64,000 nt of DNA from Nereocystis luetkeana (lineage: Eukaryota; Sar; Phaeophyceae; Laminariales; Laminariaceae). The position numbers were made by a program, and so were the translations under genes. Location of the stretch: the NCBI GenBank assembly GCA_031213475.1, contig JARUPZ010000005.1, positions 9,487,848 through 9,551,847 on the forward strand, read 5' to 3'. The notes beneath the pieces were generated by a model, which saw only the letters and a list, made by a program, of their open reading frames with translations, was not told the DNA's origin and did no database searches. Positions 1 through 64,000 of the stretch are shown in pieces (within the stretch, counting starts at the first letter, position 1; every line of letters begins with the position of its first letter).

Positions 1-562
1 TATGAATTGCATTTCTTCTCAAAGAAACGATCGTATCCATCCCCTACGTAGTCACGGTATCTCCGGTTTTCGTTCTCTGTCCGGTCGGCTGTTTGTTGTG
101 TGTTGGATCAACGCACCGGTATCTTGCAACGCTTACATGCCCGCCCGAATGCGTCATTGGTGCTTTCCGCAGCAATATCTACACACGTGTATACTCGACC
201 CTCCATGTCACCTCCCGTTCTGTTGTTCTCTTTCGCTGTTTAGGTTCGGCGAGCGCAGAGTGCGTTCGTCGTTCACCCCACACCAAGAGTTCGTTTTTTT
301 TTTGGAGAAACGACAAAATAAACGGTGCGAACGAATCACAGACGACGAAGACCCTGCGCTTCGTTTACCGCCCTCCCAATGACACAACAACAGCAGTAGC
401 AGCTGAAGGACCCCATTGGTATGTAAATGTGGCCATGGGCTTCAATTCTACTCATACCAGGCGTTCATCATATTTTCAGCATAACAACAGGTTATAGGCC
501 TCTCGTGTTTTGCTTCTTCTGCGCAACAATACCTCGTACCTGGTATTCGATTCTTCCCCTTC
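1..562. other. No gene recognised
   Basis: Open frames exist on the plus strand (2-382, 93-497) but show no domain or coding bias. A TACCTGGTA scar lies at 537. Confidence 0.5.
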
Positions 563-564
563 TA

Positions 565-682
565 TTACGGGGGACCATAGTTAATATGATCAAGCAAAGT
601 ATTGTTAGTAAAAATAGTCAAATATATACCTGGTAGGCTTTTATTTACACCACAGGTCCTATTCACTATGCCAACCCCGTAA
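565..682. mobile_element. MITE-A copy with TACCTGGTA scar
   Basis: Flanked by TA (563-564, 683-684). Ends TTACGGGGG / CCCCGTAA. Consensus AAATATATAGG is here AAATATATACCTGGTAGG (627-635). Confidence 0.9.
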
Positions 683-1039
683 TAAGAGACTCACGTATAA
701 TAGAAATATTAACTCATCTTCTTGGACGAGCGTGTCAATTAGGTCCTCATGTAACAAAAACGAGGCTCGACAAACTCTGCAGTTTCCTATACGCACCCTT
801 CAACTATTAATACGTGCTGCTGCAATAATGCTGACTGTTTCCCTCCTCCCGGAGAACCTGACTCGCTCGTGTATCTTGGTGGCCAGCTCGTTGTAATCTA
901 CCGTGCAAACAGCGAGGGTTGCAGCATACCTGGTACATACCTACTGGTTGACGGCGGCTGCTCGCCATGTGTTATATGGCCAACCCCGCGACGACCCCAG
1001 ACAAACGTGGAACGACAGCTCCTTCTTGCAGGGCTCTTG

Positions 1040-1195
1040 ACGCGTCATGACTCGATCCGTGAGCTCGGTCAGGAACTTTTCGAAATCTCACGGGTCGGGA
1101 GGTTTTAAGCTCCTACGAATCGGGTCGGGCACACCCTTACTCGACCCGACCCCGACCTGACCCGCGAGGTTTGATCCGACCCGTCAGAAACCTTG
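1040..1195. repeat. (GGGTC)-type inverted element, small copy
   Basis: TCACGGGTCGGGAGG ... GACCCGACCCCGACCTGACC, then CGCGAGGTTTGATCCGACCC. Same family as at 14.2 and 34.6 kb. Confidence 0.65.
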
Positions 1196-1584
1196 ATTAT
1201 GAATATTTGCCGATCTTGCCACCGCAAATCGTTCGTGGAGCCGGATGGCATTTATGTATGTGATGCCACCGGCAACGGCGATGCTCCCGATAGGTTTTGG
1301 TGCTTATGAGGTATGTGTACACCGGTGATGATCAACGCAAGAATAGCCTGTACTAGGTATCCGTTTGGGAGGTACCTCTGGCCTCAGTTGCGTTCTGCTA
1401 CGTATCTAATATGAGAGCATCATCATCATCACCATCACCATAATCATATATTTGTCCGCTAGGTACGACGCAACAAATGAGACGAGGACGAGACAGCACC
1501 ATTCTGAGTTTGTTCGTGTGGAAAAACTCCCACTATCAAACAAGAAACCCCACCTGGGTCAGCTGTCCTGTTTCTTAAGGGGTG

Positions 1585-1690
1585 CGGACAGACAGACAGG
1601 CAAACAGACACACAGACAGGCATACAGACATACAGAAAATTTGCATTTACCAAAACAGAGACTCAGCTTTACAAGCTGAGAAAAGCATTC
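1585..1690. repeat. (CAGA)n plus small hairpin, copy 1
   Basis: ACAGACAGACAGGCAAACAG, then ACCAAAACAGAGACTCAGCT and AAGCTGAG (hairpin). Matches 62925-63000. Confidence 0.7.
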
Positions 1691-2514
1691 AGCAAGGCCA
1701 CCGAATATTGCATTAAATCGAGGGGAGCCCAGTCCATAGAGCGGGTGTTTGGAGGCGTGTCCAGCTCGATTAGTCCAGCATTAGGCGCAAACAGTCAACT
1801 TTACTGACCACTTTATGCGCGGGAAGTTCACGAACATTAGGGATGAGGAACGCGAAGCGATGCTAGCCTTACCGGGTACTCGGCTATCCCCCAAGAAGAG
1901 GTACTGCTGGAACGCCGTCGAAACATCGCCTACAACGTTTCGATCGAACCGCGTTGGTGGGCACACCCGGAGCGGACATAACTGTCTGCCAACTGATGCC
2001 AGCACAAAAAAATAGCATGACTTCGAGGCGGCGAATACACAAGAAAGAAAGGGCGCGGAGTACGGGCATCCGCTACCCGATGCACCCCTTAATTCCTCGA
2101 ACTTACGACAAGGATGCAACGACCTTCCGACCAAGCTTTAGAGTGGAAGACGTTCGTCAAAAAGGAGCCGGCGAGCATCTATGTCTAGATACAATACCTG
2201 TCTACGATTTGTCACGGTTCCGGCATCGAAGGAGGGCAAGCTCTCGTTGTTCCCATGCAGGCAGGAGTCACTTGCACCTACCTGTGGTTGGGACACTAGC
2301 GAAGTGCACGGCGCAACGTCTAGGAGCGCACAGCTTATGATACAGCTGGAAATCTGCTCCACAGGGACGCCGTCCACGCTCCGATCTTGAATCAACACGC
2401 GACGAACACATTTCCCAGAACTACATCATCAAAGTTCTCAAGCACATCAGCATGCAGATCACATTCAAGCACAACTATATTGCCCCTTCCAGCTCAGGGC
2501 AATTATTCTTAACC
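1691..2514. other. Non-repetitive stretch, no gene assigned
   Basis: Overlapping frames of about 60-130 codons on both strands (e.g. 1954-2340 plus, 1781-2134 minus). No conserved motif; possibly an old mobile-element remnant. Confidence 0.4.
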
Positions 2515-2855
2515 ATTTTTTTTTTTTTCTCATCCCATTTATTATCTTCGCCCATCTTCTTCTCTCTCTCCTTCCAACTCGTAACTCAGATCCGGGGTCA
2601 CATAGCAGGCTCTTCTCCCCCCTTCCCGCTACGGTACGTGCCTTCATTTTTATCGCGAAAATATTTCAGCCTTTTCTTCCCTCGTCGACTCGCATCGAAT
2701 TGTGCCTACCCACGCTGCAAGGCGCTCTCAACAATTGAATCCTTCTTTTATTTTTATTTTTGCAAATAAAGTCAAAGTCCGACCCACCTGGGGCTCGAAC
2801 CCAGGACTCAAACAAGTAGAATTCGAGGTTAACCACTTGAACCACCGGGGCGACC
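2515..2855 (-). mobile_element. SINE-1 (tRNA-derived), full length
   Basis: Minus strand begins with a tRNA-like head: A box TGGTTCAAGTGG and B box GGTTCGAGCCC, then a core (GCGTGGGTAGGCACAATTCG, GTCGACGAGGGAAGAAAAGG), a G-run, and a 3' A-rich tail (T-run on plus strand 2518-2530). No cloverleaf-complete tRNA. Confidence 0.85.
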
Positions 2856-2858
2856 GGC

Positions 2859-2949
2859 TTTTATAGGACCCCAGTCCCGTTTTGGGGACAAACTACTCAT
2901 AATTTATGTGTTTTGTCCCCACACATGGGACTGCGGTGCCAAAAGGGTT
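2859..2949. mobile_element. MITE-B copy beside SINE-1 head
   Basis: Palindrome CCAGTCCCGTTTTGGGGACA / TTTTGTCCCCACACATGGGA, ends CTTTTA...AAAAGGGTT. Confidence 0.88.
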
Positions 2950-4109
2950 CAGGGCCTCCTAAACAAGAGATTATACTGACGACCAAGTACGACAATACTG
3001 CCAAAAACACAATGGTGGCACACGAGGGTTCACAACGGAAATCTCGACAAACAATGTCACCTCTGCGCGTTCCAGTCCGACACAAAAATCGACAAACATC
3101 CCAGTGAAAGATAAACACTCATTATTGATAGCTTGCAGATGCTGATCAAACCAGAGACACAGGAGAGAAGAAGACAGAGGCTGCCGTGCGCCATGTTCCC
3201 AGCAGCAAAATACCAGTATCCTAGATACCCGACGCAAGACCCGTGTCCGCATAGAAAACCCAGGGATGTAGCCCGGAAGTCCCCTGACTACCGTAAACCA
3301 CAAACAGTTTTGGAAAAGTCCGATCAGTTTCCTGGACACGGCGAGGGGCCTCGACTCTTTCCGTCCGGAAAAATAGGCCCTGCATCGGCCGGTCGTGGCA
3401 ACCAATCGTCAACCTCGTTCGCCCGCGGCCAAATCTTGAGTGCCGCCCACGGCACATCGCTCTGCAAACGAGCAAGTGAGCGACTGCAGCCACCAAGAGC
3501 CGATGCCAGCGCGGCCGCACCAGGGTCCGTAAGAGCCTGTCAGAGGTGTCGGGACACATTCGTTCATTGCGGCGCTTAAGGTCTTCGATATTTTCTGGAG
3601 TTTTTGTTTCGACAGTTCGTGTCGATTTCTGTGTTTTCAGATCGGCTTTCTTGTAGATACTAAACTGTACTATTAGTACGAGGGAGAGCGCTTCGGTTGA
3701 ACGGGTCTATGACACAACAGTAGACTTTGCTCGTGCTCGTAGCTGGTTTGTGTAGGCATGTATGGCTCTGACCGTTTATTTTGATTATTTCGTAAAAAAA
3801 AATCAAGATTCCAACGCTCGTGTGTATTGCATCCTGCAATATTTATACCGCAACAAAAAACTGCGGCGAAAGCGTTGCCGACGGACAAACTTGGTAGCAC
3901 TCGTTACAAACAAAAATGAGTCATGGCTCGAACCGTTCTGCGGATTTTCCCTAGACGGTGCAACGGGGTTGGAGCTCACGGCCTGGTCGACTCAATGCCA
4001 GGAAAACTACAAGCGCCTTCGCTGGGACAGGCAGTGAATACTGCATCCGTCGATTGGCAGCTAACCTCCATCCAACCGCTAATGACGACAAAATGCCTCT
4101 CTCCTTTTC
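2950..4109. other. Stretch with mirror-image ORFs, no gene assigned
   Basis: 3133-3579 plus and 2971-3559 minus are open together and G/C-rich, but I recognise nothing. The minus frame (FPKLFVVYGSQGTSGLHPW) could be a decayed element. Confidence 0.4.
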
Positions 4110-4315
4110 ATTTTTTTTCGACGATCCCATTTATTATTTTCGCCCCTTCTTTTATCTCCTCTTCCCAGCCGTGACTCAGATCCCGGGGTCGCATAGCAGG
4201 CTCTCTCCTCCCCCCCTTCCCCACACACGGTTCGTCTCTTTGCGTTTGTATCGCGAGAAGACTTTAGGCCTTCTGTTGCCTCATCGGCTCTCATCGAATC
4301 ACCCGTCTCTACAGG
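4110..4315 (-). mobile_element. SINE-1 fragment, diverged
   Basis: Plus strand TTTTTTTTCGACGATCCCAT ... GACTCAGATCCCGGGGTCGC ... CTCATCGGCTCTCATCGAAT. Matches the 3' two thirds of SINE-1 with many changes. Confidence 0.65.
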
Positions 4316-4550
4316 ATGCGGAAATTCATTGATGTCTGTGTTGGCGAATCACCTAAGCGCAGCAGTGCGCGCCGGGCATAGCCCGAGGCAGTGAGTGGTC
4401 TGCCCTCCTGGAGCGGCCTCCAACAGCACGCGGAGGAGGCAGGTTGACACCACCGCGAGATAAACCGAACCGGAACCTTCCACACATTGGACATATCAGA
4501 TCAAGATCGGATATCTAGATCTTCCGGGGAGCAGATACTTCCCTGATCTA

Positions 4551-4655
4551 TTACGGGGGGCCATAGTTAATAGGACCAAATATTGTTCGTAAAAATGGTT
4601 AAATATATAGGTTTTTATGTACACCATAGGTCCTGTTAACTATGGTCCCCCGTAG
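4551..4655. mobile_element. MITE-A copy (105 bp)
   Basis: Palindromic ends TTACGGGGGGCCATAG / CTATGGTCCCCCGTAG with TA on both sides. Just downstream of the JmjC stop. Confidence 0.95.
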
Positions 4656-4679
4656 TAGATGCTTCCCACGATCTAGATT

Positions 4680-4832
4680 ATGTTTGCCGAATGGGATCTG
4701 TACGACACGGGCCTTTCACCGCACATGTTTTATGCACTGGACCTGCATGGTACGGTTCTTGCGCAACAGGTCATGGCAGATGTAAACGACCTATTAAAGC
4801 GTGATCCGAACCGCATGTGCTCAAACATTTGA
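4680..4832 (+). CDS. Possible small ORF, 50 codons, convergent with JmjC gene
   Basis: ATG at 4680 to TGA at 4830-4832. The product starts MFAEWDLYDTGLSPHMFYAL and continues with a charged helix (MADVNDLLKRDPNRM). It reads like protein rather than repeat, but I know no homologue. It shares a near-palindromic stop region (TCAAACATTTGA) with the ancestral JmjC stop on the other strand. It could be chance. Confidence 0.25.
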   Translation: MFAEWDLYDTGLSPHMFYALDLHGTVLAQQVMADVNDLLKRDPNRMCSNI

Positions 4833-7800
4833 CAGCATACGGAACGCGCGGACAGCCTCTTTCACCTGGTGTCCGAGGGCCGTCAGCGACGCATCCACGT
4901 TCGTCGCGTCTACGTAGTTACAGGAGAGCCTCTTTCACCTGGTGTCCGAGGGCCGTCAGCGACGCATCCACGTTCGTCGCGTCTACGTAGTTACAGGAGA
5001 GGGCCAGCGTGTCTGTCAGGTTCTCGACTCGGTGAGGACAGCCGGCCGGCACAAACAGAAGGTCCCCTGCGACGTACGAGGCCGGTTGTCGTGGCGGCGT
5101 GGGGTCGGAGGCACGGACGGTCAGAGCCAGATTGCGACGAAAAGGCCCGAGGCACATCACGCTAGAGACAACGCCAGCGAGCTAAAATCTACCGCTATTG
5201 CCTACAATATCAGGGAAGTCTGAATACTAAAGCAGTACAAAATCCAAACGATTCTCATAAATCGGGACAGAACAGGACATACGTACTGTTGAAACCAGAA
5301 AGTTTATTGTGAAAACAAAACAACGCGACCCTGCCAGAGAAGCGAATCGTTTCTATGTGCAAGCCAAAACTATTTTCGCCAAGAGAAGGCACGAAGGGAC
5401 AAAAAGTTGTTCTCGGAAAAAAATCGACGAAACAGTCGGATATTTCTGACAACCGCTGCGTCGAACACGTCGCACCGGCCTCCAGAATTCCTTCATATCC
5501 TCTCGCCAGAAGCGCCGCGGGAGTTCGGACAGCATCCGGCGTTTCCACGTCCGCCTCAAATACGGGGTCGTGGCAACCCTCCGGCCAGACCGGGTGCAGG
5601 AGGGGGGCCTGTTCTTTGGGGAAGAGGAGCCACCGTTTCTTGCCCTCCAGCAGCGCCATCCAAAAGTGGGACCTTGGTTTCACGGTCAGCATATATATAT
5701 ATATATATGTACATAAGACACACGCGAAATTGAATGCCGCTTTGTATATTATTTTAATCATCACTTTTACTTTCCAAGCCTAACGAACTCGTAGGAGGTT
5801 TTACCTACCCTCAACGAGCTTCTCGGCGAGCCGTGGTCACAGGTGTCTACCCTTCTCCCCCCCCCCCCGGTACGTGCCTTTCTTTTTTGTCGCGCATAGG
5901 GTTCAACATTCATTCCCACTGCTCGTCGATATCCATCGAATGTAGATAGCTCACGCTCTCGCGCTTTCCGCTAATCAATTCTTAAATGCAAGAAAAAGCC
6001 CTGTACGGGCATGTACTCGGTGAGACTTGAACCCACGAAACTGACCTTGATAGGCACGCGTACCCCCTACCAAGCCACCGGGGACGCCGGATGCTGCTGT
6101 GCTCAATTAATAGTAGAAGCGTCAATTGAAAGGGGGGCCTTGGTTTCAAGATATACATACCAATATATATATATATATAAATATATCTATATATACTAGA
6201 CACCCATGAGAATACATGCCGTGGTGCTCTATGCACAGCAGCGCCATCACAAAGTGGGGCCTTGATTTGACGATCAGGGTATAAGGTACCTACACATATC
6301 AGAACCCGCCCCGCTGCGCTCTACTAGCTGCGCATTTCAAAAGTGGGATTATGACTTTCACTATCAGGATTGAAGACACACACACACACACGAAAAAAAA
6401 CACGCCACTGCCGGCAGGGAGGTAATACCTGGTAGCAAACAGAGCGCGCAATCCCGACCCCGCTACAAGGTATGTCGTGGAAAAAGCGTTGAGGGGGCCA
6501 AGGGCGTACGTGAGGAGGGAGGGGGGGGGGGGGGGGGGGAGGGGGAGGGTGTATTCTTCGCCATGCATGACCGTAGTTGTATGGCCATACATGGGCCCAC
6601 GTGAGGAGCGATCCGCGCGTTTGTGGTGACGTTTTTCCGTCGCGGAAGGGGAGCCCTTCGCGTGTCACCACCACCTCGGGGGGGGGGGGGGGGGGCGATC
6701 CCGCACCAAATCGCGGATGAGCGCCCGCCCCAAAAATTCGAAAGCTTGAGAAAACAAGCACAGCCGTCAAGCACAGCCGTCTATATCTCGAAGCTTTCAG
6801 ACGCGCACGAAACACCGAAGAACCCACCAACAAAAATCCCAAAACCTTGGGAAACTAACGCAGCTGTCTGTATACTTCGAAGTAGAAACTATTCGGACGC
6901 ACTTGAGGAGCCAAGAGCAAACCCCCCGGTGCAAGCGCTTGTGGAAAGCAAAAGCACTGTTGATGTCTACGTACACAAAGCCCCCTCCCCTCCCCTCCCC
7001 TCCCCTCCCCCCGAAAACAAAACGCTGCTGTCGTACGTATATCGAACCCCGACCCGACACCCGACCCCACGCAAAAGACACAACACATCATAGGAGGAAC
7101 CGCGCGCTGAGGTCTCTCACCCGAAGGAGTCGACGTGCATGTCGCTCTTGGATCCCTCAGGGCCCACGAAGAGGCTCGGCCAGCTGTGGAGGGAACAGAA
7201 AACAAGGGAGACCACGGGGTAAGATGGGAAAAAATCAAATGGATCACGAATAGCCGATTCTTTCCCAAGGCGACAGATACACGGCGAGGCTTTTGATGTG
7301 GTACGAGAACAGTCGGGGTTCGGGGAAGGCACCGCGCAATGTCACGCTGCAGAACAACGACCCATTGCCTCTGGAAACCATTTGAAAGGAATTGAGGGCA
7401 AATCTGGAGCACCAGACCGCGCCGAACACGGCCGTAACGGACGATAGCATTCTGCGAGACTTTCCCGAGCACCCCACCGCGGACCTCCCCCAGGAAGGGA
7501 GTGCTATCGCCGATGTTGACCGAGCCGGGGGAAGCTCAGGACACCGCGACTGAAACGCTTAGAGCTCAGCGTCTCCCGCATAAGACACACTCGATAGTAG
7601 CGGCTGCCGTTCACCACGTTACGCCGACTCCTTACCAGTAACAACGAGGCGCGTGAACCTGCTTTCGCCGACACGGCATTCAAATGGTCGCCCCTAACTT
7701 TTCGTCCGCGGAAACAGTACCGTACAATATTTTATATTCTCCGTTCCTTTCCAGCAAAGCCTCCTCCAGGGCATCGCGATGAATCTATCAAGAGGCACCC

Positions 7801-10800
7801 AAGAGTTATCGCCGTGCGCGCGCACCACAGCGATGCTTTTCACAGACAAAAAATAGAGCAATCATGCGAATGCCGTGTCAGCACTTCGGTACCGATTTAT
7901 GGTAATATGCCCCCTCTCTTCCCCCTCACCCCCCCCCCTCCCTTCCTTTCTGGGCGCCTACTAACCCCGCCCCGTCCCCCGTCTAGACGCCTGTTACCCC
8001 TCCCCCCCCCACCCCCCCCGCCGCCTGGGAGCCTTTCGTGACGACTACGGCCTTGCATGACACAAGTAACCCGCCCCCCCCTACGGTGCTCCGTCTCAAA
8101 AATTGATGCGTGGTCATTGGGTCAAATGACCAAGGCAGGGATCAAAGGAGTACGCCACCCCCCCCCCTTCTGGGTGCCTATCTAAAAACAATTTTCTCTG
8201 TGTGTCGTAGTCCTAGCTTATCTCCGCAAAGAACAATGCCCCTCCCCCCCCCCGTGCCTGGACGCCTACTATTTCCTTGAGGCACACATACCTATGCACA
8301 GCTGTCCTCGCCCGACCACCCGCTGCACCGCTGCAGCATGTCCCTCGCAAAGAACAGTACCCCCCCCCCCAACACTGTAAAACATGCCGGTCACTACGTG
8401 AGCTAGACTGTCAGGGTACCGTTTTTTTGTTTTTTGTTTTTGGCGGCCGCCCACAGCAGTTAGATCATTTTGTGTGAGGTAAAGAACCTTTACTCCCCAC
8501 AAAGGAATTGATCGTATCGCGTAGTGTTCATCGTAAGGCACCCAAGAGGCAGTTACATAGTACTCCCATCGCTGTCTCTGCAAGTGGCTAAAACCGGAAA
8601 TTCAATTAACTCATTCAAGCTGTCATCCAGATGCAAGCCCGCCTCACAATCGGTTCTTAGTAGGATGCAATCCATCCTTCACGCGACTCGTCGGACACCT
8701 CCCGGCGCTTCGCGCTTGGTGCAAGCAAAGTCTGCCTGGTCGGTGAAAACCCAACATGTGCCGTCCCGGCATTGTAGGGATGCGAGGGTCTATGGCCATA
8801 CGACTACGGCCATGCATGAGATCGAGTACATACCTCCTATAGAGTACCCCCCCCCCCCCCCCCCCCCCCCGCCCCCAGCACGCCTGCACGCCTAATATCT
8901 CCTACAAGCACATTTATCTTCGTTACGGTAATCCTTGCCCGGCCAACCACTGCAGCGTGCCCCCCGCAAAGAACATTGATCCCCCTCGCCCCCACGTCTG
9001 GTCGGCTATTATCTCCTAGAAACACACCTGTCTGTGTACGGTAATCCTCGACCCGCCACCCGCTGCAGCATGTCCCCCGCAAAGAACTTGGGTACCTGTG
9101 TTACGTTGCCGGCGAAATACAGGAGCGCCGACCAACAAAACAAGAAGATCAGTGACGGGATGCATTGCTCACGGTCAAAAACAGCGGCGTTTCAAGCGTT
9201 TGTTTCGTAGGGTATGTGCTCTGGATATACCCGGCTGTCCCTCGGGTACCCGCCCGGGGGATACCCGGCTGTCTCCCTGGTACCCGGGTATCTACTCGGG
9301 TATATCCAACATAACCAAGTTCGCTCACGGCCAGAACAGCGGCGTTTCAAGCGCGTGTTTAGTGGGGTATGTACTCTAGATGTACCCAGGAATATTTCCC
9401 CGTGTACCCGGGTATCTACCCAGGTATCACCAACATAACCAGGTTTGATACCCGCGTACCCCAGGGTGCATACCCAGCTTTTGGTACCCGGGTACCATAT
9501 CTCCAGGTTTTGGAACCCGGGTACCCCAGAGTAGGTACCCATGCTTTGGTGCCTGGGTACCTCCAGAGCACACAACCAGGTTTGGTACCCGGGTACTCCA
9601 GAGCACATCCCCAGGTTGTTGTACCCGGGCACCCCCGAGTACATGCCGAGAGTTTGATACCCGAGTACCTCAGAGTATATGTGCCGTATTATACTACACG
9701 AACCAATGCTCGATTTTAGCTCCAGATCACAAAAAAAAAACGCAAGTGGTTCAAGGACACCCCACCCCCATACCGTCCAAGACGCACGATAACGCACCCC
9801 TCAGCCGAATTTGGACAGCAGTGGTTTTCTCGAAAACGGGGAAGGTCTCAAACGCCGAGCGATACCGCAGCACTTCTACGGAAACACACCGTCGAGCTAT
9901 TTCGTCTCCCCGAGCTCAGAAAATACCTAATTATCATCAATTTTCCAGTGCGTCCAGCTTTGCTCTTCTGACCTACTATTTCCGGAGGGAGTGATGCTGG
10001 TCGTACCACTGTGTCCGGAAATATAACGACTGTTTTGGGGATTGATACGAGTATCAGCACCCTCCGACGATGTATTGGACAGCTTCCATTCCGACTTGGC
10101 CTTTTTATAAAACCATTATTCCGGTTACGTGTGTGGGGGTGGCTCCCTCGCCATGGAGAAATTCGGCTCAGATATTCGTTCCATAGGGGGCGTATCATCT
10201 CACCTCACCAGTGTGATACGGCAGGTAGGTGTATCTCCGGACGTCAAGACGTCGATTTTCAGGCGCGCCGAACGTTTTTCGCGCGCAGCAACCGAAGCAG
10301 CGTATCGACACAACATACCATGGTACATCCACACAACGAAACATCCCGATCGAAGCACGATGGGAGACGGAGGACGCCCTAGGCAGAAAAGGGCCCACTG
10401 CACGAAATAAAGCGTGCGGTCCTACATATATATATAAACGCCATTGCGGTCGAAACCCGTTCCTTTTACACGTTTGGCGGGCCAGATCAACGTACGCAAC
10501 AGATCGCACAGATAGTTTTCACCGATCTGCAGCATCTGTAGATACAAAGATTCCACGAGGGATGCTCTACAGGATCTGAATGATCTGTACGTGTTCCCGC
10601 AGTAGAGATCTACGAGTGGTGGTCATGTTGTCATCATGCGTGTGCCCGGGGTTTGTAACCACATTGTGATCTGATCTGGTACGATCTCTGGCCATCTGTG
10701 CACGTTTCCACGAGATGGATCTCTGGCATACGTATATATGCATGATCTACATACCTCGTATGTCCCAACCCATAGATCGGTACGATATATTCATAGATCA

Positions 10801-13800
10801 GGAAAATCACGATATGTCCGGACGTGAGTACGAGGTACAAAAAGCGGCGACATCCTAGATCCAGGAGAAAAAAATTCATGTCAAGCCTATCCAGCAGAAA
10901 AGTAATCTCCAGCCGGGATTGCTTGAGCGCCAGGGAGCGTATGGGAGAACGTCTTCCATCTTACATACCTGAAACCCGTTCGCAAGAAGGGAGCAATCCG
11001 ACCCCAGGTTCTGCGGCAAAGACCAATCGTGCAGGTATAAGGGTTCCGGCACCACGACCTCCGCTGTGCCCGTTGTCGAAGCCGGAGCCTCCGCCGCCAC
11101 TGCCGCTGTCGCTATCGCTGTCGCTGCCGCTGTCGCTGTTGCTGGCCCTGGCGCTGGCACTGTTACTGTCGCCGCCGCTGCTGAACCCGCTGCCGCTGCT
11201 GCTGAAGCCGCCGTCGCCACCGTTGCCGCTGCCGCCGCCGCCGCCGCCGCCGCCGTCAAATCTGCCGCCCCCGTCCCTCGCCCGTCTCCCCGCCCACCTT
11301 GCCCCGCGCTTACCACCGGACCGGCTTCAGGGGCGCTCCTCTCCCTCTTCCTCTCCCTGGCGGAGGTGCTCTGCTTTCCTTCTTCTCCGTCGACGGCGCC
11401 GCCATCAGCTCCGACGCCGGCGACACCCCCCAGTCCCTCCTCGGTGCCGCCTCCACTACCGCTTTTGCTCCTGGTAGTCACATCGTCACCATCGACTTTC
11501 TTGCCGCTGATTTCGTCTTTGCCTTCGCCTTCACCCTCGCGACCTTCTGCAGCAGCAGCAACAGCATCAGCATCAGCAGCCGCAGCCGCAGCCGCAGCAG
11601 CAGCAACAGCAGGAGAAACAGCAGCAGCAGCAGCAGAAGCAGCAGCAGCAACGGATGGTGGTGCCAGGAGACTGACGAACGGCACCTGGCCGGCGTCATC
11701 CAGCCTCGCCCAGCTAACGGAATCGGGGACCCACCGTCTAACCGGCACTGCCTGAGCCGCGTTTCACAAAAGCAGTCGAGACGGGATCGACAAGTCAGCG
11801 CGCGCGGGGGGGGCGCGTGGGAGGTGAACCAGTACAAACCGAGCCACGTCTCACAAATAGACGGGAAAGAGCAACGAGGCAGCGCGTGCGTGGGGGAGGA
11901 TGGGGGGGTGAACCGGCACCCTAGGGCCTCAACTAAAAACACGGCCGTGTCACCCACATCTGCTGTTCATGGCGGTCAGCACGATACCAAAAATATGTGT
12001 CATTCGGGTGAATGGTCCTGCCGGCATTCGTGGGGGAGACATTTTCCCGTGTACTAACTTGCACCAGCTCGTACTTGGGGTTGCGTTTCGGATATAGATG
12101 GGACGGATCAACGAGTCATCGCGTGCATGGGAGCGAGCGGGAGGTGGACCGGCAAAAAAATGAGCCGCGCTTCACAAATAGTTGAGACGGATCAACGAGT
12201 CAGCGCGTGCGTGGGGGCGGGTGGGGCGTGGAGGAGGGGTGGGGGGGGGGGGGGGAGGGTGTCGGTTTCGACAGGCTTGACCGTGGATATTGTTGACCGA
12301 GGACCAGGTTCATAATAACGATCGGTTTGGGGGAAAAAAAGCACGGGAGGGAGGGGGACACGACACCCATCGCTGATCCAACAGCTTCCGCGTGTTTTCC
12401 TAAACCGACGGGGCTAACGGCTCTACAAGAAACACGCCAACCAACTCTTGCACAAAACAAAACACAAAAAAAGCAAGGCGCCTCCTCTCGACATATTTGC
12501 AAAGTATTGAAGAAGGGATAAAAGTATATATCTCTTTCCGCCGGAGAACTTCTTCAGCAGAGGCGCGCAAACGGGTGAGAGAGGCGACCGAAACAAGAAA
12601 CTCACACGTCAGACAGATGACGCTCTACTGTAGTCCTAATGAGCGCCAGTTTTGCAAATGCTCTTCAAGAGCTGTGTCATACAAATCACACAGATCCCAC
12701 CCAGAAAAAACATGAGCGCAAGAGCCGTGCCATACAGCTCCCACCCCGGGGCGAACCTATAGGATCTAGATCGGGCAGATCATTCTAATCAGGGACCCAT
12801 CCATCTGCAACGAAACATCTAGATCATGTAATGGGAATCTACCTGATCTGATCGTATCTGATCTGATCTGATCTCGTCCGATCTGTCCGATGCGTCAAAT
12901 AAATGGAATCTTCTGGAAAACGGTCCGCACCCCCCGCTGTGGCTTGTTGTCTGCCGGGTGTCGCTTTTCCTCTCGAGACCTGCTGGGACGCTCCGTGGCC
13001 CTCTTACTGCTGGAGCGTCGCCATCGTTCACGACAACAATATAAACGCGGCAAAATGATGCCTGTGACACTATTGTTGGACGCCTCCGGAACAATTATGT
13101 CGGTTGACGGCCCTTTTTCCCCTCGGCGGACGGCCGTCAAAGACCTCTGCTATGGACATTCGCCAAAGACATCCGTCAAAGACATCCGTCAAGGACATCC
13201 GTCAAAGACATCCGTCAAGGACATCCGTCAAAGACATCCGTCAAAGACATCCGTCGAGGACATCCGTTATGAACATCCGCCAGGGACATCCGTCAAGGAC
13301 ATCCGTCAATAACATCCGTCAAGGACATCCGTCAAAGGGAAGCCGTCATGAACCTCCCCAAACAAAAACTACAGCAGTATATGGCCTCTTTTTTTTAACT
13401 GCAGTCCCGTTTCGGGGACAAACCACTCGAGCTCTCGGTAACTAGTCCCCAAAACGGGACTGACCACAGTTATAAATGGGCTCAAGCCTACACCGCCAAC
13501 CGACGTGTTCGTTTGCTCCGGGTGGTACCGCACCTTCTCTCCGACCGCTTTCCTCAAGCCTTCTCGATCCCAAGCACGCCCGCCTTCGAAGCACATGGAA
13601 GCCCCGCCCTTAAGGATGACGGGGCGACCCAGCAAGGCGTACGTCTCTATGAACTCCTCGTAGCTCAGGATGGAAGCGTTTCTGCAGCGGTCGGTTCGGG
13701 GGACACGGCGCGAAGGAAGAGAGGCGGATGCTTCAATCGTGAGATGTAACGAAGTATCTTACACAGCTTGAAAAGATGAGTTTCGACGAAATCCTCGACT

Positions 13801-14789
13801 TCACAGCACTTTTTGAAAAAAATAATTACATAAATAAAAACAAAGAGAGAGAAGAAGTAAATGGGATCGAACGCGGGATAACGAAACAACGTAATGATGC
13901 TACTGCTGTAACGTAAGTTCCTTTTAGCTCTGATCGGTCGAAAAGCGTATTACTATTCACACCTTTGGTATTTGTTTGGCGATAAACAACGAGATTAGGG
14001 CTTGGAAAAAAAAAAGAGCCGTGACGAGAAGAGAGCACAGAGGGCACCCTCGCCTCCGACCCTCGCCTCCATCAATTCCCCCTAACCATCAACTCGAAGA
14101 AAACCGAAGAGATGCTCCCGAGCCCGGAGCTGCACAAGAGAGCCGCGGGTCGGGTCAATAACTGTTTAAACTCTTACGGGTCGGGTCGGGTCGGGTCGGG
14201 TCAAGAGGTTCTCAAATCTCACGGGTCGGGTCGGGTCAGGTCGGGTCAGCTGACCCCACCCGACCCGACTCAACCTGACCCGTGAGGTTTGACCTGACCC
14301 GCGAACAGCCCGGCATGACACAAATCTCCCCTAACCCCGTGTTCAGTTCTACTGTGTGAAAAAGCCTCCCTACAAGCTTTCTTAACCATTGCGTGCACTG
14401 TGCCATGTGTGCCGTGTATGCGTTACCTTTCGTCCAACGGCTCGAACCGCGCAGGAGAGCAACCCGATGAAAATCGCTTGCCGTCCCTTCCCGTGCCTGA
14501 CTCGCCCCCAGATTCCGCTTCCCGCGGCCGCTTGTGTCCAGACTTGCCGCGCGTGGCATCATCAGCCACCGCGGGGCTCTTCGAAGAAGGCGGTGGTGGC
14601 GACCCCCCCGATCCCCGCGCTTCTACTTCCAGCAACGCCTGCTGCCTAGCCCGGAGTGAATCGCAGGCTTTGCGCAGCCGCGCGCGTTCGCTCCGCGCCC
14701 AGCAGTCGCTGCTGCCGCCGGACAATGGCAAAAAGGCGCAACAAAAGAGAGTCGATGATATCGAACGTGTCGTTGTGTCGGGGGATCAC
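4821..14789 (-). CDS. JmjC-domain (Fe(II)/2-oxoglutarate oxygenase) gene, incomplete
   Basis: Exons, read on the minus strand: 14789-14427, 13681-13534, 11751-10969, (one not found), 7183-7121, 5672-5476, 5066-4918. JmjC hallmarks in order: LSYEEFIETY...GRPVILKG; VPVRRWVPDSVSWA; PLYLHDWSLPQN; WPSLFVGPEGSKSDMHVDSFG with the iron-binding H-x-D; SHFWMALLEGKKRW; AGDLLFVPAGCPHRVENL with the third iron-ligand His. These proteins hydroxylate or demethylate proteins, often histones; the substrate cannot be read here. A KRPRE basic patch suggests nuclear location. Phases fit at AG|A (14427/13681), phase 0 (13534/11751), GG|G (7121/5672) and G|GG (5476/5066). Problems: the exon joining ANGFQ to WPSLF was not found, exon 14427-14789 needs a 1-nt shift, and a 73-bp duplication truncates the end. 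It may be a pseudogene, or contain assembly errors. Confidence 0.85.
4854..4999. repeat. 73-bp perfect tandem duplication in a coding exon
   Basis: Two adjacent copies, 4854-4926 and 4927-4999, starting AGCCTCTTTCACCTGG and ending TTACAGGAG, look identical by eye. The length is not a multiple of three, so it shifts the JmjC frame. Recent origin or assembly artefact is likely because the copies have not diverged. Confidence 0.95.
4918..5066 (-). CDS. JmjC gene, last exon, truncated by tandem duplication
   Basis: From TCGCAG|GG: GDLLFVPAGCPHRVENLTDT, then LALSCNYVDATNVD. It provides the third iron ligand (His of CPHRV). The frame stops at TAA 4918-4920, exactly at the junction of a 73-bp tandem duplication (4854-4926 / 4927-4999). 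Read through the upstream copy alone, the frame would go on to TGA at 4821-4823, so the ancestral protein was probably about ten residues longer and different at its end. Confidence 0.85.
5476..5672 (-). CDS. JmjC gene, exon FWMALLEGKKRW
   Basis: 197 nt between ACCAAG|G and GGCCG|GTGCGA, starting with one codon base and ending phase 1. Encodes SHFWMALLEGKKRWLLFPKE and ends RGYEGILEA. The Lys of GKKRW is in the place where related enzymes bind 2-oxoglutarate. The preceding intron (5673-7120) holds a SINE-2 copy and G-runs. Confidence 0.9.
5750..6091 (-). mobile_element. SINE-2 copy in JmjC intron
   Basis: Plus strand shows the reverse: TAATCATCACTTTTACTTTC at 5756, C-run 5856-5868, TTGAACCCACGAAACTGACC (B-box region) and CCAAGCCACCGGGGACGCCG at 6074-6092. 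Confidence 0.75.
6520..6605 (-). mobile_element. Family D fragment after a G-run, JmjC intron
   Basis: G-run 6521-6549, then GTGTATTCTTCGCCATGCAT and GACCGTAGTTGTATGGCCAT, the diverged tail end of family D. Confidence 0.55.
7121..7183 (-). CDS. JmjC gene, exon with HxD iron-binding motif
   Basis: 63-nt exon between CTCCACAG|C and TTCGG|GTGAGA. Encodes WPSLFVGPEGSKSDMHVDSF, with His and Asp of the H-x-D facial triad. It starts with the last base of a codon, so the missing upstream exon should end in phase 2. Confidence 0.9.
8088..8172 (+). mobile_element. Family C fragment with C-run tail
   Basis: CGGTGCTCCGTCTC ... GATGCGTGGTCATTGGG ... GGAGTACGCCACCCCCCCCC. This is the tail end of family C in sense orientation, 5'-truncated. 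Confidence 0.65.
8383..8848 (+). mobile_element. Family D retroposon, near full length, poly(C) tail
   Basis: About 465 bp. Starts ACACTGTAAAACATGCCGGT after a C-run and ends GAGATCGAGTACATACCTCC...AGAGTACC followed by 22 C (about 8849-8870). Internal landmarks: poly-T 8425-8445, AAGGCACCCAAGAGGCAGTT, TCCCGGCATTGTAGGGATGC. No long ORF. Confidence 0.75.
9225..9690. repeat. Minisatellite with TACCCGGGTA core
   Basis: About 12 imperfect units of 35-45 bp around GGTACCCGGGTAC, e.g. CCAGAGCACATCCCCAGGTT. The core is a self-complementary decamer. Confidence 0.85.
9691..10499. other. JmjC intron DNA, linking exon not found
   Basis: Searched by eye for a JmjC VP.YFA.D segment on the minus strand without success. 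A good donor-like GTGAGGTGAG occurs near 10207 (minus) but the frame before it is not JmjC-like. Confidence 0.4.
10500..10810. repeat. GATCTG-rich patch, JmjC region
   Basis: Scattered ATCTGTAGAT, GATCTGATCTGG and similar; no gene seen. Confidence 0.5.
10969..11751 (-). CDS. JmjC gene, large exon with Ala/Gly/Ser-rich insertion
   Basis: 783 nt, phase 0 at both ends (GGCTCAG|GCA ... TTTCAG|GTATGT). It starts AVPVRRWVPDSVSWARLDDA and ends EPLYLHDWSLPQNLG...LANGFQ, both recognisable JmjC segments. Between them lie about 200 residues of Ala, Gly, Ser, Thr and charged low complexity, coded by CAG/GCC-type triplet runs. Long open frames on the other strand here are mirror images of the triplet repeats. 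Confidence 0.85.
11755..12759. other. JmjC intron, low-complexity G-rich
   Basis: Three related segments start GGGACGGGATCAACGAGTCA-like and contain CGCGCGTGGGGG...GAGG (about 11770, 11860, 12100, 12185), a degenerate repeat of 60-100 bp. G-run at 12240-12256. Confidence 0.5.
12760..12895. repeat. GATCT-rich patch
   Basis: Contains CTGATCTGATCTGATCTG; JmjC intron side. Confidence 0.6.
13135..13352. repeat. 13-bp minisatellite GTCAAAGACATCC
   Basis: About 15 units of GTCAA(A/G)GACATCC. Three units are 39 nt, so all frames stay open in places. JmjC intron. Confidence 0.92.
13392..13486. mobile_element. MITE-B copy, JmjC intron
   Basis: TGCAGTCCCGTTTCGGGGAC / GTCCCCAAAACGGGACTG; outer arms decayed. 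Confidence 0.8.
13534..13681 (-). CDS. JmjC gene, exon with LSYEEF / GRPVILKG
   Basis: 148 nt from CTGCAG|A to GAGAAG|GTGCGG. Encodes NASILSYEEFIETYALLGRP, then VILKGGASMCFEGG and AWDREGLRKAVGEK. This is the N-terminal flank of JmjC domains (..eeF...y...grPvil.g). An alternative later donor would add about 13 residues; the chosen one joins in phase to AVPVRRW. Confidence 0.8.
14140..14315. repeat. (GGGTC)n hairpin element
   Basis: GGGTCGGGTCGGGTC runs face GACCCGACCC runs around GGGTCAGCTGACCC; edges CTCACGGGTC and GACCCGTGAGGTTTGAC. Just 5' of the JmjC exons. Confidence 0.75.
14427..14789 (-). CDS. JmjC gene, upstream exon with 1-nt frame shift
   Basis: Strong acceptor (pyrimidine tract, CTGCAG|GTG) and donor GAAAG|GTAACG. 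The first third is open in one frame (VIPRHNDTFDIIDSLLLRLF), the rest in the next frame (ERARLRKACDSLRARQQALL ... KRPRE ... RFEPLDE). The shift lies in a GC-rich patch around 14680-14710. The end phase (AG) joins exactly to the A that opens the 13681 exon, giving DERNASILSYEEF, so the 3' part is well tied to the JmjC gene. Content: an amphipathic charged helix, then a low-complexity linker with a possible nuclear signal. A later acceptor in the GGCAGCAG stretch could avoid the frameshift. Confidence 0.6.
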
Positions 14790-14933
14790 CTGCAGCGGTA
14801 GGGGAAACGCCTCATTATTTCGAGGCTCCCTCACCTGGAGAGCTCGCTTGTCCCACCCAAAAAAGGACTTTTAAGGAGAAAAAATAACGAACACTCGCAC
14901 GCAGGTCAATCCGACGAGCCAGCCGTGTGGCCT

Positions 14934-15091
14934 TAACCCTTTTGAAACCGCAGTCCCGTTCTGAGGCCAACCTACTTGAACATTTGAGGGGTTTTAACCC
15001 TTCTAGTGCTGCAGTGTACGTGCGCCTGAATTGTACTGTAATTCCTAGTGTTTTGTCCCCGCGATGGGAGTGCGGTTCTAAATGGGGTTCG
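14934..15091. mobile_element. MITE-B copy with 60-bp internal insertion
   Basis: Left arm TTAACCCTTTTGAAACCGCA, right arm TTTTGTCCCCGCGATGGGAG ... AATGGGGTT, separated by extra unrelated bases. Confidence 0.7.
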
Positions 15092-15224
15092 TATTTCCCG
15101 AGTTGAGGATGGATCCCCGTCAGTCAGGAAAAAAGAAAAAAGCCAAAAAAAATGCCACGTACGCACCCCGATATATCGTACTCGTAGCGAGCGTCCGGGT
15201 TGCCGATAGAACCGTTGACAGGAG

Positions 15225-15715
15225 AACTTGTCTGATGACGGCATGCTACCGCCCCCTTGACGGACAGCCGTCAAGAATCTCTCTTTGATGAAGAATCCGT
15301 CAAGGACCTTCTTGACGGAAAGCCGTCAACGATCTCTCCTTGACGGAAAGCCGTCAACGAATGCCCCTTGACGGGAAATATGTCAAATACCGCCCCTCGA
15401 CGGACATCCGGCAAGGACCGCTTGACGAATAGCCGCCAACGACCTCTTGACCGACATCCATCAAGAAACTCTTGACGGATAGACTTCAGAGGGCATTCCC
15501 TTGACGAACAGGCGCCAAGGGCCGCCCCATGACGGACAGCCGTCAAGCACGGCGCCTTGTCGCACAGCCGACAAGGACATCCCCTTCACGCACAGCCATC
15601 AAGGACCTGCCGTTGCCGAACAGCCGTCAAGGACATCCCTATGACAGACAGCCGCCAAGGACGCCTGGCGGACATCCGCCCAGGACCGCCCCTTGACGGA
15701 CAACCGCCATGGATC
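15225..15715. repeat. Degenerate repeat of CTTGACGGACAGCCGTCAAG
   Basis: About 15 diverged 25-35-bp units, each potentially a small hairpin (TTGACGG...CCGTCAA). Shares CCGTCAA with the 13.2-kb minisatellite. Confidence 0.8.
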
Positions 15716-16045
15716 TCTCCACGCCAAAAACAGTGCCTGGCATACGAAACCACTATAAACACAAGTAAGTCTAACGTGCCTTGAAGCGCAAAAAACTACG
15801 GTAGACGGTCAACAGCCGACGTCTTTGCTGACAGGACGCGCGCGGGGCTGGCAGACTCTCGTCACCAAATCCCCATTTTTTTTCTTCTCCTTCTCTCCGT
15901 CCTGAAGTTTTTTTCAATACATGCTACCGTGACTTGACATATATACGACGATTGCACCCGATTGTATCCCCTTATTATGAAACAATCATAGCGACCGCCG
16001 TGCAACTAATTGAGCGCTCCCTTATATTACGAGTAACACATTAGA

Positions 16046-16192
16046 GTCGATCTTAACTAGGAGTGTTTTTCAGTTTTTTTCAGTATTTTCCCGAAATTTC
16101 GGTATTTTCCTATAGGAAAAAACCATGAAATACCGAAATTTCGGGAAAATGCCGAAAAAAAACAAAAAACAGCCCTCGTTAAGATCGACCCT
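16046..16192. mobile_element. Fold-back element, about 147 bp
   Basis: Outer arms GTCGATCTTAAC / GTTAAGATCGAC, inner arms CCCGAAATTTCGGTATTT / AAATACCGAAATTTCGGG around TCCTATAGGA. It would form one long hairpin. Confidence 0.75.
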
Positions 16193-16434
16193 TAAGGAAG
16201 AACCGCACGGACGTTTCGCGGATAACGTACTTGAAATCATATCGCGGAATTTTTTGCAGCAGCATAAAAAGCTAAAGCCGGGACCGTACATACCAGGTGG
16301 TGGTATATACCTTTGGTTCTTCTTCAAACAGGAGCAAATCTACCAAACTCTTCCGTTTGTACGCTGCAACGCTGCTAGAACACGAAAGATAGCTGCATCG
16401 TCAGGGGAGAAGAGCGGGAAACGAGTGACACCAA

Positions 16435-16631
16435 CATGTTGCAACAGCAGCAGCAGCAATATAACCACTATCATCATTTGCAGCAGCAGCAGCAACAACA
16501 ACAACGAAAGGAAACATCAGCAATGGCAACACCAGAAGCAGCGCGATCATCATCAGCAGCATCATAATGGTCATCATGGTGGGCAGCAGCAACAACCAAA
16601 GCGACATCGACAAACAACAGCAACGTCAGCA

Positions 16632-16675
<44 letters not shown>

Positions 16676-16860
16676 GGGTTAAAGCTGACACACGACACGA
16701 ACTTTATACGCGGAAGTGTGGTGAGCTCAACCCTCGTTTTTACCTATCCGTCGCAGGGCAAAACAACAACAAAAACGGCAAGAACAGTGGCGTAGTCGGC
16801 AGAAGCGGAAGCAACAGCAGCAGCAGTGGAAGCAACAGCAGCAGCAGCAGCATCATCGTC
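16435..16860. repeat. CAG/ACA triplet-rich patch
   Basis: (CAG)n at 16443-16455, 16480-16495 and about 11 units at 16635-16670, with AAC runs. Long open frames on both strands follow from the triplets. No intron signals or domain. Confidence 0.7.
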
Positions 16861-17084
16861 ATCGACATCTGATCATCAAGAAATACAGCTGTGACTTCTA
16901 TTTTTGACGCTACTGCAGACGTAGAGGAGACCGACGAGGGCAGCTGCCCCCGCGCGTTAACCCTGGCATCGCTAACTGCTTTCGTCGCGGCCAGAGCGCC
17001 CCGCGGAGCACGAACGGACGATTCTCCTGACAACGGGAACAGAGAGAAAAAACGCCGAGCGGTGCGTCTGTATATACATTCATC

Positions 17085-17395
17085 CGACGAAAGTCGGCGA
17101 GCAGCGGGAATGCTGAATTAATTAACCCCATGCGCGATAAAAATGAAGGCACGTATCCCGGGGGGGGGGGGGGGGGGGGGGTACTCGGTAGGAGAGATGT
17201 ACTCGATCTCATGCATGGCCGTAGTCGTATGACCATAGACCCTCGCATCCCTACAATGCCCGGACGGAGCATGTCGGGTTTTCACCGACCAGGCAGACAT
17301 TGCTTGCACCAAGCCCGGGGGGGGAAGGACGACACCTGCGACCATGGCTTTTGTCCAGAAGCTGGAAACTAAAAGTGACGATGAACACAAAAAAA
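17085..17395 (+). mobile_element. SINE-2-like copy interrupted by family D
   Basis: Left part GGCGAGCAGCGGGAATGCTG ... GATAAAAATGAAGGCACGTA; right part GACGACACCTGCGACCATGG ... GGAAACTAAAAGTGACGATG and A-rich tail (to 17400). The core mixes SINE-1 and SINE-2 features. Confidence 0.65.
17181..17317 (-). mobile_element. Family D fragment inserted in a SINE-2 G-run
   Basis: Plus strand: 21-nt G-run (17161-17181), GTACTCGGTAGGAGAGATGT ... GACATTGCTTGCACCAAG, then CCCGGGGGGGGAAGG and the SINE-2 3' end. The copy is 5'-truncated in the sense direction. Confidence 0.75.
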
Positions 17396-17479
17396 ATAAA
17401 AAACGAAACGTGTCGTCCTGATATTTTCGAATCCGTGTTTTTCGTTGCGTGAGCCTGTTGGTTATAGCACTGCCCACTA

Positions 17480-17691
17480 TTACGGGGGAACATAGTTAAT
17501 AGGACCAAACATTGTTAATACGGGGGACCATAGTTAACAGGACCAAATATTGTTGGTATAAATGGTTAAATATATAGATTTTCATGTATACCACAGGTCC
17601 TGTTAACTATGGTCCCCCGTAATAGCAAAAATAGCGAAATATGTAGATTTTAGTGTGTACCGTAGGTTCTATTTAATATGATCCCCCGTAA
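17480..17691. mobile_element. MITE-A copy with a nested MITE-A (17518-17622)
   Basis: Outer copy is interrupted at ATTGTTA|GCAAAAAT; the inner 105-bp copy is flanked by TA (17516-17517, 17623-17624). Confidence 0.95.
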
Positions 17692-17784
17692 TAGCACACG
17701 TGGTTACATGGCCATCTACAGTAGTAGTGCTTGTTGAATTTAGGACCCGGGTTTCTCCACAAACAAGGCGGGATATCGCATCGA

Positions 17785-17935
17785 AAAAATTGCCATTTCG
17801 ATATATCTCAATATCGAACTTTCAATTCGTCGAGATATCGGACTTTCGATGTATCGAAATATCGAAGGATCGAGCCTTCAAAACATCGAAATATCGGACT
17901 TTCGTATGTCGAAGTATCGGGCTTTCGTAACAATA
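17785..17935. repeat. ATCGAAATATCG repeat patch
   Basis: About seven imperfect units of ATATCGGACTTTCG(A/T). Confidence 0.7.
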
Positions 17936-18391
17936 CAGCCCTGATTTTCCTTGACAACGGCGATATTGAAAAAAAAGCCGAGCGGTGCGCCAACACATGG
18001 AGATATGTATGTCGTCGACATGTTTTCCAACCCCGTACTTTTCGGTTACGTCCACCTGTAGGGTATAGCACCCACCCCCCGCTAGGTTATACCAGGTACA
18101 CCGCAGAGGGCGTCGAGTCCGCACAGCAGCAGGAGTGATGATGCGATCGTTTTTTTCCGCGCCCGCTCTCTCTCTGGAAGGGTACTATGCTTAAAGAATT
18201 CCCTCAAAAATATATTTTCGGAAGGGCTCTCTCTCTCTCTCTCTCTCTCCCTTTCTCGAATAGATCCTTATCCGTGAAAACGCCTCCGTCTTATTGTTCG
18301 GTGTTGGCAACCTTAACCTTTCCCGTTGTGGCAAAAAAAAAATCGAGCGCTGAAAAACGGTCGCATCCCTGAGCGATTTCAACGCTCTTTT

Positions 18392-18482
18392 TACCCTTTT
18401 ACGCTGCAATCCCGATTTGGGGACAAATAACACTAGTTCCAAGTACTTTGTACCCAAAACGGGACTGCGGTCCTGAAAACCA
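18392..18482. mobile_element. MITE-B copy
   Basis: ACCCTTTTACGCTGCAATCC / AAAACGGGACTGCGGTCCTG. Confidence 0.85.
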
Positions 18483-18797
18483 CGTGACTTATCTAGGCTA
18501 TTAATAGTGGGGTTTGGAGAAATTCGGGTTCTCGATCAATTTTACACGATATTTTTTTTACCTTCCCTACCTTCCACGCGTGGGCATGCGCGCCAGGGCG
18601 CTGTCCATTTCTTTGAGAGCATCTTCGAGATGAGCGTCGCCGAGCTTCTCCAGGTAGAGCGCTGTAAGGTGGAGCCCGGGGGGGGGGGGGGGGGGGGGGA
18701 GGGAGGAGGTCAGGGGATAAGTATAGTGGGGATGGGAAACAGGCGCCGGTCGGAGCAGCAGCGTCGACGTAACGAAGGCAATGGAGCATGCCAGGTA

Positions 18798-18902
18798 TTA
18801 CGGGGGACCATAGTTAATAGGACCAAATATTGTTAGTAAAAATGGCTAAATATGTAGTTTTTTATGTATACCATAGGTCCTATTAACTATGGTCCCCCGT
18901 AA
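18798..18902. mobile_element. MITE-A copy
   Basis: 105 bp, close to consensus, TA on the left, ATA on the right. Confidence 0.95.
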
Positions 18903-19489
18903 ATAGTACAGTATTTAAAACAAACGGCGCAATGAAAACCCGAACACGTACAACAAAGAAAACAACTACCCTGGTACCTGGTACGTACGCGATACGTACG
19001 TAAGACGCATGAAAACAAATACCACCATGTCCCACACGATGTAAGCACCTTTTTGTTCACTTGAAACATATACCACTCTGTCCCACAAATATAAGCACCT
19101 GTTTTCACTCGAAATAAATACCGCTCTGTCCTGCCAGGTACAATATACCAGGTATAAGTCCCTTTTTCACTTGAAAACATGTACCACTATGCCCCACGAT
19201 ACACGCACATTTTCACTTGAAAACAAGTGCCACTATGTCCCACAATATGAGCACATTTTCTACATTAATATTCAATCAAAACGGTCCTTGCGTACAGGGA
19301 CAGAGCGGTACATACATACCAACCACCGTGGACAGAAACGTGAAGAAACCTCAATGATTAGTCACCACCAATGGGAAGATTGAACGCCCCTTCCATTCCC
19401 GTCAGAGGTGGTACATATGAAACAGTTTCAAGGGTGTGTTTAGCGTGTAACACTATGAAAAGTTCCACGCCTGGGACAGAGGATCTGAC

Positions 19490-19745
19490 AGATTATTTCC
19501 AGTTCATGATCTAGATGCTTCAAAGCAGATATATCATCCATCTGTTTGATCTGTATGATCTATATGATCTAGCTCATGTTGCTGGGTGGGAGCCGTAAGA
19601 CCTGCTGCATGATCTACAGCAGCACGTGTTTTTCCCTGGGTTGGGTCTGTACTATGCACAGATGATGCTCGGCACAACCTCTGACAGCGACAGGCAGGTG
19701 AGGAACTAGATCATCTAGATCATGATCTATCTGATCTATCTGATT
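19490..19745. repeat. GATCTA-rich patch
   Basis: GATCTGTATGATCTATATGA and similar repeats; no gene. Confidence 0.5.
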
Positions 19746-19884
19746 TGTCCGGGGTGTGGAATAGTGTATACGCTGGGGCACCTGGGCACAAAATTTTGCT
19801 GTGTTGGCCTATACTCGGGTAGGTCAGGTACCTAATAAAGACTGGTGCTGCAGTTGGCGGTTGGCGGTTGGTGGGGGGGTGGGG

Positions 19885-20385
19885 GGGTGTACTCGATAGG
19901 AGAGATGTACTCGATCTCATGCATGGCCGTAGTCGAATGACCATAGACCCTAGCATCCCTACAATGCCGGGACGGCACATGTCGGGTTTTCACCGACCAG
20001 GCAGACATTGCTTACACCAAGCGCGAAGCGCCGTGAGGTGTCCGGCGAGTCGCATGAAGGGTGAGCTGCATCCTACTAAGAACCGCTTGTGAGGCGGACT
20101 TGCATATGGATGACAGCTTCAATGAGTTAATTTAATTTCCGGTGTAGGCATTTCCAGAGACAGCAATGGGAGTACTATGTAACTGCCTCTTGGGGGCCTT
20201 ACCTTGAATACTACGTGATACGATCAATCCCTAAGCGCGGAGTAAAGGTGCTTTACCTCGCACAAATGATCTAACTCGACAACCAGCTGTGGGCGACCGC
20301 CAAAAAAACAAACACAACAAAAAAACGTTACCCTGGTTGTCTAGTTCACGTAGTGAGCGGCATGTTTTACAGTGTCGTTGCCAAC
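19885..20385 (-). mobile_element. Family D retroposon, near full length
   Basis: Plus strand: G-rich run 19871-19886, GTGTACTCGATAGGAGAGAT, GACAGCTTCAATGAGTTAAT, AACCAGCTGTGGGCGACCGC, ending GGCATGTTTTACAGTGTCG. Best-preserved copy; sense is the minus strand. Confidence 0.75.
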
Positions 20386-20670
20386 CGACGCCAACCCAAC
20401 CTATATAAAATAGGGGGGGGGAGGGGGGTGGGGGGGGTATGACGCCATTATTTTCATGACTGGCACTATATAAATAACACATCCCCTGGACATTTTTCTC
20501 CGTAACAGAGGAGGCATACACGATGAAGATGGCGGCTTTCGACATGGGTCATCGAGAGCCCTTTCTTTCGACAGATATACGCATCATCGCTCTATATACG
20601 GCATTTGCACACACACACCCGCTGTGGAGATAATCAGCCCCGAAAATCGTCCGAGGGGTTGTGTTATGCT

Positions 20671-20960
20671 ATCCCCCTAGTGTGATACGGTGTTGATACA
20701 CGTGTGATACGGGTGAGCTATCTCATCACCCTAGTGTGGTACGGGTGGGCTATTTTATCACCCTAGTGTGATACGGTGGGCTATCTCATCACCCTAGTGT
20801 GATACGGGTGGGCTATCTCATCACCCTAGTGTGGTACGGGTGGACTATCTCATCACCCTAGTGTGATACGGGTGGGCTATTTCATCACCCTAGAGTGATA
20901 CGGGTGGGCTATCTCATAACCCTAGTGTGATACGGGTGGGCTATTTTATCACACGCGTGA
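20671..20960. repeat. 32-34-bp tandem repeat
   Basis: About nine units of GTGTGATACGGGTGGGCTAT + CTCATCACCCTA with small changes. Confidence 0.92.
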
Positions 20961-21034
20961 CACAGTACCCTTCACTTCTCCTTTTACCTCCACCTATACC
21001 CTTCACCTTCGGTGTTTACCGTTCGCCGCTCACC

Positions 21035-21162
21035 CCCTCTTGTTTCCAATAGGAGAAGGAACTGTGCTCCGTCTACGTCTCGTAAGGGATGCGTTGTCAA
21101 TGGTCAAATCATTAAGGCAAGCAACAAATTAGTACACTTCCCCCCCACCCCCTCTCCCCTTC
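21035..21162 (+). mobile_element. Family C fragment next to a family D copy
   Basis: Contains AACTGTGCTCCGTCTACGTC, GGGATGCGTTGTCAATGGTC and AGGCAAGCAACAAATTAGTA followed by a C-rich run, then family D begins. Confidence 0.65.
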
Positions 21163-21640
21163 GTAAAACATGCCGCTCACTACGTGAGCTAGGCAACCAG
21201 GGTACCGTTTTTTTTCCTTTTTTTTTTTTTGGCGGTCGCCCACAGCTGGTCGTCCAGTTAGATCATTTGTGCGAGGTGAAAAACCTTTACTCCGCGCGAG
21301 TGGGAATGAACTTTTCACGTAGCGTTCAAGGTAAGGCACCCAAGAGGCAGTTACATAGTACTCCCATTGCTGTCTCTGGAGTTGCCTACACCGGAAAGTA
21401 GATCAACTCATTGAAGCTGTCATCCACATGCAAGTCCGCTTCACCAGCGGTTCTTAGTAGGTTGCAGCCCACCCTTCATGCGACTCACCCAACAGCTCAC
21501 GGCGCTTCACGCTTTGGTGCAAGCAATGCCTGCCTGGTCGGTGAAAACCCGACCGACGTGCTCCGTCCCGGCATCCTAGGGATGCGAGGGTCTACGGCCA
21601 TACCACTACGGCCATGCACGATATCGAGTAAACTCCTAGC
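21163..21640 (+). mobile_element. Family D retroposon, near full length
   Basis: Starts CGTAAAACATGCCGCTCACT and ends GCCATGCACGATATCGAGTA, then C-rich DNA 21641-21720. Same internal landmarks as the 8.4-kb copy. Confidence 0.75.
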
Positions 21641-21839
21641 CCCCACCCCCTCCCCTCCCCTCCCTCGCCGGGCAAGACACGAGCCCCCCTCCTCCACTCT
21701 CTACCGATCCCCCCCCCTCACCGAGCAGGACACGAGTGTCCGGGTCGTCACCACGCCTGAGCTCCTTCCGGAGGCTGCGAACCCTATCGCGGACGAAGGC
21801 CGCTCCGTCGTCGCTTCTGTTAACAACAAAGCAGCGAAA

Positions 21840-22910
21840 AGGGGAGTTCGAAACGCGGAGGCAGTATTGCTGTGTTGCTGTTGTTGTTGTTGTTGTTGTT
21901 GCTGTTCTCAGGTTATCTCTCCAAGCAAGGAGGTGCTAGAGCCCTAGGAAGATCAGAAAAAACACCAAGAATCAAAACTCGGCTGGGGAGCACGACGCTC
22001 CCCACCTGAAAACACACGAGAACGAAGAAGGCGCGCACAAGATGAAAATCAATGTGCAAACTGAACTAATGTGGCCGCGGGCATACACTCAACTAACGTT
22101 TATCTAAGTAGAACTTTTACGACTCGACCCCAATCTGGGCTTATGACTGCGCAAAAAAAAGACGGAAAAACTGCCCATACGAAGCACCAGTAAAACCAAA
22201 AAAGGAGTTCGAAACGCGGAGGCTGTGTCGCAGAGAATTTCAGTAAAAAAATACGACTAGGCCCCATATATCGGCTATGCACCTGTGTTGCACTGCCCAC
22301 AAAACACAAAAAAAAAAGTCCCGACAACAAAGCCAATGGAAGCACAAAACACAAAAAAAGTCCCGACAACAAAGCCAATGGAAGCACGTCTGCCGCCGTT
22401 TTTTTTGCGAGGACTTTTCGCTTTTCTGTTCTAGCTCCGAACGTTTCCATCGAGCCAAAGTTTGGCAAGGGAAATATGAGCCCCTCGGTGCACTCCCATG
22501 AGCGTGCCAAAGCGACAGCACTTTTCGTGTCCTCCTTCATACCGGACCTTGTCGCTGAAGTTTGAAAATGTGGTTCCAGGCGCTTGAATTTTCGGTTTCT
22601 GGTACTGTAGCCGGGTATATTTTTTTCGCTGTAGAACGAGAAAGAGGAACGTACTCGTTACGACTTCTGGATTCGCAACGCGGAGGCCGTGTTGCAATGC
22701 ACTCACTTCAGCAGAATTTTTACGACATGCCCCCAGCCAGAATCGGCCATGACTGCATTAAAAAAGGACGTAACGACGGCACATCTAGCGAAAAATGGAG
22801 TTCGAAACGCGGAGGCCGTGCTGCTATGCGCAGTTCAGCAGGAACCTTACGGCTTGGCCCCCACTGTGGGCTACGTACAAGCCGGTATGATTTCCAAATA
22901 GAAAATGATG
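21840..22910. repeat. Dispersed/tandem degenerate units with GAGTTCGAAACGCGGAGG
   Basis: The motif occurs at 21843, 22204, 22671 (diverged) and 22798, each followed by a related segment with GCC(C/T)C...GGC(T/C)AT. Unit length is near 126 bp in the last two. A 42-bp direct duplication (AAAAAGTCCCGACAACAAAG) sits at 22308-22386. Open frames in this stretch come from the repeats. Confidence 0.65.
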
Positions 22911-23178
22911 TAATGGGCCGTAGAGCCGCGGCGGTGCAGGCCCACGGACACAAAACTGCCCAACAAGGACAGAAGGTCGTACGTTTAGTGGGACGCTAAT
23001 AAAACGTGGTATCTATGATAAATCGCGTGCTGAGCTTAGCGGCGAGCGCTGCAACTACGCGCTACCCAGGTGTGCGTCGGGTTATGCTCGAGGTTTATCG
23101 AGGGTGGTGTCACGATAACGTTCCAAGCCTTGCTCGCACTGAACCCTTCTACTCGCAGGAGGACTCTTCTGCTCGTAG

Positions 23179-23270
23179 GACTGCAGTCCCGGTCTTGGGG
23201 GACAAGCTACATGTATAGTTAATGAGTAGTTCGACCCCCTAAACTGGACTGCGGCGTTGAAAGGGTTGCG
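23179..23270. mobile_element. MITE-B copy, diverged
   Basis: ACTGCAGTCCCGGTCTTGGG / CTGGACTGCGGCGTTGAAAG. Confidence 0.75.
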
Positions 23271-23949
23271 ATAGTGATAAGAGGCGTTTTCTTGTAGGCA
23301 GGCCCATACATACATACTGCTGCACCACGCTGACCGGAAGCATAAGCTCCGTTTGCAGGCGTAGACACATTACAAAACGGTGGTTATATTTCCGTTCGGA
23401 GTGGGGTGCATAGGCCCGGTCCAGCCCCGACACAATGGTCGTATGGTTCACACGTAAACGCCTTCCGACAGCTTCGGACCCGAGTACTCTCTCAGGCAGC
23501 CGGGTTGGGTGGGTGGTGGCTGTAAGAAGGTTCACCTTTTACGCAGGGATGTACTTTGAAGTATAAAGGGTTTTGCGGAGTGGAGTCCACCAGATCAAAA
23601 AAACAAACCGCGACTTTTTTTTTCGTCGGAGCTTAGGGGCAGAGTCGTAAAATCCGGCTCGTACTACACTCGTAGCTTTTAAGAAAAATAAATAAATGAA
23701 AACGTTAAAGTCAGACTCTGTTTGTTGTGAGAGATCGACGACTCCGTCGAAACTCGTCTTTGCAAGCTGTGTGTCTCATACCGGTCTGCCTCTAAATATG
23801 AGGAACGTTTGTGTGCTAACATATCATTCAAAAGGTCATTACAATCAGGGACATAGTGAAATGTGTGATATGTACTCCATTCAGCGTGTAAGAATAGGGT
23901 GCCGGCGAAGTCGTCCTTATTACGTTGCGTACTGGCGGCCGGGGGGGTC

Positions 23950-24170
23950 TGGGTGTGCTCATTGTCATGCATGGCCACAGTCGTATGACCATAGACCCTC
24001 GCACCCCAGCAATGCCGGGGCGGAGCGCGTCGGGTTTTCAACGGCCATGCAGACATTGCTTGAACCGAGCGCGAAGCGAAACGTGAGGTGTTCGGCGAGT
24101 CGCATGAAGGTTGAGCTGTATCCTACTAAGAACCGCTTGTGAGGCAGACTTGCATATGGATGACAGCTAG
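23950..24170 (-). mobile_element. Family D fragment
   Basis: Plus strand GCATGGCCACAGTCGTATGA ... GCATATGGATGACAGCTAG. G-run before (23940-23946) and after (24177-24188). Confidence 0.7.
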
Positions 24171-24175
24171 ATGGG

Positions 24176-24430
24176 AGGGGGGGGGGGATGCACATTTGCT
24201 GCTTGCCTTGGTTATTTGACCATTGACCACGCATCCCTTTCGAGCCGGAGCATCGTTCCTACTCCCAACAGAGAAACCTCCAACAATTGGGCTCACATTA
24301 CGTTTGATTTCATGTATCACATGAAAAAAACGCTAACCTTATCTCCTTCCTGTTTCGCCACCTGTGGCCACTATGTATCTCCTAGGATAATATTCGGTTT
24401 CTCGCTACTATATATTAATCGTGTGTCGAA
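24176..24430 (-). mobile_element. Family C retroposon (LINE 3' end copy), poly(C)-tailed
   Basis: Same sequence as the LINE C-terminus plus 3'UTR. The plus strand shows a G-run (24177-24188), a diverged head, TTTGACCATTGACCACGCAT, and CTCCTAGGATAA. It lies directly beyond the LINE tail. Confidence 0.75.
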
Positions 24431-24647
24431 TTCCTCGACGGAGGGGGGGGGGGGGGGGTACTCATTTGTTGCTTGCCTTAGTCATTTGACCATTGACCAC
24501 GCATCCCTTTCGAGATGGAGCACCGTTCCCACTCCTAATAGAGACACCTTCAAAAGTTGGGCGCTCATTACGTTGTTTCCATGTATTACATAGAAAAAGC
24601 TAATATCATCCCTTCCTGTTTGGCCGCCTGTGGCCACCATCTATCGC

Positions 24648-25483
24648 CTAGGATATCGATCGTTTTCTCGCCGCTATCCAGTGTGTCAGACCCTCCATGT
24701 CACATTCGTCTATTTCCCTCATCTCTCTAACACATCCCGTTCCTCCTTGTATATTTCACATTCTCCTACTATGCGAGTTCTACTCTATTGCTTTGCCACA
24801 CGGGCACATCTGCGCATCTATTTCCTCCTCCTCCCGGCTACTGGTATACTTCTTTCTTCGTTCTGGCACGTCCAGGTCACCTACACGAAAGCGCAGTTTC
24901 AGCGTTTTCGCGAAGTTCATTGGGCCGTGCAAATAATTTTTCATTCCTATTCATTCCCTCAGTCCCCCGTATATCTCCACGTGCTTTTTCGATTCCACCT
25001 TGTTTCGTAGGGCTAGCCTTTCCCTTCTTTCTGGTGTTTCTTCTACTTCTGCCTTGTACTTTCCAAACTTTACGGCGGACATCACCTCTTCTTGGTCGAC
25101 CCCTATATCCTTCCATACTTCTCCTAACTACGCTAACCCACCTTATTCCAGCTCGCCCTTTTGTTACTTTCTCCCATACAGCTCTATCAACTATGGCTGG
25201 CAACCTCTTTTTTGGCATGTTCCTTACTTTATATTGCCATTTCAACTTTCTCATATCTCTACTTGTCTTGAGTGGGTGCATTCCCAGCTCTGCTCTTAAT
25301 ACTATACTACTAGTCGTACTTGAACATCTTCTGATTTTTTCAGTTGCTGTCATCTGTACTGTTTCCAACTGTTTTACGAGTTTCGCGTTCCCTTGCCATA
25401 CGTCTCCTGCATATTCTAGCTTAGGTACTATCACAGTCATTAGGATACACCTCTTAACCCTGGTGTCAAGATGCGAGTCTGTT
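24648..25483 (-). pseudogene. LINE C-terminal region with Cys-rich motif
   Basis: Continues the RT frame beyond the MITE as DSHLDTRVKRCILMTVIVPK and LEYAGDVWQGN, then a basic region, AQMCPCGKA (a likely CCHC/CCHH half) and GLTHWIAARKRSIS before TAG at 24648-24650. Frameshifts occur near 24870. Confidence 0.75.
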
Positions 25484-25484
25484 A

Positions 25485-25589
25485 TTACGGGGGACCATAG
25501 TAAATAGGACCTACGATACACACAAAAACCTATATATTCATCTATTTTTACTAACAGTATTTGGTCCTATTTACTATGGTCCCCCGTAA
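25485..25589. mobile_element. MITE-A copy inside LINE ORF
   Basis: 105 bp flanked by TA (25483-25484, 25590-25591). Skipping the element and one TA rejoins the LINE frame (MDAI-L-TDSHLD), so it inserted while that frame was intact. Confidence 0.97.
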
Positions 25590-25594
25590 TAGGA

Positions 25595-26345
25595 TCGCGT
25601 CCATCTTGCCTACGTGTGCTTTGCCCTTTCCTACTACTTTTGCCATGTGGGTATCCCAAGTGCAGTCTTTTGAGATCTCTACGCCAAGGTAAGTATACTG
25701 GTCTACGATCCGCAATTCATCTTCTCCCCACCTCCAACTGAAACTTATCGGGTTCACCTTATCTTCGATACAAGCAGCTACTGCTGTGCATTTCTTCACG
25801 TTCGCCGTCACCTTCCATTGCCCAGTGTATTTTAGCGCCTTCTCTATTTGTTTCAGCAAAACCCCCACGAAGTCATCAGCAAACATCAATCGCGATGCCG
25901 TATCTTCCCCTACCGTGACCCCCTGCCTTGCTGCTTCAACTGCTACCATCAGGTCGTTAACATACATCTTGAATAGGTTGAGTGACAACGTACATCCCTG
26001 TGCAACTCCTTGTAAAATATCAACATACTTCGATATTTCCCCGTCCAGCACCACATCACTTCTCGCACATTCCGTCATCTTTTTCATCATTCTCCACATC
26101 TTTCTTCTGATTCCTATTTCCCATAGTTTTTCCCACAGCCCAATTCTCCATACTGTGTCGTAGGCCTTCTGTACATCTAGAAAGAAACAGTACGTTGTTT
26201 AGTCCCGCGTCTTTCCTACCTTGGAGTATCTTACCTAAGGCGTACACATGGTCTACGCAGCTACGGTCTGGCTTAAACCCTGCTTGCCGTTCACTTATTT
26301 TGTCTTCCTTCTCCATCATCGTTTCCATTCTATTGTTCAAAGTCT
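25595..26345 (-). pseudogene. LINE reverse transcriptase domain
   Basis: Motifs in order: RQAGFKPDRSCVDHVYAL (the RT R-QxGF..gRs block), LQGVAQGCTLSLNLFKMYVN (the QG....LSP.LF block), RLMFADDFVG (catalytic F/YADD), then KCTAVA and TYLGVEIS (thumb side). A frameshift near 26170 separates the first block from the rest. The frame is open from 26099 to 25595 until MITE-A cuts it. Confidence 0.9.
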
Positions 26346-27049
26346 TACGAAAAGTTGCCTATTAATAGTAGCGTTATCCCTCTATAGGTCCGCGGGTCAG
26401 CCTTCATCTCCTTTCTTGATTAAGTTCACTACCACTCCTTCTCTTCACCTCCTAGGTGCGTAGCCGTTTTTCCATATCCAGTTATACAACATAACCAGCA
26501 TGGTAACCATCTCCTTCTCCCCCGAATTTCATAAGTTCATTTTCCATTTGGTCTGCCCCTGCTGCTTTTCTAATCTCAAGTTTAGCTACAAACTGAATTA
26601 CTTATTTCCTTGTGAACTCTCGCCGTAACCCTTCCGAACCACTGTCTTCCCTTTTTGATGCATCTACGTTCGCCTCTGCCCACGCGTTGATTTCCTTCTC
26701 GAATTCTGCATCGAACGTTTCCTAGTTCGCGGTAATGCTCGACTAGTATTTCCCTTTTTCCCTTCGAACTACTAACCCGCCACATTACCGTTCTGAGCTT
26801 TTAAGGTAGCTATTCTCGTGTCTGCCTCTCCTGCTTGTTTGCCCAGTATCCCTTTTATCCCCACCCGCATCTGCTTCATCCCGCCCTCAAAGTCTTCATT
26901 CGTCTTATTTACTGCTGAGCGTCTTTCCATATCCCTTTCTTCTTTTTCTTTACCATCTTTTTTATTTTCTTTCTTGCCATAGCATACTCCTCCCATCCTG
27001 TCGTAGGTTTACTCGACGTATACCTTGCGTGTGCCTTTCTCATCGACCC

Positions 27050-27139
27050 CTTTAGAACCGCAGTCCCATTTTGGGGACAAACGACTCGAAAATTGAGTGG
27101 CTTGTCCCCAAAACGGGACTGCGGTTCGAAAAGGGTTCA
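27050..27139. mobile_element. MITE-B copy inside LINE linker
   Basis: CCCTTTAGAACCGCAGTCCC / AACGGGACTGCGGTTCGAAA; possible TCAT duplication at the edges. Confidence 0.92.
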
Positions 27140-27179
27140 TGTTATAGCCTCTTTCAATTCCTCATCCCACCAGTTTACT

Positions 27180-27378
27180 GCTCTGTTTTTTTTTTTTTTT
27201 TTCTCATCCCATTCATTATCTTCGCACATCTTCTTCTCTCTCTCCTTCCAACTCGTAACTCAGATCCGGGGTCACATAGCAGGCTCTTCTCCCCCCTTCC
27301 CGCTACGGTACGTGCCTTCATTTTATCGCGAGGAGATTTCAGCCTTTTCTTCCCTCGTCGACTCGCATCGATCTGTTG
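27180..27378 (-). mobile_element. SINE-1, 5'-truncated, inserted in LINE
   Basis: Poly-T 27187-27204 on the plus strand is the A tail; the body ends at GACTCGCATCGATCTG. CTGTT on both sides may be a target-site duplication. Confidence 0.8.
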
Positions 27379-27788
27379 CATACTATCAACTTGTTCCCTA
27401 GTACCTTACTTGCTGCGGTCTTGACCAACTGCTCCCATCCTTCTATTGCCCTAGCTCCTGCATCATCCCTCTCTATGTCGTTCCTTGTTGTACCTATTCT
27501 TTCCAATAGCTCGGAAAAATGCTCTGCATTTTCGGCCATCTCTTCTTGGAATTCTTTGCGTTTCTCTTTCACTTTTATTCATAGTTTATCTATTCTCCAT
27601 CTGTGTAATTTCCTACCTCGTCTTTGTTCGCATACTCTCGTCTGTCGACTGTCTGCCCCTATTAGACAGTGATCCGTAGTTCCAACGTCCGCTGCGCATA
27701 CATGTAGGAATGTTTCCTTACCACTTCCATTTTCCACTGCTATAAAGTCAAGGAGAGAGCTTTCTCCCTTTTTGTAAGCACTGGTTGT

Positions 27789-27979
27789 CTAGTCCATCCC
27801 GGTTCTGCCTCTTTTACTCTGTCGTTCAACGTCTTGTCTCTCGCTGTGTTCGCGGAACTTCAACATCTCTCCCCCATTCTTATTCTCCGTTACTTTCCCG
27901 TACTGTCCAATGTTCTCATTCGGTTTCTTTGCCTTCCCATTTCTTGAATTGAAACCTCCCACTATTAATAGTACTACTT
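27789..27979 (-). pseudogene. LINE endonuclease (APE-type) fragment
   Basis: Reads VVLLIVGGFNSRNGKAKKPN, resembling the GDFNARxG block of apurinic-type LINE endonucleases, with Gly in place of the catalytic Asp (GGFN). Upstream catalytic blocks are missing because the copy is truncated. Confidence 0.6.
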
Positions 27980-28049
27980 CTCGACGGGGGGGGGGAGGGG
28001 GTTGATCGAAGGGAATCATGCAAGCAGGGAGAAAGACTATAATAGTGCA

Positions 28050-28330
28050 GATGGGATTTTTCCTGGAATATTCCTAGAGGGCCGAAGCACGAGCAAACCC
28101 GGTTACTTGCTCCCGCTTCGCATCCTGGTGCCACGCACGCCGACCTGATACCGCCCGGACCGGAACCTTTCACACTGCCCCTGGGTATGTTTTTTTCCCC
28201 GGAATATTCCTAGAGAGTCGGAACACGAGCACACCTGGCAACCTGCTCCCGCTTACCACCGTGGTCCAAACGGACGCTGAAGTGAAACTGCCCGGACGTA
28301 AGTCCTCCACACTGGCCCTTGGTGTATCAT
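28050..28330. repeat. Tandem duplication, about 130-bp unit
   Basis: Both units contain GGAATATTCCTAGAG, CACGAGCA, CTGCTCCCGCTT-like and CCACACTG(C/G)CCCT segments. The spacing of GGAATATTCC is about 132 bp. Confidence 0.7.
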
Positions 28331-29300
28331 TCGCCACCGTCGGGTCGGCCCACAGGAACATTCTGAAATAATTCTCCGTCCAAAAACATCGGTGATTGGT
28401 GACACCAAATGCTGTATCCACAAGAACATTCTTAGAAATATCTCCCTCCAAACATCGGCAATCTGTAACTAGAAGTAGCTCCGTCCGAACCTGTACTGTC
28501 TGTACCTCCATCTATTTACCGTTTCGAAAGTACATACACACCTGATATCCTATACGCACGAAGCGGACAACTCAGTGACTCGATTCGCATGGAGTCGGCA
28601 CGGAAAACGTCGCCAACGGAGGGGCACTTTGGGAGACCGCCCCGGCAAGCAATGCCAACACCACCACCATCACCACCACCGCAAAGGCATATACCAGGTA
28701 ACTGCTTTATCCCCGAGGAACAGAAACATAAAACGCAACACCTATGATGAGGACGACCAACATGTACCAAAATATAGAGACCGTTTGGATATAATATGAA
28801 TATAGAGACGTTCATAATATTTCAAGGACACGCCATTGGTCGAGCGGAGCCCCTCGCCCGTCCTCGCCCAGTGAGGGGGCGCCGGGCGCGGCGGGAGTTT
28901 CCCCTCGGGACAACGCTCCGGTTCCACCGCACCCGGGGAGGATAGGGTTCCATCCCCGGTTCAGAAACCCCTCCACAAGTATTCAAATCCGACGAACCGG
29001 TGACGAAAACACGAGAAAACGGTGAGGTACAGCGGCAACACTGCCGTAGGCACGATAGAAAACAAAGCACCGTTTGTCACAGATGGAGCGTTTCTGTTCT
29101 TACTCGTATACCTGGTATTGCATTTTAGTGAGCTACTCACTACTTAACCAGCACATTGAAAAAAAAATCAACGAAAAAAATAAATACACCTCCTCATCTG
29201 TGGGATCGATTTTTTTCCCTCGAAACACATCTTGGCAATCTATGGGTGACACTTCGGCTTCGATCACGCGTGCCGTGCTATAGACGGGGAGAGTAGGATT
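28331..29300. other. No gene recognised
   Basis: Contains scars at 28692 and 29109. The GC-rich block 28850-28990 looks unique but has no identified product. Confidence 0.4.
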
Positions 29301-29304
29301 GGTA

Positions 29305-29526
29305 CTACGGGGGCATATAGTATAATCAGGACCAAGCATGCATATTACGGGGGACCATAGTTAAAAGAACCTGTGGTATACATAAAAACCTGTATATTTA
29401 ACCATTCCTACTGACAATATTTGGTCCTATTAACTATGGCCCCCCGTAATAGTAAAAATGCTGGAATATGTACCAGGGTAGCTTTTTACGTGTATGACAG
29501 GTCCTGATTACTATGGTGTCCCGTAA
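29305..29526. mobile_element. MITE-A copy with a nested MITE-A (29345-29449) and a scar
   Basis: Same internal TA used as at 17.5 kb. The outer copy also has TACCAGGGTA (29471-29480) where consensus has a single TA. Confidence 0.92.
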
Positions 29527-29648
29527 ATACTTGCCGACTGCGTAGCAAGAATGCCAGTTTTTGGTACGCAGCGAACTCGCTCACACTTGACCACCTGGAC
29601 GGGCCCGACAGGAGAAAACGCCTCCTGAATTCGAGCAAGGCTCAATTA

Positions 29649-29750
29649 ACCCTTTTAGGGCAAACTGCAGTCAGCCCCGTTTTGGGGATAGACCACTCAG
29701 ATAATAAGTAGGTTGCCTCCAAAACGGGACTGCGGTCCTAAAAAGGGGTA
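29649..29750. mobile_element. MITE-B copy
   Basis: AACCCTTTTAGGGCAAACTG / GGACTGCGGTCCTAAAAAGG. Confidence 0.88.
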
Positions 29751-29804
29751 GACCTTACTACTCTGACACCGCCCTTGGAGTGCCTTGAACGGGTAGTACT
29801 GGCA

Positions 29805-30023
29805 TTACGGGGGGCCATAGTTAATAGGACCTGTTGTACGAATATACATAAAAACCTAAATATTTAACCATTTCTTCTATTGCGGGGGACCACAGTTAAT
29901 AGGACCTGTGGTGTGCATAAAAACCTACATGTTTAACCATTTTTACTAAACAACATTCGGTCCTAATAACTATGGTCCCCCGCAATAACAATATTTGGTC
30001 CTATTAACTGTGGCCCCCCGTAA
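29805..30023. mobile_element. MITE-A copy (reverse) with a nested MITE-A (29880-29985)
   Basis: Outer copy is in the opposite orientation, yet the inner copy sits at the same TA of the element (CTTCTA|...|TAACAATATTTGG). Confidence 0.92.
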
Positions 30024-30132
30024 TAGTACAACGTAGCGTTCGCCACCGAGCACGATTTCTTCGTCTCAGTTTTTTGGCGTCCTCCGAGAAGTGTGGGCCT
30101 CGTACGCGTACTCTTAGTGCAATAGGCTACTA

Positions 30133-30237
30133 TTACGAGGGGCCATAGTTAACAGGACCAACTATTGTCAGTAAAAATGGTCAAACATACAGGTTTTTAT
30201 GTGTACCATAGGTCCTGTTAACTATGGTCCCCCGTAA
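30133..30237. mobile_element. MITE-A copy
   Basis: 105 bp, TA on both sides. Confidence 0.95.
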
Positions 30238-30438
30238 TAATAGTTCTTCTCCGTGGGCCAATACTATATACATGCACGAGTATATATATACATATTATAT
30301 ACCGGTATACCAATCTATGCCACCATAATCAATCAAAATGGCAGCCTCACAATCTTATTCTTACGGGGTATGATCGCCTCGAAAAAATTCCAAAATTTGT
30401 AGGTTTTGATGTACATGAAGGAGTCCTGGTCTCTGTCA

Positions 30439-30565
30439 TTACGGGGGACCATAGTTAATAGGACCAAATATTGTTAAGTTAGTAAGAATTGGTAAATATA
30501 AACCTGGTAGGTTTTTGTGTGTACCGTACCCTGGTAGGTCCCCTATTCACTATGGTCCCCCACAA
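30439..30565. mobile_element. MITE-A copy with several short insertions
   Basis: 127 bp. Extra bases: TTAAGTTA at the hot-spot TA (about 30475-30482), ACCTGGTA (30502-30509), TACCCTGGTA (30527-30536). Confidence 0.9.
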
Positions 30566-30706
30566 TAGTTACATTATGGCCCCCCGAGATAGGTTATTAT
30601 TTTTCGTAGGCCTTTACTCTCTGTACACCTATATATATATTTACGTCATACAGAGCAATCAATTGCAGCCTTATCTTCTCATCAGGTTGTAAGAATGTTT
30701 TCACCA

Positions 30707-30811
30707 TTACGGGGGGCCACAGTAAACAGGACCTACGGTACACACAAAAACCTATACATTTCCCTATTTCTACTGACAATATTTGGTCCTATTTACTATG
30801 GTCCCCCGTAA
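30707..30811. mobile_element. MITE-A copy
   Basis: 105 bp, GTAAACAGGACC subfamily, reverse orientation. Confidence 0.95.
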
Positions 30812-30936
30812 TAGTGTGTTGTGGGGCTTTACTCTGTACACCCGCCCATGTCATAACAACGCAACCAATGGCTCCTGCCGTCTGTACTATCACCGCATCA
30901 AGCATGATGTGATACGCACATCATGCTCCTCTATCT

Positions 30937-31070
30937 TTTTTTCTCTTTTTTTTTTCTCATCCCGTTTATTATCTTCGCACATCTTCTTCTCTCTCTCCTT
31001 CCCACTCGTAACTCAGATCCGGGGTCACATAGCAGGCTCTTCTACCCCCTTCCCGCTACGGTTCTTGGGA
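30937..31070 (-). mobile_element. SINE-1 3' fragment
   Basis: T-run then CTCATCCCGTTTATTATCTT ... CCGCTACGGTTCTT. Followed after 25 bp by the oppositely oriented fragment below. Confidence 0.75.
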
Positions 31071-31094
31071 AACATTGAATACATACATACCTGG

Positions 31095-31740
31095 TATAAA
31101 ATACTGCGAAGTTCGAAGCCAGTCGACGAGGGAAAAAATGGATGACGTCTTCGCACGATAAGATTGCAGCCTTAAAAGGCAAGAACCGTAGTTGGGGGTG
31201 GGAGGGGGGGGCGTACTCATTTGTTGCTTGCCTTAGTCATTTGACCATTGACCACGCATCCCTTTCGAGACGGAGCACCGCTCCTACTCCTTACAGAGAT
31301 ACTCCCAACATTCGGGCGCTCACTTCGTTTTTTTTTCGTACATTACATACACGCTTTCTGCCTGCGTACCCAAGTGTTGCTCGCCGTTGTAATTTGACCA
31401 TTGACCACGCATCGACTTCGAGACGTGGGAGAAGAGTAGCTGGAGTGTGTAGGGGGGGTGTACTCACTGGTTGCTTGCCCTAAGTCGTTTGACCATTGAC
31501 CACGCACCCCTTTCGAGACGGAGCACCGTTCCTACTCCAAATAGAGACACCTCCAACAATTGGGCGCTCACTACGTTGTTTCCATATACTACATATAAAC
31601 TTATTTTTTTGGGGGGGGAGAGTCTGTTGCGTGTCCCCGGATCTGAGTCACGACTATTTAGTACGAGGGACAGAGATAAGAAAGGCGTTTTTAAGATGAT
31701 TAATGGGGTGAGCAAATAACGAAGAAAAAAGAACAAAAAA
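31095..31740 (+). mobile_element. SINE-1 variant split by family C copies
   Basis: Left half 31108-31210 (GTCGACGAGGGAAAAAATGG ... AAAGGCAAGAACCGTAG, G-run); right half 31607-31740 (GGGGGGGGAGAGTCTG ... CCCCGGATCTGAGTCACGAC, A-rich tail). Family C copies occupy 31211-31606. Confidence 0.65.
31211..31606 (-). mobile_element. Two to three family C copies inside a SINE-1 G-run
   Basis: Plus-strand heads CGTACTCATTTGTTGCTTGC (31213), a degenerate TTTGACCATTGACCACGCAT (31394), and GTACTCACTGGTTGC (31460). Each is preceded by a G-run except the degenerate one. Left flank (31095-31210) and right flank (31607-31740) are the two halves of a SINE-1-like element, so these copies entered its G-run. Confidence 0.7.
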
Positions 31741-31920
31741 AAAACTGAAGGGAGCTAGCTCCGTTCACCAAGAGCTCATCGCTCAAAATGATCGAGTAGG
31801 TCCTCAAGTCTGGGCTGGTTTGGTCGCTTGGGACTCGACCCAGGAGCTACAGCAGTAAGTTTCCCCGACATCTTGGTGGCTGGCTGTGGCCGGCCGGCCA
31901 GCCGCCCGGTCATCACGCGG
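31741..31920 (-). other. Possible tRNA-like SINE head
   Basis: Minus strand GGGTCGAGTCCCAAGC resembles a B box, with GCCAGCCACCAAGATGTCGG upstream. TACAGCAGTA at 31848 interrupts the tRNA-like region. Weak. Confidence 0.3.
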
Positions 31921-32399
31921 GAGGGCGAAACCGTTTGGGCTTTAAAAAAATCCCAGAACTAACTAAGGGCCCGCATGAACAAAAAACACTTCGCCTTTAT
32001 ATTTTGATTCCGCCAAAAAATAAAATAAAAATCGTTTCATTTGATTCGCATCTGATTGGTCGAAAAATGAACCACCAAGCAGGGGCACGTTTTGGAACAA
32101 GAAAAAATGAGAACATCAAATTTGACAAGGAAATCGAAAAGAAAAATTGGCCCCTCATTCTGTCCCTCCGTCCGTGCAGAGTGTGCACCATCACCAATCT
32201 GGACGGAAATATAAGAAAAATGAATACATTAGAATACCACGCGATCCTTGTATTGACAGACACCGAGAGCGGTGCTCGATGCCGGCGGATCAGCGGTGAC
32301 ACACGCAAGTGTCGACCAACCTGGAGGCTGCAGTTGCGACGGCGGCTGTTATCGCACGATATAGGGGCGGCGTTCTGACTGAGGGAGGGGCCGACACTA

Positions 32400-32503
32400 T
32401 TACGGGGGACCATATTCAATAGGACCTATGATACACACAAAACCTATATATTCACCTATTTTCCCCAACAATATTTGGTCCCATTTACTATGGTCCCCCG
32501 GCA
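32400..32503. mobile_element. MITE-A copy
   Basis: TA on both sides; CTATTTTCCCCAACAATATT variant middle. Confidence 0.92.
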
Positions 32504-32509
32504 TAGGTA

Positions 32510-34550
32510 CGACAACCAAAACCTCGGGGCTGGTCTGGGTAAGCCGGTCACTCATTCGTGACACAGGACACGTTTCCGGAGTTATGGGCTGGGTTTCGGT
32601 GGTAATTGGCGTGTTCCGTGTTATTTTTCTTCTCGTCCTACCGACCCCCCCCCCCCCCCCCCCCTCCCCCCCCGCCGCTCGGGAGCTGGGGGCGATCTGG
32701 ATATCCTTGACAACACCTACTGGGGAACAGGACCGCTTCGTTTCCTGTGTTCAGCATTTCGCTTTTCCGTAGACACTTTTTCGCCATGCCACCCGCGAAA
32801 CGCGGGTGGCATGGCGATGGCTTTTGTTGACGGTTTACTCCCGCCCCTTCAGGCTAGGCCTTCCTTTCTTTATCTTTTTCGGCGTGCCTTGCCGGCTTCG
32901 TTACCTTGCCGTTCAGAGGTGTGGGAGTGGGTTTTGAGGAGTCGCAAAATGGACTCATGTTCTAGCTCGTGGGATCGGGGTTTCCAACGAATTTCCCATA
33001 ATTCTGCATACACTGTTCGTCAGAGTGGGCTAGTGTTATGGTACTGCTTTGAATGAGGCTGAAAGCCCGGTAACCACCATGGTTCAGGTATTGGGATCGT
33101 ATTTGTAGTACTTTGAGAGGCGTGTCTGAGATGGGAAACCAGGGGTTTTCCCCGCGAAGCAGGAGCTTGGCTCTCAGTCTCCGCGTGCACGAAAGGAGTA
33201 GAGCTGATCTTCTTCTATCTCTAAGCAAACAACACACGTGAGTACAAACGAGTACCGACTTAATAGGCAAACCTGTCCAGGGATACAAAGCGTCCCGACC
33301 TCGGGTCGAAACGCCTGACGTTAGCTATTGGATATCTTCGTGGAGAGCGCGCGTACCGTCCCTTTCCGGCAAATATGCCGGCAGGAGAGCAAATGCCGTC
33401 AGTGTCAAGACACTTCTGTATGTCTGTCGGTCTCTCTGTCACGGTGCGAAAGGCGAACCCATCTGGGTCTACAGCAGTAGACGTGTGTCCCCTGTCCCTC
33501 TCATACAAAACGCCTCGTCGGAAACCCCTATCGTTTGTATTAATTAGTTTTTGGTGCTGCGGGTAAATAGTTTTCGTTTACTAGGGCCCCCTGTGAGTTG
33601 GCTGGACTTCCCCTTTACAGCTCTGGGCGCACAGACAAAGCCGACTGGTATTCTTTGCTAGTGTTTGAATTGTCCTTACATCTTCCGCCCAGAAGACTTA
33701 TGAGTAGTAATTAGCTGGCGAAACCAGCGGACCAACTGGCTTTAGCCGACTAGTCGGCTAGCGCCATTTGGTTGGGGATATTCTGCACAAAAAACGTGGT
33801 AAAAAAAGACGCCAACGGCCTTCGGCCCTGCCGTCGGCACCGACACCGTCGATGGCGGTGGGTTTTCGATGCGCCATGAGTTGCAGTAGACCTCTCAGCT
33901 CTCTCTCTCTCTCCCTCTCTGAGCGAGCGGTCTCGCGGGTAGATGCGCACCCCGTAGCAAATAAGCCTGCCATAAACAAGGAAACTCGAGTAGTTGGATA
34001 GTTGGCACCGCTGCCACTAACTACAATATAATTTCTAGCTGGGGAGACTTTGAGTCATCCAGTTCACAGCTTTACGTTTTATACTATGCAGAACAGTATA
34101 ATAATTGATTCCTGTCATCGAGATGCAGCAGGTCAATTGCTCTTTTACTGCTGCAGATTGAATGCGTTCATGTACGCAGCAACATGTCGAAAGCAAGAAA
34201 AAAAATGCAGGAAAACTAACACGGACAGGCTCTTCCCAAAAGCGGGGATTTTCGTCTAATGTCCCCGGGTTTTGGTTTTCAAGGCTGCCTGTCAAGGCGT
34301 TTGTCTTGACGGTGTCTGCCAGGGGGTGGAAGTGCGGTCTCCTGACACCTTCGTACCCGTACTACAGCAGCTGTAGTACTGTACTTTGTACCTGAAGCAG
34401 ACCATTAGCTGTAGTGCTGCTGTACTACATATCTATACCACCAAGAGCAAGAAAAATACAACAACAGTTAAAAGGATGAAAAACGCGTGTGGGCGTTACA
34501 GCGAGGGAGCTTCAGCAGGCCGACCCAGTCCGTGTTCTCGCCCAAAAATA
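32510..34550. other. Mostly unique DNA, no gene recognised
   Basis: Includes a C-run (32646-32670), a perfect inverted repeat CGCCATGCCACCCGCG / CGCGGGTGGCATGGCG at 32782-32816, and a CT-rich patch 33899-33921. ORFs of 60-110 codons on both strands lack motifs. Confidence 0.45.
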
Positions 34551-34554
34551 ATCA

Positions 34555-35070
34555 AGGCTGTTCGCGGGTCAACCCGCGGGTCGGGTCAGGAAGCGTTCAA
34601 AATTTCACGGGTCGGGTCGGGTCCGCTCAAGAGGCTTTCAAACCTTGCGAGTCGGGTCAGGTCGGGTCAAAATCTTTCGAACTTCACGGGTCGGGTCGGG
34701 TCGGGTCGGGTCGGTTCGGGTCGGGTCGGATCAAGAGTTTTTTTAAATATCAGGGGTCGGGTCGGGTCGGGTCGAGGGCAAGAGGTGATGAAAAGCTCAC
34801 GGGTCGGGTCAGGTCACGACCCGCGAGAAACGGGCCAATTTCGGGTCGGGCCAACATGACCCGCGAATTGTATTCTGCTGACCCGCGGCTCGGATCCGAT
34901 ACTCATAAACTACCCGCTTTCTGCCCAACGACGTCTATCACCAACACTGAATAACGCGCCGCCTTTGGCATCACAATCGAACGTTAAAACACAGTCAAAT
35001 GAATATACGCAACCCGACCCGACCTGACCCGCGAGATTTGACCTGACCCGCGACATTTTACCTGACCCCG
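34555..35070. repeat. (GGGTC)n hairpin element, largest copy
   Basis: Repeated TCACGGGTCGGGTC blocks 34565-34820, then GACCCGCGA blocks to 35070. Long open frames here (SGRVGSG repeats) are repeat artefacts. Confidence 0.75.
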
Positions 35071-35171
35071 CGAACGGCCCCGTTCGAAACTGATGGCCCC
35101 CTAGCAGTAACAGCCGTACAGCAGCAGCAAGAGCCACAGCATGCAGCAGAGCAACAGCAGCCATGGCGGCA

Positions 35172-35202
<31 letters not shown>

Positions 35203-35261
35203 ACAAGCCACAAACGTCATCATACGGGGGGGGGGGGGGTGTTGTCTACGTACTTACGGTA

Positions 35262-35360
35262 TTACAGTAGTAAATAGGACCACTTAGTGTTTGTAAAAAT
35301 AGGTAAAATATGTAGGTTTTTGTCTGTACCGTAGGTCCTATTTACTATGGTCCTCCGTAA
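35262..35360. mobile_element. MITE-A copy, left end decayed
   Basis: GTAAATAGGACCACTTAG ... GGTCCTATTTACTATGGTCC; the left GGGGGACC is lost. Confidence 0.85.
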
Positions 35361-36369
35361 TACTGCATCAAAGTGGTTCGGCACGATCGTAATACCGTAC
35401 CGAACTTTACCGGAGTGTTCGGTACGACCTCAACACCGGTACCCGACACTTCGGTGAGGGTCGATACTATTATTAACTTAATAAGTGCTCGTTTATTTCG
35501 TCTCTCCGAATTCGGAAAATAAATAATTACCTCTATTTCCAGTACGATTTTATTTAATCACACTTTTTTTTTCTTTTTACCCACCCATACACAACAAATA
35601 AAACTTTTCGGGCATGCATGACTTTTAGTTGGCTGAACAAGATCAATTTTGATGGCGTGTTTTTGTGTTCTCGTTTCGCGGATTTTTTTTTTCTAGAAAC
35701 GCGAAAAAAATGCGGTGGGTCCTATCGTCGACTGGTACGATATCATGTTTCGTGAACGAGGTTGAAACGCTCGTCCATCTGACTGAGTGAGTGAATTGTA
35801 AAAAAATACAGCGGCGCGCGCTCACGCCGTGTCCGCTTGCTCGTGCCGCTAGAGGTCCCCCGACTCCTACTAGCCGTAGCCACCACAGAGGCGACCGTAC
35901 CTCGCGAGTGTAGCTTAAATCAACTTTTGGCCGCGACAAAGCCGTCCGCGACATGAAAATAGCCGGCGATTACGTGTTTATTTCGGCTACATATCTCCGT
36001 GAGTCGGCTCTGTCGACGGAACGAATAGAGCTCTCGTTGTGCACGGCGCTTTCTGCGACCAGTCACAGCCTGGAAATGGCCCTGGGGATGACCCTGATGA
36101 TCCACCCTGTACAGCAGTGCCGAGTGGCGATACGGCGCACACGGCGAACACGTTCCGCACCGTGCGTCTGCCCGACGTTCTGCGACGATGCGACATTGCT
36201 GCGCGACCGGGGATTTTTTTAAAAAGGTATTGAGCCGGGGGGGCTGAAATTTTCCCGCGAAACGCGAAATAACATGCAACCAGAAATAAAATGATGCAAT
36301 CTGGGAATGTTCCTGGAGACGAGAATGAAAAAAAAGTCAGTTAATTTCGACCCTTGACATTCTCACCCT
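35361..36369. other. No gene recognised; GC-rich ORF pair at 35.9-36.3 kb
   Basis: Frames on both strands are open at 35920-36280. The composition is coding-like, but neither product is known to me. Confidence 0.35.
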
Positions 36370-36461
36370 AACACTTTTAGGACTGCAGTCCCGTTTTCGG
36401 GACAAACTACTTGAAATCTGAATGGTTTGTCCCCAAACACGGGACTGCGGTTCTAAAAGGG
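36370..36461. mobile_element. MITE-B copy
   Basis: CACTTTTAGGACTGCAGTCC / GGGACTGCGGTTCTAAAAGG. Confidence 0.92.
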
Positions 36462-36780
36462 CAAAGCCGGCACGCCCACCAAAAATACGCCGGGTACGCC
36501 TTTACCGTACCGATCATACCCTTGGTGATTTGCGCCACAATTCCCACTCCTCGTGGGACCACATCCAGGATCATCCCTGGATCATCTGTGAATGATTTCT
36601 GCAAAAGTTTGGGCGTGAAGCATCACGATGATACACGATGATGGTCGAAGTATGCTCACTCCAAGAGCATCCCGTCTCCCCGAAGTCAGAAAATAAATGC
36701 CAGGTACCAGTACCAGGTATCAGGTACCAGATACCATTTTATTTTGTACTCGTAGAATCATAAATATCATTTTCCTCTCG

Positions 36781-37380
<600 letters not shown>

Positions 37381-37612
37381 ATAAATGAATAAAGAAATAA
37401 CGCCGTCCTCCAATATTCTACTGCTGTACATAAAAAGAGTAGGTTTAGCAGTCTGGGAGAAGGGATCTTTAGGGATGTTTTTTACTCGAAAAATGTGTAG
37501 CGTGGTCTGCACTTCGGAATCGTCCTCCGCATCTGAGAATTTTCCTGGTTCGATGCAAACTCGGCGTAGCCTCGTTTATGGCGAGTTTTGGCCCGTTTCG
37601 GCTGCGGTTTGG

Positions 37613-37655
37613 GGTCAGGGTTAGGGTTAGGGTTAGAGTCAGGGGTTGGGTTGGG
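37613..37655 (+). repeat. Short interstitial telomere-like tract
   Basis: GGGTCAGGGTTAGGGTTAGG, then GTTAGAGTCAGGGGTTGG: three TTAGGG units with variants. Confidence 0.6.
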
Positions 37656-38936
37656 TCTTCGCCCGTGCCTTGTTCCCAACAGGAACCAAAACATCCGAAC
37701 AGCCTACCAACCTAAAGATCCCTTCTCCCAGATTGTTAAAGGTCCTCCATAAAAAACCTTCAGTTATTATTTATTATTGTTTTATTTATTTATTAGTATT
37801 ATTTGCCTTCTGACATTAATAGTTGACTCTATGTGCACAGAGTGTGTGGTTAGGCCTCGAAGGTCGAAGGTCGAAGCAACCCTTTTCGGAAAACAGCAGT
37901 TGGGGGATAATAAACCACTCGAATTCGAGGTAATAATTCGTCCCCGAAACTGGACTGCAGTAGCTCTACTCAGAACCGTTTCTTGTTAAAATCGGAAAAT
38001 AGATTTTTCTTCTGAAAAGGAAAATACTGCTGTACCGCACATCCTATTCAACTATTTAGGTACCTCTGGTATATTACGTTGGGGGTTTTGCATGAAGCGC
38101 TCGCGGGGAGGTCGCGGGCGGGAAAGGGGCCTCTTAGAAGAGGCCACCACGGCAAGATGTCAGCGATGCAGGTCAGGGCACAGCAGGGCAACGCGCGAGG
38201 GTATTACGGCCGTCGCTCGAGGCATCTCTGGCAGGGAGCAAGCAGCAAGCCCCCTTGTACGTGCGTACGTACGTGGGCTGCAGTTTGAATTTTTGAAATA
38301 TATTTGTTTGCGAGAATATAACGCAGCACACAGAGCGTCGGGTCGGCATACAATAAATGCGGACAATAGCGGCTGCAAAGGGCTGATATTGCTATATACT
38401 GAACGAAGGAGCAACCCATCTCGCCGAGATTGGCCAAACGTGAGGCACAAACTACCGTCCGCTGCGTGTACTGGTCTGTTGTGCGCACAGCTCACGGCAC
38501 GCACGGTACACACGGGCCAAACACAACAAACAAAGGATGCCAAGGAGTGCCCACGTACCGAGTGACACTGAGCAAGAGCGTTCTTGGATTCGTCGATTGT
38601 GGCTTCTCCGTTGTGGTGACCCTTCCGGTGCTCCCATCTTCACTTCGCGGCCAATGGGTGCGCCCATCGCGCTGCTTCTTCCTCCACCACCGAGCTATTT
38701 CGGGAAACGTTCCACAAGAGCCCATGTGACCAAGTTCTGGAAGGGATGGGGGGGCTCCACCCTTTATATTGCACAATACTTTTCGTTCAAACACCCCGAA
38801 AACATGCCTTCCAGTATGTAAGCCTCCCTACGTTTCTTTCCCTGATGTTACTGCCAGTAACATCTTTCAGGAAGGATCCCAGACGAGTTTTCTAGGCTGC
38901 TGAAGTTGTGTGGGTGTTTATACCATCGGTGTGTGC
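37656..38936. other. Upstream of CYB5R, presumed promoter region
   Basis: No TATA box convincingly placed. Holds a decayed MITE-B and overlapping ORFs (38092-38565 plus, 38160-38543 minus) without motifs. Hairpin GATGTTACTGCCAGTAACATC at 38844-38864. Confidence 0.4.
37879..37980. mobile_element. MITE-B copy, strongly decayed
   Basis: ACCCTTTTCGGAAAACAGCA, then ATTCGTCCCCGAAACTGGAC. Confidence 0.6.
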
Positions 38937-39119
38937 ATGTTCCCCTCCATCGTGAGAACGATTTGCCCAAGGCCACAAACCGCCCGCGCCCTCACAGCGC
39001 AGCTAGCCGGAGCCACAGGAGCAGCCGCACTTTTGCACTACACATCCATCCCCAAAACCCCTGTCAAGATGGCCGAAGCCGCAGGAGATGCCAGCACCAA
39101 GACTGCCTTCAGCCCCAAG
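38937..39119 (+). CDS. CYB5R: CYB5R exon 1 (start codon, N-terminal presequence)
   Basis: Encodes 61 residues starting [14 protein letters not shown]. The ATG at 38937 is chosen because the frame runs open to a good donor (AAG|GTGAGA) that joins in phase 0 to exon 2. An in-frame ATG lies further upstream (38910, MGVYTIG), so the true start could be a few codons earlier. The segment has Arg but no acidic residue before about 48 and an Ala-rich patch at 24-32, consistent with mitochondrial targeting. A second Met (VKMAEAAGD, about 45) could start a shorter cytosolic form. Confidence 0.8.
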
Positions 39120-39692
39120 GTGAGAAGAGCTTAGTTAGGCACGTGGACGAAGAGCTCCGGTGCGTCGACCGCGAGCGAACGCAACGAAAGGGTTTTGCTA
39201 CGGCAAGGGTTGCCTCTCGCGGAAGAACAACCCCTCGCAGATAGATGGGTGGGTGTGGTGGTGTGCCACACTTGTTTTTTTCGCAAGCAAGCAGAGAGGG
39301 GATCCCAGCTGCGGGACCTTTGTTCTGTTGCCGTCTCGCTGTAAGACTCGCTCTCTCTCTCTCTCACTGCTGCTGCGGTTCCTTGCGTGACCGACCTCCC
39401 GACGATCGATGTTGAGTTGACGATTGACGCACTCGATTTGACTGCTGGCTGTGGGGAGCAGGACGGGGATGGGCCCTCGCCACGGTCACAAAGCGCTTTT
39501 GCCCCGCTGTAGTGCTGTCCCGCCCCTATCCCGCGCCCATATTTTATGTGTATGTATGACTCTCGGAACTCGGAAACGAGACTTGTCGGGTAATTTTTTT
39601 ATTTTATCCCCGCGCACAAGCAGGATCTGGAGTCTGTTTTCTCTTTTCATCATCATCTGCACTTTTTTTCTCTCGGTCTTGCGTGTTCCTGC

Positions 39693-39743
<51 letters not shown>

Positions 39744-42700
39744 CGAATCGTTGGTTATACGATCGTATGTAGGCCAGCGTGTCATGGTCATGCGATAGGC
39801 ACCGACGCACGAATGAATGGGAATTTGTTGAGTCATCGTTATTTAATATTAATATCGATAGCGCGTCGTAAAATAAATACCTGGTACAAACAGCAGTAGT
39901 AAAATACCAGTTACATTGTTTTTGTATTAAAAGTATGTTCCAGCATGAAAACGTATGGTATCATCGATAATAATAATGTAAATACGATGTGCGGGGTGTT
40001 GTTTGTATATATATGTCGGGACGTTGTCTGTCCCCTCACCACTCGACCTACCCTCCTCGAAATCAGAATTATAGTAGTGTCTTTTCTCGTAGGACGAGGA
40101 ATCAAGAGCAACACTGACTGGGTGGTAATGGTGTGTGCACCAGGTAGTCGCTAGCTGGGTGTAATGGTGTGTGTACCAGGTAGTCGCTAGCTGGGTGTAA
40201 TGGTGTGTGTTCCAGGTAGTCGCGAGCTGGGTCAAAACTAAAGGTTTCATGTGAAGACAACACACACTCGGCGTCAAATCGAACTATCTGTGCACCATCT
40301 GAGCACCCCGGCCCCCCGACCCCTCGCTCCTAGCGAGATCCGGGGCCGAGACGCTCCCCAGTTTGGCGAGCCCGCCAGGCCCTGCTATGATACTCGCTGC
40401 TTACTGCTGTACTTGCCGCCTGCGAAGATCCAGCAACAAAAATATTAATACTGCCGCAACGACAACTACAAATTCAACACGACAACAGCGATGTTCGTCA
40501 CCAGGTATATATACACAAACGTTTTATGGACGATCTTGGGACTGGAAACCATTCAGCTGTTTCCTCGGATGCGGTTCAGATTGCGAGCTTCAGATTTTTG
40601 GCCCGATCGAATTTTGAATTTCTCAAATCGAAGCAATCTTCCTCGTATCTCAATATGTGCGGAAACATCGGATCTATTGTGCGTGTGCGGAGATTCTCGA
40701 GCAAGCGCCGAGACCGACTGCTGTTGTTGTGGTCTGGGGCCGCGAAGAAACGCGCTCGGTGCGCTGCACGCGCGTAAGACCCAAGCGTCCGAGCCAACGC
40801 CGGCTGCCTTTGGGCTGGCGGCGAAGAGACGTGCCGAATGCGCTACTATTAGAGTCAACCTGTTTTGGTATTTTGTAGTTCACCATCTGACTGACTACTG
40901 CTGCTGCTGCTGTACGAGTCTACGAGGACGTATCCACGGAGAGGTGCGCGCCGAGTGTGCTCCTCTTGGTCTCTAGGCCCGAGCCGGCGCCAGCCGACTG
41001 TGGTCTGGCCACGGAGAGACGCGCCGACCGCGCGTCGGGCACGAAGCAACGTCGCTGAACAGCCGTGTCACCATCCAACTCGTCGATCGGTTCTTCTTGT
41101 TCTGCTGCTTGCTGTTGTGGAGAACATCTTGAACTTTGAGGCCATTCCTTTTCTCGATTTAAAAACCTGATGACCCAAGTCGTCGGATTTTAGGCCGGAA
41201 TCTCTGACGACTTGGGCCATCAGATTCTCAAATCGCATAAAATCCGGCCACAGTTTGCATCTTCGGACTGCGTTATAGCAGATGCGGTCATTTTTGGGAT
41301 CGATTGTACGAATCTGAAGCTCGAAATCGAAGCGCATATGAAAACAGCCTCGACCCCCTTTAGACCTGCAGTCCAGCTTTGGGGACAAACCACACTGGTT
41401 CCAAGTAGTTTGTCCCCAAGATGGGACTGCGGTCCTAAAAGGGTTAAGAGGGGAACATTGCCGACAAAGAAAAAAATGACCGATTAAAGACCTATGCCAA
41501 TGGTACAGCGAAGTTTCAATAAAAAGTTTGAATTTCAAAGATACCCGCCAAAGAAATCAGAACACGCTTCCTATGGGCCACGTGAAGAAAAAAAAAGGTT
41601 CCTAACTTTTGGAAAAGCCCGGAAAAAGCAAATCTGGGGCCGATGTTGGCCCAATATCGGCTTGAGAAAAACTCAGGCCGATCTTTGGTTCGAAGCGGCG
41701 AGATTCCGAGTCCTCAACAGACATCGATCAACAAAACCAACGATTGCGTCATGAATTCTGAACGGAGTGCGCTCGTTAGGGGCTCCGACCCACCCTAGGG
41801 TCAATGTCTTCACACCATGGCCGGTGTCATGTGGCGGGAGCTCACCAGGCGTATGATAAAAACATTCGGCCGCTGGTTTGCACAAAACAGAAGACAAAAC
41901 TTCTCCATCCGTCTCGAATGGCAAAAAATAGACTTTTTTTCAGGTTTGGGAGGATACCGTAGGACGCCGCCGGCAAGCTCTCGCCCCCTAGACCATGGGT
42001 CCACCTGATATCTTCGAGGCTGTCATCTATATTCGTTGGCCTTGCCAGATCCCGAGCGGGTTGGCCGTGGGCTGAGTCTCTGTCGAGATCGAGCGTCGAT
42101 CGTCTCACGAGCTGGTTTCTATCACCGTGTTGACAATTTGCAACCAGAAAAAACAAATTGCGCCGCCTGCAGCCGTTGGGGGGAAAAACAAAACAAAACA
42201 AACGTTTTTCTCTTTTTTTCCCACAGCGGCGGTACGAGAAATTTTTCGGCTGTTTTTCTAAAGCCATATATTTAAAAAAAAAAAACTTTTGAACTTCGCT
42301 GTACCATTGGCATAGGTCTTAATTACAGCAGCGAAGGGCCAGGGCATGATTGAGGAATGGTACCATGGTTTGTTTCCGAGCTATTATACAATGGTTGGCA
42401 CAAGTCGTACGGCACGGGGGGCAAGACGATCCCACCCGCTCTTCTTGGTCCCTCACGCTTAAAATGGTTGACGAAGACGTCGGGAGACTTTGACTTGCAC
42501 CCAAAATGTGCGCTGGGTCTACAGGGCGTAGTAGGGTCGTTTGTTCCAGACTAAATAGAAAATTATGATAGTAGGCTGATTTGTCAGTCAAGGCGTGTCG
42601 AGGCAAAGTTGCTGTCTTGTGTCAGGCAGGGGGCAGTGGTCAGGGGGTGAGGGTGCCGTCTCCTGATATATTTGCCTCGTTAGACGGTTGGTTGACAGCT

Positions 42701-44429
42701 GATAGCGCTGAAGTTATCAGGGTTTTGGTCGCTGCCAAAAAGGGGCCTCCAGACTCCAGAGGAGGGATAAACATATTACAAATTTGTTCCACCGAGTATG
42801 TATCGTGCGTACGTACAGACACCATCTTGGGCTGGGCACGGCTGACTGACTCAGTCAGTCAGTCAGTCAGTCGGTTGCGATTGGACTGCTGTCGTCGACA
42901 TCGATGAGTCTACTGGGGTTCAGCAGCATACTGGCCGAGCGAATCAAGGAACCGTGAGCGTTGCTCGGCCACCCCCCTCCCTGACTAGAGAGGGGTGCTC
43001 GCAAGCAGCGCCGCCAAAAAAAGGCAAAAAGTACACGTTTTCGCTTCTTTTCCCAAAACTGCGTTGGTCGGGGGTGACGATGGTCGTGGGACATGAAAAT
43101 GAAAGAGGAGGGAAAACATTTACCAGTATCATGCATGCTCCGTGTGGTGATGATGTGACGATCCACCTCTCTCTTCCTGAAACGCGTTTGGCAGGTCTCC
43201 GTACTATAAAATGGCGTATTTTTTGGATGCACGTACTGTAAAAACTACTCTGGCGAATTCAACGGCCGCTCCAATCCGTAGAGTCACACTGAGTCACACT
43301 TCCAGTACATGATGTGCCAGTTCCCAGCCCTGTGTACGGGGGACCATAGTAAATAGGACCTACGGTACACACTAATACCCTTATATTCACCTATTTTCCC
43401 CAACAAAATTCAGTCCTGTTTACTATGGATGCCCGTAATGTTAGTATTAACAGTATGTTTTGCCACTGTGTTCCTCAATTTAGGGACCGTTTTGGTTGAA
43501 TATTAATGAACAAAGGGTTCTTATATTTTGGGCAGTGGCACATTACTGTAAGTAGTGTCCTGTACTATTGATACTGCTACCACTCTGACCGAAAATTTAA
43601 CACCCACTTGGAGCTCTTGAGACCGATATCAAACGGTGTTTGTATTTCCGGTCAGAGTGGTATGCTGTACCTGGTACCTGGTATCTGGTATGAAAAAGAG
43701 ATCACGGTGGTTCTCCGTGTTGCCCCTCACCGGAGTTGGGCACCGAGACCGATCATCGGTTATCGACCCGGAAGTCGAGACTCGGTTTTTGGTATCAAAA
43801 CCCGGACATTTTTAATCCGGTTGTTGTTCGGTTGATGAAAAAAAAGTCGAAGCCGAATAACCCGCTCGGGTGTTTTGTTCTTCCCGGTTGGGCTTTTGCG
43901 TCCCCTATCCCCTACCTCATACAACGCCTCTGTATCTGTATGGATTTCTCTGTGCATGACAGCACACCACCACGAACGCGCAGCGCAGTAGGCACTGTGA
44001 CAGCTATCACAGATCACAGCAGCAGCATATAAAACAACACGGATGTACGAGCCAAACACCAGCGGCTGTTCTCTGCAGGCAGCAGCGCCACAGGTCCACG
44101 GCTAGCTGATACACGTCTGCGTGTTGGGAGCGTTGAGAGTGATTTTTGGAAGACCCTCTTGGTCCTTTTAAAAACAAAAAAAAGTTGAGAATAAAAATAT
44201 GCCGGCTTTCCCTCGCCGCCCTAATTTTGTCGTGTTCCGGGCGGGGGTCCTCCGCCTGTTAGCCGTACGCCATGCCGAGCGCCACAACGACCGACACGAT
44301 ACCTTTGCTGTTGTCTTCAATCCGCACAACGAGGCGTGTGTCGTGCGTCATGCAATGCGTGCCGATGAGATAGATATTGCCGGCCGACGCGCGCTCGAGT
44401 ATTGCGTGTGTCGTACGTAGGTAGGCAGG

Positions 44430-44489
<60 letters not shown>

Positions 44490-47400
44490 ACGCACGACTG
44501 GGGCAGTCGGATCGTCCGGGATGTCACCGTTGTCGGACGAAGGGTGGCCCGAACTGTTGCCGTTTCCGTTGCTCGAGTTGTGGGACGGAAACAGCGTTGG
44601 CGGCGCCTTTCGTAGACGTCGACGTAGAAGCGGCCGACGCACCTCCCGATAGGGGACGGTACTGGTTCGTATGTAGGTGGTTGCGTCCGCTCCTTGCATG
44701 TCGGCGTCTACGAAATGCGCCGACGGTGTTTCCGATCCAAAAAACGACAAAGGCAATAATTTGGGCCGTGCTTCTTCCACGACGGCTATATCCCCGAAAA
44801 TTGTTTCCAGGGCTAAGGGTCATTCTTATCGGAGAGTTTTTCCCCCCAATTTTTCGACGTGTTTTTCGCGCAATTTTTCAATTTTTCCATATTTTCCTGT
44901 TTTTTTGTTTTCCAAATATTGGAATGTTAACGAACTTGATATTTTTGGTTCTGGAGAATTTCACGAATAGTGACAGAACGCCTCCGTATATTGATACCTA
45001 TCTCCGATTATTTCCAAACTTTGGAAGTTTTGGAAAAAACGCTCTCCGATAAGAATGAACCTAAGAAGGGACTCATGCACAGCGTCGCACTATCCGTGTC
45101 GCGCTCCGTGGGGGTGTATACCAACGTGACTCAAAATTAGTCATTCATGCCGCCCCCCCTCGATTTAGCTGGTGTAGCTGGCTGCGCTTTCCCGAATTGA
45201 GTCGGAAGTCACCTTCTCGGACTTGCCGACTAAAGTCAGATAGTTGGAGGGAACGGCACCTATACCGACGATTAGTCGTGGAATCGTGAAATCCTCCCGA
45301 CTCTCAGCTCTTATCCCTCCCATGTCCTCCCCCCCCCCCCTTCCTTCCTTCGCGCCCGATCTCCCCTCCTTCACGTCCTATTCCCCTCCCCCCCCCCCCC
45401 CCCCCCCTCCTCCTCCCCTTCTCCTCCGCCGCCACCCGGCGTGACCCAACGCGATGCAAACCCAACCCAACCTAACCCTGCTGAACGTCAGGAATTCCGC
45501 GAGTTCCCCCTGCGAGAGATCGAGGAGATGACGCACAACGTGAGGCGCTTCCGCATAGCGCTTCCGTCCGACGAGCACGTGATGGGCCTGTCTACCGCTT
45601 CTTGCATCGTGGTAAAGGGGAAGGGAAAGGATGGGAGTGTGGCCGTGCGTCCCTACACACCCACCACCACGAACGTGACCAAGGTAAGGGGGGAGGAGCG
45701 GAGGGCGGGGGGGGGGGTACTCGATAGGGGAGATGCACTCGATCTCATGCATGGCCGGAGTCGTATGAACCATAAGACCCTCGCATCCCTACAATGCCGG
45801 GACGGAGCATGGGGCGGGCCGGGGGGGGGGGGGGGGGGTGTACTCGATATCATGCACGGCCGTAGTCGGATGGCCATAGAGGGGAGGATGGGGGGGGGGG
45901 GGGGGGGGAGGAGGAAGGGAGGGAGGCGGCGGGGGGGGGGGGGGGGAGAGGGGTGTACTCGATAGGAGACATGTACTCGATCTCATGGATGGCCGTAGTC
46001 GCGGGGGCAGGGAGAGGGGGGGGTGAGAGGGGGGGATTTTTTTTTTTTTTTTTTCGCGCCTTCCCCACCCATTTCGTGTTACGGCCGCACGCAGCCCCAA
46101 CAGCCGAAGCATTCCTGTTCCTTATATAATGCCTACTGACACATGTGCTTGACCTCCCCCCGCCCCCCTCCCCCCCCCCCCCCCCCCCCATCCCTCGTGC
46201 TATTAATCATCCCCCCCCCCACCCCCCACGATATCCCTCTTTTTTTGTAACTGAGCAGGGTCACTTTGACCTGGTGATCAAGGTGTACCCCGACGGGAAC
46301 GTTTCCTCGCACATGTTCAGCCTCAAGATCGGCGACATGGTTGAGGTAAGACACCGTTCGGGACTCCCGCTATGTGCAGCTGCGTCCTGCACGAAACTTT
46401 TGTGCAGGACGTGTGTCGTCGAGTTCAACCTTGCACGTGGACCCAGACCAACCCGACCCCAGGAATGACCCTAGCCCCCAGGCCTAGCCCTAAACCCCAA
46501 TCCTTCGGGGGGCGCGAGGTCGGCAGGGGCAGTCACGCGACTCCGCCGCGTGTTTTGCTGGCGTTTTTTGCGAAAAAAAAAACGTCGGGCGGCCGAAAGA
46601 CCCGCATCCTGCACAAAGGCCGCACGTGGGTCAAGTCGCCTCTCGGGTGATGGCCTAGACCTTGGCAGGCGTTACGAGCGACTACGTCCTAGCTTGCTTG
46701 TGCAAGGTTTTGGGGTGCATCTAGAGGATTGCACACACTTCGCAGGCGTTGTGGACGATTGCTGGCTTTTGCTCTTGCTCCTATTGATAGCAACATTTTT
46801 GTTGTGATGAGGAGTTGGTGTGGACCATGAGGCGTTTTTCATATTGAGCACTAGTGCAGTGTGGACGATCAACAACCATCTTGCGTAACCAGGCGTTGAG
46901 TGTGGACTATCTATCAACATTTTTTTTGCCGGAGTTGGGCCACGTCATGAGCACTACCTACGAAAACCACTCTTGCCCATATCTGTAAGGACCGTTTTGA
47001 TCAGATATTTTCACACAACCGGTGCTTATTTTGAAACCCAGTGTTATTGATTTTGCGCGATCCCTGATGGTTACCTGGTACACGTTTGCTGAAATCCGTC
47101 CCTTCTGCTTTTGTTTTGGATGGTCCGCCTGCGTGACACACAACTTGCAAAACACGACGTTTTCGACGAAATCCTCGATTTGTCACAGCTGCTATTAATA
47201 TTCGTTTTTTCTTCCAAATTTTTATATAACTATGTTGTAACAGGTGAAGGGGCCCTTCCCGAAGTTCGAGTACAAGGCCAACGTCAAGAAGGAGATCGGG
47301 ATGATAGCTGGCGGTACTGGTGAGCGCAAGGACAACAGAGGCCCCCCTTCTTAAAACCCCTTTAGAACCGCAGTCCCGATTTGGGGACAAAGTACTTGAA

Positions 47401-50400
47401 ATTAGAGTGGATTGTCCCCAAAACGGGACTGCGGTTTTTAAAGGGGTTAATTCCCGACCTTTTTGGCTAAGGCTGCTGTCCCGTATTCCGTACTGGGACG
47501 CGAATGCTGTCCCGTATTCCGTACTGGGACGCGAATGCTGTCCCGTATTCCGTACTGGGACGCGAATGCTGTCCCGTATTCCGTACTGGGACATGGATGC
47601 TGCCCCGTATTCCGTACTGGGACACGAATGCTGTCCCGTATTCCGTAGGGACACGAATGCTGTCCCGTATTCCGTAGGGACACGAATGCTGTCCCGTATT
47701 CCGTACTGGGACACGAATGCTGTCCCGTATTCCGTAGGGACACGAATGCTGTCCCGTATTCCGTATTGGGGCACAGAACTCTCAAATTCCATGTACAGCA
47801 GAGGTTTATCCCCGAAACGGAATTGCAGTATTTGGCCTAGAAGGGTATGGTTTGATTTGCCCAAGAAGGCAAACTGAGGTCCCATTGAGGCGTTCTACGA
47901 TAGAGGTGTACCTTTGGGGATACAAAACACAAGAAAAAGTTTCTGGAGCCACCACTGACTGCTGTGTCCTGACATGACGGGCGGGGCGCCAGTGGGACGA
48001 TGAGTTTGTAAACTTGCGCTCTACATTGGGCTCTACATTGCTGGGGGCATAGTACGTACGCACACGTATTATATCACGAGATGTTGTGTGGCGTCGGCCG
48101 TGTTCGTATGTTTTGTTCCCGTTAAAATTCCGCGTTTTTCCTTGGGGGGGAGGGGGGGGGGAGGGGGGGGGGAGGGGGGCATCTAGGAGCCTCGGAAATA
48201 TGAGGGTGAAGGTTTATCGTAAAACGCCTCCATCGTGTGGAAAAAACACCCTAATTCTGAGTAGTTTATCCCCGAAGCGGGACTGCAGCTTGTCCCACTC
48301 GTGAAACGATTTAATTTGCCCTAGAAGGTAAACTGCGGTCTCATGGCGGGGACAAATGTCAGTCAGATTCTTGTTTCTGGGGGCCATACTAAATACCAGG
48401 TACCTGGTAGGACCTACGGTACATACCAAAACCTAAATGTCTCGCTTTTTTTTACCAGCAATATCTGGTCCTATTTACTGTGGTCCCCCGTAATATTTTA
48501 ATAGTAGGCTACCGTAGCACCGGACTGACTGCAGCAGTCCTAAACACTGCAGGATAAAAAGGGTCAAGGGACCAATCGATGAGGGTAGAAAACGATACGC
48601 TAGGAGACTGCTGTGATGCTTCGATCGCGTGTACTATTAACAGTACGGGTTTTCTCCGCCCTCATGCAGGGAACACAACAGTCCATATACGTGGTATATA
48701 GACCAGGGAGACAAAATCTGGAGCTGCAGAATTGAAGGAGTGGGTGTGTCTGTAGTTGGGGGAAGTAATGGAAGCATACCGGTGGTATTTCCGAGGCTGC
48801 ACGTAGCTTGCCATGTGTACGTGTATCGTTTCTCTCTTTCGGAAGAAAATGAATCCGTACTACGTGAGGTGTCTCAAGTCCAAGTCCACTATTTTGTTAA
48901 TTCCATCCACCCATACGTATGTATATATATATACTCCGGAGTATATTATACCTGGTATACACATACCCTAATCGCGTGCCTCTTTTGGCGAAAACATTGG
49001 GTAGTTGTAAATACCCGTCAGGTTTTTCAGCATCTGTTTCGGCTGCATCAAGCATTCCTCGGGCCTCATTCTATTTTTCTGGCGTATTCGTGAGGCATAT
49101 AAATATTTTGTGAAGAAAAAATCGAGTGTGATAAAAAAACCCCGCAGGTGTTCGGTCTGACGGTGGGCGGGCCTCCCTCTCCGGCTTTTACCCTAGCAAC
49201 TCGAACGGGGGGGCCCCAGTATGTTTCGGTGGAAACGGGGGCCCCCACATATTTCGGCGGAAACTTGGGGGCCCACCCCATATGTTTCGGCGGCCGCGGA
49301 AATTGTAAACTCGCTTCGCTCGTAATCACAGAGTATTTAGTCCGCAGCGGCGGTCTCACTAGAGTGTTGGTGCTGCGGGGTTTTTCGGTACTAAATACCT
49401 CCCCCCATCCTGCCCATCCACCCCCCCCGACCCCCCCCACCCCCCCCCTACCCCCCACCTCTTCTCCCCCCACTCTCTTAAGCCCCCACACACCGACCCC
49501 CCCCCCCGCGCCACCTTCCACCCCTGCCTGGTCGGTGAAAACCCGACGTGCTCCGTCCCGGCATTGTATGGATGCGAGGGTCTATGGTCATACAACTACG
49601 GCCAGGCGCGACAATGGGTACACCACGCCCCCACCCCACTCCCACTACCAACCTAACCCTTTGAAGCCCCCCCCCCCCCCCCCGAAAGCGTGCCTCCCCC
49701 CCCCTCCACCGACCCCCGACCTACCCACGCCGCGCCGACCTCTCCCCCCTCCGCTGGTATCCTGGTTGTTATTATGTAGGCATCACGCCGATGTTGCAGG
49801 TCTGCAGGAGCTGCTGTTCAACCCGGAGGACAAGACGAAGGTCACCCTGCTCTTCGCGAACCAGACGCCGGCGGACATCATGCTCAAGTCGGAGATCGAC
49901 AAGCTCGCGGCGGAACACGACAACTTCGAGGTCATCTACCTGGTGCGTTGCGCGACGTTTTGTTTTGATACCTGGTTTTCGGGGGGGGGGGGGGGGGGGG
50001 GGGGGCGGGGGGGGATTTGGTCAGGGTTTTGATGGTGTAAGGTTAGGCATGCGTGTCGGGGGGGGATTTGGTCAGGGTTTTGATGGTGTAAGGTTAGGCA
50101 TGCGTGTTTTCTTCGTAGTAGTAGTAGTAGTAGTAGTGATAGAGGCGTTTTTTTATTTTTTTTTGTTGCATATCTGATGCGTGGCGTGAAGTTTTTGATT
50201 TTGTTTTTCCAGGGTTGGGTTATTTTTTGTGCTCTTATCTTCGCAGTCAACGACAATGCTTGCACCACCATCACCATCGCCACCACCACCATCGTCATCA
50301 CCACCACCACCACCACCACCACCACCACCACCACCGCCAACATTGCCGCCACCACCACCAACACCACCGCCAACACCTCCGCCACCAACAACACCATCGC

Positions 50401-53400
50401 CAACGCTACCAACACCACCACCATCAGTTTGCTGTCGATTTATTGTTGTTGATGGTTGACCTGGAAGTTGCGTACCTGGTGGCGTGGCGGGACATTCACT
50501 GATGCTTTTAGCGAGTCAATATTGAACACCTATTACGGGGGACCATAGTTAATAGGACCTATGGTATTAATAAAAACCTATATATTTACCCATTTTTACT
50601 ATTAATAACAATATTTGGTCCTATTAACTATGGTGCCCCGTAATAGTAGTTTACTCGGCCGTCTTTGCGAACGTGAGTTTCCCAGGGGCATGTGCGTGCA
50701 TGAGAAAAAAAGCCGAAAACGACACCATAAGCCACACCCCTAGAAAGTTTAAAAACGAACCAAACGAAACCAGTGGCGTGTGGGAGTTTTTGGACGGAAA
50801 GTACAAAAACATACCGATATACCAGTGTATACATGCTTTTCTTATGTTTTTTAAAATGAATTTTAGTACACCTCCCGTGTCTTGAGTCTCTTATGAAAAC
50901 TTCGTAGTGTTTTTACACGGATGCGCGCACCCCTGTTTTCTTTACTAGGTTGTCGATCTCATGGCTAAAAGGTGTCTCTTCACCTTTTCTAAAAATATAG
51001 AGGGCCCCCCCCTTTGAGCTGAGTAAACGAAGCCGGATATCCTATGGAAAACCGCGTGCACCCCTGTTTTCTTTACTAGGTTGTCGATCTCATGGCTAAA
51101 AGGTGTCTCTTCACCTTTTCTAAAAATATAGAGGGCCCCCCCCTTTGAGCTGAGTAAACGAAGCCGGATATCCTATGGAAAACCGCGTGCACCCCTGTTT
51201 TCTTTACTAGGTTGTCGATCTCATGGCTAAAAGGTGTCTCTTCACTTTTTCTTAAAATATAGAGGGCCCCCCCCTTTGAGCTGAGTAAACGAAGCCGGGT
51301 ATCCTATGGAAAACCGCGTGCACCCCTGGTTTTCCGACTCAATGGTCGATCTTAAATTGGTTGAGGTGTCTTTTCCCATTTTTATAAAACTAGAGGGCCC
51401 CCCTTGGAGCTGGGCGGATCAAGCGAGATATCCTACCAAAAACTTTGAAGCTGGAGATCTGCGCCATCGGACTTGAATGATCCATTTTGTTTCCTCCGCT
51501 TCGTTTCAAGTTCCGCAGCGCGCGCACACATCTGATGAACGTTTTACGAAGTACACACGTCTGTCTACCAGGGTATAATAAAATACCAGCTCAACCGCTG
51601 GGATATATGGTCTTTTGAATACGCGGAAGCTGCAGGCTTTACGAAAGGCTTCCAACCCACAGATCACCCACGCGGCTATGTCTTCTACTATCATGGTCTA
51701 CATAAGACACACCTAGCGGGGCACCGACAACGTACCTCAACAAAGCTCGTGGTACATTTTGGGGAGTAGTGTAAACCACCACTACTTCCAACAACTCTCG
51801 TTGCTCGCAAGTGGGGGTAAATGGGGACTAACTCAACAAACCTCGTTGGATTGCTTTTGTCGCGTTGCCGTGCTTCGCTCGAAACGTCGCTGTTGTTCGC
51901 TCGTTCGTTGCCTCTGACTGAAGATCTCCCGACCAAACGCCAAGGTACGGATGATTTACAGCAGCAGCAGCAGCAGCAGCAGCAGTGCTTCAGTTATGGA
52001 GAATTCGAGCTCTCAGAAGCCGCTAGTTCAGCGGAGTCTGCTGGGAAAGTTTGACCCACCATACGTTTCACAACAATACTTCGTACATACATATATATAC
52101 CTGGTATATGTTGTGGCGTTCCATTTTTGCGTACATTTTTTTTGCAGCAATTACAATCCCAGTATCGGGGCACGGAGACGTGCGGCATCTCGTGTTCCTC
52201 TCTTCTGACAAAAGCTTATTTTTACTAGTACGGGGGGGGCCATAGTTAACAGGACCAAATATTGTTGGTAAAAATGGTTAAACATATAGGTTTTTATGTG
52301 TACCATAGGTCCTGTTAACTATGGTCCCCCGTAATAATTTACCACGACGTTTGAGCTCAGGAGCTGCAATTCATCGCTACCGTAGTTGGTAGCCTACCAG
52401 GTACCAGTATTTATTATTACAGTCACTGCTGCAAGCATTTGATCCACAAGGAGGCAGGCACCCCACGCCATCTCTGCCCTCGGCGACGGCCACAGACTCT
52501 GGACCCCGTCGTGAAAACCGAACGGGGGTATATCGGATGGAGATATCGACGGAGGATATCGGACGAGGGTATCGACCGAGGATATCGGATGAGGCTGCTG
52601 TATCGAAGAAGGATATCGAACGAGTTTATCGAGTCCAATGTTCGACACGGTATCGATCGTGCATCATGTACATACACGATATCGATCAACCCATCAACAT
52701 GTATCATATCGATATGTACTTGGTGCGCATGCATATACGATATAACGATACGTGTATTTTATTTCGTTCAGTATCGGCATACCTGGTAAACTATCAAATA
52801 CACGGTAGGATATCAGGGGATCGGACTCACGCTCGAACCGATAACATCGAAACTTCCGATATTTTGGGAGTATCGAAAAAAAAATCGCTTCGATGCGATA
52901 TCCAACACCAGCGGGTAAATGGTTCCATTCATACTGTACGTTGGGCCCCACTGCTCCTACTGGTATGATACCGCTACTTAAACGTTTGCAGATTGCTTCT
53001 GCCTCTGCTAAATTCGGTCAGGCGATCAACAAAAAACGCCTTCCAGGTAAAAAAAAGAGGGGACACTTGCGCTCAACCACAAACGCCGCCACAGGGAAGA
53101 GGGTACTCGTATATACAGGTACTGGTCTGTCGTCTTCTACCTACACAGACCGCCGACAAAAACACACGGCGTACGAAAACGAGTCCGAGTATTCGGCGTG
53201 TTCGGTGCTTCATCGATGTGCTGAAACGCCCCAAACGGTCACCCCACCAGGCACCTGGCTGGTATCCCATCACTCTCGACGAAAAAGCGCGTGTAAACAA
53301 AAGTGTGAAAGACAAGACGGTCCTGACATTTTTGTACAGACTGGCTTCCTGGTAAAGGGGGAGTGGTCTTCGGAATGGACACGTGAGCAGCAACGAAAAT

Positions 53401-56400
53401 TGTCAAAAACTGTCAGGCCTCTCTAGCCTGCCGCCCGCCCGCCCGCCCACAAAAGGAAGAATGGTCTTGTGGAATGGACACGTGAACAACAAAAACAATC
53501 CGAAGGTGTCAGTCCTTGCCTGCCGCCCACGAGGCACCCAGACAGCTATTGATAGCTACAGGAGCTACCCGGCGGTGGGGCCATAAAAAACACGCTCGAG
53601 CGCAATAAATGGGGACAGACAGGCTTGTGTTGTTGTGTTTTCGTACCCGGTACGTTGGCATTTCATTTGCCTGATGTGAAGGCAACACACACGCACACAA
53701 TGAAATCGTGAAATAGTGGTGTTTAAAAAAAAAAAATCCCGTCGATAACACCCCCCCCTAGGGAAGTGAGTGTGTTTCCGAGGCGATTATTACGGGGGGC
53801 CATAGTTAATAGGACCAAATATTGTTATTACGGGGGACCATAGTTAACAGGACCTGTGGTACACATAAAAATCTATATGTTTAACCATTTTTACTAACAA
53901 TATTTGGTCCTGTTAACTATGGCCCCCCGTAATAGTAAAAATGCTTCAATATATAGGTTTTTATGTACCAGGGTATACCATAGGTCCTATTAACTATGGC
54001 CCCCCGTAATAGTTTCTCCCGAACAAATCGCGGGGGGGAGGGGGGGGGGCGTACTCATTTTTTGCTTGCCTTAGTCATTTGACCATTGACCACGCATCCC
54101 TTTCGAGACGCGGGGGGGGGGGGGGGGGGGGGGGGGGGGGAAGAGGGGGGCATACGCGATGGAATTGGTGGCTTTTTACGAAAAATCTCGTTCGGCATCT
54201 TTTCCATGGATGGATTCATGCATCATCGCTCGGCGTTTGCACTCTGCTACCGTCGTCGTCGAGACCCCCCGCCCCCCCCTGGGCTGTAATCGGTCCATGT
54301 TCAAGTCCGCCTCACAAGTGGTCCTTGGTGGGAAGCAGGTCACACTTACATGCGACTAGCCGAACACCTCACGTTTCGCTTCGTGCTGCTCGGTGCAAGC
54401 GATATCTTCTCGGTCGATGATAAAACCAGGCGTGCTCCGTTTTCCCGGAGTTTTCGGTATGCGAGAGGGTCTATATGGGTCAAACGACTGCGGCCATGGA
54501 TGATATCGAGTACACCCCCCCCACCCCACCCCCCTCCAAACAAGAGGGGGACGACGGACGCGCTGGCAAAAAAAAAAGGTTTGACGTGGCCGGATAAAAT
54601 AAATGTCGTCGACGTCTTTTTTTTTTTCGCCACGAGAGGTTGAAAAAATCGTCGGAGGTTTTTTTTGGCGGGGCCACCATGTTTGCACAACCCCACCGCT
54701 CTGGTTGTGGTGTGTGTGTTGTGTGCCCCCTCCTGCGGGCGAGACGACGTACAGGCTCGGAAAAAAGTTATCCCAGGGGGTGTTAGTTAGTGATCGTGGG
54801 TAGTCGCCTCGCCTCGGGGATTTTCTCGAGGGGTGTGGTATGAGGCGTGCATGATAGCACCCCCCCCACCCCCCCCGGGATTTTGACTTTTTTGCTAGCG
54901 AAGGAGTCTTTCCAAACAAGTGTTAGCAAGCACACACAGAAGTAAAAATGGTGTTTTTTTTTATGGCCGTACGGTGTGTCTCGCACGCGGACAGAGACGC
55001 ACGAACGGCAGGCGAGGGGAGACACAGACAGAGGGACGCCTCCACGCCCCCGATTGAATTGTCGGAACTCTCCACGCTCGGACGGGCCGTTTCATACTGG
55101 GAAGACGGACGGGGGGGAAAAGGGGACAGGGACTGGAGTTCTCAGTTTTGGAGGCGTTTTCCCGTTTTTTTTTCTTTGTTTTGTTTGTAGATGAAAATCG
55201 CTCCACAGGGGCTTGTGCCGATTTCTTTCGATTCTTGACGGATTTCTTTGCACACCGTTCATGTGGCCTGGCCGTTGCTGTCGAGGCGACATGCCAGTAG
55301 TTTTTTTTTGTGCTGGGCACGTAGCATTTGGCTGGTTGTTGGTGTGGGTGTTGTTCTGGTCGTCCTCGGGGTGTACCGGTATTGGGGTATATATTTATAT
55401 CTGGAACATGATCCGCTGGCAGTAGTTGCTGTTGATGATGCCGTTGCTGTTTTCAGTTCTGTGGTGTCGATGTATGTATTCCTGGTGGGTACGTACTCAA
55501 CTGGTTGTCGTGGTGATGTCCTCTGTTAGTACAGATCGAGCGCAGGAACTCTGATCCTAGATCATGCAGGTTTGTGCAGCTCCCATCCGGCAACATGAGC
55601 TGGATCACTCAGATCGCGAATCTATCTGCCCTGAGAGACCTCAATCATGATTTGTAGATGATCTGTAGGTGATCTGTAGATGGTTTGTAGACGATCTGTA
55701 GATAGGTTATCTGTGGAATATCTGTAGATAATTTACAGATGATCTGTAGGCTATCTATAGATCATCTGCAGATCACTTGTAGATGATTTGTAGACGATAT
55801 GTATATGAGGCAATCTGTAGATGACCTGTAGCTGATCTGTAGATTGTAGATGATCTGTAGCTGATCTGTAGATGATCTGTAGATGACCTGCAGATCACTT
55901 GTACATGGTTTGTAGACGATCTGCAGATGATCTGCAGGCGATCTGTAGATGACGTGTAGATGATCTGTAGAATGTCCCTAGACGATCTGCAGATGGTCAC
56001 TGGTAAATTATCTATAGATGATCTGTAGACGATACGTCCGATACCTACTGTAGATCATGCAAGGGCAATCGATCATCTCTACGCACAACATGTGGAGTAC
56101 CAGGTATGTTAGCTGATCGTCTCTGTCATCATCGTCGTCGTTTTTTGTTTTGGATGCTCTCGTTCTTCGTGACTGTCGTATGTTTTTAGGTGGACAAGCA
56201 ACCCGAGGGCCCCTGGACGGGCAAGACCGGATACGTCAGCGCCTCCTTGATCGAAACCCACCTGCCGAAGCCGTCCGACGACAACGTGATCTTCATCTGC
56301 GGCCCCCCCGGCATGGTCAACGTGAGACCTCCAAAAATAACAAAAACAGTACTCGTACACGAGAGAAAGGATGAAAATACGTTGTTGGGCCTGTGCGCCG

Positions 56401-57012
56401 TTGGTCCTGTGTTGATCCCTGCAGTGGTAAAAACTCTTCACGACCTGTGCGAAGAGGTTTGTGATGCCGGCAATGCTGTACAGCCAAACAAACCAGCACG
56501 AGCAGTCTGCGAGACACGCACGTATGGTACAATATTGAACCGAAGTACGTTGATTCTTGTACCAGGTATGGAACATTTAGGGGATCTTCCTCCAGTGTAG
56601 GGAACTCGCGCCGATTGATGTTTGTAGGCGTTGCCAATTCAGTATGTAGGCGGAAACGCGACTTGCTCCGTCCCAACCATGCAGGAGATGAGTAGACCCC
56701 AACCCCCCCCACCCCCCCCCCCCCCCCCCCCCGTGCCCGTTTTCCCCCATACGCCGGATGATACCCACTCCTCCCTAACCCGCTTTTCCGGTCGTTACGC
56801 CTGCTGACGTTGGAAACAAGGTGAAGATGACCCCCCCCCCCCCCCCCATCCCCCCGTTACGTTTCCGTCCCCAACGACGGTTGTTGAAAACTTTTTTTTA
56901 CGGAAAATGACAGGCGATTTCAGGGCCTAAGAATGAGGACAAGAGCCAGGGGGAGTTGACGGGAGTGCTGAAGAACCTTGGTTACACCTCCGACATGGTG
57001 TACAAGTTTTGA
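38937..57012 (+). CDS. CYB5R: NADH-cytochrome b5 reductase gene, seven coding exons
   Basis: Flavoprotein (FAD) that passes electrons from NADH to cytochrome b5, usually on the mitochondrial outer membrane or ER. Exons: 38937-39119, 45492-45683, 46259-46345, 47244-47319, 49780 or 49800-49942, 56190-56321, 56914-57012. Every junction is GT-AG and phases agree except inside exon 5. The product is about 303 residues, normal for the family. Visible motifs: FAD-binding RPYTPTTT (about 114-121), GDMVEVKGP (about 150-158), GGTG (about 177-180), CGPPGM (about 264-269), and a C-terminal VYKF ending typical of the family. The N-terminus is Arg/Ala-rich with a short hydrophobic stretch, suggesting a mitochondrial presequence or weak anchor. 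Introns are 6.4, 0.6, 0.9, 2.5, 6.2 and 0.6 kb and hold most repeats of the right half. Exon 5 carries a probable 1-nt deletion or an alternative acceptor. Family assignment is firm; functionality of this exact sequence is less certain. Confidence 0.95.
39694..39742. repeat. (CAG)16 microsatellite, CYB5R intron 1
   Basis: Uninterrupted GCA/CAG tract. Confidence 0.97.
40119..40232. repeat. 38-bp tandem repeat, three units
   Basis: GTAATGGTGTGTGTACCAGG + TAGTCGCTAGCTGGGT. The scar-like TACCAGGTA is intact in one unit. CYB5R intron 1. Confidence 0.9.
41357..41446. mobile_element. MITE-B copy, CYB5R intron 1
   Basis: CTTTAGACCTGCAGTCCAGC / ATGGGACTGCGGTCCTAAAA. Confidence 0.9.
41484..42322. mobile_element. 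839-bp terminal-inverted-repeat element flanked by TTAA
   Basis: Left TTAAAGACCTATGCC (41484) and right GGCATAGGTCTTAA (to 42322) are reverse complements over about 30 bp including CCAATGGTACAGCGAAGTT. The interior has no recognisable transposase. TTAA termini recall piggyBac-type elements; that is inference. Lies in CYB5R intron 1. Confidence 0.8.
43333..43438. mobile_element. MITE-A copy, diverged, CYB5R intron 1
   Basis: TACGGGGGACCATAGTAAAT ... GTTTACTATGGATGCCCGTA. Confidence 0.88.
44431..44486. repeat. (CT)28 microsatellite, CYB5R intron 1
   Basis: Pure CT tract; the minus strand gives an RE-repeat frame. Confidence 0.97.
44818..45061. mobile_element. 244-bp terminal-inverted-repeat element, 4-bp TSD
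   Basis: Left GGTCATTCTTATCGGAGAGT, right ends CTCTCCGATAAGAATGAACC; TAAG on both sides (44814-44817, 45062-45065). AT-rich centre, no ORF. CYB5R intron 1. Confidence 0.78.
45492..45683 (+). CDS. CYB5R: CYB5R exon 2 (FAD-binding domain)
   Basis: 64 codons between CGTCAG|GAA and AAG|GTAAGG, phase 0 both ends. Begins [20 protein letters not shown] and contains the FAD motif RPYTPTTT. Codon usage is strongly G/C-ending, unlike the surrounding repeat DNA. Confidence 0.95.
45705..46012 (-). mobile_element. Three family D fragments in a row, CYB5R intron 2
   Basis: Heads at about 45717, 45839 and 45955 (plus strand: G-run, GTACTCGATA..., CATGCATGGCCGTAGTCG), each cut at a different distance and followed by another G-run. 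All share one orientation. Confidence 0.7.
46259..46345 (+). CDS. CYB5R: CYB5R exon 3 (FAD-binding domain)
   Basis: 29 codons between GAGCAG|GGT and GAG|GTAAGA, phase 0 both ends. Reads [13 protein letters not shown] ... [12 protein letters not shown], matching the family's G.....K.Y..G..S..L..L..GD.V/ME block. Confidence 0.95.
47244..47319 (+). CDS. CYB5R: CYB5R exon 4 (FAD/NAD domain junction)
   Basis: 76 nt from AACAG|GTG to ACTG|GTGAGC, ending in phase 1. Encodes [20 protein letters not shown] and then IAGGTG, the first half of the GGTGITPM nucleotide-binding loop. The split codon predicts that exon 5 must supply two bases first. Confidence 0.95.
47356..47449. mobile_element. MITE-B copy, CYB5R intron 4
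   Basis: CCCTTTAGAACCGCAGTCCC / AACGGGACTGCGGTTTTTAA. Confidence 0.93.
47473..47780. repeat. 31/26-bp tandem repeat, CYB5R intron 4
   Basis: About ten units of GCTGTCCCGTATTCCGTACT + GGGACGCGAAT; some lack CTGGG (26 bp). Confidence 0.93.
47805..48350. repeat. Two diverged MITE-B-related pieces (47805-47890, 48258-48350)
   Basis: Both show GTTTATCCCCGAA.CGG.A.TGCAG followed by TTTGCCC.AGAAGG.AAACTG.GGTC. They may be one related family or decayed halves. The DNA between shows no gene. Confidence 0.5.
48378..48493. mobile_element. MITE-A copy with double scar, CYB5R intron 4
   Basis: Consensus GTAAATAGGACC is here CTAAATACCAGGTACCTGGTAGGACC (split 48391-48416): two head-to-head scar units at one TA. 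Confidence 0.9.
49525..49630 (+). mobile_element. Family D fragment in C-rich DNA, CYB5R intron 4
   Basis: CTGCCTGGTCGGTGAAAACC ... TCATACAACTACGGCCAGGC ... GGGTACACC, followed by C-rich sequence. Sense orientation with C tail. Confidence 0.6.
49780..49942 (+). CDS. CYB5R: CYB5R exon 5 with frame conflict at GGTGITPM
   Basis: Acceptor TAG|GC at 49779 gives the expected GITPMLQVC, but that frame fails after 49805. The conserved continuation [20 protein letters not shown] is one base out. A second AG at 49799 (TTGCAG|GT) restores the frame as [14 protein letters not shown] but removes ITPM, which normally contacts the pyridine nucleotide. A single missing base near 49805-49808 would reconcile both. 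Donor is CTG|GTGCGT at 49942/49943. The choice between sequence error, allele and alternative splicing is open. Confidence 0.85.
50270..50430. repeat. CAC/CCA-rich tract, CYB5R intron 5
   Basis: Degenerate (CAC)n with CAT and CCG variants; open in several frames as an artefact. Confidence 0.85.
50533..50643. mobile_element. MITE-A copy with TATTAATA at the hot spot
   Basis: 111 bp, exactly 6 longer than the standard 105. The extra six bases are at TTTTTAC-TATTAA-TAACAAT. Confidence 0.92.
50915..51440. repeat. 131-bp tandem repeat, CYB5R intron 5
   Basis: Four units (last two diverged) starting CACCCCTGTTTTCTTTACTA and ending GAAGCCGGATATCCTATGGA. Period 130-131. Confidence 0.93.
52229..52334. 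mobile_element. MITE-A copy, CYB5R intron 5
   Basis: TACGGGGGGGGCCATAG start, close to consensus middle, CCCCCGTAA end. Confidence 0.93.
52525..52760. repeat. GATATCGGA / TATCGA repeat patch
   Basis: GGATATCGGACGAGG, GTATCGACCGAGG and later ATCGATAT units; CYB5R intron 5. Confidence 0.65.
53790..54009. mobile_element. MITE-A copy with a nested MITE-A (53828-53932) and a scar
   Basis: Inner 105-bp copy at the same TA (ATTGTTA|...|TAGTAAAAAT). Outer copy has TACCAGGGTATACC (53966) for consensus TATACC. Confidence 0.95.
54045..54112 (-). mobile_element. Family C fragment between G-runs
   Basis: CGTACTCATTTTTTGCTTGC ... CATCCCTTTCGAGACG, with a G-run on both sides (54030-54048 and 54113-54140). 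Confidence 0.7.
54295..54525 (+). mobile_element. Family D fragment with C tail, CYB5R intron 5
   Basis: GTTCAAGTCCGCCTCACAAG ... CGACTAGCCGAACACCTCAC ... GATGATATCGAGTACACCCC. Diverged; ends in a C-run. Confidence 0.6.
55620..56060. repeat. GATCTGTAGAT minisatellite, CYB5R intron 5
   Basis: About 35 short units of GATGATCTGTAGAT type. Related GATCTG-rich patches lie at 10500-10800, 12770-12890 and 19490-19745. Confidence 0.85.
56190..56321 (+). CDS. CYB5R: CYB5R exon 6 (NADH-binding domain, CGPPGM)
   Basis: 44 codons between TTTTAG|GTG and AAC|GTGAGA, phase 0. Contains [18 protein letters not shown] and the terminal nucleotide-binding motif CGPPGM. Confidence 0.96.
56914..57012 (+). CDS. 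CYB5R: CYB5R exon 7 (C-terminus and stop)
   Basis: 32 codons plus TGA after acceptor GACAG|GCG. Reads [20 protein letters not shown] and ends SDMVYKF, closely matching the family's terminal F. The 3'UTR must lie downstream; I do not assign a polyadenylation site. Confidence 0.95.
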
Positions 57013-58374
57013 TTGAGCAAAAGAAAAACGTTGTTTTCGAGGAAAAAAATGTTTTTTTTTTGGGGGGGGAGCATATACTGCTCTGCTTTTCGAAAACGGT
57101 GGTTGCCTAAAAACCAAGCACAAAAAGTAGATTTTGTTTCAGTTTTGTTTTTGAAGAAAGTTTGCTGATTTTGTTGTTGCCAAACGGCTGCTTTTGAAAA
57201 GAGGTTTTCCTTCTCGACGAAACGCTGATTTTGAATAAAGGTTTTGTTGAAAACAAAAAAAAAAGGAATTAAAAAAGTTTCTGAAAAATCGCAAGCTTGA
57301 TTGCTTTTGCCTGTTGAAGAAAACTCGCCTCCGCAGAAGAAGAGGCCTGCTTTTCGCAGAATTAGCTTGCTTTCAGGAGTAGTTTAATTTGGGAACCACA
57401 ACAATAGTTTGTCGGCGGGAGGAGCGAAAAAGGGGCTGAATACCAAGATGCGAAAATACTATTCTATCGCGAAATACTGCGCATGTGTGACGGCAGGAGG
57501 AGAGGAGGCGATGCAATAGGCACGACTTTCCCCCTCCCCCTGTTTTTTTCCTTCGATTTTCGATGAAGTTGCTTGTTGGCGTGGCGAGCTCTCCCCTCTC
57601 TCCTTGTCTCTTGTTTCTCTTTCGGTGGGTGGGTGAAGCTTGTCGTTCTGTGTTTTATGGGATGGGTTTTTTTGTGTTCGTGTGTGAGGCGTTTCTGGGG
57701 GAAGGGGGAGGAGACAGATCATCGCGTTTTTGTCCGCCGGAAAAATAGTTCGTACCTGGTATGTTATACGGTGCCGTTGGTACACTGCAGTAGTGGTTGT
57801 CTAGCTGTAGCGAGGGCAAAAATGCCTCGGAGTTCCGCATTTTCATCCGTGTTTTTGGCCCGATAATCATCGGGGTTGGCACTTTTTCCCTCGGTTTTCG
57901 ACGACAGAACGCCGGAAGCACGAGGGGAGATACTATAGGGGATACGTCGGGAGAAATATGTAACCTTGGCTACCTGGCGTGCTGTTTGAGAGCGAATCTG
58001 GCCCTGTTCGGAAGAACGCCTCGCAGGACTCGAAGGAACGGCGGCACACACCGCTGCATTTATAAAATACTCCTGACGGGAATGCGACTACATAATAATT
58101 GAAAATGGTTCGGATTCCTACTTGCACTGGCTTCCTGCACTGCGTGTGTACCTAATGTGCTTGGCCGATGTGCCGGGTATATGTTACAGCCGCGAGCGCT
58201 GGTTGCTCCCTGCGTTGACGTGTCCCATGGTGCAAAATCATGAATGTGATGATACGGGGGAATCATGTTTCGTTACCACTCCCGTGCCCCTAAATATTGG
58301 GACAGTTTTAATTGAAAATTAGTATTAAACGTTTCTTATATTCAGAGACAAAGTGGTACGACGTATTTCGGCTC
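57013..58374. other. CYB5R 3' flank
   Basis: T-rich then unique DNA. ORFs at 57459-58100 lack motifs. Contains a TACCTGGTA at 57753. Confidence 0.45.
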
Positions 58375-58565
58375 GAGTCGACGAGGGAAGAAATGGCTGA
58401 AGCCTTCTCGCGATAAAAATGCAACCTTAAAAGGCAAGAACCGTAGTGGCGGGGGGGGGGGGGGGGCTGCTGTTTGACCCAGGATCTGAGTTACGACCAG
58501 GAGGGACAGAGATGAGAAAGGAGGGTGAGGACAGAACAAATGGGATGGACCACAAAACAAACAAA
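58375..58565 (+). mobile_element. SINE-1 variant, 5'-truncated
   Basis: GAGTCGACGAGGGAAGAAAT ... AAAGGCAAGAACCGTAGTGG, 16-nt G-run, CAGGATCTGAGTTACGACCA, A-rich end. Same subfamily as 31.1 kb. Confidence 0.75.
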
Positions 58566-58847
58566 AAAAAGTCCGTTCATTATAGGAGCGCGCCGTCAGT
58601 CAGCCCCAAAGTTTTTCCTGCCTTGAAAGGCAAAAAGTGTCATGTGCCCCTTGTTATCTCGCACATATTATATACCACGCGTCACACGCGGGGCCTGTGT
58701 TTTTGACGCAGGGTGCTCAAAAGGCGCGCTGCTGCTGCTACAGCTGCTGCCGCGGCTGCTGCCTCGTGGAATCCTAATTACACACGCAAGTTGGACAGAT
58801 CGCCACCTACCACTGCTGTCCCGAAGTATGTATTTTTACATGAAACC

Positions 58848-58948
58848 CTTTTAGGACTGCAGCCCCGTTTTTGAGGACAGTTGGGGACGAGTTACTTGGG
58901 GTTTTGAGTGGTTTGCCCCCGAAACGAGACTGCAGTTCTCGAAGGGTT
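58848..58948. mobile_element. MITE-B copy
   Basis: AACCCTTTTAGGACTGCAGC / CGAGACTGCAGTTCTCGAAG. Confidence 0.88.
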
Positions 58949-59029
58949 GTTAAGATCCAATACAAGCGGTGTTATATTTAGTGACAGAGTGGCAATATTC
59001 CACAAGTAAGTGTAGTACTCTGGTGGTCT

Positions 59030-59127
59030 TTTAACCCTTTTAGAACCGCAGTCCCGTTTTGGGGACAATTCACTCAAATTTCAAGTAGTTTGTCCCCAAA
59101 ACGGGACTGGGGTTCTAAAGGGGTTAA
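59030..59127. mobile_element. MITE-B copy, cleanest
   Basis: TTAACCCTTTTAGAACCGCA / GGGGTTCTAAAGGGGTTAA. TTAA at both ends is either terminal repeat or a TTAA duplication. Confidence 0.93.
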
Positions 59128-59204
59128 ACGGATTCAGAAAAAGGTGTCTGTGTGTCCCGCATGAGGGTCACTCTTATGGTCATCTATCTGCGGACAAGTT
59201 TCTG

Positions 59205-59660
59205 TCGAAACGGCTACGCCCACGCCACACGCATCAGGCCGAAGCCCTCGCGGAGGCGATCGTCATGGTCCAAACCACACCTCGTCGGGTACCCTGTGTG
59301 CGGACTTATCAGAGTTGACTTCCAGTATCCCACCACTAACAGGGTGACGGAAAAAGCAGCAGCAAACGGTCGCCCGAGGCCAGCGGAAAAATTGGTTATC
59401 ATCTCTATTTGCAAGTGGAACAGGGTTGGATGAAATTCATTTTTGTACTAAACTGTGCTCGTACGAGCGATCAGCGGCACTGCAGTCAGTGGCAAAGGCT
59501 TTCCTCCATCCCTCCCTCCCTCCTTTCAAAACGGCTATATGCCCATGCCGCACGCGTCAGGGCCGTAGCCCTCGCGGAGAGGCGATCGTCATGGTCCAAA
59601 CCACACCTCATCGGGCGCCCTATGTGTGGAGTTATCAGAGTTGACTTCCAGCAAGGAGTC
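59205..59660. repeat. Direct duplication, about 125 bp at 325-bp spacing
   Basis: 59205-59325 and 59530-59655 share CGATCGTCATGGTCCAAACC, ATCAGAGTTGACTTCCAG and ACGGCTA.GCCCA.GCC. On the minus strand both stay open as CGLDHDDRL, so an old coding fragment is possible. Confidence 0.65.
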
Positions 59661-60928
59661 ACCCTACGGTAGGGGTTGTATCTTTTTGGCCCTAAGGTTT
59701 CTGACCAATTAATTGAGTTCGTTAAGTAAGTGAGGAACTACCAGTCAGTCAGGATGAAACGTTTACTCGCTTATATATTCGTTTTAGGACTTATAGCGCA
59801 TACAAGCGTGCCGGGGGCGGGGGCGGCACGAACGAATTTCTTCCAAATATTGTATCGGGTGAGATATTGACCTCCTAATGCGAGGGGCTGATGAACATCT
59901 GAGGTGCACCCCTACTTACTGTGGGATGGGTCCTAGCAGCAATCACTCGCCCGATTTCGATATATAACGGTTGTCGTGTTGTACTGTAGTTCCTATGACG
60001 TGTTGTTTGGCCCTGGACCACGGTTCTTTGATATTTTATTGACACAAAAAAAACAAAAAAAACACGTCAGCTGTGAGAGGTCAACCGATCGATCGGTCGA
60101 CACTCAAATTTGCAAGCTGCGTGATAACCGTTCCCGGGTTTCCCACTATTTTTCCCTCGATTGACTACTGGCCCGTGCATTCGTGGGACAAATGATCGTT
60201 ACATGCGGGCCTTGGGCGCGTTCTATTAATAGTGACGTATCCATGTCACTTTTTCTTTTACCACGTACTTTCACGGATATTCGCATGTTATTTGGTAGGT
60301 GTAGACTGGTGATCGTTGCAGCGTTGCCTCTGCCGGAATAAACGCTGTCCCGATATTCGTGACCACCCTCCGCATGGGCAGCAGAAGCGAGGGGGTGGGG
60401 GTTGGTCGAGGATTGGGGTGCTACGCCTTTTATAGCGGGTGTCGTGTGGTAGCTCTTATCAGGTACCTGTTATGTATTTGTTTCGTCCTAATTCACCCTT
60501 CTTTGATATTTGTGGGACGCGTCGGGGTGATGGATAGATGATGCGGACCCTACTGTAGACGCGTTCTTCTGACGTATTCATGTGTCACTTCCTCTTTTTA
60601 CCACGTGTACCTTTCATGGATATTCGTTTTTTATTTGCAACTCCTTGCATGTAGCGAAAGGTTTGTCGTGCGAAAGAGGCGTTGTACGGTAGAGGTTGAG
60701 GAGCTCCTTACCTCATCCGAAAAATGACCTCAGCAAGAATCAAATTGCTTCCCGATAAAAAAATCACATGCCCAAAGTATACAAAACGTCATTTTTCGAA
60801 ACAAGATTGACGTTCCCACGATTTTGATTTAAGGAGGCCCGTCATTCAAAAACAAAAATCGGAAAAGTGCTTGCTACCTCTGTCGTAGAAAGCGTCGAAA
60901 GCGTTGAATATTTCACCATTCTAAGCCG
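59661..60928. other. No gene recognised
   Basis: Two related segments, 60225-60320 and 60560-60640, share TTTTTACCACGT.TA.CTTTCA and GGATATTCG, a diverged direct repeat. Confidence 0.4.
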
Positions 60929-61267
60929 GCGTCCCCGGTGGCTTGGTACGTGGGGTCCGCGTGCCTATCAATACCAATTTCGTGGGTTCGAGCCCCACCG
61001 AGTGCACACTCGTAGGGGCTTTTTCTGGCATAAAATAATTGATTACCGGAAAGTGCGAGAGCGTGAGTTAGCTACTTTAGATGAAACTTGACGAGCAGTG
61101 GGAATGCTGGTCCCTATTCGCAACAAAAAATGAAAACACATATCGGGGGGGAGAAGGGTAGACACCTGTGACCACGGCTTGTCCAGTCGCTGAGCGTAGA
61201 ACCTCCTACGACTTAGGCTGGAAAGTAAAAGTGATGATTGAAAAAAATAAACAAATAATAATAACAA
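60929..61267 (+). mobile_element. SINE-2 (tRNA-derived), full length
   Basis: tRNA-like head GCGTCCCCGGTGGCTTGGTA with B box GGTTCGAGCCC at 60985-60995, then core (ACGAGCAGTGGGAATGCTGG), a G-run, ACACCTGTGACCACGGCTTG, GTAAAAGTGATGATTG and an A-rich tail. Distinct from SINE-1 but with a similar core layout. Confidence 0.75.
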
Positions 61268-61330
61268 TGTTATTAGTGGGTAAACACATTATACCGTTCT
61301 TCAACTTGTTGAAATTCACAACAAGTTGAA

Positions 61331-61375
61331 AACTACCAAAGTCCCGTTTGGGGGGCAAGCGACTCAAAATTCTTT
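61331..61375. mobile_element. Half MITE-B
   Basis: CCAAAGTCCCGTTTGGGGGG then unrelated sequence. Confidence 0.5.
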
Positions 61376-61634
61376 GCGATTCTTTGCATGTATGTGGCGA
61401 AATTTCATCTGGCGAACGTTTTTAAGCATTCATCATCATAAGACAGGACGAAAAAAATTTGACGTCGAAAATTCGAAATCAAAATCGAGATCGAAATCTG
61501 AAACAAAAAAAGGGAAGAGAGAGACCAAAAACTAAAAAAACGAGCAATAATCAGGAGAGAAACACACACAAGAGTATACGCAGATTTTCGCCGATTTTCA
61601 GCGCGAGGGGGTGTTAAGCAGAGACCAAAAGATT

Positions 61635-61646
61635 ATATATATATAT

Positions 61647-61678
<32 letters not shown>

Positions 61679-61680
61679 GC
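61635..61680. repeat. (AT)n microsatellite
   Basis: Alternating AT interrupted once by an extra A. Confidence 0.95.
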
Positions 61681-62924
61681 GGTGTCCCAACTCCTCAAAC
61701 AAACCCGACCAACTACAACAAATGGTTACGACTACACACACTCAAGTTGTGGAATAAGCACGTCAACCCCGTTCCTTGGCCGTGCAATATTACAGATATC
61801 GTCTAGCGTAGAAATAAAAATAAATAACCGGTACGAAGTGCTACGAGTGAGTGTGTATGTCTTGGCTATGTACAGCAGTAGTAGTAGTATATCATACCCC
61901 TCATACTATCGCAGTTTGCTAGTATGGGTGGTGTGCTGAATGGGGTGACAAGAGACCGGTCGGCAATGTAGTTGCCAGGCTACAGGCTGCAGCAGTATGG
62001 GGTCTTGCCCTTTTTGTTCGTAGCGCCCACACGTTTCTCGCTGACCGAGCCCTCCTACCTACAGTACAATAGGTTATGATCTATACCACAATAGGTCATT
62101 CACAGTTGGCTTCTCACGTACAGCACAGTTAGTTTCTGACCTACTACGGTAGGCCCCTTTGGGCCTATCGCTTCGCTCTGGCGGGGGGGCTGTGGTCGTC
62201 AGGGGACATCCGGGAGACATCCCCGGGTTTGCTGTAGAGATAGGGATACTTAGGGAATAACGGCGTCCTTGTTGCTGGGAAACTTTGCCCACAGCAGTCA
62301 CTCTTCTCTTTTCTTTTGTTTTTGTCTTTCTTTCTTCTATTAATAAACTTATGCATCTCTTACTTCGCGTCGACTAGGGTGGCTGACTCGCTCGAGTGGT
62401 GCAGCTATATATATGCTGGCCCCGAGCTGAGCTTGGTCATCCGAGGCGTACCATACGTCGCTGCGAGAGGTTTTGAGCTGGATATATACACATAATAGCT
62501 GCACAGCAGGAGATACATAACATCTGCACAGCAGGAGTAGACAGTACAGATCCAACCCACCAGGAAACACTTGCCGGATTCATCATCATGCAGATATTAG
62601 ACGGGGTCGCACCCGCGGTAACCTAAGCTACTACTGCTGCTGTAGGCTACTCTGCCGCCCCTACTACTGTAAATATGACTGTTTGTTTTCTAATAGGTGG
62701 TATCGTATGTGGAAAAAACATGGTACCAGGTATGCGATATGGTATGTTGGTGGTATGGTATGATGGCACGGTGTGGTGGATGTATCTTAGGGCTAAATTT
62801 GCCTGATGGCATGGTATATTTCAGTATATATATAATGTCCGTAAGAGTCGAATACGCCGTACGAATATCATCTGCAGCGACATTGTATATCGATCATTGG
62901 AACGTGTTCGAAAATTCGAGGCAT
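61681..62924. other. No gene recognised
   Basis: Unique-looking DNA with TACAGCAGTA (61871), TACCAGGTA (62724) and TATTAATA (62338). Confidence 0.4.
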
Positions 62925-63075
62925 GCGGACAGACAGACAGACAGACATACTTGCAATCACCAAAACAGAGACTCAGTTCTACAAACTGAGAATATTCAAG
63001 CAAAACGGTTCCCTTACTTAGGGACAAAGTGGAAAGCACTGCTCTGTCCGAGGTGTAACACGTTCGGATCCGATG
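62925..63075. repeat. (CAGA)n plus small hairpin, copy 2
   Basis: GACAGACAGACAGACAGACA, then ACCAAAACAGAGACTCAGTT and AAACTGAG. Confidence 0.7.
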
Positions 63076-63862
63076 TGTTCAAGTTTCGAGGGTATTCGAT
63101 CTAGAATGCCTACTGTCTGGAAGTATATATTACACGTGGCTCGTGCAATTAATCGTGTGTCAGGCGTGTATGGTAGGACACATCATTCTTTTTTTTTCGT
63201 TTTGTTTTGTCATCCTCCGGCGGATTGGTTAGGCTTTACGAGGTTGGAGCCCACCAAACTTTCTTCCACGCTTAGAAGCTTCGTGTCGTGTGTCAATTTA
63301 CCGGGGCGCTCCCGTCGCAACAGCAGAAAGAACCGGCTGCTGCTACCACGAGTGCGTGAGCATGATGTTGACCCTACCTGAACCCGACCCCCGAGAGGAG
63401 CAGGTAGTGGGTGCAATGGAGATAAGCCACCCGGGGGACGTCATCCCCTCCGCGGCACATCGATTCCCGCTACTTTATGATATATCCATCCTTGAGGGAA
63501 GATCAAATATATTCCCGAGAGATCTTGCACAACATATATATACGCAGCTCATCATGTCGCAGGCTGTGGGACCCGCAGAATCCGTGTTACTTTATCTGCT
63601 TCAACTTAGTAGCACATGTTTAATGGGTTGTTTCTGTACCTTCTTCTATGAAAATCCTGATCAATCTCGTACAAATGCAGGCGAGGAACTAGATGGTTCT
63701 ATACTGTAGATAGATAGACCAGATAGATCATCATCTGCTGTAGTTGTCCCCGAGGTGTGATCTGTCTCTCAAAAGGTCGTTTTTTTTTTTTGGGCTTCTC
63801 GGGCCGAGGAGCCTCAGAAATTTCCGTTCCGGTGTTTCAGAAATTTCCCGGTGTTGTTCTAC

Positions 63863-63961
63863 CTCTATTATACGTATCACATCGCCGTAGCACGCGTCCC
63901 TTTCAGCAGCCGCTCTCTTGCCGGCCGGCCCCGCCCAGTCGGTAACGGTTACTGCTGCCAT
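63863..63961 (-). CDS. Possible first exon of an unidentified gene
   Basis: ATG at 63961 in a good context (AGCGATGGC), reading MAAVTVTDWAGPAGKRAAAE and then RDACYGDVIRIIE, followed by a possible donor GAG|GTAGAA. Composition is protein-like and G/C-ending, unlike nearby DNA. The frame stays open further downstream on this strand. The window ends before upstream context can be seen, so this is tentative. Confidence 0.3.
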
Positions 63962-64000
63962 CGCTGGCAAACGTACCTGTATCACATGTCACCCTGTTGT

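What the first reader, a model, noticed from the sequence alone, without database searches (positions are those of the whole stretch)
24443..27979. Poly(C)-tailed retroposition system that homes to C/G-runs
Seen: families C, D and E end in about GTAC plus a C-run. Family C is continuous with the LINE C-terminus (GLTHWIAARKRSIS, stop) and 3'UTR, so the LINE itself ends in poly(C). Copies are cut at varying distances from the end away from the C-run, like 5' truncation. They lie inside C/G-runs, including the G-runs of two different SINE copies (17.16 and 31.21 kb), and in each case the element's C tail lies on the strand whose target is C. The 7.9-9.1-kb cluster is all head-to-tail. Known: LINE enzymes prime reverse transcription at the target, and tails can pair with it. 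Inference: a poly(C) tail annealing to G-tracts guides insertion and builds same-orientation trains.
Basis: partly seen in the sequence, partly recalled or inferred. Interest (0 to 1): 0.88.

Follow-up and report, generated by a model that had tools for sequence, protein, structure and literature searches.

The report
Poly(C)-tailed retrotransposons landing in C-runs
In a brown seaweed's DNA, a family of copy-and-paste elements and its short partner end in a run of C and mostly sit inside older runs of C, facing the same way, as if the tail of the RNA helped to choose the landing place.

Summary
The window comes from a brown alga. A LINE (24459-27979, minus strand) and a SINE-like family (D) share their last ~75 nt and end in GTAC plus a C-run. 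Family E looks like a local tandem array.

Of 20 C/D copies, 16 have a C6+ run within 24 nt upstream and 0 a G6+ run (background 2%); 17 have one downstream. A model scan found no further confident copy. Two insertion sites interrupt SINE C-tracts whose uninterrupted copies are in the window. The LINE carries an 8-bp target duplication. All five trains are head-to-tail. In proteins from other contigs (120 of 210 seen; one named Laminaria digitata), C-rich codons follow the tail in most, and 19 of 120 hold a second unit in the same direction.

Best reading: an RTE-like LINE whose poly(C) tail anneals to nicked G-tracts. Target preference and orientation are shown here; annealing is inferred. 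No genome-wide count was possible. New variant of SSR-targeting LINEs; my searches showed no poly(C) precedent.

The parts
24459..27979 (-). c4: 5'-truncated, decayed LINE; ORF ends 3 nt before the C-run; contains a SINE2 copy (27181-27371) and two palindromic MITEs (25483-25592, 27046-27137)
   Evidence: RVT_1; 69% to P0001 over the read-through; stop position; repeats
24443..24458 (-). poly(C) tail of the LINE (G16 on the + strand)
24434..24441 (.). CTCGACGG, target-site duplication at the 3' side of the LINE
27980..27987 (.). CTCGACGG, target-site duplication at the 5' side of the LINE, running into a G-run
24190..24437 (-). c3: LINE 3' fragment directly behind c4; the duplication of c4 runs into its 5' end
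23957..24171 (-). d5: D copy directly behind c3's C-run (train c4-c3-d5)
8038..8070 (+). d12: short D end (weak match, nhmmer E = 0.45)
8083..8154 (+). c1: LINE 3' fragment behind d12
8371..8846 (+). d1: long D copy between two E units, C11 before and C24 after
21046..21137 (+). c2: LINE 3' fragment, no C6 run upstream
21160..21641 (+). d3: long D copy in the tail of c2
19888..20412 (-). d2: longest D copy, C-runs on both sides
17182..17316 (-). d4: D copy inside the C-tract of a SINE1 copy
31213..31610 (-). c5-c6-c7: three LINE 3' fragments in a row inside the C-tract of a SINE2 copy; c6 (31363-31405) has no C-run on either side and c7 none upstream
45718..45999 (-). d6-d7-d8: three D ends in a row separated by C-runs, next to exons of the host cytochrome b5 reductase gene (d6 weak, E = 0.054)
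54051..54111 (-). c8: 61-nt LINE end between C29 and C10
54280..54514 (+). d10: D copy in a C-run on the other strand
49525..49620 (+). d9: D copy in C-rich sequence
6555..6592 (-). d11: D end with a C tail and no C-run upstream
5857..5868 (+). C12 in an uninterrupted SINE1 copy (empty site); the other is 61145-61151 (minus strand)
58451..58466 (-). C16 in an uninterrupted SINE2 copy (empty site); five more SINE2 copies have C5-C7 there

Best explanation
A brown-algal LINE with an AP-type endonuclease and a reverse transcriptase, probably of the RTE or RTE-X kind, and its ~0.5-kb non-coding partner D share a ~75-nt 3' signal followed by GTAC and a poly(C) tail. Shown by sequence in this window: most copies lie in C-tracts, with the element's C-tail on the C-strand, and at two sites the tract is older than the insertion. 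Inferred: the enzyme nicks the G-strand inside the tract, the exposed 3' G's pair with the RNA's poly(C) tail, and reverse transcription starts there and often stops early (5' truncation). Each insertion leaves C-runs on both sides, so later copies land beside older ones in the same direction and head-to-tail trains grow.
For:: C6+ run on the 5' side in 16 of 20 copies and G6+ in 0 of 20, against about 2% of 24-mers; MITE control 1 of 24; uninterrupted SINE copies show C-tracts (C12 and C7 in SINE1; C5-C16 in six SINE2 copies); 8-bp duplication around the LINE, reaching into the older fragment c3; five trains, each in one direction; 18 model hits below E = 0.01, all in the list; in other contigs PP within 16 residues after the tail in 79 of 106 against 31 of 249 windows further on; second unit in the same direction in 19 of 120 proteins; 14 of those 19 junctions carry PP; endonuclease and reverse-transcriptase domains in the full-length relative P0001.
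Against: Four of 20 copies have no C6 run upstream (c2, c6, c7, d11) and c6 has none at all. Annealing is not observed, and orientation alone fits an endonuclease with strand preference. In other contigs the 5' side shows only a little extra proline (55 of 444 residues before 37 first starts, many of them not true 5' ends), and one D-LINE junction seen by eye (P0231) has no proline. Fifteen of the 20 copies built the search model, so they match it by construction. One window, no genome-wide count.
Confidence: 0.7

Rival explanations
1. Target choice by the endonuclease alone: it recognises C/G-tracts (or a folded G-strand) and nicks only the G-strand. The 3' C-run is the other half of the target or its duplication, not a tail needed on the RNA, as with LINEs specific for telomere repeats.
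For: It gives the same orientation and trains. Most insertions lie wholly inside the run, so tail and target C's cannot be told apart.
Against: c2, c7 and d11 have a C-run after the element but no C6 run before it. In other contigs C-rich codons after the tail are far more marked than before the first unit. Both point to a tail carried by the element, but boundaries there are rough and the copies few.
Confidence: 0.2
2. Post-insertion growth: copies insert anywhere with a short C tail, and the C-runs around them grow later by replication slippage.
For: Long homopolymers are unstable; the run lengths differ widely.
Against: Slippage of a tail does not make a C-run on the 5' side (16 of 20), and uninterrupted SINE copies already carry the tract.
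Confidence: 0.05
3. Tandem duplication, gene conversion or assembly error at homopolymers made the trains.
For: Homopolymers are prone to both; family E looks like a tandem array.
Against: Trains mix LINE and D units with different truncation points, the same arrangement is seen in other contigs, and the window has no N.
Confidence: 0.05

Closest known systems
RTE-clade LINEs with SSR tails (Tay et al. 2010, PMC2887409; abstract and Discussion read)
   Same: One ORF with endonuclease and reverse transcriptase, an extremely short 3'UTR made of simple repeats, many 3'-end fragments.
   Different: There insertion sites are said not to appear sequence-specific and tails are often di- or trinucleotide repeats; here the tail is poly(C) and most copies lie in C-tracts.
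RTE-X LINEs and RTEX-N1 of Ectocarpus (PMC12477816; section 5 part 1 and passages read)
   Same: Brown alga; autonomous LINE plus a ~600-bp non-autonomous family (over 6000 copies) with a related 3' end.
   Different: No tail or target preference is stated in the text I saw; Figure 1C (terminal motifs) and the supplements were not seen. Sequences were not compared.
LINEs specific for simple repeats: DONG (TAA)n, TRAS telomere repeats, Togen (TG)n, some HERO (as cited in PMC2887409 Discussion and PMC4640811 passages)
   Same: Pre-existing simple-repeat target.
   Different: Other repeats. For Togen and HERO the text I saw puts them among or near restriction-like-endonuclease lineages; here the relative P0001 has an AP-type domain. 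A homopolymer C target was not among those I saw.
[quoted passage not shown] abstract and sections 3.3 and 4.1 read)
   Same: LINE and SINE share a 3' end; microsatellite-like tails; pairing of tail and target proposed.
   Different: There copies are rarely flanked by target sequence resembling the tail; here they mostly are.
Mammalian L1 (partly recalled; Meyer et al. 2010, PMC2837659, abstract read)
   Same: Homopolymer tail; the T-tract and poly(A) pairing is the recalled analogue.
   Different: 5' homopolymers there are inverted tails, poly(T); the equivalent here would be 5' poly(G), seen in 0 of 20.

Membership tests
APE-type non-LTR retrotransposon (LINE) | Reverse transcriptase and AP-type endonuclease domains | tested here: met
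   RVT_1 in the window fragment; RVT_1, Exo_endo_phos and Exo_endo_phos_2 in the full-length relative P0001. The window copy itself is decayed and its endonuclease fragments gave no Pfam match.
APE-type non-LTR retrotransposon (LINE) | 5'-truncated copies with target-site duplications | tested here: inconclusive
   Lengths 33-3521 nt from a common 3' end: met. A duplication is visible at one copy, c4; elsewhere it would be C's only.
RTE / RTE-X clade | Placement in a reverse-transcriptase tree with reference members | not tested
   No reference set was used; the name rests on the brown-algal description in PMC12477816 and the short SSR 3'UTR of PMC2887409.
RTE / RTE-X clade | Single EN-RT ORF and extremely short SSR 3'UTR | tested here: met
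   P0001 carries both domains in one protein; the ORF of c4 stops 3 nt before the C-run.
RTE / RTE-X clade | Insertion without sequence preference (as stated for RTE in PMC2887409) | tested here: not met
   C6+ run upstream in 16 of 20 copies against 2% background. It is a description, not a strict definition, so it does not settle membership.
LINE specific for a simple repeat | Most copies in one pre-existing repeat, in one direction | tested here: met
   In this window only: 16 of 20, 0 of 20 reversed; two sites with uninterrupted copies. Genome-wide not tested.
SINE (family D) | 3' end shared with a partner LINE | tested here: met
   56 of 68 bases identical between typed consensuses; alignments.
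SINE (family D) | RNA polymerase III-type 5' head | tested here: inconclusive
   ARAGORN and Rfam found nothing in the window; no promoter search was made; origin of the D head unknown.

The most novel reading that the evidence does not exclude
A self-feeding landing-site system across brown algae: the poly(C) tail of the RNA, not the endonuclease, picks G-tracts by base pairing. Each insertion makes new C-tracts that recruit further LINE and D copies in the same direction, so that one of the commonest repeats of these genomes spreads along homopolymer tracks it makes itself.
Probability: 0.4. Interest if true: 0.8.

Novelty: new variant of a known kind. Interest (0 to 1): 0.6.

Why it matters
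The role of the microsatellite-like tails of LINEs and SINEs is an open question (stated in PMC13295347), and for Bov-B tail and target rarely match. Here they match in most copies seen, in direction as well. A C-tail with a G-tract target is a clean case in which tail pairing and endonuclease choice can be separated by swapping the tail. It would also account for part of the long C/G-runs of this genome: 26 of 63 runs of 8 or more in the window lie within 30 nt of an end of a C/D copy.

Tried and rejected
Twin priming (inverted tail at the 5' end) was rejected: it would give a 5' poly(G), seen in 0 of 20 (model from the abstract of PMC2837659). Family E as a retroposon was not supported. A strongly conserved RNA fold was not shown: 8 predicted pairs, 1 with a change on both sides.

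Relatives in public DNA: none confirmed in viral contigs or genome contigs; those tools say records near the window's genome may be left out. The window's own genome could not be searched: the genome search gave no answer.

Literature: the listings of searches held no paper that I recognised as a poly(C)-tailed or C-tract-targeting LINE; long result lists were shown only in part, and the library holds open-licence papers only. PMC3747384 and PMC4421812 were seen as passages.

Full report
What the window is. The window is eukaryotic. Exons of a cytochrome b5 reductase gene lie at about 45.5-50 kb, and the best matches that bear an organism name are brown algae (Ectocarpus, Discosporangium, Sphacelaria, Choristocarpus). 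The species is unknown. Of 120 listed proteins sharing the D tail, one carries an organism name, Laminaria digitata.

The LINE. The element at 24459-27979 on the minus strand is a decayed, 5'-truncated LINE. One fragment gives the reverse-transcriptase domain. Read through with X at its breaks, it is 69% identical to P0001 (1360 aa), which has endonuclease and reverse-transcriptase domains. The RT part of P0001 also matches human L1 ORF2p and R2 among solved structures. In the right frame the protein goes on to ...[20 protein letters not shown], nearly the same end as in P0001-P0004, and the stop codon is followed by GTA and the C-run. The 3' UTR is thus almost only the C-run. This is like the RTE elements of Tay et al. 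[quoted passage not shown]

The partner. Family D is up to 525 nt long. It shares the last ~75 nt with the LINE: 56 of 68 bases are identical between typed consensuses (alignments). In the LINE's frame the D consensus has stops, so the shared part is likely an RNA signal. The predicted hairpins are weakly supported: 8 pairs, 1 with a change on both sides. In Ectocarpus, PMC12477816 describes RTE-X LINEs and a ~600-bp non-autonomous RTEX-N1 with a related 3' end and over 6000 copies. C and D are probably the same pair of families, but sequences were not compared.

Copies and C-runs. I list 20 copies (c1-c8, d1-d12). A covariance model built from 15 of them gave 18 hits below E = 0.01, all in the list, plus d6 at 0.054; two further hits at E = 0.27 and 0.7 were not counted, and d12 was not found. 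nhmmer gave 19 hits below E = 0.01, all in the list, d12 at 0.45, and six more at 4.9 or above. A C6+ run lies within 24 nt on the 5' side in 16 of 20 and a G6+ run in 0; on the 3' side C6+ in 17 of 20 and G6+ in 0. Background is 2.0% and 1.9% of all 24-mers. Palindromic MITE copies near any such run: 1 of 24. The misses are c2, c6, c7 and d11 on the 5' side and c6, d3 and d9 on the 3' side; d3 and d9 are C-rich. Restricting to the 18 hits below E = 0.01 gives 14 of 18 and 15 of 18 (tallied). Leaving out the eight copies that directly follow another C/D unit gives 10 of 12 on the 5' side (tallied; the chance figure treats them as independent). Mean C content in the 24 nt is 0.63 on the 5' side and 0.72 on the 3' side against 0.25. 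The 5' boundaries were set by eye.

Pre-existing targets. d4 interrupts the C-tract of a SINE1 copy; two uninterrupted copies have C12 and C7 there. c5-c6-c7 interrupt the C-tract of a SINE2 copy; six other copies have C-tracts of 5 to 16. At these sites the tract was there before. The LINE c4 carries an 8-bp duplication, CTCGACGG. On the element's strand the C-run comes first, and the duplicated bases continue into the 5' end of an older LINE fragment, c3 (boundary by eye). So c3 sat behind a C-run and c4 later landed at that run.

Direction and trains. 14 of 20 copies lie in five groups (d12-c1-d1 with E units between, c2-d3, c4-c3-d5, c5-c6-c7, d6-d7-d8), each in one direction. Neighbouring copies in different runs can point opposite ways (c8 and d10; d2 and c2-d3), so direction follows the run, not the region.

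Other contigs. One reading frame of D stays open through the tail. A search with 40 residues that stop before the poly-proline found 210 proteins, of which 120 are listed and were examined. 112 of 120 could be anchored; 106 of these had enough residues. PP occurs in the next 16 residues in 79 of 106, against 31 of 249 windows further on. 19 of 120 proteins hold a second D or LINE unit that restarts in the same direction; in three of them the gap is 19, 41 or 62 residues, and P0152 and P0153 are near-copies of each other. Three antisense segments scored 25 bits or more: one D (P0257) and two LINE-interior matches, of which P0167 falls in the palindromic MITE inside c4 and P0261 is unexplained; three more antisense matches at 22 bits appear. 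14 of the 19 junctions carry PP. Over 7 window copies, sense and antisense frames of the D end are about equally often open (8 and 9), so frame bias does not explain 19 to 1. Before the first unit, proline is 55 of 444 residues over 37 starts, many of them frame changes and not true ends, so the 5' side is not well tested there. One D-LINE junction noted by eye (P0231) has no proline.

Mechanism. Shown: the C-rich tail, the older tract at two sites, direction and trains. Inferred: nick in the G-strand, pairing of the 3' G's with the RNA's poly(C), reverse transcription, early stop. An endonuclease that nicks only the G-strand of such tracts would leave the same pattern. Copies with a C-run after but no C6 run before (c2, c7, d11) favour a tail carried by the element, but they are three and decayed. 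Twin priming as in L1 (abstract of PMC2837659) would give a 5' poly(G), not seen.

Novelty. LINEs that target simple repeats are known (DONG, TRAS, Togen, some HERO; [quoted passage not shown] Here tail and target mostly match. The listings of searches showed no poly(C) case. Figure 1C and the supplements of PMC12477816 were not seen and may record the tail. I rate it a new variant of a known kind.

Limits. One 64-kb window; the genome search did not complete; the evidence from other contigs is through open reading frames only; homopolymer lengths in assemblies are uncertain.

Noticed in passing
window 5741-6090, 17081-17420, 60926-61255 (SINE1); 2513-2700, 4097-4299, 27181-27371, 30934-31062, 31121-31729, 36780-37120, 58374-58570 (SINE2): Two SINE-like families with a C-tract in the middle; next to it both read about GGTACGTGCCTT...TTTTT.TCGCG, perhaps a shared central domain. 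One SINE1 copy has a tRNA-like stretch near 60926-61000 (by eye; ARAGORN reported none).
   Followed up: partly
window 25483-25592, 27046-27137 and 22 other places used: Two palindromic MITE-like families of about 90-115 bp; two copies lie inside the LINE c4.
   Followed up: no
window 45500-50000: Exons of a cytochrome b5 reductase gene with the D train d6-d7-d8, d9 and tandem repeats in and around its introns.
   Followed up: no
window 37101-37400, 47471-47774, 50923-51443, 55646-56058: Local tandem arrays seen in the self-comparison; the array at 50923-51443 has a C8 in each of its listed units (51005, 51136, 51267).
   Followed up: no
window 7929-9091: E array: ~100-nt units with C-runs, into which d12, c1 and d1 are set; E2-E4 are 70-79% alike.
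   Followed up: partly
D copies d1, d2, d4, d6, d8 against d5, d7, d9, d10, d11: D comes with one or two GAGTAC-like units before the C-run, suggesting slippage or two subfamilies.
   Followed up: no
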